DNA of 32,483 nucleotides from an uncultured Bacilli bacterium (lineage in GTDB: Bacteria > Bacillota_I > Bacilli_A > RF39 > UBA660). The stretch is from the NCBI GenBank assembly GCA_947627435.1, contig CANQWB010000001.1, positions 71,952 to 104,434 of the forward strand. Reading direction: 5' to 3'. Position numbers and translations under genes: made by a program. Numbering within the stretch: the first letter of the stretch is position 1; each line of letters begins with the position of its first letter. This document shows, piece after piece, positions 1 to 32,483 of the stretch. A model generated the notes under the pieces. The model had not been told where the DNA came from. It was given only the letters and a program-made list of their open reading frames with translations, and did no database searches.

Positions 1-423
1 AAAATCTTTATATTCCATAGAATCATAAATATATTGTAATTCATCTATAAAAAAACTTGCATTTTTAGAAAACCGATATTTTAATCGCATATCAGTGAAT
101 CTTATTTTATTAGAAAAGCAACCATATCTTTCTGCCTCTTCTTTAGGACATGCTGTATAATATTTGCAATCTAATTCTTCATCATATACTTTTTTAATCG
201 GAAATGCTTCTTTCAAAATCCCAGCTCCGTCATAATATGAAAAAGGTTTCTTTTGATACCATACTAATATTGGATAATTTGAATAGATATTGTTATTAAA
301 AACATATGAGTTTTTTATTCTATGAAAGAATGGATTTTCTTTTTTAAAAAGTTTGATCGCAATTCTAGTCATATTTAATGTTTTCCCATGACCTGGTGGG
401 GCACTTAATACTCTAACTGCCAT
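1..423 (-). CDS. Zot/pI-like filamentous-phage assembly ATPase (3' end beyond window)
   Basis: This ORF is absent from the track because it runs off the left edge; I translated 141 codons from the ATG at 423. The N-terminus has a Walker A P-loop (APPGHGKT, residues 8-15), then an IYSNYPI stretch of the kind found in Zot proteins, and a Walker B-like FFIDELQ about 12 residues before the edge. In Inoviridae this protein (gene I / Zot) is an inner-membrane ATPase that drives assembly and extrusion of the virion. The order adhesin, small membrane proteins, Zot matches inovirus morphogenesis modules. The expected TM segment and periplasmic domain would lie outside the window. A ribosome site (AAAGGAATG) lies upstream. 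Family call is strong; the exact role is inferred from family. Confidence 0.85.
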   Translation of the reverse strand, partial: MAVRVLSAPPGHGKTLNMTRIAIKLFKKENPFFHRIKNSYVFNNNIYSNYPILVWYQKKPFSYYDGAGILKEAFPIKKVYDEELDCKYYTACPKEEAERYGCFSNKIRFTDMRLKYRFSKNASFFIDELQYIYDSMEYKDF

Positions 424-479
424 ATTTTTTATCATTCCTTTCTTTGTTATCGACACAATAACATTTTTAAATTTTTGTA

Positions 480-520
480 CAAGGGTACGTAGTACCATTT
501 GAAAAATGGCTTTGCCCTTG
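480..520. other. Nested inverted repeat upstream of the Zot-like gene
   Basis: The gap between the last small gene and the Zot-like gene contains an outer 6-bp pair (CAAGGG/CCCTTG) enclosing a GTACGTAGTAC palindrome and an inner CCATTT/AAATGG hairpin. It has no U-tract, so it is not a clear terminator. It could be an mRNA processing element or a phage packaging/origin hairpin. Function is unknown. Confidence 0.4.
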
Positions 521-565
521 ACAATATAATTACTAAAAATGAAGATAATTTAGTAACAAAGAAAA

Positions 566-724
566 TCAATATCTTCTTCTGTGTCTTGCTGCAGAAAAAA
601 TCATACAGAATGGGCTTACTAATAATATAAAAAATGCGATCGTTTCTACTATATAGAAAACTCCGTATACCCATTCTAGACTTTTTGGTAAATTAGGTAA
701 TAATGTTTGTGCTAATTCTATCAT
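566..724 (-). CDS. Small one-TM phage protein (52 aa), likely minor coat/tip protein
   Basis: This gene is too short for the ORF track. The ATG at 724 overlaps the stop of the preceding gene (ATGA), which indicates translational coupling. The product starts MIELAQTLL, has one hydrophobic segment (roughly residues 20-44) and ends in the basic tail ARHRRRY. Size, one TM helix and basic C-terminus resemble inovirus structural or tip proteins. The track ORF 447..674 is the other-frame shadow of this gene. No specific homologue is recognised. Confidence 0.7.
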   Translation of the reverse strand: MIELAQTLLPNLPKSLEWVYGVFYIVETIAFFILLVSPFCMIFSAARHRRRY

Positions 725-882
725 CTAACATTCACTCTCATTTCTTTTAACATTTTACATATTTGATATATTATAAAATCAAATACAAACATACCAATCA
801 ATATTTGATAAAAATGAAATCCTTTATCATATAATCCTACTATAAAATTATTAATGACATTTGCTATATTATGAAATATCAT
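721..882 (-). CDS. Small one-TM phage protein (53 aa)
   Basis: The start ATG at 882 has a good ribosome site (AGGAAGTG) and lies 14 bp inside the end of the upstream gene. The product begins MIFHNIANVI, has one hydrophobic stretch around residues 24-41 and ends with the basic KEMRVNVR. It sits in a run of five tiny coupled genes between the adhesin and the Zot-like ATPase, the place where inoviruses keep minor virion proteins. No family is recognisable by eye. Confidence 0.65.
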   Translation of the reverse strand: MIFHNIANVINNFIVGLYDKGFHFYQILIGMFVFDFIIYQICKMLKEMRVNVR

Positions 883-1054
883 TTTGATCACTTCCTATCA
901 TGTCTAAATCTATTGAATCATCTATAAAATTATTTAAAATTTGTTTTTCTAAATTCTTTTTAAATCCTTTAAATGAATATTTATATATTAGAAAAAATAT
1001 TAATGAAGATATTACATTTAATGTAATTGAAATTCCTAAAATTATTTTTAACAT
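869..1054 (-). CDS. Small one-TM phage protein (61 aa)
   Basis: I moved the start from the GTG at 1063 to the ATG at 1054, which has AGAGGTG at proper spacing. The product begins with a hydrophobic segment (MLKIILGISI, to about residue 26) and continues as a charged, mostly helical tail ending DMIGSDQNDIS. The N-terminal hydrophobic segment could be a signal anchor. It is part of the coupled minor-protein run. Function is not recognised. Confidence 0.65.
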   Translation of the reverse strand: MLKIILGISITLNVISSLIFFLIYKYSFKGFKKNLEKQILNNFIDDSIDLDMIGSDQNDIS

Positions 1055-1055
1055 T

Positions 1056-1208
1056 TTATGCACCTCTATTATTCGAAATCCTTACTATTATGTGAAAAAT
1101 TATTAATATAGATGTTAAAAAAATTAAGTACGTATATATTTTTATTCCAAGAATTTTAAATGACAAAATTTTTTCTATAAATTCTATTAAAATTGGAATA
1201 ATACTCAT
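1056..1208 (-). CDS. Small one-TM phage protein (50 aa)
   Basis: The ATG at 1208 overlaps the upstream stop (TAATG). The product starts MSIIPILIEF, has a hydrophobic segment around residues 22-42 and a short basic end (RISNNRGA). It is missing from the ORF track because of its length. It is placed with the other small membrane proteins of the filamentous-phage morphogenesis block. The exact virion role is unknown. Confidence 0.65.
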   Translation of the reverse strand: MSIIPILIEFIEKILSFKILGIKIYTYLIFLTSILIIFHIIVRISNNRGA

Positions 1209-1390
1209 TATTTAATAAACCTATAAATAAGCAATATTACTAAAATCGTAACACCTATTGAAATAATAATAACAAAATCATTTGGAAGTGTATTTAATAC
1301 ATTTCCAATAAAATCTGGTAATTTAAATAGTAAATTAATTATTTCTTTTACACCATCTATAATTTTTGATACTACATTACTAAAATCCAT
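1208..1390 (-). CDS. Small phage membrane protein (60 aa), coat-like architecture
   Basis: It has a strong ribosome site (GAAAGGAG) before the ATG. The N-terminal half is amphipathic (MDFSNVVSKIIDGVKEI), followed by one TM helix near the C-terminus (about residues 38-57) and a basic end (YRFIK). This amphipathic-TM-basic layout resembles inovirus coat proteins. It comes immediately after the adhesin gene, so it may be a pVI-like tip partner, but this is inference from position. Confidence 0.7.
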   Translation of the reverse strand: MDFSNVVSKIIDGVKEIINLLFKLPDFIGNVLNTLPNDFVIIISIGVTILVILLIYRFIK

Positions 1391-1407
1391 AATATTGCTC
1401 CTTTCTA

Positions 1408-3192
1408 TTATCTATTTACACCAGTAACAATTAACGCAATAATTGTTCCCGTAATTAGAATTAAAAAATACGTACTTATTTTACTGTTTTTAAAATAATT
1501 CCAAATTTCATTAAGAAGTTGTTTAATTTCTGTCGTATCTTCAGTATTTATTTTATTAAAATAAGAAAATATATCTTCATAACTAAAATTTTGATCTATT
1601 TCTTCTTTACTTCCAGTATGATGTTGTCCACTAGGATCTGTCCATTCATAATCTTCATTTATGGATACAATAGAAACATAATAACCTTTTGGAACCCAAA
1701 AACTAACCCAATTAGATAGATCCGCATCTACTTTAGTTTTTAAAAGTAAAATTTCCGAATCATTATAACTAAAATGAAAATCAGCATAACTATAAATAGT
1801 ATTATTTTCATATATTTTTGTGATATATTGTAAACCAAGTTGTTTTGTAGAAAAATTATAATTATATAATTCTAAATTAGTTGAATCATTTTTAGTAAAA
1901 TATATTCTTCCGTCATTATCTGTTTTATTTGAACTAATTAAAGCATAATTATCAGAACCGTGAATTTCAAAATATTGATAATCTCTTAAAAAATCTAAAT
2001 ATGCATTCCACCAAGATAATTTTTTAAAAAATGATCCTGTACTATCTAAATCGTCATATACTTTTATTTTATAAGTTAATGTATTTTCAAAATAAAATTC
2101 TATTTTATACATTGTATGAACACACATGTTAGGCGGTGTATTTAACGTTATTGTATATTCATAATCAACATCATTTATATTTTCAATATTTATATCGGAA
2201 AAATATTCATATTCATCTTCTTGTAATTCTTCCCAATAATTATCGTAATCACTATCAACATTAGTTCCATATAATTTATATCCAGTTAACATAGGATAAT
2301 TTTCAGTTTCGGAAATAAAACCTCCTACACCATTATCCCAATTGAATTTAAAATGTGCTTGACCTGGTGTAGTCATTGCCTCTTCATAAAAAATAACTTC
2401 AATTTTTGATAAATTTTCTCCATAATTTTCATACCTATATTCTTCTTTTAATTCTAAAGTATAAGGCATTGTTAATTTTCCGTTTTCATCAAAAATTTGT
2501 TGCTCATTCTCATAAGAAATAGTACGATCAGTAGAAACATCATGAAACGATAATTCTAATTGATATACATAATCATACTTTAATGATTTTATTTTGACAT
2601 CTGTATTTAATTTTATAGGTAGACTTGTATCAACATACATTTTAAAATCTAAACTATCATAATTCATTATTCGAGTCTTATAACTACCTACTCTTTGAGT
2701 TGTACTGTCGCCAATGTTATAAGTATCCCAGTCATTAGAATAAGTAGTAGATGTAACATTACCAGTAGAACTATCAATAACAAAAGAAGTATAATAAGAA
2801 ACTTTGCTTTGTCGATATACAAGTGAAAAAAATACTATATAATAATCATAGAAAGTATTTTCATATACATTGATTGGTAAATAATCAAACATTAAATCAT
2901 CCAATGTATACATATACGCAACATATCTACTACCACCGTCCGAAAGAATACAATAATCAGTATATCTACTATTCGTTTTCAAATAATTTTTTGCATAATC
3001 TCTTATTTTAAAATATTGTTCATAATTTGGAATTTCCGCATTTATAATTTCCTCATCAGTCATATTACGCAAATTGTATGAATTAGTAGGATCATACTCC
3101 AAAGTTAAACTTTTTGCTTTTGCTTGAATTAAAAAATTAGGAAAAACAAATATCGATATTCCAATAAGCAAACTAAATAAAAATTTTTTCAT
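1408..3192 (-). CDS. pIII-like phage adsorption protein (594 aa, signal peptide, C-terminal TM)
   Basis: This is the largest gene of the element. The start has an AGAGGTG ribosome site. A Sec signal peptide (MKKFLFSLLIG..., about 27 residues) is followed by a long Tyr/Asp/Asn-rich ectodomain and a C-terminal TM anchor (ISTYFLILITGTIIALIV, about residues 573-590) with a short basic tail. This is the architecture of inovirus pIII, which sits at the virion tip, binds the host receptor and is anchored in the membrane until release. No sequence family is recognised; the call rests on architecture and on its place between minor coat genes and the Zot-like ATPase. A surface-exposed ectodomain of this kind usually diverges fast. 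Confidence 0.7.
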   Translation of the reverse strand: MKKFLFSLLIGISIFVFPNFLIQAKAKSLTLEYDPTNSYNLRNMTDEEIINAEIPNYEQYFKIRDYAKNYLKTNSRYTDYCILSDGGSRYVAYMYTLDDLMFDYLPINVYENTFYDYYIVFFSLVYRQSKVSYYTSFVIDSSTGNVTSTTYSNDWDTYNIGDSTTQRVGSYKTRIMNYDSLDFKMYVDTSLPIKLNTDVKIKSLKYDYVYQLELSFHDVSTDRTISYENEQQIFDENGKLTMPYTLELKEEYRYENYGENLSKIEVIFYEEAMTTPGQAHFKFNWDNGVGGFISETENYPMLTGYKLYGTNVDSDYDNYWEELQEDEYEYFSDINIENINDVDYEYTITLNTPPNMCVHTMYKIEFYFENTLTYKIKVYDDLDSTGSFFKKLSWWNAYLDFLRDYQYFEIHGSDNYALISSNKTDNDGRIYFTKNDSTNLELYNYNFSTKQLGLQYITKIYENNTIYSYADFHFSYNDSEILLLKTKVDADLSNWVSFWVPKGYYVSIVSINEDYEWTDPSGQHHTGSKEEIDQNFSYEDIFSYFNKINTEDTTEIKQLLNEIWNYFKNSKISTYFLILITGTIIALIVTGVNR

Positions 3193-3202
3193 ATTTCACC
3201 TC

Positions 3203-3313
3203 TTATTTTAAAAATCCTTTTCCGATCAAAAAACCAATGATAAAAAATATAATATAAAATAACGAATTGATTAATCTATGCAATTTTGCTTTTACTCTAA
3301 AAATATTATTCAT
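3203..3313 (-). CDS. Tiny one-TM phage protein (36 aa)
   Basis: The ATG at 3313 has AAGGTGG upstream, inside the last codons of the previous gene. The product MNNIFRVKAKLHRL... is mostly one hydrophobic helix (about residues 16-32) with a basic N-terminus. The size resembles pVII/pIX of Ff phages (about 32 aa), which cap the virion end. Homology is not claimed. The gene is short but properly spaced with a ribosome site between two coding neighbours. Confidence 0.6.
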   Translation of the reverse strand: MNNIFRVKAKLHRLINSLFYIIFFIIGFLIGKGFLK

Positions 3314-3315
3314 AA

Positions 3316-3537
3316 TTATTCCACCTTTTTGTTTTCATTCGATTTTTTATTATTGAATATGTTTTTTAAAATATTAATTAGTAAAAAAACTAAATTTATT
3401 ACTAAATAGATAAGAAGTGAAAATAATATTGTTTTAAAAAGATTATTATTTATTAGATTTTCATATATTATTTTCACAATATTTAATAGATGAATTGGAA
3501 CACTTTTAATTGTATTTAAAAATTCTTGATATGACAT
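3316..3537 (-). CDS. Small one-TM phage protein (73 aa)
   Basis: It begins MSYQEFLNTIKSVP, has a strongly hydrophobic segment (about residues 35-62) and a highly basic, Asn/Lys-rich tail (NNKKSNENKKVE). The start lies directly after the stop of the preceding gene. Amphipathic N-terminus, TM and basic tail again resemble filamentous-phage structural proteins. No specific family is recognised. Confidence 0.65.
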   Translation of the reverse strand: MSYQEFLNTIKSVPIHLLNIVKIIYENLINNNLFKTILFSLLIYLVINLVFLLINILKNIFNNKKSNENKKVE

Positions 3538-3538
3538 A

Positions 3539-3718
3539 TTAATTCTTCATATTTATAATTGCATATATAATCCCAATGAAAATTGCAATTAAAATTGTAA
3601 ATAAGATAATTTCGCCAACAACAGTTGATATTAACCAATTATAAAATGTTCCCATAAGTTCGAATATCATATTAAAAAATAATTTAAAATCATTTAAAAA
3701 TGTACTCATATTATTCAT
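3539..3718 (-). CDS. Small one-TM phage protein (59 aa), first gene of the tip/adhesin operon
   Basis: It starts at the ATG at 3718 (MNNMSTFLNDF; the internal ATG three codons later is possible), about 20 nt downstream of the predicted transcription start of promoter P3. A hydrophobic segment covers about residues 33-54 and the tail is short and basic. It is the first gene after the major-coat terminator, comparable to the gene IX/III position downstream of gene VIII in Ff phages. It was missed by the ORF track. Confidence 0.65.
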   Translation of the reverse strand: MNNMSTFLNDFKLFFNMIFELMGTFYNWLISTVVGEIILFTILIAIFIGIIYAIINMKN

Positions 3719-3746
3719 CTTCTTTCATTTTTAATTTTCATCTTTG

Positions 3747-3786
3747 ATTTTAAATTCTACTATTAAAAAAAGTCAAATTTTTTGAC
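3747..3786 (-). promoter_or_regulatory. Promoter P3 (TTGACT-18-TAAAAT) with overlapping dyad
   Basis: On the minus strand the -35 box TTGACT (3776-3771) and the -10 box TAAAAT (3752-3747) are 18 bp apart. The -35 overlaps a perfect dyad GTCAAA-ttt-TTTGAC (3772-3786) that could be an operator. The sequence around both boxes is nearly the same as promoter P1. Confidence 0.65.
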
Positions 3787-3806
3787 AAAAAATTTTTTTC
3801 ATATGA

Positions 3807-3830
3807 TAAAAAAAGGACGATTAACGTCCT
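3807..3830 (-). terminator. Terminator overlapping the major coat stop codon
   Basis: On the minus strand AGGACG-ttaat-CGTCCT is followed by a run of Ts; the coat gene's TAA lies in the loop. A strong terminator directly after the major coat gene is also a feature of Ff phages, where it isolates the abundant gene VIII transcript. Confidence 0.85.
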
Positions 3831-4012
3831 CTTTTACGGATTTTTCTAACTAATGTAAATACAATACCCATACCGATACCGAATACAACTACACCAAGTG
3901 TAATTTGGAATAATTCATTTTTCAATAATGCAGCAGACATTGTACCCATTAAAGTAACAATATTAGTAACTACATCAGTAATACCAGTCCATAATGCTTC
4001 CATAGATTCCAT
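3821..4012 (-). CDS. Major coat protein, pVIII-like (63 aa)
   Basis: I reassigned the start to the ATG at 4012 (MESMEAL), which has AAAGGAG five bases upstream; the 15 extra residues in the track come from a leader hairpin. The product has an acidic/amphipathic N-terminal helix, one TM segment (ITLGVVVFGIGMGIVFTLV, about residues 38-56) and a very basic C-terminus (RKIRKRGR) suited to contact the packaged DNA. This is the classic layout of an inovirus major capsid protein, here without a cleavable leader. It has its own promoter region (P2), a hairpin just upstream and a terminator at the stop codon, consistent with high, separately controlled expression. Confidence 0.8.
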   Translation of the reverse strand: MESMEALWTGITDVVTNIVTLMGTMSAALLKNELFQITLGVVVFGIGMGIVFTLVRKIRKRGR

Positions 4013-4030
4013 ATTTTCTCCTTTCTGTAC

Positions 4031-4068
4031 AAAAAAAGGAATATTAGTAATGTGCACACTAATATTCC
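4031..4068 (-). terminator. Terminator-like hairpin in the leader of the coat gene
   Basis: On the minus strand GGAATATTAGT and ACTAATATTCC form a perfect 11-bp stem with a 9-nt loop, followed by seven Ts, only about 20 nt before the coat start codon. It has the form of an intrinsic terminator but lies downstream of promoter P2, so it may act as an attenuator, an mRNA 5' stabiliser or a DNA packaging hairpin. Confidence 0.75.
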
Positions 4069-4197
4069 ATTGAAACTTAAAAAGTAAAAGTATAGAAGTA
4101 ATATAAATTTTTTAAGAAGTAGATATAATTTTTTTAAATAGTTTAAAATGATTGTTCATATTTTTGGATTTGACAAATACTTTTTAAGTTTATTCAC

Positions 4198-4235
4198 ATT
4201 ATAATAGACATATTTTTAAAATGTCAAATTTTTTA
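4198..4235 (-). promoter_or_regulatory. Promoter P2 (TTGACA-18-TATAAT) for the coat gene
   Basis: On the minus strand a consensus -35 TTGACA (4227-4222) and a consensus -10 TATAAT (4203-4198) are 18 bp apart. It shares the AAAAAATTTGACA upstream block with P1 and P3. The predicted start is near 4191, giving a leader of about 180 nt to the coat ATG. Confidence 0.75.
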
Positions 4236-4244
4236 ATCATTTTT

Positions 4245-4517
4245 TTAATTCTCTATAAAAATATTATTAACTTTTGTTTTTCCACTAATGATATTATCAG
4301 TTGTGGTGTAATAAGTATTAATATTTTTATTATCTACTGCTTTTTTTAAATCCTCTTTTAATTTTTCATTTAGTGGTAAAAAAATAAAAGTTGATTCATC
4401 TCCATAATAATTATCACGATTTGATTTAATTGACATACAAATACGTAACATCATTTCTCCTGTATCTTTTACTGTACATTCTTGAAAACCTAATATTTTA
4501 CATTCTTTCTTTTCCAT
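4245..4517 (-). CDS. Probable phage ssDNA-binding protein (gene V-like, 90 aa)
   Basis: The start is set at the ATG at 4517 (MEKKECK), with GAAAGGAG upstream; the track's ATG at 4547 lies at or before the transcription start predicted from P1. The product is a small beta-rich protein (ILGFQECTVKDTGEMMLRI... then ESTFIFLPL) with Lys-rich segments, fitting an OB-fold. Inoviruses place a small ssDNA-binding protein just before the major coat gene to coat the single-stranded genome before it is exchanged for capsid protein. The assignment rests on size, fold impression and position; no diagnostic motif is present. Confidence 0.5.
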   Translation of the reverse strand: MEKKECKILGFQECTVKDTGEMMLRICMSIKSNRDNYYGDESTFIFLPLNEKLKEDLKKAVDNKNINTYYTTTDNIISGKTKVNNIFIEN

Positions 4518-4551
4518 ATATTTTATTCTCCTTTCATAAGTTTTCATTTTG

Positions 4552-4590
4552 ATTTTAAATTCTATTATCGAAAAATGTCAAATTTTTTGA
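4552..4590 (-). promoter_or_regulatory. Promoter P1 (TTGACA-18-TAAAAT) for the ssDNA-binding protein gene
   Basis: On the minus strand the -35 TTGACA (4581-4576) and the -10 TAAAAT (4557-4552) are 18 bp apart. The stretch from the upstream A-run through ATAATAGAATTTAAAATC is almost identical to P3. The dyad around the -35 is present but imperfect (GTCAAA-ttt-TTTGAT). Confidence 0.65.
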
Positions 4591-4657
4591 TAGTTTTTTT
4601 TATATAATAAATAAAAAAATTATTTAAATGAATATTTATATATATTTATATATATAG
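4590..4657. other. AT-only stretch next to iterons (candidate DNA-unwinding element)
   Basis: About 65 bp contain almost only A and T, including alternating TATATATTTATATATATA. It lies between promoter P1 and the iteron block. Such AT tracts next to iterons are typical melting sites of replication origins. There is no direct evidence of activity. Confidence 0.4.
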
Positions 4658-4658
4658 G

Positions 4659-4755
4659 GTACCAAAATGGGAACTACATTAGTACCAAAATGGGAACTAA
4701 AAAAGGTACCAAATATGGTATCAATTTCGCGTTTTTTGGTACCAAATGTGGTACC
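4659..4755. repeat. Four iteron-like repeats (GTACCAAAATGG family)
   Basis: Two perfect 18-bp copies (GTACCAAAATGGGAACTA at 4659-4676 and 4682-4699) are followed by two degenerate copies (GTACCAAATATGG at 4706 and GTACCAAATGTGG at 4739). The first three are spaced 23-24 bp apart, about two helical turns, and the fourth is 33 bp further on. This is the arrangement of replication-initiator or regulator binding sites. The track ORF 4636..4821 is only a translation of these repeats. Confidence 0.65.
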
Positions 4756-4767
4756 ACCAAAAAACGC
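4729..4767. other. 12-bp-stem hairpin at the end of the iteron block
   Basis: GCGTTTTTTGGT and ACCAAAAAACGC form a perfect 12-bp inverted repeat enclosing the fourth iteron. There is no U-tract typical of a terminator on either strand. In filamentous phages hairpins in the non-coding region serve as strand origins and as packaging signal; one of these roles is plausible here. Confidence 0.5.
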
Positions 4768-4792
4768 AATAAAAAAAACAATATTTGTTGTT

Positions 4793-4960
4793 TTAATTAC
4801 CAATTGCAATAACAATTGCAAATACTATTATTATTAAAATAAATATTATAATAGAACTCATACAACTACCTAATGCATTTCCTAATGAACTTTTAAAAGA
4901 ATCCATAAACGGAGATTTTTGTTTACTCTCTACATTTATATCGTGTCTTTCCTCATTCAT
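4793..4960 (-). CDS. Small one-TM phage protein (55 aa)
   Basis: Not in the ORF track. The ATG at 4960 follows GAGGTG. The product starts with a charged, soluble part (MNEERHDINVESKQKS...) and ends with a long hydrophobic helix (about residues 36-54) and no basic tail, so it looks tail-anchored. It lies just before the iteron block. Its ribosome-site region is almost the same as that of the gene starting at 5350. Function is unknown. Confidence 0.55.
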   Translation of the reverse strand: MNEERHDINVESKQKSPFMDSFKSSLGNALGSCMSSIIIFILIIIVFAIVIAIGN

Positions 4961-4994
4961 ATAAACACCTCATTTTCTTTATTAAATATAACAT

Positions 4995-5022
4995 AAAAAG
5001 AAGATATTTTCTATCTTCTTTT
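4995..5022 (-). terminator. AT-rich hairpin overlapping the end of the 56-aa gene
   Basis: AAAAGAAGATA and TATCTTCTTTT form a perfect 11-bp stem with a 5-nt loop. On the minus strand it is followed by five Ts. The stem has only two G-C pairs, so it may be a weak terminator or attenuator before the downstream 55-aa gene. Confidence 0.5.
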
Positions 5023-5181
5023 CAACTCTTTTAATAAATTTTCATAATATTTTCTACGATTTCTATATTCATAACTTTTTTCTAAAAAACATTGTGCTAT
5101 ATTTAATAAACATTCTGATAGAGCAAATATTAGAAAAAATACACCTACAAAAAATACTGATTCAATTGTAATGTTACTCAT
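5011..5181 (-). CDS. Small N-terminal-TM phage protein (56 aa)
   Basis: The start at 5181 overlaps the previous gene by 8 bp and has GGGAGATG upstream. The product MSNITIESVFF... has a hydrophobic segment at about residues 8-28, then a strongly basic, helical C-terminal part (YEYRNRRKYYENLLKELKRR). A membrane-anchored basic tail suggests nucleic-acid or phospholipid contact, but no family is recognised. It is too short for the ORF track. Confidence 0.55.
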   Translation of the reverse strand: MSNITIESVFFVGVFFLIFALSECLLNIAQCFLEKSYEYRNRRKYYENLLKELKRR

Positions 5182-5350
5182 TCTTGATCATCTCCCTTTT
5201 TTCTAATATTTCTAATAATTCTTTATTCATGCGTTGATATAATCCCCATAAATCTTTATCAAAACAAATAATATGATTTTCTTTATATTTATTAAGCATA
5301 TTATATATGTGTTTTATTTTTAAAAATAGTTCTTCTATTTCTCTATTCAT
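5174..5350 (-). CDS. Small helical phage protein (58 aa), unknown
   Basis: It has an excellent ribosome site (AAGGAGGTG) before the ATG at 5350. The product begins MNREIEELFLKIKHIY and is a charged, soluble, probably coiled-coil protein without TM or signal peptide. The neighbours overlap, so it is part of the early operon of the element. No function can be assigned. Confidence 0.6.
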   Translation of the reverse strand: MNREIEELFLKIKHIYNMLNKYKENHIICFDKDLWGLYQRMNKELLEILEKREMIKNE

Positions 5351-5366
5351 ATAAACACCTCCTTAT

Positions 5367-5633
5367 TTAATAAATACTATGTTCATCAAAGAACTTATCT
5401 TGTTCCTCTTTTGACATTTCTAAAAATTTTATTAGCATTTCTTTTTTATTTATAACTACCTGTTGTTGAGTTTCAAAATTACATAAAAGAATAGAATCAT
5501 CACAATCTAAGGTTGTATAATAGTAATCACCAAATAATATATTATCTATATTTTCATTATCATCTAGTGCAACACTTATTTTATGATAATTATTATATAA
5601 TTTATCTATTTTCTTTAAATTTTCTTTAGTCAT
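5367..5633 (-). CDS. Hypothetical phage protein (88 aa)
   Basis: An acidic, soluble protein (MTKENLKKIDKLYNNY..., ending in KEEQDKFFDEHSIY) without TM. It overlaps the upstream gene by 8 bp. The middle part is rich in Asp, Tyr and Cys. It belongs to the unrecognised early block of the filamentous element, where control and replication proteins are usual; no fold or motif is evident. Confidence 0.6.
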   Translation of the reverse strand: MTKENLKKIDKLYNNYHKISVALDDNENIDNILFGDYYYTTLDCDDSILLCNFETQQQVVINKKEMLIKFLEMSKEEQDKFFDEHSIY

Positions 5634-5949
5634 TTAACCACCCAATTTCTTTGCATTTGTTATATATTGCTTGGTGTAATTCTATCGATATAAGACAATC
5701 CGTTTTTCTCCATTCTCCATATCTAGCACAATGTTTTAAATTTTCTTCTCTTTTTTCCATAGGAAGCCAACCATCGCTTTTATTGTCCCACCAAGCAAAA
5801 AAACAAATATCATAAGTAGGATTTTTACCTAGTCTAAAGAAGATACTATAATCTACATAATCCGTTTTATGTTTATAAATTATCATCTCATCATCTTGTG
5901 AAAATAATTTATATCCTAAATCTTCTAATGTAATATTTTTATTATTCAT
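5626..5949 (-). CDS. Hypothetical phage protein (107 aa)
   Basis: A soluble protein rich in aromatic residues (FFAWWDN, GWLPM, CARYGEWRKTD, EIGWLND). The stop codon of the upstream gene overlaps its start. The alternation of charged and aromatic segments suggests a compact alpha/beta domain seen in small phage hypothetical proteins, but I do not recognise a family. It does not carry HUH or Rep motifs. Confidence 0.6.
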   Translation of the reverse strand: MNNKNITLEDLGYKLFSQDDEMIIYKHKTDYVDYSIFFRLGKNPTYDICFFAWWDNKSDGWLPMEKREENLKHCARYGEWRKTDCLISIELHQAIYNKCKEIGWLND

Positions 5950-6314
5950 TATTTATCACTCCTTATAATAATTGGTTCTTCGTATTCATACTCTTCATCA
6001 TCTTCTAACCAATTATAATCTTCTTCTTTTACATTTTTTGTTTCTCTTATAGGATCTATATCATATTTTGCAAAATTAAAATATCTCTTACGTCCTTTAT
6101 AGAAAATTACAATAATTTTATCTTCTACCATTTGATGCAATAAACCAATTAGTCTATGTTTTCTAATATGTAACATATTCATTAATTTTCTATTTGGAAT
6201 ATAATAATCTTGAAAATAATATAGATTTGATAATATTATCATTAATTTTGAATAATTATTAACATGTTTGTTATAAAGCAGTAATTTAGTAATTTTGATT
6301 TTCTCATTTTTCAT
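5949..6314 (-). CDS. Winged-helix DNA-binding protein (121 aa), possible phage regulator or initiator
   Basis: Residues about 18-80 look like a winged helix: a first helix (YSKLMIILSNLYYF), a helix-turn-helix (IPNRKLMNMLHIRKHRLIGLLHQM) and a beta wing (KIIVIFYKGRKRYFNF). The C-terminus is a very acidic tail (EEDYNWLEDDEEYEYEEP). It overlaps the upstream gene by 11 bp and lacks a clear ribosome site, so it is probably translationally coupled. It is a good candidate to bind the iterons at 4659-4755 or the dyads at promoters P1-P3. That link is inference. Confidence 0.6.
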   Translation of the reverse strand: MKNEKIKITKLLLYNKHVNNYSKLMIILSNLYYFQDYYIPNRKLMNMLHIRKHRLIGLLHQMVEDKIIVIFYKGRKRYFNFAKYDIDPIRETKNVKEEDYNWLEDDEEYEYEEPIIIRSDK

Positions 6315-6516
6315 TTTTTTTCGTTTTTTTCATTTTATTGATTATCACTAAATTAACTGTATCTATGATTTCCAAAGTATTAAAAATATCATTCTTATCA
6401 TACAATGGATTTTCTAGATAATATCTTAACTGCTTTAATAATATTTTTTGATAGCAAAATAACCTATCAATAGTTAAAAATTTTAATTCTTTAACAGAAA
6501 TTTTTTCTTCTTTCAA
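6304..6516 (-). CDS. Hypothetical phage protein (70 aa, TTG start), first gene of the early operon
   Basis: It starts at a TTG with an ideal AGGAGG ribosome site six bases upstream. The product is helical and basic (KEEKISVKELKFLTIDRLF... MKKTKKNEK) with no TM. It is the right-most gene of the minus-strand block and so marks the right edge of the phage's coding part. No family is recognised. Confidence 0.6.
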   Translation of the reverse strand: MKEEKISVKELKFLTIDRLFCYQKILLKQLRYYLENPLYDKNDIFNTLEIIDTVNLVIINKMKKTKKNEK

Positions 6517-6608
6517 TTAAATACCTCCTATTTTGCAATTTTAAAGGCATTTTTCGAATATTTAGAATTTTAGTGATATTTCCTGTTTTCCCGACCATTT
6601 AGAAAATG

Positions 6609-6638
6609 AAGAACTTGATATAAAGTTCTTTTTTTTTT
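6609..6638 (+). terminator. Intrinsic terminator with no plus-strand gene before it
   Basis: AAGAACTT-gatata-AAGTTCTT is followed by a long T-run. It reads on the plus strand, yet everything to its left in the window is on the minus strand. It probably ended a host gene now separated from it by the phage element. The stem matches the terminator behind the M60 gene. Confidence 0.8.
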
Positions 6639-6836
6639 ACCAAGTCAAATTATTCTTTCAAGTGCTCATGTAAAAAAACTTTTGTATCAATAATACCAAT
6701 CTTATATTGGTTTCTAATAGTTTTTATTAAGAATCATATATATTTAGCGATTCAAAAGAATGATCAGGCAATAAATAGTGGCAAAAGAATATAATATCAT
6801 ATGCATTACTATTTGCTAGAAAAATACTTTGAAAAC

Positions 6837-6865
6837 TTGCCTTTTAAGAAAAAGTGGTGTATTAT
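6837..6865 (+). promoter_or_regulatory. Promoter of the M60 peptidase gene (TTGCCT-17-TATTAT)
   Basis: The -35 TTGCCT (6837-6842) and -10 TATTAT (6860-6865) have the ideal 17-bp spacing. The ribosome site AAGGAGGAG and the TTG start at 6896 follow. The -10 box overlaps the upstream start used in the ORF track, which therefore cannot be real. Confidence 0.6.
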
Positions 6866-6895
6866 ATTAAGTATTTTAGTAAGGAGGAGTTTGTT

Positions 6896-9800
6896 TTGAA
6901 AAAAGTTGTAACCATTTTATTAGCACTTGCCGTTTTCTTAAATCCTTTTCTACCATTTCTTTATGTGAATGCGGGAGAAACAGAAACGATAGAAAACATT
7001 AAGAAAAATAGCGATAGTTATTGGAGTACGAAAAATGCACCAATATTTTATGGTGCTACTAAAATAACAATTAAAAAAGGAATTATAAATAACTTTGATG
7101 TTTTAGATGCCAGATTTAGAATTTTTGCGAAGGATTTTGAAGATGGCGATTTAACACCTAATATTACGTATACTGGTACAGTAGATGTAAATCAGGTTGG
7201 TACTTATGCAATCACTTATAGAGTAAAAGATTCTCATAATAATGAAACGACGTTATCGGTTCCTGTTATTGTAACAGATGATGAAAATGCAAAAATCAAT
7301 GTCGAAAGAACATTATATACTATTCCATCTGTATGGAATATGGATTTAGCAGGATTTTCAAGATGTAATTATGGAGATCGTCAAATTCTTGGTATTTATA
7401 TGCCAAAAGGAACTAGTGTAAGAGCGAGAATTCTATCTTCTGATAATAATATTGATGTAAATTTTATCACGAATGATACAGCCAAAGAAATTTCACAAAC
7501 ACTTAACCAAGACGGAAGTTGGATTACGCTACAAAATAAACTGAATAATGGTACCTATGAAGATGCTGTTCCTTATTTTAGAACAACAGTTTTATCAACT
7601 GGTGATCTTTCAAAAACTTTCAAGATAGAACTAGAATATGGTACAGATGTCTCTGAATTAAATTATTATCACTATAAAGACAATGAAACAGGATATTTTG
7701 CTGATTGGAGAGCAAACAAAGCTACTTATTCTGTTGTTGAAAATGAAGTGGTATCAATTGTAGTGCCATTTACTGATATTGATAAAATGGTAAATCATAA
7801 GGCATATGATAATGTTTTTCCAACGTTAGATTCCTTTTTGGAATATTATAAAAAAGTAGTTGACAAAATGGATGAATATGTAGGACTAGATTTAAATCCA
7901 GTCAAATTAACAGATCAAAATGTTAGAACAAAATATTTAGTCAGAGCCAATATTCATGGTGCGGGAGCTGCTTATTATAATGGAAATCATGTAGGAGTCA
8001 ACGGTGCTTCTGTATATTCTTTCTTCCAGATGAACTGGGGAGGTCTTCATGAGCTTGCCCATGGTTATCAAGGTAATCTTGGAAAAGGAAATATGGGTTT
8101 AGGAGAAACCTCTAACAACATTCTTGGACATTATATTCAAATTGATAAAAATATCTATTTTTACCCTGGTGATTGGCTAGGAAGCTTAAATAAAATTGAA
8201 GAAAATAAAAATTCTGAGCGTTTAGAAGGAAAAGCTTTTACTTCCATCGACGTTTCAACAAGACTTTATATGTTGATCAATTTATTTGATTATTTTGAGG
8301 GTGCAACAACATATGCAAAAATATTTAGTTGGTACCGTGAAAAATTGAATAATGGAACTTTGCCTACTAGTAAGGATGCGAATCAAGATATTTATCCATT
8401 AGCAATTGCGGATATTTATCATGTGGATATTACACCATATATGGAAGCTTGGAATCTGACTGTTTCAAGTTCTGTAAAAGAGGAAATCTATAGTAAAAAT
8501 TATCCAACGCTTACCATTTTAAAAGATATGGTTTCAGATGACTCTTTAAATACGATTATGCAAGGAGAAAATCTCGATATTAAATATGGATTAGTTCAAA
8601 ATGATATTTATGAAAAATATCATATTACGGGAGATTTAACGCTAAATATTGCAATTGATGATATGACCAATTTAAAAGGAAAAAAACTTGTCATAAAATC
8701 TGGTAACAAGACGGTAAAAACAGTAGAGATTACTTCTTCTTCTATGAAAATAGAAGGTCTGAATTTAGGTTCTTATTATTTACAAATGCCTATTTTAAAT
8801 GGTTATGATCAAGACAGCGCAAATGTTTTGATTAAGGAAGGAAATCAAAATAGTTATACTTATTCTTATACAAAATTAGAAAATATTGAATTGAACAATT
8901 ATCTTTCTGTTACATTGCAAGGAGTATATGAAACAGTTGGTTGTAAACTTACATTTATGGATCACTATAAAAAGGCAAACATCGAATTTGGTGGAGCCGA
9001 CTTTAGAGGTATTCAAAATGCTTCTGTTAAAATTACGGACCAAGCTGGAAAGGTAATTTTAGAGGAGACAAAAGGATATGATGCGCAAGGGAACTTCATT
9101 CCAAATGATGCAAACGGTAGATACTTTAATTTTAATAAAGGTTCTTATGAGGTAGCATTAAAGCCAGGTTATATTATAGAAATTACACATTCTAGGTATA
9201 GTAATAGAGTAAAATGGAATAGTACAATTTCAAATACACTTGTGCCAGAATATTCTCCTACGAGCGAAACTACAAGATATATTGTAATGGAAGATGGAAT
9301 ACGTGTAGAAGGAATGGATGAATCTACAGCAGCCAATTTAGCGTATACTTCTTTGAAACAGTATATTGTAAGTCAAATTGAGAATTATAAGGAGAATGCA
9401 ACCGAAGAAGAATTAAGCAATCGCTTAGTTAACTTTAAAGAAAAAGCACGAATTATCTATTTACATAGTATGTTAAAAGAAGAAGATCAAAAAGCATATA
9501 ATGATTTGATTAAAAAAGTGAAACAAGGTGGATTACCAGTCATTACTTATCATGGTAATTCTGAATACAAAGTAGGAACGAATATTGATTTATATTCTTT
9601 AATTAGCTCTGTTGATAATGAAGATGGTAATATCATTATTGATAAGAATAGTACAAAAATTGATTCTAATTTGAACATAAACAAAGTAGGAACTTATAGT
9701 ATTACTTATTCTGTAACAGATTCTGATTTGAATGTTTCTGTATATAAAGTAAAAATCAAAATAGTAAAAGAACCTAATTTAAACGAATCAGAGGAAAATA

Positions 9801-10240
9801 AAAAAGAACCAGAGATGAAAAATCCTGAAGAAGAAAGCAAATCAGAAGTTAAGAATCCTGAGGAAGCTCAAAAAGAAGAAAATAAATCAGAAACTTCTCC
9901 TAGTTCGTCTGAAAATAAATCAGAAACTTCTTCTAGTTCGTCTACGAAACCAGATAGTAACATTGAAAATAATAAAACACAACAGCCTTCATCAATAACT
10001 CAAGGTGAAGAAAACAAGGAAGGATCTTCTTTAACGGAATCAAGTGATTCTAAAGAGGAAATGAAAGATACTTCTACTACAACAAAAGAGGATCAAGATG
10101 TTTCTGAAACAAAACAAGAAAAGAAAAAAACATTCTTAGATAAGTGGTTAGATGATGAATATACTATTTTTGAAGGTGTAATTGCAGTATTGATTATGCT
10201 TGCTATGGCATTTATATTAGAATACTTAACGCGAAAATAA
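6896..10240 (+). CDS. Secreted, membrane-anchored M60-family metallopeptidase (1114 aa)
   Basis: The TTG start at 6896 is chosen over the track start because AAGGAGGAG lies just before it and the product then begins with a proper signal peptide (MKKVVTILLALAVFL). Order: signal peptide to about residue 26; Ig-like DUF5011-type module (about 50-130); M60/enhancin-like catalytic region containing HELAH (385-389) and a downstream Glu (E404, in GETS), matching the HExxH(8,28)E signature of the family; helical/linker regions; second Ig-like module (about 880-960); Ser/Glu/Lys-rich stalk; C-terminal TM helix (about 1090-1111) with a short RK end. M60 enzymes are zinc proteases that cleave mucins and other O-glycoproteins, so a role in mucus use is likely. 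It has no LPxTG motif. It is a single-gene transcription unit with its own promoter and terminator. Confidence 0.88.
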   Translation: MKKVVTILLALAVFLNPFLPFLYVNAGETETIENIKKNSDSYWSTKNAPIFYGATKITIKKGIINNFDVLDARFRIFAKDFEDGDLTPNITYTGTVDVNQVGTYAITYRVKDSHNNETTLSVPVIVTDDENAKINVERTLYTIPSVWNMDLAGFSRCNYGDRQILGIYMPKGTSVRARILSSDNNIDVNFITNDTAKEISQTLNQDGSWITLQNKLNNGTYEDAVPYFRTTVLSTGDLSKTFKIELEYGTDVSELNYYHYKDNETGYFADWRANKATYSVVENEVVSIVVPFTDIDKMVNHKAYDNVFPTLDSFLEYYKKVVDKMDEYVGLDLNPVKLTDQNVRTKYLVRANIHGAGAAYYNGNHVGVNGASVYSFFQMNWGGLHELAHGYQGNLGKGNMGLGETSNNILGHYIQIDKNIYFYPGDWLGSLNKIEENKNSERLEGKAFTSIDVSTRLYMLINLFDYFEGATTYAKIFSWYREKLNNGTLPTSKDANQDIYPLAIADIYHVDITPYMEAWNLTVSSSVKEEIYSKNYPTLTILKDMVSDDSLNTIMQGENLDIKYGLVQNDIYEKYHITGDLTLNIAIDDMTNLKGKKLVIKSGNKTVKTVEITSSSMKIEGLNLGSYYLQMPILNGYDQDSANVLIKEGNQNSYTYSYTKLENIELNNYLSVTLQGVYETVGCKLTFMDHYKKANIEFGGADFRGIQNASVKITDQAGKVILEETKGYDAQGNFIPNDANGRYFNFNKGSYEVALKPGYIIEITHSRYSNRVKWNSTISNTLVPEYSPTSETTRYIVMEDGIRVEGMDESTAANLAYTSLKQYIVSQIENYKENATEEELSNRLVNFKEKARIIYLHSMLKEEDQKAYNDLIKKVKQGGLPVITYHGNSEYKVGTNIDLYSLISSVDNEDGNIIIDKNSTKIDSNLNINKVGTYSITYSVTDSDLNVSVYKVKIKIVKEPNLNESEENKKEPEMKNPEEESKSEVKNPEEAQKEENKSETSPSSSENKSETSSSSSTKPDSNIENNKTQQPSSITQGEENKEGSSLTESSDSKEEMKDTSTTTKEDQDVSETKQEKKKTFLDKWLDDEYTIFEGVIAVLIMLAMAFILEYLTRK

Positions 10241-10257
10241 ACAGAATTTTATAAATG

Positions 10258-10282
10258 AGAACTTGTGAATAAGTTCTTTTTT
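10258..10282 (+). terminator. Terminator after the M60 gene
   Basis: AGAACTT-gtgaat-AAGTTCT followed by a T-run, 17 nt after the stop codon. The stem is the same as at 6609-6638. Confidence 0.85.
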
Positions 10283-10378
10283 ATAGCTGTAATCTTTGTT
10301 TTTATCCTAAGAATACTTAAATGAGCAATTTCTTATATACTCTTGCATGTTATACTTCTAGCATTTATAGGAATATTT

Positions 10379-10387
10379 TGTTATAAT
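10379..10387 (+). promoter_or_regulatory. Extended -10 promoter of the polysaccharide locus (TGTTATAAT)
   Basis: A TG-N-TATAAT extended -10 lies 32 bp before the first gene of the locus. No good -35 box is seen, as is common for extended -10 promoters. Confidence 0.5.
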
Positions 10388-10418
10388 AAAATAGAACGAA
10401 ATAGAATGGAATGATTGC

Positions 10419-11687
10419 ATGCGAAAGATAAATGAGTGGATTAAAACACATATTACAACTATTATATTTTGGATGTTAATTTTAGGACCTGTCTTTGATT
10501 GTGTGACATCGCTTTCCATACATTTATTACACGTTCAATTGACAGCTATTATGCTTTTCAAAATTTTATTTTTAGGAATCTTGATTTATGATTTATTTTT
10601 TATTAGTAAATGTCGGTATAAGAAAAAAATATCGTTGATGGTAACTGCTATCATTATATATATGATTACATATATGGTTATTGTTCTATTGCATAAAGGT
10701 CCCGATGTTTTCTTATATGAATGTCAAAGTATGTTAAGAACTTTCTTCTTTCCTATTGTATTATTGACATTGTATAATTTATATTTAGAAAAAAGATTGA
10801 CAGTGAACCGTACATATTTACATATTATTTTAATTACGTATATTGCCTTTATTTTGATTCCTATTTTAACGCATACAGGATTTGATAGTTATGCTTATAG
10901 TAAAGTAGGCACAATTGGATGGTTTTATTCTTCTAATGAAATTGGAGGAATTTTATCTATACTTTTTCCTTTTTTCGCATACTTTCTTTTTCAACAAAAA
11001 AAATTGTGGGGTATTGTTTTAATCGGTGTTATTGTAGGAGTTTATTTTGCAATTGGAACAAAGGTACCAATTCTCAGTATCGGAATTACTTTTGCATTCT
11101 TTATGATAACTTACATTATCTATCTATTTCAAAAACAAAAATGGAAACAACTTTCTTGTTTTGGCCTTTTGGTAGTCATTGGCATCATTTCATTACTATT
11201 GGTACTTCCAAAAACTTCTTTTTATAAGAATATTCAAATTCATTTAGAATTTTTAGAAATAGATTCCATTTCCGATTTACTTACACTAGATCATATTGAT
11301 CATTTTGTATTTAGTGAACGTATACGTTTTATGAAGCATACAAAAGAAAATTATATAAATGCTGATTGGAGTGAAAAGTTATTAGGTATTGGTTATATTG
11401 AAAATTATGCAACAGACGAAGTAAATACCAAATTGATTGAAATGGATTACTATGATATTTTCTTTCGACATGGTGTGATTGGTAGTGCAATTTACTTTAT
11501 TCCATTCCTTTGGATTTTGATAAAAGTAATTCACCAAATGATAAAGCATATTTCCATACCTGATGTGACGAGTGTGATCTTGATTTTACTGTTATCTTTA
11601 TTTTCGGGACATATCATTACCGCTCCTTCTGTGAGTATTTTAGTTGCATATATATTGATGTGTTGTTTGGAAGGTGAGCATGCATGA
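10419..11687 (+). CDS. O-antigen polymerase/ligase-like membrane protein (422 aa)
   Basis: A polytopic membrane protein with about ten hydrophobic helices from residue 13 to the C-terminus and a larger extracytoplasmic loop around residues 270-340. Helix pattern, size and position at the head of a polysaccharide cluster match the Wzy/WaaL O-antigen ligase family, which joins lipid-linked glycan units outside the membrane or transfers them to an acceptor. Sequence conservation in this family is weak, so polymerase cannot be separated from ligase. Because the locus also has an ABC-2 exporter, a ligase or attachment role is possible. Its stop overlaps the next start, which shows an operon. Confidence 0.65.
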   Translation: MRKINEWIKTHITTIIFWMLILGPVFDCVTSLSIHLLHVQLTAIMLFKILFLGILIYDLFFISKCRYKKKISLMVTAIIIYMITYMVIVLLHKGPDVFLYECQSMLRTFFFPIVLLTLYNLYLEKRLTVNRTYLHIILITYIAFILIPILTHTGFDSYAYSKVGTIGWFYSSNEIGGILSILFPFFAYFLFQQKKLWGIVLIGVIVGVYFAIGTKVPILSIGITFAFFMITYIIYLFQKQKWKQLSCFGLLVVIGIISLLLVLPKTSFYKNIQIHLEFLEIDSISDLLTLDHIDHFVFSERIRFMKHTKENYINADWSEKLLGIGYIENYATDEVNTKLIEMDYYDIFFRHGVIGSAIYFIPFLWILIKVIHQMIKHISIPDVTSVILILLLSLFSGHIITAPSVSILVAYILMCCLEGEHA

Positions 11688-12529
11688 GAAAAACGGGAAT
11701 GGTCATGGTCAATTATAATGATTCTGAAAATGTAAAAAAAATGGTTCATATGTTAGAAAATTATTCAATTATTGATAAAATTGTGATTGTTGATAACGCA
11801 TCTACCGATGATTCATTGAAAAAAATTAAATTATTAGAAAACGATAGAGTAATTGTTTTAGAAAGTAATCACAATGGTGGGTATGGCGCAGGGATTAATA
11901 TTGGTGCAAAGTACTTGAATGAACTTTATGATAATCCAAATATCATTATTAGTAATACGGATATTATTTTATATGGGGAATCAGATTTAAAGGAGTTATT
12001 GAATACACTGGATGATGAAACAGCAGTTGTAGGTCCTGTGATTCGTGAACATGAAGGTTATAACTGTGGATGGAAAATCCCAACACCTTGGCAAGACATA
12101 TTACTCAGTATGCCATATATTTACAAAAAATTTAAAAAGAAATTAGAGTATAGTAGAGAACAAATTGGGACAAGTACCATAGAAGTGGATGCGGTTTCAG
12201 GTAGTTTCTTTATTATAAGGGGATCAATCTTAGAACAAGTAGGTTATTTTGATGAAAATATATTTTTATATTATGAGGAAAATGTATTATCTAAAAAATT
12301 ACAAAATATTGGGAAGAAAGTAAAAATCAATGGTAAAGTAGAAATTTTCCATAATCATTCTATTACGATTGACAAGGTACATACGAGTGTCCAGAAATAT
12401 AAAAATTTGAAAAGTAGTCAATATTATTTTCAGATGAAATATAATCATGCGGGATTGCTCAACCGTATGATCATGAGAATACTGTTTGGTATAGGAGCAA
12501 TAGGTTTAAATATTCGTAATCATAAATAA
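11684..12529 (+). CDS. GT2 glycosyltransferase, rhamnosyltransferase-like (281 aa)
   Basis: The start overlaps the previous stop (ATGA). A GT-A fold is indicated by MVMVNYND at the N-terminus, IVDNASTDDS (nucleotide-binding), GGYGAGINIG, and ISNTDI as the DxD-like metal site at about residue 90. EVDAVSGSFFIIR and FLYYEENVLSKKL are typical of the acceptor region of the rhamnosyltransferase-like group of GT2 enzymes. Cytoplasmic, without TM. It most likely adds a sugar to the growing lipid-linked surface glycan. The donor cannot be read from sequence. Confidence 0.82.
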   Translation: MRKTGMVMVNYNDSENVKKMVHMLENYSIIDKIVIVDNASTDDSLKKIKLLENDRVIVLESNHNGGYGAGINIGAKYLNELYDNPNIIISNTDIILYGESDLKELLNTLDDETAVVGPVIREHEGYNCGWKIPTPWQDILLSMPYIYKKFKKKLEYSREQIGTSTIEVDAVSGSFFIIRGSILEQVGYFDENIFLYYEENVLSKKLQNIGKKVKINGKVEIFHNHSITIDKVHTSVQKYKNLKSSQYYFQMKYNHAGLLNRMIMRILFGIGAIGLNIRNHK

Positions 12530-12553
12530 AAATATAAAAATAATGGGAATATA

Positions 12554-12562
12554 TGATATAAT
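12554..12562 (+). promoter_or_regulatory. Extended -10 (TGATATAAT) before the exporter genes
   Basis: A TG-N-TATAAT sequence lies 27 bp before the ATG of the ABC ATPase gene, in the only sizeable gap (60 bp) in the first part of the locus. It suggests an internal promoter for the export genes. No matching -35 was found. Confidence 0.45.
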
Positions 12563-12589
12563 AAATATAATTGTATGATGGAGGTATTT

Positions 12590-13327
12590 ATGAAAAAACA
12601 AGATACTGCGATTGAAGTAGAAAATATGACAAAATCATTTAAGTTATTTTATGATAAACCTTCAACGTTAAAGGAACGCTTAGTATTTTGGAACCATAAA
12701 AAAAGTGATTGTAGAACAGTTCTTGAAAATATTAATTTAACCATAAAAAAAGGAGAAACTGTTGCTTTAATTGGTACCAATGGAAGTGGAAAGAGTACGT
12801 TGTTAAAATTGATGACAAAAATTATCTATCCAACCAAAGGGAAAATTAAAACAAATGGAAAATTAACTTCTTTATTGGAGTTAGGAGCAGGGTTTCATCC
12901 GGATTTTACAGGTAGAGAGAATATTTATTTCAATGCATCTATTTTTGGGTTAACAAGAAAAGAAATTGAAAAACGAATGGATGATATCATATCTTTTTCT
13001 GAACTAGAAGAATTTATTGATAGTCCTGTTCGTACTTATTCATCAGGAATGTACATGCGTCTTGCTTTTTCAATTGCAATTAATGTAGATGCAGAAATCC
13101 TCTTGATTGATGAAATTTTGGCGGTAGGAGATCAACATTTTCAAGATAAATGTTTTCAAAAATTGCAAGAACTAAAAGAAAGCGATAAGACCATTGTAAT
13201 TGTAAGTCATAGTTTAGACTCAATTAAACAATTATGCAGTCGTGCCATTTGGATTTATGAAGGCAAAATTCGAATGGATGGTAATGTAAGCAAGGTAGTA
13301 GATGAGTATATCAAAGTATGCGGGTAG
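12590..13327 (+). CDS. Polysaccharide ABC exporter, ATP-binding subunit (Wzt/TagH type, 245 aa)
   Basis: The start is set at the ATG at 12590 with GGAGG at good spacing, five codons after the track start. Motifs: Walker A GTNGSGKST (about residues 62-70), LGAGFHPDFTGRENI as the Q-loop region typical of polysaccharide exporters, signature YSSGMYMRL, Walker B EILLIDEILAVGD, and H-loop IVSHS. It pairs with the next gene to move lipid-linked polysaccharide across the membrane. At 245 aa it has only the nucleotide-binding domain and lacks the C-terminal glycan-binding domain of the longer Wzt proteins, so export probably does not depend on terminal-sugar recognition. Confidence 0.92.
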   Translation: MKKQDTAIEVENMTKSFKLFYDKPSTLKERLVFWNHKKSDCRTVLENINLTIKKGETVALIGTNGSGKSTLLKLMTKIIYPTKGKIKTNGKLTSLLELGAGFHPDFTGRENIYFNASIFGLTRKEIEKRMDDIISFSELEEFIDSPVRTYSSGMYMRLAFSIAINVDAEILLIDEILAVGDQHFQDKCFQKLQELKESDKTIVIVSHSLDSIKQLCSRAIWIYEGKIRMDGNVSKVVDEYIKVCG

Positions 13328-13334
13328 GTGACAT

Positions 13335-14105
13335 ATGTTTAAAGACTTATATCAATATAGGGAATTGCTAAGAAGCAATATCAAAAAAGAGATTAGAGGA
13401 AAATATAAGGGCTCATTCTTAGGAGTTTTATGGTCATTTGTGAACCCTTTATTGCAAGTACTTGTATATGCGATTGTGTTTCCTTTCATTTTAAGAGATA
13501 CAATGGACAATTACATTGTATACTTGATTATTGGAATTTTACCATGGACATGGTTTACTACTTCCATTAGTCAAGGCACATTTACTATTTTAGGAAATGC
13601 TGGAATTATTAAAAAAGTATATTTTCCAAGAGAAATATTACCAATATCGGTTGTGACAAGTGGATTAATAAATTTTTTAATTTCATGTTTAATTATTTTT
13701 GTATTTTTAATTTTTAGTGGCATTGGATTTAGTATTAATTTATTATATTTACCATTGGTAATTCTAGTACAATACATAATTTCATTAGGACTTGTATTTA
13801 TTACAAGTGCGATTAATGTATACGTAAGAGATGCAGAATATATTATTAATTTTATTGTTAATATGTTATTTTATGCAACGCCTATTTTATATTCTCCAGA
13901 TGTATTTGCTAACAGTAAGTTAAGTTTCATATTTGATTTTAATCCAATGGCAATTATTATTACGGGGTATCGTGATATTTTATATGCAAAGGTATCACCA
14001 AATGTAAGTTCTTTGATGATTGTACTAATTGGAAGCCTTATTTTATTGTTAGTTGGTGTAAAAATATTTAAAAAATTGCAAAAAGGATTTGCAGAAGAAG
14101 TATGA
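13335..14105 (+). CDS. Polysaccharide ABC exporter, permease (Wzm/RgpC/TagG type, 256 aa)
   Basis: It begins seven bases after the ATPase stop, with a GTAGGTG ribosome site. The N-terminal amphipathic stretch RELLRSNIKKEIRGKYKGS followed by LGVLWSFVNPLLQVLVYAIVF is the hallmark of ABC-2 polysaccharide permeases. Six TM helices are visible. It forms the channel with the preceding ATPase and carries teichoic-acid- or rhamnan-like polymer to the outer face. The length is normal for the family. Confidence 0.93.
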   Translation: MFKDLYQYRELLRSNIKKEIRGKYKGSFLGVLWSFVNPLLQVLVYAIVFPFILRDTMDNYIVYLIIGILPWTWFTTSISQGTFTILGNAGIIKKVYFPREILPISVVTSGLINFLISCLIIFVFLIFSGIGFSINLLYLPLVILVQYIISLGLVFITSAINVYVRDAEYIINFIVNMLFYATPILYSPDVFANSKLSFIFDFNPMAIIITGYRDILYAKVSPNVSSLMIVLIGSLILLLVGVKIFKKLQKGFAEEV

Positions 14106-14956
14106 TAAAATATTGTTTTATTATCTTGCATTATAATAATATCAAAGATACCCAAGAATGTATTCAATCCATTCGTAATCTTGATACTCCATCTAAAATT
14201 ATTGTGGTATCTAATTCCAAAGATTTGGAGCAATTGAACCATCTAAAATTATTGGTTGACGATTTGATTATCAACGAAGAAAATATGGGTTTTGCAAAGG
14301 CAAATAATATTGGTGCAAAAAAAGCAATTGAACGATTCCACCCAGAATTTTTAATTGTTATCAATAATGATACCATCATTGAACAAGCAAATTTTTTGCA
14401 TGTCATTGAGTATGATTATGAAAAATATCGATTTGATGTGTTAGGACCACGTATCGATACAGATGGCGGCGATTCTGTAAATCCTTTTTATACATACGAT
14501 ACATTGGAAAATATCAATAAACAAATTCATGGATGTAAAAAAACAATAAAAATTTATTCAAACATATTTTTTCGATATGTATATCAAATATTAAGAATGA
14601 TAAAACACTTATTTGTAAAATCTAAAACAGTGTTTACAAATGGAAATCAAATGAAATTTAATGTATCTTTGCATGGATGTGCACTTGTATTTTCAAAACA
14701 ATATTATGAAAGATTCGATTACCCATTTTATAATGGTACCTTTTTATATCATGAAGAAGAATTTTTATCATATCGAAGGAGAAAATACCATCTTACTTTT
14801 ATGTATGATCCTGTACTTAGAATTTTTCACAAAGAAGGTGCTTCATTGAATTACTCTTATAATACCAATTATAAGAAAGTAATTTTTAAAGCACAAGAAC
14901 GATTAAAATCATTAGAAAAATTAAAGTATATCATAGAAAATAATTTAGATATTTAG
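14102..14956 (+). CDS. GT2 glycosyltransferase (284 aa)
   Basis: The start overlaps the permease stop (ATGA). GT-A features are YCFIILHYNN, IIVVSNSKD, ENMGFAKANNIGAKKA and VINNDTI (metal-binding DxD-like position). LHGCALVFSKQYY and FLYHEEEFLSYR belong to the rhamnosyltransferase-like acceptor region. It resembles the GT2 enzyme at 11684 in layout. It probably acts in the cytoplasm on the same glycan; the sugar is not predictable. Confidence 0.8.
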   Translation: MIKYCFIILHYNNIKDTQECIQSIRNLDTPSKIIVVSNSKDLEQLNHLKLLVDDLIINEENMGFAKANNIGAKKAIERFHPEFLIVINNDTIIEQANFLHVIEYDYEKYRFDVLGPRIDTDGGDSVNPFYTYDTLENINKQIHGCKKTIKIYSNIFFRYVYQILRMIKHLFVKSKTVFTNGNQMKFNVSLHGCALVFSKQYYERFDYPFYNGTFLYHEEEFLSYRRRKYHLTFMYDPVLRIFHKEGASLNYSYNTNYKKVIFKAQERLKSLEKLKYIIENNLDI

Positions 14957-14964
14957 GAGGATTT

Positions 14965-16902
14965 ATGATGAAGAAAATATCAGTTATTATATGTTGTTAT
15001 AATACTGAAAAATATGTCGAAAAATGCATTAATTCTATTTTAAATCAAACTTATCAAAATATAGAAATTATAATAGTAGAGGATCATTCTACTGATAATA
15101 CAAAAGAAAAATTGTTGACATATAAAAGTAATCCAAAAGTAAGAATTCTTATGAATGAACAAAATAAAGGTTTATCATACTCACGCAACCGTGCGTTAGA
15201 AATAGCGACAGGGGATTACATAGGGTACATTGATTCTGATGATTATGTAGAACCAACGTATTATGAGAGGTTAATGCAGTCTATTCAAGATAATCATTCT
15301 GAGGTAGCTATTTGTGGTATAAAAGTTGTAGATGAAGATGGAAATCTTGACCATATTAATCCATGTTATCAAAATAATGCCGGTATACTTTCATTTATTG
15401 ATAACGGTCTTGCAGCATCTGCTTGTAATAAATTATTTCAAAAAGAAGCAATTTCAAAGTATCCATTTTCAGTTGGGAAAGTAAATGAAGATATTGCTGT
15501 AGTGATTCCAACTCTTATGAATGCATGTAAAGTAAGCTATGCAAATGATACGTATTATTATTATGTGCAGAGAAATCATTCCATCCAAAATTCTAGTTTT
15601 TCAGAAAAACGATTTGATATTTTTTATGGCGTAGATTTAACATTAGAAAGAATCAAAAATCACTGTGAATATATGCAAGCAAAAGAAGCATTGGTATTCA
15701 ATCAATTGATAGTTTTATTGTTATATGTGATACCAAAAGAACCTAATTTTTGGAAAAGAAATCAGATTCTAAAAAAATATAATAAATTGATACAAAAATA
15801 TCATATTGAAAATAATTCATTATTAAATAAATATCTAGAAAGCCAAACGGGAAAATCTGGTATGTATGTACGTTTTCTCATAAAATGTACGATTCAAAAA
15901 TGGAATATGTTGGAAAATATTATGATTGCATTTTATCGCTTTTTAAAAAGTCACAAAAAATCGGTGATTCCTAATGTAATTAGGATAGAAGATTTGGTAA
16001 AATGTGCAAAAAAGCAACAACAATTACCTGAAAAAATATCTATTACTGCTGTTATTCCAAATTATAATTATGAAAAATTCTTATATCAGAGATTTTATAG
16101 TGTGTTGAATCAAAATGTGAAGATTAAAGAAATTGTGATATTGGATGATTGTTCTACAGATTACAGTCGTAATGTAATAGATGAAATTGTCACGCAGATT
16201 TCTCCTTACATTACAATCAAAAAAATATATAATAAGCAAAATAGTGGTTCAGCCTTTCGTCAATGGCAGAAAGGGCTAAAAGAAGCAAGTGGTGACTATG
16301 TTTGGATTGCTGAAGCAGATGATTATTGCCAGTCTAATATGATTGAAAATCTAACAAAGCCATTAGAAAAAAATTCAGATGTTATAATTTCTTATTGTGA
16401 TACTGCTTTTATCAATACAAATGGTTATATTACTTATAAATCAATTATTCCTGAAATTGATATTATGAAAACAGGACATTGGAATTGTAACTATGTCATA
16501 GATGGTATCAAGGAGTATGAACATTATTCATTTTTGAATTGTACAATTGCTAATGTCTCTTCTTGTATATTTCGCAAAGGCGATTATGATACTATACTAG
16601 AACAAGCAGGTACATATAAACAAGCAGGTGATTGGTTCTTTTATGTATATTTAATGCATATGGGAAAAGTAGCATTTTGTAATAAAACGTTGAATTATTA
16701 TAGGGAACATGGAAATAATGTTAGTAGTATTACTAAAAAAGAAGCACATATGCAAGAAATTAAAAGTATCCATCAATATTTTAAAGCAAATTATGGATTA
16801 AATGAAGACCAAGAAAAACATATTCACGAACGATACGAGTTTTTGAAGATTGTATGGGATTTAGAAAAGAAGGTAGATTATGATAAAAAAATTGATACCT
16901 AA
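14965..16902 (+). CDS. Dual-domain GT2 glycosyltransferase (645 aa)
   Basis: An AGGAGG site precedes two in-frame ATGs (14965 and 14968); either may be used. The first GT-A domain (residues 1 to about 220) has ISVIICCYNTEKYVEKC, VEDHSTDNT and YIDSDDY as its DxD site. A helical linker follows (about 220-345). The second GT-A domain (about 350-600) has AVIPNYNYEKF, LDDCSTD, NSGSAFRQWQKG and WIAEADDY. The second domain is clearly homologous to the N-terminal domain of the next gene. Two active sites in one chain suggest sequential transfer or polymer synthesis. Both DxD sites look intact. Donors are unknown. Confidence 0.85.
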   Translation: MMKKISVIICCYNTEKYVEKCINSILNQTYQNIEIIIVEDHSTDNTKEKLLTYKSNPKVRILMNEQNKGLSYSRNRALEIATGDYIGYIDSDDYVEPTYYERLMQSIQDNHSEVAICGIKVVDEDGNLDHINPCYQNNAGILSFIDNGLAASACNKLFQKEAISKYPFSVGKVNEDIAVVIPTLMNACKVSYANDTYYYYVQRNHSIQNSSFSEKRFDIFYGVDLTLERIKNHCEYMQAKEALVFNQLIVLLLYVIPKEPNFWKRNQILKKYNKLIQKYHIENNSLLNKYLESQTGKSGMYVRFLIKCTIQKWNMLENIMIAFYRFLKSHKKSVIPNVIRIEDLVKCAKKQQQLPEKISITAVIPNYNYEKFLYQRFYSVLNQNVKIKEIVILDDCSTDYSRNVIDEIVTQISPYITIKKIYNKQNSGSAFRQWQKGLKEASGDYVWIAEADDYCQSNMIENLTKPLEKNSDVIISYCDTAFINTNGYITYKSIIPEIDIMKTGHWNCNYVIDGIKEYEHYSFLNCTIANVSSCIFRKGDYDTILEQAGTYKQAGDWFFYVYLMHMGKVAFCNKTLNYYREHGNNVSSITKKEAHMQEIKSIHQYFKANYGLNEDQEKHIHERYEFLKIVWDLEKKVDYDKKIDT

Positions 16903-19057
16903 AAGGGTGTTAAATACATATCGTCAAGTGAAGAAAAATCATGGAGTCAATATATATAAACAACATGGAAAACTTGTGAAAAACCATGTGCAAAAAGTAT
17001 CAGTAGTGATTCCAAATTACAATTATGAAAAGTTAATTGTTGAGAGAATTGATTCTATTATAAGACAAACTTATCCTATATATGAAATTATTGTATTAGA
17101 TGATTGCTCAAAAGATAATAGTGTTGCTGTAATAAAGAACAAGTTAAAAACGATTCAACATATAAAAACAAAGTTAATTGTTAATGATAAAAATAGTGGT
17201 TCTGTGTTTAAACAATGGCAAAAAGGGTTTGAAGAAGCAAAAGGTGATTATGTTTGGATTGCTGAGGCAGATGATAGTGCTAATTGTCATTTTTTAGAAA
17301 CTGCCATGAGGGGTTTCGAAGATAAAGATGTTATATTATCATATACAGAAAGTATGAGAATAGATTTAAATAATAAAATTATCCAAAATTCTTGTCGCGA
17401 TTGGATGGAAGGTGTAAGTAGTACTAGATGGAACAAAAGTTATATTGTAGATGGCAAAGATGAAATTATAAATTGTCTAAGTATTTGCAATACGATACCT
17501 AATGTTTCCGCAGTTGTATGGAAAAAACAAGACTATCACGATATTTTTAAAGAAGCTCAAAAATTTAAAATTAGTGGGGACTGGTATATTTACTATCATG
17601 CACTTCAAAATGGGAAAATTGCATACCATAAAAAAAGTCTAAATTATTTTAGAAAGCATAATCAATCTGCTAGTACAGTTGTAAAAGTAGAAATGGAATT
17701 AAAAGAATTATTATGGATCCAAAAAGACATTCGTGATCATTATGTGTTACCAAGTAATATTATCCATAAACAATCTTATCGATATGGAACAATTATTCAA
17801 AAAGTGGATGAAAAGGTAAAAAAAGAAGTAGAACCATTCATTGCAAAGAAAATTGCATGGATTATTCCAGCTCCAATTAAAGGATCAGGCGGCATTCGTA
17901 CTATGATTCAAAATGCAAATGCCCTTGTGAAAAAAGGATATGAATGTGATATATATATTGAAGAAGATTATATAAATGATTCAATGAGTATGAAACGTCG
18001 TATTGAGAACTACTATGGGGAATGTTTGGCTGATGTATATGTTGGAATTGAATTTCGAAAACAATACGATTTAGCTTTTTGTACTTATTCTATATTAACG
18101 GCTGATTATTTAAACTTTATGGATGTACCTAGAAAAGCATACTTTATTCAAGACTTTGAACCATGGTTTGAACCAATGGGAGGTCTATATTTGCAAATGG
18201 AAAAATCATATAAATATCATTTCTATGGTATTAGTATTGGAAAATGGCTTACATATAAGTTATCAAATGAATTCGATATGTCTATGAATTACTTTGACTT
18301 TTGTGCAGATTTGAACATTTACCATAAATTAGATGGTGTAGAAAAAGAAGATGCAGTTTGTTTTATTTATCAACCTGAAAAGGCCAGAAGATGCAGTAAC
18401 TTAGGAATAGATGCACTCAGATTGGTAAAAAAGTTGCGCCCTGAAATTAAAATCTACTTATATGGATCTGATCAAGCTTGGAAAGATAATCTAGAAGTGG
18501 AAAATTTAAATATTATTTCGTTAGCCGAATGTAACAAATTGTATAACAAGTGTAAGGTAGGATTATGTATTAGTGCATCTAATCCTTCTAGAATTCCATT
18601 TGAAATGATGGCCGCTGGATTACCAGTGGTAGATTTATATCGTGAAAATAATTTATATGATGTACCAGATGGTGGCGTATTACTGGCAGATTCTACACCA
18701 GAAGCAATTGCAACCGCAATTATTAAAATATACGATGATGAAAAATTGCAAAAGAAAATGTCTACAATTGGGGAATCATATATGAAAAATCATCCAATTG
18801 AAAAAGGCTTTGAACAGTTTTATCAATTTGTAGAAGATGTATTAAATGATAAGATAAAACCAAATAACAAGATAAAATCACTCTATAAAACAGAAAAAAT
18901 AACTCCTTCTGATGAAGTGTTAAATGTTTCTAATATAGTGCGAGCTATTCCAGTTGCTATTTCACATCATTCTAAAATGATTCGACAAATGGTAAGAATA
19001 AAAAAGAAAATTGAACGTGAAGTAAAAGAATTGGTAAGAAAGGTATTTGGTCTTTGA
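16880..19057 (+). CDS. GT2 domain fused to WsaF-like GT4 glycosyltransferase (725 aa)
   Basis: It overlaps the previous gene by 23 bp and has an AAGAAGG ribosome site. The N-terminal GT-A domain (about residues 35-290) carries VIPNYNYEKL, LDDCSKDNS, NSGSVFKQWQKG and WIAEADDS. The C-terminal part (about 320-660) resembles the rhamnosyltransferase WsaF: KIAWIIPAPIKGSGGIRT, YFIQDFEPWFEPMG, and RIPFEMMAAGLPVVDLY as the GT4 donor-site region. A basic tail closes the protein (RIKKKIEREVKELVRK). This fusion is found in rhamnan and S-layer-glycan loci, so the polymer may contain rhamnose; no dTDP-rhamnose genes are in the window, so this remains an inference. Confidence 0.83.
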   Translation: MIKKLIPKRVLNTYRQVKKNHGVNIYKQHGKLVKNHVQKVSVVIPNYNYEKLIVERIDSIIRQTYPIYEIIVLDDCSKDNSVAVIKNKLKTIQHIKTKLIVNDKNSGSVFKQWQKGFEEAKGDYVWIAEADDSANCHFLETAMRGFEDKDVILSYTESMRIDLNNKIIQNSCRDWMEGVSSTRWNKSYIVDGKDEIINCLSICNTIPNVSAVVWKKQDYHDIFKEAQKFKISGDWYIYYHALQNGKIAYHKKSLNYFRKHNQSASTVVKVEMELKELLWIQKDIRDHYVLPSNIIHKQSYRYGTIIQKVDEKVKKEVEPFIAKKIAWIIPAPIKGSGGIRTMIQNANALVKKGYECDIYIEEDYINDSMSMKRRIENYYGECLADVYVGIEFRKQYDLAFCTYSILTADYLNFMDVPRKAYFIQDFEPWFEPMGGLYLQMEKSYKYHFYGISIGKWLTYKLSNEFDMSMNYFDFCADLNIYHKLDGVEKEDAVCFIYQPEKARRCSNLGIDALRLVKKLRPEIKIYLYGSDQAWKDNLEVENLNIISLAECNKLYNKCKVGLCISASNPSRIPFEMMAAGLPVVDLYRENNLYDVPDGGVLLADSTPEAIATAIIKIYDDEKLQKKMSTIGESYMKNHPIEKGFEQFYQFVEDVLNDKIKPNNKIKSLYKTEKITPSDEVLNVSNIVRAIPVAISHHSKMIRQMVRIKKKIEREVKELVRKVFGL

Positions 19058-20877
19058 TGAAGAAAATGTTATATAAATTTGCACAATTAGGATACCGTTT
19101 GATTCCACTTCGTGCGGATCGAAAAAAGAAAATTGTAGCAATAATTACACAAAAAAGGAAAATGACTAAAAAACAATTGATACATAAAATTCAAAAGTAC
19201 CAAGTTATTTCTTTTGATATTTTTGATACTTTGATTACACGTACACTTTATCAACCAGATGATTTATTTCAGATCATTGGTGAAATAGAAAATATCCCTG
19301 ATTTTTTAAATATGCGTAAGCAGGCCGAGATAGAAGCTAATCGCAAATGGAATCATGATTGCAATTTGGATGAGATATATGAGGAATTAAATCACTTATA
19401 CCATTTAGATTCTAAAAAATTAAAAGAATTAGAAATTTCTTTAGAATTAGAATTTTGTATTCCTCGAAAGGATATGCTTGATGTATTTTATAAAATAAAA
19501 AAGAATCATAAAATTATTTTGGTAAGTGATATGTACTTGAATCGAGAAATTATTGAAAAAATGCTAGCAAAATGTGGTTATAGTGGTTATGACAAACTGT
19601 ATCTATCCAATGAACTCAATAAAAGAAAAGATAACAAAACAATATGGGATGATGTATTACAAGAAAATAAGAATATTGTACATATTGGTGATAATCTGTT
19701 GTCTGATTATGAATATCCAAAAGAGTTTCATATAGACACAATCAAAATTGAAAGCGGCATTTCAATTTTACAAAAATCTAAAGCTAATATTTTTCTGAAA
19801 GATTGCAATTCATCTGGTTCCAATTCTATATTTTTAGGATTAATTATTAATAAGATTTTATGTAATTCTCCATTTTCAGATGGGAATATCGTTACACTAG
19901 AACAATTTGGCTATACATTAATTGCACCTTTTATGTTTGAATTTATGAAATTCATAGATGAACAGGAAGGCCCTCTATTGTTTTTAGCACGTGAAGGGTA
20001 TCAATTACAAAAACTATATGTAAAATATTGTGACATATTTAAAAAAAAGCAAAAACAGAATTTTTACTTTCTAAGTTCCCGAAAAGCTTCAACTATATAT
20101 GAAACAAAAGAAGACATTGAAAAGAGTTGTAGTCAGGTATTTAATGGCAGTATTGCCAATTTTTTAGAACAAATATTTGATATAAAAGTAGAAAATAATA
20201 TGCTGATTGAATTACCAAAAGATAAAGATACTGTCATTCCTATTGTACTTTCTTATGCCGAGGACATCATTGCACAATCTTTAGAAAATAAAAAAAATTA
20301 TATTTCATATATGAAAAAAATGATTCCAAATTACCAAAAAGTAGATCTTACTTTGGTTGACTTAGGTTACTCCGGAACTATTCAATACAATTTAAGTCGT
20401 ATATTAAACCAACATATCAAAGGTTGTTATTTAACTAATTCTGATTCTGTTAAAAGATTTTTTTCTGATAGTATTTTAGAGTTTTGCTTCGATATTCATG
20501 AAGACCCATTATATCAAAAAATATATCATTATTCTTTAATATTAGAATTTTTCTTATCTGCACCGTTTGGACAATTATTAAAATTTGCAGAACAAGAAGG
20601 AGAAATTATTCCAATTTACAATCAAGAAAAGATGGATTCTATCAAAGAACATACATTGGATACTATTTTTAATGGTGTGATATCTTATATGGAAGATATT
20701 CATCATATTTGTGAAGTATTTCATATAGATATAGATAAAAGGCTAATTGCACAAATCTATATTGGTTTTATTGAAACATCTAGTATCAGTTATGAAGTAA
20801 AAGATCAGTTTAGATTTCAAGATGCCTACTGTGGAACAAAGGAATATAATGTATTTAAAAAGATAAGTCGTTATTAA
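19057..20877 (+). CDS. HAD-superfamily protein of COG5610 type (606 aa)
   Basis: The start is taken as the ATG that overlaps the previous TGA (TGATG); the track uses the TTG one codon before. The first half is a HAD phosphatase-like domain: motif I SFDIFDTLITR (about residue 50), motif II VSDMYL, and motif IV HIGDNLLSDYE. The second half (about residues 270-606) is an unassigned domain with FLAREGYQLQKLY and VDLGYSGTIQYNLSR, which is usual for this family. Members occur inside capsule and O-antigen clusters next to glycosyltransferases. The substrate is not established; a phospho-sugar or lipid-phosphate role is possible. Confidence 0.75.
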   Translation: MKKMLYKFAQLGYRLIPLRADRKKKIVAIITQKRKMTKKQLIHKIQKYQVISFDIFDTLITRTLYQPDDLFQIIGEIENIPDFLNMRKQAEIEANRKWNHDCNLDEIYEELNHLYHLDSKKLKELEISLELEFCIPRKDMLDVFYKIKKNHKIILVSDMYLNREIIEKMLAKCGYSGYDKLYLSNELNKRKDNKTIWDDVLQENKNIVHIGDNLLSDYEYPKEFHIDTIKIESGISILQKSKANIFLKDCNSSGSNSIFLGLIINKILCNSPFSDGNIVTLEQFGYTLIAPFMFEFMKFIDEQEGPLLFLAREGYQLQKLYVKYCDIFKKKQKQNFYFLSSRKASTIYETKEDIEKSCSQVFNGSIANFLEQIFDIKVENNMLIELPKDKDTVIPIVLSYAEDIIAQSLENKKNYISYMKKMIPNYQKVDLTLVDLGYSGTIQYNLSRILNQHIKGCYLTNSDSVKRFFSDSILEFCFDIHEDPLYQKIYHYSLILEFFLSAPFGQLLKFAEQEGEIIPIYNQEKMDSIKEHTLDTIFNGVISYMEDIHHICEVFHIDIDKRLIAQIYIGFIETSSISYEVKDQFRFQDAYCGTKEYNVFKKISRY

Positions 20878-20890
20878 GGAGAAATATAAT

Positions 20891-21271
20891 ATGAAACAAT
20901 TATTAAAACAAATTATAAGATTTGGTATTGTAGGGGTAATTGCTTTTCTTATTGATTATTCATTACTATATGTATTTACTGAATTTATACATATTCATTA
21001 TCTTATTTCATCTGTTATGTCGTTTACAATATCACTTATTTTTAATTACATTGCGAGTATCTATTGGGTATTTGATGTAAAAAAGAAACAAACATATAAA
21101 GAAGTAATTATATTTGTAGTACTAAGTGTGATTGGTCTTGGAATTAATCAACTTGTGATGTATGTGATGACTGATTTATGGAAAATATACTATATGTTAA
21201 GTAAATTAGTTGCAACCGCAATTGTCATGGTATGGAATTTTATCACAAGAAAAATATTTATAGAAAAATAA
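20891..21271 (+). CDS. GtrA-like membrane protein (126 aa)
   Basis: It has an AAGGAGAAA ribosome site. Four TM helices and the typical opening RFGIVGVIAFLIDYSLLY identify the GtrA/DPMS family, thought to flip polyprenyl-phosphate-linked sugars. In this locus it probably serves the GtrB-like enzyme encoded at 23759, although nine other reading steps separate them. It ends this operon segment; a terminator begins at its stop codon. Confidence 0.85.
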   Translation: MKQLLKQIIRFGIVGVIAFLIDYSLLYVFTEFIHIHYLISSVMSFTISLIFNYIASIYWVFDVKKKQTYKEVIIFVVLSVIGLGINQLVMYVMTDLWKIYYMLSKLVATAIVMVWNFITRKIFIEK

Positions 21272-21298
21272 TTATAGACAAATGTCTATAATTTTTTG
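21271..21298 (+). terminator. Terminator after the gtrA-like gene
   Basis: A nearly loop-less perfect stem ATTATAGACA/TGTCTATAAT is followed by TTTTTT. It separates the first part of the polysaccharide locus from the second. Confidence 0.8.
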
Positions 21299-21311
21299 TT
21301 ATATATGAAAC

Positions 21312-21340
21312 TTTACTCCCACATTATTTTGTCGTATAAT
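21312..21340 (+). promoter_or_regulatory. Promoter for the second polysaccharide operon (TTTACT-17-TATAAT)
   Basis: The -35 TTTACT (21312-21317) and -10 TATAAT (21335-21340) have 17-bp spacing, directly after the terminator. The start codon at 21356 follows, so the ORF-track start at 21296, upstream of this promoter, is not used. Confidence 0.7.
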
Positions 21341-21355
21341 AAAAGTGGTGATTCT

Positions 21356-22489
21356 ATGAAAAAGGTAACCATTTTCGCACTTCATTTAGGGTATGGAGGC
21401 ATTGAAAGATGTATATCGATGCTTGCAAATGCATTATGTGATGAATATCAAGTAGAGATTATCTCTACTTATGAATTAGGTGAACATCCTGCCTTTTTCT
21501 TAAATAAACAAATTCAAGTTCAATATTTATTAAAAGAAACAAGTCCTAATCGTCAGGAATTTTTAAGAGCTCTTAAGAGTTTTCATTTCATTCAAGCATG
21601 GAAAGAAGGCATGAGAGCAATTCACATTCTAAAATGGAAAAAAGAGAAAATGATTGGAGCCATGCAAGAATGCAATAGTGATATTATGATTGCAACAAGG
21701 GATATTCATAATAAATGGTTAGGAAAATACGGTAAAAAAAGTGCATATAAAATTGGTTGGGAACATAATCATCCACATGGCAATCAAAGGTATATGAAAA
21801 AAGTAATTGAGTCAGTCAAAAATCTAGATGCATTTGTGCTCGTTTCTCCTGAGTTAAAAAAACTATATGAGTCAAAAGTAACATGCCCTTGTATATATAT
21901 TCCAAATGCGATTGAAGATTTTCAAAATGAATTGTCAAAACAGACAGAAAAAAAGATTATTTCTATTGGAAGATTATCTAAAGAAAAAGGATATTCTGAT
22001 TTAATAGATGTGTTTGATATGGTACATAAATTATTTCCAGATTGGCATTTGGATATTATTGGAGATGGAATAGAACGAGATAGTCTCGTACACAAAATTA
22101 ATCACTATCAATTACAAAAGGATATTACATTACATGGTTATCAAGGAAAAGAATATATCAATAATTTATTAGAACATTCTTCCATTTATGTCATGTCATC
22201 GTTTACAGAGTCATTTGGCATTGTATTATTAGAAGCATTTTCGTTTGGATTACCTTGTGTCGCTTTTGATAGTGCCGAGGGTGCGAATTTGCTAATTAGT
22301 AATAATTGGGATGGCTATCTAATTAAAAATCGAGATAAAGAACAGATGGCTAAACGCATTTGTGAATTGATTCAAAATCAAAATAGAAGAATTGTTATGG
22401 GCGATAATGGTATGAAAAAAGCAACTACTTATCAAATGAGTGAAGTTAAAAAACAGTGGCTTGCTTTATTAGAAAAGGAAACAATATGA
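21356..22489 (+). CDS. GT4 glycosyltransferase (377 aa)
   Basis: The start is set at MKKVTIFALHLGYGGIER, with GTGGTG upstream and a promoter at 21312-21340. GT-B features are the N-terminal GGIER loop, ISIGRLSKEKGYSDLI at the start of the C-terminal domain, and the EX7E motif in ESFGIVLLE followed by GLPCVAFDS. It is a retaining, cytoplasmic enzyme of the common capsule/EPS type. It overlaps the next gene by four bases. The sugar donor cannot be told from sequence. Confidence 0.87.
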   Translation: MKKVTIFALHLGYGGIERCISMLANALCDEYQVEIISTYELGEHPAFFLNKQIQVQYLLKETSPNRQEFLRALKSFHFIQAWKEGMRAIHILKWKKEKMIGAMQECNSDIMIATRDIHNKWLGKYGKKSAYKIGWEHNHPHGNQRYMKKVIESVKNLDAFVLVSPELKKLYESKVTCPCIYIPNAIEDFQNELSKQTEKKIISIGRLSKEKGYSDLIDVFDMVHKLFPDWHLDIIGDGIERDSLVHKINHYQLQKDITLHGYQGKEYINNLLEHSSIYVMSSFTESFGIVLLEAFSFGLPCVAFDSAEGANLLISNNWDGYLIKNRDKEQMAKRICELIQNQNRRIVMGDNGMKKATTYQMSEVKKQWLALLEKETI

Positions 22490-22956
22490 AAAAAGTATTA
22501 TGGATTTCGAGTCAAGGGGGTCATTTAAATGAGTTGTTACAACTAGATTCCTTATTTTCAAAATATGACTCTTATTTTATGACAGAAAAAACGAAAACAA
22601 CTATATTTTTAAAAGACAAATATAAAAATACGTCTTACTTACTTTATGGGACAAGACATCATATGTGGTGCTATCCATTTATTTTATTGGCAAATTGTTT
22701 GATTAGTTTGCATCAATATTTGAAAATACGTCCTGATTATGTAGTCACGACAGGTACCCATACTGCTGGGCCTATGTGCATGATTGCTAAAATTATGGGC
22801 AGTAAAGTGATTTATATTGAAACGTTTGCTAATATAGAAAATAAAACAGCAACAGGTAGACTGCTTGCCCCATTCGCAGATTTATTGATTGTTCAGTGGG
22901 AAAGTATGTTAGATGTATACCCAAAAGCAAAGTTTGGGGGGTGTATTTTTAAATGA
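22486..22956 (+). CDS. Alg14/PssD-like glycosyltransferase accessory subunit (156 aa)
   Basis: The start ATG overlaps the previous stop (ATGA); the track start lies ten codons too early. The N-terminus VLWISSQGGHLNELLQL and the later YVVTTGTHTAGPMCMIAK and YIETFANIENKT are characteristic of the Alg14/PssD/CpsF group. These proteins hold the catalytic Alg13-like partner at the membrane. The partner is the next gene, overlapping by four bases. Length is normal for the family. Confidence 0.87.
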   Translation: MKKVLWISSQGGHLNELLQLDSLFSKYDSYFMTEKTKTTIFLKDKYKNTSYLLYGTRHHMWCYPFILLANCLISLHQYLKIRPDYVVTTGTHTAGPMCMIAKIMGSKVIYIETFANIENKTATGRLLAPFADLLIVQWESMLDVYPKAKFGGCIFK

Positions 22957-23762
22957 TATTTGTGATATTAGGCACACAAGATAAAAAGTTTCCAAGATTA
23001 CTTGAAGAAGTAGAAAAGTTGATTTTGGATGGTACCATTCAAGAAAAGGTTATTGTTCAATCAGGTAATACTCCATATCATTCTAAGGTAATGGAAATTT
23101 ATTCTAGTTTAAGTCCTAAGAAGTTTTTAAGTTTTATGGAACAAAGTGATTATATTATTACACATGGTGGTGTTGGAACCATTCTAGATGCACTCAAAAT
23201 GAATAAAAAAATAATTGCTGTTCCAAGAAGAAAAGAATATAAGGAACATGAGAATAATCATCAAATACAAATTGTTCAAAAATTCAATCAAGAACATTAT
23301 ATTATTGGATGTGATGAAGTAGAAGATTTAAAAAAGAAAATTGCAAAAGTAAGTACTTTTAAGCCCAAAACATATGCTTTCAACAATGATCAAATGGTAT
23401 CAATGATAGCAACTTATATGGATGAAACTTCTACAAAAAGAAAAGAATTAATGATTTTTCTTTTCTATGCATTTTTAACATTATTCATACAACTTGGGAT
23501 TTATTTTTTAGGTAAGGTAGGACAATCAGGTTTCAATCATATGTGGCTTGGATGGCTCATTTCATATATTGTACTGATTTGCCTACATTACCGTAAAAAA
23601 AGTTATGTATTTGAAATTGTGTGGGGAGTTTTTCTTGCAATTGCACAATGGTTTTGGTTTACTTATTTTGAACAAATTAGTTCGATGATAATGATAACAA
23701 TAGTTGCTGATATGATAACTTATATAGGTCATACCATGTTTTATACAGGGAGGTTAAAATGA
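22953..23762 (+). CDS. Alg13/PssE-like glycosyltransferase with C-terminal membrane domain (269 aa)
   Basis: The first 165 residues are an Alg13/PssE-type GT28 C-terminal domain: MIFVILGTQDKKFPRL, then DYIITHGGVGTILDAL (UDP-sugar binding) and KEYKEHENNHQ. With the previous gene it makes a two-subunit transferase, in related systems a beta-1,4-galactosyl- or GlcNAc-transferase. After residue 165 there are about four TM helices (RKELMIFLFYAFLTLFI to the end) that standard PssE proteins (about 160 aa) do not have. This may anchor the enzyme or act like a GtrA-type partner. It overlaps the next gene by four bases. Confidence 0.82.
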   Translation: MIFVILGTQDKKFPRLLEEVEKLILDGTIQEKVIVQSGNTPYHSKVMEIYSSLSPKKFLSFMEQSDYIITHGGVGTILDALKMNKKIIAVPRRKEYKEHENNHQIQIVQKFNQEHYIIGCDEVEDLKKKIAKVSTFKPKTYAFNNDQMVSMIATYMDETSTKRKELMIFLFYAFLTLFIQLGIYFLGKVGQSGFNHMWLGWLISYIVLICLHYRKKSYVFEIVWGVFLAIAQWFWFTYFEQISSMIMITIVADMITYIGHTMFYTGRLK

Positions 23763-24697
23763 AAAAAGAATTATTGACAGTAATTGTACCATGTTATAAT
23801 GAACAAGAATCTCTCTTTTATTTTTATGAAGAGATTGTTAAAATCGCTGAACAAATGAAATCTTTGAATTTTGAATTTTTATTTGTAAATGATGGTTCCA
23901 AAGATCAAACGCTATCTATCATAAAAGAGCTTAGTCATAAAGATAAGAGAGTTCGTTATGTATCTTTTTCTAGAAACTTTGGAAAAGAAGCTGCAATGTA
24001 TGCAGGATTAGAACATTCTAAGGGAGATTATGTAACGTTGATGGATGCAGATTTACAGGACCCTCCTGCTTTATTAATTGAAATGTATTCTGCAATAAAA
24101 AATGATGGTTATGATGTAGTAGGAACTAGACGTGTTACTCGTAAAGGGGAACCTCCTATTCGTAGTTTCTTCGCAAGATGTTTTTATAAACTCATCAATC
24201 GTATGTCAAAAGTGGAAATGGTAGATGGAGCGAGAGATTATCGTTTAATGACACGTCAAGTAGTAGACGCAATTTTATCATTAAAAGAATACAATCGTTA
24301 TTCAAAAGGATTATTTAGTTTTGTAGGTTTTGATACCAAATGGATTGAATATGAAAATGTAAAAAGAGTTGCAGGAGAGACAAAATGGTCTTTTTGGAAA
24401 TTATTTATCTATGCGTTAAATGGTATTACTGCATTTTCAACAGTACCTTTGATACTTTCAGGAGTAATTGGAATCTTATTTTGTTTGATTTCATTTATTG
24501 CTATTATTGTAATTATCATTAAAACTCTTACTGTTGGAGATCCAACTGTTGGATGGCCATCTTTGGTATGTATCATTTTTTTTGTGAGTGGTGTACAGTT
24601 ATTTTGTATTGGAATTATGGGACAATATTTGTCTAAAACATATTTAGAAACAAAACATAGACCTATTTATGTTGTTAAAGAAACGGATAAAAATTAA
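23759..24697 (+). CDS. GtrB-like polyprenyl-phosphate glycosyltransferase (312 aa)
   Basis: A GT2 enzyme of the DPM1/GtrB class: TVIVPCYNEQESL, FLFVNDGSKDQT, SFSRNFGKEAAMYAGL, LMDADLQDPP (DxD) and DYRLMTR. Two C-terminal TM helices (about residues 230-255 and 265-295) match GtrB. It transfers a sugar from a nucleotide to undecaprenyl phosphate; the product is flipped by a GtrA protein and used to decorate the surface glycan. It is the last gene of the locus and is followed by a terminator. Confidence 0.9.
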   Translation: MKKELLTVIVPCYNEQESLFYFYEEIVKIAEQMKSLNFEFLFVNDGSKDQTLSIIKELSHKDKRVRYVSFSRNFGKEAAMYAGLEHSKGDYVTLMDADLQDPPALLIEMYSAIKNDGYDVVGTRRVTRKGEPPIRSFFARCFYKLINRMSKVEMVDGARDYRLMTRQVVDAILSLKEYNRYSKGLFSFVGFDTKWIEYENVKRVAGETKWSFWKLFIYALNGITAFSTVPLILSGVIGILFCLISFIAIIVIIIKTLTVGDPTVGWPSLVCIIFFVSGVQLFCIGIMGQYLSKTYLETKHRPIYVVKETDKN

Positions 24698-24702
24698 TAT
24701 GT

Positions 24703-24758
24703 AATTTTTTCAAAAACTATCAATTTTAAATATTTGTGAAAATGAATCTATAGAAAAA
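24703..24758. repeat. 56-bp direct repeat, left copy
   Basis: Starts AATTTTTTCAAAAACTATC and ends CTATAGAAAAA. It matches 26575-26630 at 54 of 56 positions by hand alignment. The two copies enclose the pilin-like gene with its promoter and terminator. Confidence 0.8.
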
Positions 24759-24780
24759 AATTCAAAGCATATTGAATGAT

Positions 24781-24806
24781 AAAGAATCTTGTCAAAGAGA
24801 TTCTTT
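24781..24806 (+). terminator. Terminator of the polysaccharide locus
   Basis: AAAGAATCT and AGATTCTTT form a 9-bp stem followed by a T-run. The next promoter's -35 box lies inside its loop. Confidence 0.75.
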
Positions 24807-24817
24807 TTTGTTATAAT
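24789..24817 (+). promoter_or_regulatory. Promoter of the pilin-like gene (TTGTCA-17-TATAAT)
   Basis: The -35 TTGTCA (24789-24794) and -10 TATAAT (24812-24817) have ideal 17-bp spacing and a TG before the -10. The -35 lies in the loop region of the preceding terminator. The transcript has a leader of about 160 nt before the ATG at 24983. Confidence 0.7.
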
Positions 24818-24869
24818 GAATATGTCAAATAAATCATAAAATAGTTTGCGAAGAGCAACAAAGGGAATG

Positions 24870-24970
24870 AGAGGGTAACCCCCTCTAAAAGTTGTCTAAA
24901 AAAATGATAACATCCAAAGTATGCTATTTGTAAACGGGGGGGGGGTAATCCCCTTTTTTTATTGTCTAAA
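24870..24970 (+). promoter_or_regulatory. Structured leader with a ten-G run before the pilin-like gene
   Basis: The leader holds a first hairpin (AGAGGG/CCCTCT, 24870-24886), a run of ten Gs (24936-24945), and a second hairpin GGGG-TAAT-CCCC with seven Ts (24942-24960). The parts 24873-24900 and 24943-24970 resemble each other and both end in TTGTCTAAA; the second carries the AAAGGAG ribosome site at its end. The C/T tract could pair either with the G-run or with the ribosome site. No known riboswitch class is recognised. Confidence 0.6.
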
Positions 24971-24982
24971 GGAGTGAAAGAA

Positions 24983-26452
24983 ATGAAGAAAATGAAGAAA
25001 AAAGGATTTACATTAATTGAATTATTGGCGGTAATCGTAATATTAGCAATTATCGCACTAATTACAACGCCAATGATAATGAATGTAATAGAGAAAACAA
25101 GAAAAGGAGCAGCCATTCAATCAGTCAATGGATTACTAGAAGCAGGAGAACAATATCAAGTAGAATCTATGATGGATGGAAAACCTTCAAATGTAATTGA
25201 TTTAACGAGTGATGCCTTAAGTACAAAAGGAAGTAAACCAGAAAGTGGCTTATTAGTAATAGATTCCTCTGGAGATATGAGTATTATAGCAAAATATGGA
25301 AAATACTGTATAGAAAAGAAATATGAAGATGAAGAACCAACAATAGTAGAAAAAAATCTATGTGTAATGGAAGAAGATGAAGTAGATGTTAAAATCTATG
25401 GAGTAAGAAGAAAAATCAATAGTTCATCAACAGAGTGGGAGAGAATTAATAATAGTGTTGGATTAGAAGCGAATGCCCAAATAGGAACAGAAAATACAGA
25501 AGTAACAAATGATTTTGATACTATTTATCCATGGAGTGGTATCTATACTTACAGTTGGAATAAAGAAACAAAAGAAGAAACCAAATGGGATGAAGAAGGA
25601 TTTTCATATACCAATGATTATATATTTACAAAAATACCAGAATTTTACTATAGAAGATATCAAGAAAATGGATATGAATATGTTTTAATAAGTAATAAAA
25701 ACATAGATGGATATACAAAAAGTGATGAATTTTCAATAGGAAGATATACGATGTCTGGGTCTGAAGCAGGAGTTTATAGTAAAAGTGGGGTAAAACCATT
25801 ACAAGAGAAAATAATTACAGATTTTAGGAACTATGCAAGAGCATTAGGAAATGAATTTAGTCAATTAGATTATCATTACTTTATAATCCAATTATTATAT
25901 TTAGTGGAATATGCAGACTATAATTCACAAGAAAAATTAGGAAAGGGATATACTGCTAGTAATACTGCCCCTGTTGAAAGCGGTGGATGTGATGATTTAG
26001 GAATGAAATCAGGAACACTCAATAATGATGGACAACATTCCATGATATACCGAGGAATAGAAGATATATATGGAAATATATGGCAATTTGTAGATGGAAT
26101 CAATATAAAAGATAATCAAGCATATGTATGTTATAATCCAAGTGAATATGATTCAGATAAGTTTGAAGGATGTTATCAACAATTAGGATATGTAAATGCA
26201 ACTAATAATGGTTATATAACTAAATTAGGGTATGATTCTAAAAATCCATTAATAGCTTTTCCAATAGAAATAGGTGGAAGTAATAGTACATATATCCCAG
26301 ATAATTATTGGCAAGCATCTGGAGATAAAATAGCTCTTGTCGGCGACAATTGGTTTCACGATTCTCAGGCTGGCTTGTGGTGTTGGAATATGAATGACAT
26401 TTCGTCTAATGTGTGGACTGGCCACGGTGCTCGACTTCTTAAAACCAGTTAA
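24983..26452 (+). CDS. Type IV prepilin-like protein with C-lectin/FGE-like variable C-terminus (489 aa), candidate DGR target
   Basis: The ATG at 24983 has AAAGGAG at good spacing; the track's TTG start is discarded. The N-terminus is a class III prepilin signal: a basic leader MKKMKKKG, cleavage before FTLIELL, then a hydrophobic helix (AVIVILAIIALITTP) and the amphipathic continuation. The middle region is unassigned. From about residue 340 on it looks like the C-type-lectin/formylglycine-generating-enzyme fold (MIYRGIEDIYGNIWQFVDG, NYWQASGD, LWCWNMN, GHGARLL). This fold is the usual display scaffold of DGR-diversified proteins, and the last ~117 bp have the composition expected of a variable region. 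The protein would be displayed at the cell surface on or as a pilus-like structure and bind variable ligands. The prepilin call is strong; the DGR call is inferred without a visible reverse transcriptase. Confidence 0.85.
   Translation: MKKMKKKGFTLIELLAVIVILAIIALITTPMIMNVIEKTRKGAAIQSVNGLLEAGEQYQVESMMDGKPSNVIDLTSDALSTKGSKPESGLLVIDSSGDMSIIAKYGKYCIEKKYEDEEPTIVEKNLCVMEEDEVDVKIYGVRRKINSSSTEWERINNSVGLEANAQIGTENTEVTNDFDTIYPWSGIYTYSWNKETKEETKWDEEGFSYTNDYIFTKIPEFYYRRYQENGYEYVLISNKNIDGYTKSDEFSIGRYTMSGSEAGVYSKSGVKPLQEKIITDFRNYARALGNEFSQLDYHYFIIQLLYLVEYADYNSQEKLGKGYTASNTAPVESGGCDDLGMKSGTLNNDGQHSMIYRGIEDIYGNIWQFVDGINIKDNQAYVCYNPSEYDSDKFEGCYQQLGYVNATNNGYITKLGYDSKNPLIAFPIEIGGSNSTYIPDNYWQASGDKIALVGDNWFHDSQAGLWCWNMNDISSNVWTGHGARLLKTS
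26333..26449 (+). other. Candidate DGR variable region (VR)
   Basis: By hand count this stretch is about 48% GC, against about 28% for 26161-26280 of the same gene, and only about 20% A. It has a cluster of C-ending codons (GTC, GGC, GAC, CAC, GGC, GAC, GGC, CAC, ACC) that are rare elsewhere in the gene. AAY codons mutated at adenines would give this NNC/NNT pattern. It encodes the end of the lectin-like fold, where DGRs place their variable residues. The left border is approximate. Confidence 0.7.
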
Positions 26453-26461
26453 AACGGAGGT

Positions 26462-26482
26462 TTGGAGGCGGTCAGCCTCCAA
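26462..26482 (+). other. GC-rich hairpin after the VR (DGR cruciform-like element)
   Basis: TTGGAGGC-GGTCA-GCCTCCAA is a perfect 8-bp stem with a 5-nt loop, nine bases after the stop codon. It is not followed by a T-run, and a separate terminator lies 50 bp further on. DGR targets are known to need a short-loop hairpin just downstream of the VR for efficient homing; this one has the right size and place. Confidence 0.65.
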
Positions 26483-26523
26483 TAATTCTAGAGTACCTTA
26501 ACAAATATAAAACCCTTGATTAA

Positions 26524-26549
26524 AACAGAAGTCTTACTTCTGTTTTTTA
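26524..26549 (+). terminator. Terminator of the pilin-like gene
   Basis: ACAGAAGT-ctt-ACTTCTGT followed by five more Ts gives a clear intrinsic terminator inside the cassette. Confidence 0.85.
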
Positions 26550-26574
26550 TGAATATAAATATGTAATATTTAAA

Positions 26575-26630
26575 AATTTTTTCAAAAACTATCAATTTTA
26601 AATATTGGTAAAAATGAATCTATAGAAAAA
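26575..26630. repeat. 56-bp direct repeat, right copy
   Basis: It differs from 24703-24758 at two positions (ATATTGGTAAAAATG against ATATTTGTGAAAATG). Its position just after the terminator suggests that the enclosed unit was inserted or exchanged as a block. Confidence 0.8.
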
Positions 26631-26697
26631 TAATATCTGTATCAAAGAAAATAAAAAATAGATTTAAAAAGTATTAAAAATAAAGAAAAATATTCAT

Positions 26698-26726
26698 TTT
26701 ACAAGAAAAATCTCCTTTGTTAAGAT
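26698..26726 (+). promoter_or_regulatory. Promoter of the Rpn-like gene (TTTACA-17-TAAGAT)
   Basis: The -35 TTTACA (26698-26703) and -10 TAAGAT (26721-26726) are 17 bp apart. The transcription start expected near 26733 lies just before the right arm of the hairpin at 26706-26747, so transcripts from this promoter would lack the left arm. Confidence 0.55.
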
Positions 26727-26748
26727 GCATAAAGAAAGGAGATTTTTT
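26706..26748 (+). promoter_or_regulatory. Read-through-blocking hairpin that hides the Rpn ribosome site
   Basis: AAAAATCTCCTTT (26706-26718) and AAAGGAGATTTTT (26735-26747) form a perfect 13-bp stem with a 16-nt loop. The right arm contains the ribosome site AAAGGAG of the gene at 26751 and ends in a T-run, so it can act as a terminator and as a ribosome-site sequestering structure in transcripts that come from upstream. Confidence 0.7.
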
Positions 26749-26750
26749 AG

Positions 26751-27581
26751 ATGATAGAAACAAAAATCAATTTATTCAATGATGCGATGTTTAAAGCAAT
26801 TTTCAGAAATCCAAAAAATAGAAAGATAATATCCGAATTCTTATCAGAAGTAACAGGAGTTAAACAAGAATTATTAGAACAAGCCAATTATCAAGGAGGA
26901 GAAATCCCAAAAAAGAAACTAGAAGAAAAAGGAAAGATAGCAGATTTGATTATTAAGATAGAAGATAATCAACAAATTATCGTAGAGATGAATCAATATA
27001 GAAGCAATTATATATTTGAAAAGAATACAAGTTATGCTTTTTCCATATCATCAGAAAGTAGTAAAAAAGGAAGAAGAGAATATCCAAGAGTAATATTAGT
27101 GAATCTAGATAAATTCAATCCATTTCAAACAAAAGAAGGAATCATACGATTTCAATTAAGAGATGAAGAAGGACATGTAGAAACAGAAATATATGAATCG
27201 ATTCATATCATACTTGAAAATATAATAGACAAGCAGTATAATAATAACAAGATAAAAAAGTTTATAGAATTCATGGCGAGTGAAACGATAGAAGAGATGG
27301 AAGAGAAGTTTAAAGGAGATGAAGAATATATGGCGGCGATAAGGACGGTAGAAGAATTATCGACAGATCCAAACTTTGTAGGATATTATGATTTAGAGGA
27401 AGCGCATAAGCAAGAATTAGAAGATATGAGAGAAACTGGATATGATGATGGAATGGAAAAAGGTAAAATAGAAGTAGCAAGAGCCATGTATGAAGAAGGA
27501 TTACCACTTGAAATGATATCAAAGATTACAAAATTAACAATCGAAGAGATTCAAACAATACAAAATGGATCAGAAATGTAA
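26751..27581 (+). CDS. Rpn-family PD-(D/E)XK nuclease/putative transposase (276 aa)
   Basis: The ATG follows the AAAGGAG site. The N-terminus NLFNDAMFKAIFRNPKNRKIISEFLSEV is characteristic of the Rpn/PDDEXK_2 family. The nuclease core follows, with KIADLIIKIEDN and IIVEMNQYRSN (the D...ExN/Q form of the PD-(D/E)XK motif) at about residues 62-85. The C-terminus has the usual repeated acidic/helical tail (EMEEKF..., GYDDGMEKGKIEVARAMYEEGL), frequent in members from Bacillota. Rpn proteins are DNA endonucleases that promote RecA-independent recombination, and many are annotated as transposases. It appears full length. No terminal inverted repeats were found around it. Confidence 0.88.
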   Translation: MIETKINLFNDAMFKAIFRNPKNRKIISEFLSEVTGVKQELLEQANYQGGEIPKKKLEEKGKIADLIIKIEDNQQIIVEMNQYRSNYIFEKNTSYAFSISSESSKKGRREYPRVILVNLDKFNPFQTKEGIIRFQLRDEEGHVETEIYESIHIILENIIDKQYNNNKIKKFIEFMASETIEEMEEKFKGDEEYMAAIRTVEELSTDPNFVGYYDLEEAHKQELEDMRETGYDDGMEKGKIEVARAMYEEGLPLEMISKITKLTIEEIQTIQNGSEM

Positions 27582-27604
27582 GGTATTGTATATCTTACCA
27601 TCAA

Positions 27605-27644
27605 AAAAACTGATAATAAGTTATAAAACTTTTTATCAGTTTTT
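27605..27644. terminator. Bidirectional terminator between the Rpn gene and murF
   Basis: AAAAACTGATAA and TTATCAGTTTTT form a perfect 12-bp stem with T-runs on both strands, placed between two convergent genes. It serves both. Confidence 0.85.
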
Positions 27645-27645
27645 A

Positions 27646-28977
27646 TTAGCTTTCTTTGATAAAGTATTGTCTTACTTTTTCTAAATGCATTCCTCTTGAA
27701 CCTTTTAAGGCAATCAGTTTATTTTGTGTATTCATTTTTATTAAATATGCAATGAGAGATTCTATATTATCAAAATGAAGCATATTTTTTCCAGTATATG
27801 ATTTCGTTGCTTCACCAACAGACAATATGGTAGTATGCTTCATTTTTTGTAATTGTTTTTTAAGCTTTTTATGAATTTTATGACTAAAATTTCCTAGCTC
27901 TAAGATATCTCCTAAAATAATAATTTTTTCTTTTTTTTGATGATTTAAAAATGTAAATAAACTTGTGCATGATTCATAACTTGCATTATAACAGTCATCA
28001 ATGAAAGTAAATTGATCTGTTTGAATTACATTCATACGCTCTTGAAAAGGTTTGAAATTTCTTAAAGATTCAATGATTGTTTGAATATCAATATGTAAAT
28101 ATAAAGCTACTTCCATTGCAAGTAAAATATTACTTAAAAATTGTTTTCCTGAAATAGGAACAAAAACATCATATATTTCTTTTTGATATTTTATTTTAAA
28201 GGATAATGAGTCTAAATTTTCTTGAATCGCAAATGGTTGTAAATAATATGAATGTTTATTTCCTACATGGATGACTCGGTAATTGTTATGGCTTTTTATT
28301 TTTCTTAAGTAAGGATCATCACCATTTACAAATAATGTGCCATCTTCCATTCCTTTTACTATTTCCATTTTGGCTTGTAGAATTTTTTTCTTAGAACCTA
28401 AGTTTCCAATATGTGAAGTACCTATATTGGTAATTACTCCTAAATCGGGTTCTACCATTTTCGATAAGTGCTCAATTTCTCCTAGATGGTTCATACCCAT
28501 TTCTAAAAGTACTATATTATAGTCCTCGTTTAATTGAAAAAGAGTAAGAGGAATACCAATATGATTGTTGTGATTTTTTTCACTTTTGAGTACGGAATAT
28601 GTAGTAGATAAAATAGTATAAAGTAGTTCTCTCGTCGTTGTTTTTCCTACACTTCCAGTAACTGCAATTGTATATGCAGGGTAGGTTTTTCGGTAATAGA
28701 CTGCCAAGTCTTCTAAACTTTTCATGGTGTCTTCTACATAGAGGATAGGAATTTCTGTTTCAATCGAAACAGGTTTGGATGCTACAATTAAAGATGCTCC
28801 TTTTTGAATTGCATCTTCAATAAAGTCGTGTCCATCTAAATTTTTTCCAACAATTGCGATATAAACATCATTTTCATTTAATTTTCTAGTATCAATTTGT
28901 ATTTGATTTATTTCTTTGTCAGGACATACCTTTTCCATTTTACCGTGAATAATTTGTGCTAATGTATGTATGGTCAT
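27646..28977 (-). CDS. murF: UDP-N-acetylmuramoyl-tripeptide--D-alanyl-D-alanine ligase MurF (443 aa)
   Basis: The start is placed at the ATG at 28977, seven bases after AGGAG; the track start would add 56 residues running into pcrA on the other strand. The N-terminal UDP-binding domain has QIDTRKLNENDVYIAI and GHDFIEDAIQKGA; the ATPase domain has AVTGSVGKTTTREL (P-loop), KNHNNHIGIPLTL and EMGMNHLGEIEHL; the C-terminal ligase domain contains QERMNVI and DDCYNASYESC. It joins D-Ala-D-Ala to UDP-MurNAc-tripeptide in the last cytoplasmic step of peptidoglycan precursor synthesis. The length fits the family. A -10-like TATAAT lies just before its ribosome site. Confidence 0.95.
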   Translation of the reverse strand: MTIHTLAQIIHGKMEKVCPDKEINQIQIDTRKLNENDVYIAIVGKNLDGHDFIEDAIQKGASLIVASKPVSIETEIPILYVEDTMKSLEDLAVYYRKTYPAYTIAVTGSVGKTTTRELLYTILSTTYSVLKSEKNHNNHIGIPLTLFQLNEDYNIVLLEMGMNHLGEIEHLSKMVEPDLGVITNIGTSHIGNLGSKKKILQAKMEIVKGMEDGTLFVNGDDPYLRKIKSHNNYRVIHVGNKHSYYLQPFAIQENLDSLSFKIKYQKEIYDVFVPISGKQFLSNILLAMEVALYLHIDIQTIIESLRNFKPFQERMNVIQTDQFTFIDDCYNASYESCTSLFTFLNHQKKEKIIILGDILELGNFSHKIHKKLKKQLQKMKHTTILSVGEATKSYTGKNMLHFDNIESLIAYLIKMNTQNKLIALKGSRGMHLEKVRQYFIKES

Positions 28978-29043
28978 AGTCATTCTCCTTTTGACTATTA
29001 TATGAGAAATATTATCTTCATATGTTTCCGATTGTTCATAATG

Positions 29044-29052
29044 TGGTACAAT
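29044..29052 (+). promoter_or_regulatory. Extended -10 promoter of pcrA (TGGTACAAT)
   Basis: A TG-N-TACAAT extended -10 lies 20 bp before the pcrA start. A weak -35 (TTTCCG) is present 16 bp upstream. The 94-bp gap serves divergent murF and pcrA. Confidence 0.5.
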
Positions 29053-29071
29053 AGAAGAAGAAAGCAGTGAT

Positions 29072-31168
29072 ATGATGAACCTTGATTTTTTAAATGAACA
29101 ACAAAAAGAAGCAGTTATGACAACGGAAGGGCCAGTTTTAGTCATTGCAGGTGCAGGAAGTGGAAAGACAAGAGTTTTAACAACACGTATTGCCTATTTA
29201 GTCGAAGAAAAACATGTAAATCCAAATCATATTTTAGCAATTACATTTACCAATAAAGCAGCCGGAGAAATGAAAGATCGCGTGTTATCCATGTTAGGTC
29301 CTGTTGCCTATCAAATACAAATATCGACATTCCATTCATTTGGCTTACAATTGATTAAAGAAAATTATGATATATTAGGATATCATTCTAATTTTACAAT
29401 TATGGATAGTGATGATACTGTTACTGTCATTAAAAAAATTATTAAAGAATTAGGATATGATCCCAAAGAATATAATCCAAAATCAATTCGTAGTAAGATT
29501 AGTGGTGCGAAAAATGAACTGATGAGTCCCAAAGAGTATGAAAAATATGCAGCTACTACATTTGAAGAGGTAGTTGTGAAAGTATATGAACATTATGAAC
29601 AAAAATTAAAATCGAACAATTCTTTTGATTTTGATGATTTACTAATTAAACCAATTGAATTATTCCACAGTCATCCAGAAATTCTAAAAAAATATCAGGA
29701 ACGTTTCCAATATGTTTTAATTGATGAGTATCAGGATACCAATGAAGCACAATATATATTATCAAAGATGATGAGTGCAAAATATAAAAATATATGTGTG
29801 GTTGGAGACGATTCACAAGCTATCTATGCTTGGAGAGGTGCGAACTATAAAAATATTTTAAATTTTGAGCATGATTTTAAAAACACAAAAGTCATTTTAT
29901 TAGAAGAAAATTATCGTTCTACTAAAAATATTTTAAGTGCTGCCAATGATATTATTAAAAACAACAAACAAAGAAAAGAAAAAAAATTGTGGACGGCTAA
30001 CGAAGAAGGACTAAAAATCAAATACCATAAAGCCGATAATGAGATGGATGAAGCACATTATGTGGTAAAAGAAATTCAAACATTGTTAGATCAAGGTGAA
30101 GAATTAAAAGAAATCGCAGTATTATATCGAACGAATGCCCAATCCCGTAATATGGAAGAAGCATTGCTACAGGAAAATATTCCTTATAAAGTAGTCGGTA
30201 GTTTTTATTTCTATAATCGAAAAGAGATTAAAGATTTGATTTGTTATTTAAAGTTAATTTATAATCCAAATGATGATGTTTCTTTTATGCGAGTAGTGAA
30301 TGTTCCTAAAAGAGGAATTGGTGATAAAACGATTGAAGCATTAAGTCTAAAAGCAATGAATGAACATACCAGTTTATTTGACGCAATTACATCTGGAAAA
30401 GAATTAGATTTTAAAACTATGATTGCATCCATTCAAAAAACAGATTGTTCTTTAACGGAATTAGTAGATTTAGTATTAGAAAAAACAGGTATGAAGCATG
30501 AGTTGGAACAAGAAAAAACACTAGAAGCCGATATTCGTTTAGAAAATTTGGAAGAATTTAAAACAATTACGAAGACATTTGAAGAAAAAAATGGTATTAT
30601 ATCTTTAGAAGACTTTTTGAATGAAATTAGTCTTGTGTCTGATATTGAGGAACATAAAAACAATAATGATGTTGTAACTCTTATGACAGTACATTCAGCA
30701 AAGGGTCTTGAATTCAATCATGTATTCTTAATTGGGATGGAAGAGGGACTGTTTCCACATAATAATTCTTTAATGGATTTAGAACAAATTGAAGAAGAAA
30801 GGCGTCTATGTTATGTAGCCGTAACCAGAGCCAAAAAAACTCTTCATTTAGTCAATGCGAGAAGAAGAACAATATTTGGTGATGTAAATTATAATCTACC
30901 AAGCCGTTTCATAGAGGAAATCAGTGATGAATATCTAGAAGTGGATTCTGATATTGTGATGGGAACAAAACCACAATTTAAAAAAGAGAATATGATAGAC
31001 TCTTCTATTGAATATCGTGTAGGCGAAAAAATAGAACATGATAGTTTTGGTATTGGGATGATTGTTGGAGTGGAAGCAAGTATTCTGACAGTAGCCTTTC
31101 CATACCCATATGGAATTAAAAAATTGTTAAAAGGTCATAAGACTTTTAGAAAGGTAACAGGTGATTAG
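29072..31168 (+). CDS. pcrA: ATP-dependent DNA helicase PcrA/UvrD type (698 aa)
   Basis: SF1A helicase motifs are in order: Q-motif LNEQQKEAV, motif I AGAGSGKT, Ia ITFTNKAAGEMK, II LIDEYQDTN, III GDDSQAIYAWRGA, IV LEENYRST, V MTVHSAKGLEF and VI YVAVTRAKK. The C-terminus has the RNA-polymerase-binding Tudor-like region of PcrA (GEKIEHDSFGIGMIVGV). It unwinds DNA in repair, removes RecA and acts at stalled transcription. At 698 aa it is slightly shorter than typical PcrA (about 720-740). Either the ATG at 29072 or the one at 29075 may be used; the ribosome site is weak. Confidence 0.95.
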   Translation: MMNLDFLNEQQKEAVMTTEGPVLVIAGAGSGKTRVLTTRIAYLVEEKHVNPNHILAITFTNKAAGEMKDRVLSMLGPVAYQIQISTFHSFGLQLIKENYDILGYHSNFTIMDSDDTVTVIKKIIKELGYDPKEYNPKSIRSKISGAKNELMSPKEYEKYAATTFEEVVVKVYEHYEQKLKSNNSFDFDDLLIKPIELFHSHPEILKKYQERFQYVLIDEYQDTNEAQYILSKMMSAKYKNICVVGDDSQAIYAWRGANYKNILNFEHDFKNTKVILLEENYRSTKNILSAANDIIKNNKQRKEKKLWTANEEGLKIKYHKADNEMDEAHYVVKEIQTLLDQGEELKEIAVLYRTNAQSRNMEEALLQENIPYKVVGSFYFYNRKEIKDLICYLKLIYNPNDDVSFMRVVNVPKRGIGDKTIEALSLKAMNEHTSLFDAITSGKELDFKTMIASIQKTDCSLTELVDLVLEKTGMKHELEQEKTLEADIRLENLEEFKTITKTFEEKNGIISLEDFLNEISLVSDIEEHKNNNDVVTLMTVHSAKGLEFNHVFLIGMEEGLFPHNNSLMDLEQIEEERRLCYVAVTRAKKTLHLVNARRRTIFGDVNYNLPSRFIEEISDEYLEVDSDIVMGTKPQFKKENMIDSSIEYRVGEKIEHDSFGIGMIVGVEASILTVAFPYPYGIKKLLKGHKTFRKVTGD

Positions 31169-31169
31169 T

Positions 31170-31325
31170 ATGGTATTAAGTATTATTGATAGTATCAACA
31201 AAGTAGCAAAGGATTTTCAAGGATGGATTATTGAACATGGGAATAATCCAGTATTATGGGTAGGATTATTTTTCCTAGGTATTTTGATTTTCTATATTAC
31301 CTACAATGCATTACATAAAGATTAA
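31170..31325 (+). CDS. Small one-TM protein (51 aa) downstream of pcrA
   Basis: It is too short for the track. The ATG is two bases after the pcrA stop, with AGGTGATT upstream, so it is probably co-transcribed and coupled. The product starts MVLSIIDSINKVAKDFQG, has one TM helix (about residues 28-46) and a short charged end (NALHKD). No family is recognised. Confidence 0.65.
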   Translation: MVLSIIDSINKVAKDFQGWIIEHGNNPVLWVGLFFLGILIFYITYNALHKD

Positions 31326-31361
31326 TATTTTGTATGGAATTTTTTAGTGAATCTTAGTTTG

Positions 31362-31384
31362 AAAAGTATAGCAATATACTTTTT
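31362..31384 (+). terminator. Probable terminator after the pcrA operon
   Basis: AAAAGTATA-gcaa-TATACTTTT is a perfect 9-bp stem with a stable tetraloop, but is AT-rich and has only a short T-run. Confidence 0.55.
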
Positions 31385-31409
31385 AAAAATATTTCTTGCA
31401 CTATAAATG

Positions 31410-31437
31410 AAATATGTTAGGATAAACAATTAACAGT
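31410..31437 (+). promoter_or_regulatory. Promoter of the repeat-protein gene (TTGCAC-16-TAGGAT)
   Basis: A -35-like TTGCAC is followed after 16 bp by TAGGAT, preceded by TG (extended form). The ribosome site GAGGTGG and the ATG at 31449 follow. Confidence 0.45.
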
Positions 31438-31448
31438 GAGGTGGAAAA

Positions 31449-32483
31449 ATGAAAGTAGAAACAATGAAAATGATGGCGAATGAAGTTCCAAATTTGGACA
31501 TGGCTAAAAAATTAATGGAAAGTTTAAATCATTTATCTGATAATGATATAAAATTATTATTACAGGAACTCAAGAATTGTGATTATAACGAAAATGCATA
31601 TAAAATTGTTATCAATTCAGAAGTATTAGAAAAAAGAACAACCAAAGAACAAATTCAATTAATGAAGGTCTTTAAAAATTGCGACTATAACAAATATGCA
31701 TATAAAATTGTTACCGATTCAGAAGTATTAGAGAAAAGAACAACCAAAGAACAAATTCAATTAATGAAGGTCTTTAAAAATTGCGATTATAACAAATATG
31801 CATATAAAATTGTTACCGATTCAGAAGTATTAGAGAAAAGAACAACCAAAGAACAAATTCAGTTAATGAAGGTCTTCAAAAATTGCGATTATAACAAATA
31901 TGCATATAGAATTGTTACCGATTCAAATGTGTTGAAAGTAAGAACAATCGAAGAACAAATTCAGCTAATAGAAACCCTCAAGAATTGTGACTGCAATAAA
32001 TATGCAAGTAATATAGCTACCAATTTCAATGTATTAGAAGCAAGAACAACTGCAGAGCAAATTAGGTTAATGGAAGCCCTAAAGAATTGTGATTATCATG
32101 AATATGCAAGTAATATAGCTACTAATTCAAATGTATTAGAAAAAAGAACAACTGAAGAGCAAATTCAGTTAATGAAAGCTTTCAAGAATTGTGACTATGA
32201 TTACTGTGCATATAAAATAGTTGTCAATTCAGATGTATTAGAAAAAAGAACAACTGAAGAGCAAATCAAGTTAATGGAAGAACTCAAGAATTGCGATTAT
32301 AATGAATATGCAAGTAATATAGCTACCGATCCTAATGTATTAAAAGAAAGAACAGCTGAAGAACAAATTAGGTTAATGGAAGCCCTCAACAATTGTGACT
32401 ATAATAAATATGCAAGTAATATAGCTACCGATCCTAATGTATTAAAAGAAAGAACAGCTGAAGAACAAATTAGGTTAATGGAA
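31449..32483 (+). CDS. Tandem 34-residue-repeat protein, helical solenoid-like (3' end beyond window)
   Basis: Not in the track because it runs off the right edge; I translated 345 open codons from the ATG at 31449, which has GAGGTGG upstream. After an N-terminal part of about 32 residues (MKVETMKMMANEVPNL...) come at least nine units and the start of a tenth of 34 residues (102 bp) with the pattern EQIxLMxxxKNCDYNxYAxxI followed by SxVLExRT. Units are helical (two helices each by pattern), fitting an alpha-solenoid scaffold. There is no signal peptide or TM in the visible part. Units two and three differ at one of 102 bases. The family is unknown to me; a protein-binding role would be only a guess. 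Confidence 0.8.
   Translation, partial: MKVETMKMMANEVPNLDMAKKLMESLNHLSDNDIKLLLQELKNCDYNENAYKIVINSEVLEKRTTKEQIQLMKVFKNCDYNKYAYKIVTDSEVLEKRTTKEQIQLMKVFKNCDYNKYAYKIVTDSEVLEKRTTKEQIQLMKVFKNCDYNKYAYRIVTDSNVLKVRTIEEQIQLIETLKNCDCNKYASNIATNFNVLEARTTAEQIRLMEALKNCDYHEYASNIATNSNVLEKRTTEEQIQLMKAFKNCDYDYCAYKIVVNSDVLEKRTTEEQIKLMEELKNCDYNEYASNIATDPNVLKERTAEEQIRLMEALNNCDYNKYASNIATDPNVLKERTAEEQIRLME
31647..32483 (+). repeat. 102-bp tandem repeat array inside the gene
   Basis: Unit borders are clear at 31647, 31749 and 31851 and continue every 102 bp. 31647-31748 and 31749-31850 differ at one base. A second homogenised group lies at the right end, where about 75 bp ending in TTAGGTTAATGGAA are repeated exactly. 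Confidence 0.85.

Follow-up and report, generated by a model that had tools for sequence, protein, structure and literature searches.

At its 3′ end, the DNA analysed here (32,483 nucleotides from an uncultured Bacilli bacterium, G000:C1:71952-104434, hereafter the window) encodes a protein built from near-identical 34-residue repeats, which raises the question of what kind of protein this is, how rapidly its units change, and what use the change could be. The observation is real, and the original prediction, made from the letters alone, described its essentials correctly. The open reading frame begins with ATG at 31449, runs on the forward strand to 32483 (345 codons) and is open at the 3′ end of the window; read in the protein phase, it comprises a 42-residue N-terminal cap, eight full 34-residue units and most of a ninth. 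The gene and its surroundings contain the following features.

29072..31168 (+): pcrA/uvrD-type helicase, syntenic anchor, 92.0% amino acid identity to the sister species G003
31170..31325 (+): small single-pass membrane protein (51 aa) that separates pcrA from the repeat gene, 94% identical in G003
31396..31423 (+): putative promoter TTGCAC, 16-nt spacer, TG.TAGGAT (extended -10), from conservation across copies
31438..31444 (+): ribosome-binding site GAGGTGG, conserved in copies from several loci
31449..31574 (+): N-terminal cap, 42 residues, conserved among paralogues (alignment)
31575..31676 (+): unit 1 (KIVINSEVL)
31677..31778 (+): unit 2 (KIVTDSEVL), protein sequence identical to unit 3
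31779..31880 (+): unit 3 (KIVTDSEVL), protein sequence identical to unit 2
31881..31982 (+): unit 4 (RIVTDSNVL)
31983..32084 (+): unit 5 (NIATNFNVL)
32085..32186 (+): unit 6 (NIATNSNVL)
32187..32288 (+): unit 7 (KIVVNSDVL)
32289..32390 (+): unit 8 (NIATDPNVL)
32391..32483 (+): unit 9 (NIATDPNVL), truncated by the contig end
32407..32483 (+): 77-nt exact copy of 32305-32381, assembly k-mer break

TRF finds one array here, at 31570-32480, with a period of 102, 8.9 copies and a score of 920, far above chance; together with the translation, this confirms the predicted array as eight full and one partial 102-bp unit. Neighbouring units had been said to differ at a single base, and the smallest difference between 102-nt segments compared at lag 102 is indeed 1 base (start 31632), while the longest exact internal repeats measure 77, 74 and 53 nt. 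The two homogenised groups that had been noted, of the KIVTDSEVL and NIATDPNVL types, are present as units 1-3 (KIV.[DN]SEVL) and units 8-9 (NIATDPNVL).

The last base of contig C1, position 104434, is also the last base of the window and lies inside the array, at the end of the 77-nt copy. The reading frame continues on contig C17 of the same assembly (C17:1-810), which starts with the same sequence (C17:1-77 corresponding to window 32307-32383). Two further arrays of the family, C38/C71 in G003 and C12/C7 in G132, are also split between contigs, with overlaps of exactly 77 nt each. Exact overlaps of this kind mark the places where a de Bruijn assembly (k=77) has been stopped by an impassable repeat. 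Since the contig ends at a 77-nt repeat inside the array, the unit count taken from the assembly is a minimum only. Beyond the break, C17 adds five full units and one degenerate unit, after which come the C-terminal domain and stop codon, a terminator-like hairpin (recognised by eye) and then ligA. The minimal gene, joined across the break, encodes 589 amino acids, among them 14 or more full units, the degenerate one and, at the C-terminus, a conserved domain of some 45 residues whose sequence closes with TLVYKYK; the C-terminus that the original prediction had sought beyond the window is thereby found on C17.

The join of C1 and C17 is supported by G003 (CANQAF01), a sister species within the genus, where pcrA, the small membrane protein gene, the repeat gene and ligA follow one another in the same order, uninterrupted, on its contig C1. 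Between the two species, pcrA is 92.0% identical in amino acid sequence and ligA 89.7% identical, and the spacing is 280 nt in both. The 51-aa membrane protein is also encoded behind pcrA in other genera, in which the repeat gene is absent, and is no part of the repeat system. The genes around the repeat gene are housekeeping genes, and no functional hint comes from these neighbours.

The window also contains a prepilin-like gene (24962-26452, +; N_methyl motif, the C-terminal part sulfatase-modifying-factor-like by eye), and a similar gene precedes ligA in G001 (pilin-like) and lies between pcrA and ligA in G002, so that the repeat gene and these prepilin-like accessory genes share a genomic site. 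Further upstream, reading frames at 1-6314 (-) form a block that begins with a Walker-A protein (PPGHGKT), truncated where the window starts; the block also contains several small reading frames and a 594-aa protein whose C-terminal part has a hydrophobic segment. By eye the block resembles a filamentous-phage (Zot-type) prophage, and Pfam gave no match for the three proteins tested. A 1128-aa surface protein at 6854-10240 (+) has a Peptidase_M60 (enhancin-like) domain with HELAH and bacterial Ig-like domains, and its Ser/Glu-rich stalk contains a 33-bp tandem duplication (9878-9943). What appears by eye to be a long polysaccharide cluster occupies 10419-24697 (+), with several glycosyltransferases, a GtrA-like protein, an ABC-type polysaccharide exporter pair (12575-14105) and an Alg13/Alg14-like pair (22456-23762). 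A PD-(D/E)XK nuclease family transposase (PDDEXK_2) is located at 26751-27581 (+).

Searches of Pfam, NCBIfam and the PDB by sequence or profile with the window protein and its relatives returned no match surviving inspection. TPR profiles gave none at E<=1 for the window protein or at E<=0.1 for the relatives. The match to Superinfection exclusion GP17 (PF17420; 28/98 positions) was rejected, its 26.2 bits against a cutoff of 25 being a sum over repeats in which no single stretch passes. The GP17, DUF7083, LED and PHROG matches in general are sub-threshold sums over repeats, usually without a passing stretch, and were set aside as composition or repeat artefacts. With the PADLOC defence models, six members produced two marginal sub-domain matches only. 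A match to contig C26 in the DNA search lies inside a serine recombinase and is due to chance. No named family for this 34-residue repeat was found in the literature.

The AF2 model of the window protein, calculated with five relatives, has a mean pLDDT of 79.7 and a pTM of 0.73, most repeats reaching 82-93. According to DSSP, each unit of the model has three helices: B, about 8 residues long (positions 5-12), C, a short one of about 4 (15-18), and A, of about 13 (23-35). The full-length G003 protein is predicted with the same pattern at lower confidence, its C-terminal domain having a pLDDT of 34-62. The models thus support an alpha-solenoid of three-helix units that is predicted to form an elongated superhelix, in line with the solenoid that had been proposed from the repeats. 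In Foldseek searches of the PDB, the leading matches are generic alpha-solenoids or designed helical repeats with TM values of 0.1-0.34, including a weak similarity to TPR superhelices (1w3b, CTPR), and among viral models only generic alpha-solenoids are retrieved (TM <=0.34). No described family therefore matches by sequence or fold (Pfam, NCBIfam, PDB, Foldseek), and the assignment to an unknown family holds: within the known alpha-solenoid class, the proteins constitute a multigene family that is confined to one lineage and has not been described. The minimal protein is acidic (pI 5.2, net charge -15, with a range of -15 to -35 in the genus) and its sequence has no N-terminal hydrophobic stretch, while a signal peptide, an LPXTG/sorting motif and a transmembrane segment are absent from the complete members inspected by reading. 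These features suggest a cytoplasmic protein.

Relatives were detected in 12/386 genomes with a first profile and in 18/385 with a broader one, all from the same family or order and representing about 9-13 genera; class-wide matches in 395 genomes were marginal (60-80 residues, E 3e-5 to 5e-4) and were left uncounted. The repeat family is patchy and restricted to one Bacilli family. No copies occur in the same-genus genomes G001, G002 and G004, and none were found in the IMG/VR, phage and plasmid collections, because of which we reject a phage-borne or plasmid gene. The copies of G003 occupy the pcrA-ligA interval (8 units), the interval from efp to a fabG-like gene (an 11-unit copy and a second allele), a place near mutL, where the copy is split, and one behind aspS. 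G162 has about seven family genes in two tandem clusters (L059 on C31, L060 on C22), with at least one broken gene (a stop within the third gene of C31) and degenerate units such as LLKL.IEEHLKL. Other members have units of 34 or 37 residues, keep the N-terminal cap, and have a C-terminal domain like [ST]L..M..Y[IL]..L......D[IV]...TLVYKYK. The caps are 83-91% identical in nucleotide sequence among most G000 and G003 copies, and only 62-68% for C11. Unit 4 of this copy (G003 C11, L026:6778-8166) carries a 9-residue internal duplication (AYLIAVNVD/AYLIAVNLD) and has 43 residues instead of 34. Remote members in G261 (L067, C23), two of which adjoin each other, and in G081 (L065, C3) have Ala-rich 34-residue units, e.g., EDAKEIISLITNAKG..QAEYG..VAT...VLAR, and may represent a sister repeat family.

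A stretch with promoter and ribosome-binding site is common to the G000 and G003 copies despite their different surroundings. All five copies of G003 and most of those in G162 are preceded by a motif of TTGnnn, 16-17 nt and TGTTA[GT]AAT, in surroundings that again differ. The evidence for the putative promoter at 31396..31423 is this conservation, since a sigma-70 consensus scanner does not call it. Because these signals travel with the copies at different loci, the repeat gene can be regarded as a stand-alone cassette.

How fast the arrays change is best seen at the efp-fabG locus of G003, which is present on two contigs, C62 and C77, that may come from two strains binned together or from a recently duplicated locus. 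The flanks are 95.3% identical upstream and 95.0% identical over 2160 nt downstream. The arrays have 11 and 8 units, respectively, the C77 gene being frameshifted, and their units show a mean minimum difference of 17.8 of 102 nt (about 83% identity), with N-terminal caps 84% identical. Since units and caps diverge more than the flanks, the repeat gene changes faster than its surroundings. The copy-number variation that had been expected among strains is therefore seen at a paralogous locus of the sister species, with 95% identical flanks, and not for strains of the window's own species. In G000 the same interval measures 211 nt, compared to 1621 and 1299 nt in the G003 alleles, and the segment G000:C6:9490-9792 (L071) contains efp, the last 28 codons of the repeat protein and the fabG-like gene. 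This 28-codon remnant is a deletion scar; G003 has the full gene at this position.

The first unit on C17 is chimeric, its 5′ half being of the unit-9 type (like units 8-9) and its 3′ half of the unit-1/2 type with an 82-nt exact match to 31623-31704. Judged from its sequence, this is what recombination inside the array would produce, but a misjoin is possible at this point because the match exceeds the k-mer. Despite identities of 92% (pcrA) and 90% (ligA) between the species, the window units are nearer to the G003 efp copy, with a mean of 15.8 differences per 102, than to the syntenic copy, with 19.7, and positional orthology has thus been lost. Units have been exchanged within loci and probably also between them. 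These comparisons show that tandem duplication, deletion and recombination renew the arrays, in unit number as well as in unit sequence, faster than the flanking genes change, and that even closely related genomes differ by copies that have been gained, broken or deleted. The near-identical neighbours, the chimeric unit, the allelic length difference and the lost positional orthology agree with the original prediction of a fast-changing array shaped by more than one event. Taken together, the alleles, chimeric units, broken copy and deletion scar allow the steps of repeat-array turnover to be read directly. To our knowledge, such turnover is unusually fast for a bacterial cytoplasmic protein.

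The substitutions are unevenly distributed over the unit. Positions N1, C2, Y4, A8, I11, V17, L18, R21, T22, Q26, I27, L29, M30 and K34 are conserved, position 10 is the most variable (2.8 bits), and positions 3-16 vary more than 19-34 in 11/11 arrays examined. For 46 pooled units of G000 and G003, pN/pS is 0.51 over the whole unit, 0.45 (0.37-0.54) at the exposed helix-A positions 24, 28, 31 and 32, and 1.84 (bootstrap 1.3-3.7) at the exposed helix-B positions 6, 9, 10 and 13, exposure being taken from helix periodicity and not from coordinates. Only 1.0% of random four-position sets reach 1.84; the four positions were picked after inspecting the data, the units are related and not independent, and synonymous sites are few. 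In the G003_C1, G003_C11, G132_C8 and G162 arrays the ratio is <1. Because of these arrays, the post hoc choice of positions and the relatedness of the units, we take the helix-B value as a strong lead and not as proof of positive selection.

We give an even chance to a cytoplasmic alpha-solenoid that serves as a protein-binding scaffold of an undescribed, fast-diversifying family with an adjustable helix-B face. In such a protein, the conserved core would keep the fold, and the exposed helix-B residues (6, 9, 10, 13), repeated along the array, would form an adjustable recognition surface for proteins or peptides. Reshuffled units would create new specificities, as in fungal repeats of the HET-D/HET-E type, and the C-terminal domain may provide a constant function, e.g., oligomerization or partner docking. 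The likeliest use, which is a guess, would be the recognition of a fast-changing partner, such as phage or competitor proteins. That a binding surface could be tuned by copy number, as had been suggested, is plausible, given that the variable part of the unit is a single face of helix B.

It is also possible, although we consider it improbable, that the protein is a length-tuned but passive cytoplasmic scaffold or spacer, a rod or spring whose length matters little, the turnover reflecting tolerated slippage and recombination and the variable positions being simply exposed and unconstrained. A conserved core with free exposed positions is typical of any solenoid, the overall unit pN/pS of 0.5 fits, and copies are easily lost or frameshifted. 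However, the exposed positions of helix A lie just as close to the surface as those of helix B and yet have a pN/pS of 0.45 as opposed to 1.84; moreover, the segment asymmetry recurs in 11/11 arrays, and a passive spacer would hardly account for a family that has grown to about seven genes in G162.

It is very unlikely that the near-identity is partly an artefact of short-read metagenome assembly, with units collapsed or misjoined. The contig end does coincide exactly with a 77-nt repeat, three family arrays break at 77 nt, and a misjoin could have occurred where C1 and C17 share 82 nt, which is longer than the k-mer. Against this, the window repeats before 32407 are all <77 nt, similar arrays are unbroken in G003 (C1, C62, C11), G162, G185 and G232, and G003 keeps the pcrA-repeat-ligA order intact. 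The assembly caveat of the original prediction thus applies to the array end and the unit count, but not to the existence of the array. For such genes, unit counts from short-read metagenomes are unreliable, as three arrays breaking at one k-mer length illustrate.

Slighter still is the probability of a solenoid that reads nucleic acids like PUF, PPR, OPR or TAL-type proteins, with one unit per base and position 10 as the code residue. The unit length near 34-35, the tandem near-identical units and the strongly variable position 10 (2.8 bits) are compatible with it, but the proteins are strongly acidic (net charge -15 to -35 in the genus), the variability is spread over several positions of one helix face, and no Pfam, PDB or Foldseek match to these families was obtained. 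Least probable is a surface or secreted variable-length stalk, because, in spite of the near-identical tandem units and allelic length variation shared with the bacterial Periscope Proteins (PMC8201768), the latter are secreted, anchored surface rods of globular domains that project a host-binding domain from the cell surface, whereas the present family is a cytoplasmic-looking alpha-solenoid whose complete members, as read, lack a signal peptide, LPXTG and a transmembrane segment.

Returning to the scaffold with an adjustable helix-B face, the family would add an undescribed alpha-solenoid from a common but uncultured gut lineage. If the variable face is a recognition surface, the arrays would serve as a natural, compact library of specificities, and how concerted evolution builds recognition repertoires could be tested in bacteria.

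Among known repeats, the family resembles TPR proteins in its 34-residue unit (period 102 nt) and helical superhelix, but has three helices (8+4+13) per unit instead of two, other conserved residues (NCxYN..A..I, VL..RT..EQI.LM) and no Pfam match. With the HEAT/ARM, Sel1, PUF, PPR, TAL and LRV solenoids it shares the general alpha-solenoid architecture with units of 34-42 residues, but not a sequence-family match, and the global fold matches are poor (TM 0.1-0.34).

The closest parallel in behaviour is found in the fungal HET-D/HET-E and HIC-type NLRs, which are multigene families with near-identical units, exchange between loci, unit-number variation and few variable surface positions (PMC1805685, PMC4986451). 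The fungal NWD/HIC NLR repeats and the present family have in common similar tandem units and their exchange within and between loci (PMC1805685, PMC4986451, PMC12222747), as well as unit-number polymorphism (here 11 vs 8) and the problem of assembling such arrays from short or long reads. A non-synonymous excess at few exposed positions is a feature of the fungal HIC NLRs; in the present family, pN/pS is 1.84 in the pooled units and <1 in several arrays. The fungal repeats are WD40, ANK and TPR, whereas here the repeat fold is different and bacterial, and the fungal proteins combine a NACHT/NB-ARC ATPase with an effector domain, whereas only caps, repeats and the 45-residue C-terminal domain are present here, Pfam and NCBIfam revealing no NACHT/NB-ARC domain in the minimal protein or its relatives. 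Lacking this domain and having a different repeat, the proteins are not NLRs. That they are a bacterial counterpart of the fungal non-self-recognition repeats, i.e., a dispersed gut-Bacilli family of shuffled solenoid units under diversifying selection on one helix face, with no NLR ATPase and probably directed against phage or rival proteins, is possible but doubtful. The resemblance to the fungal NLRs is one of evolutionary behaviour.
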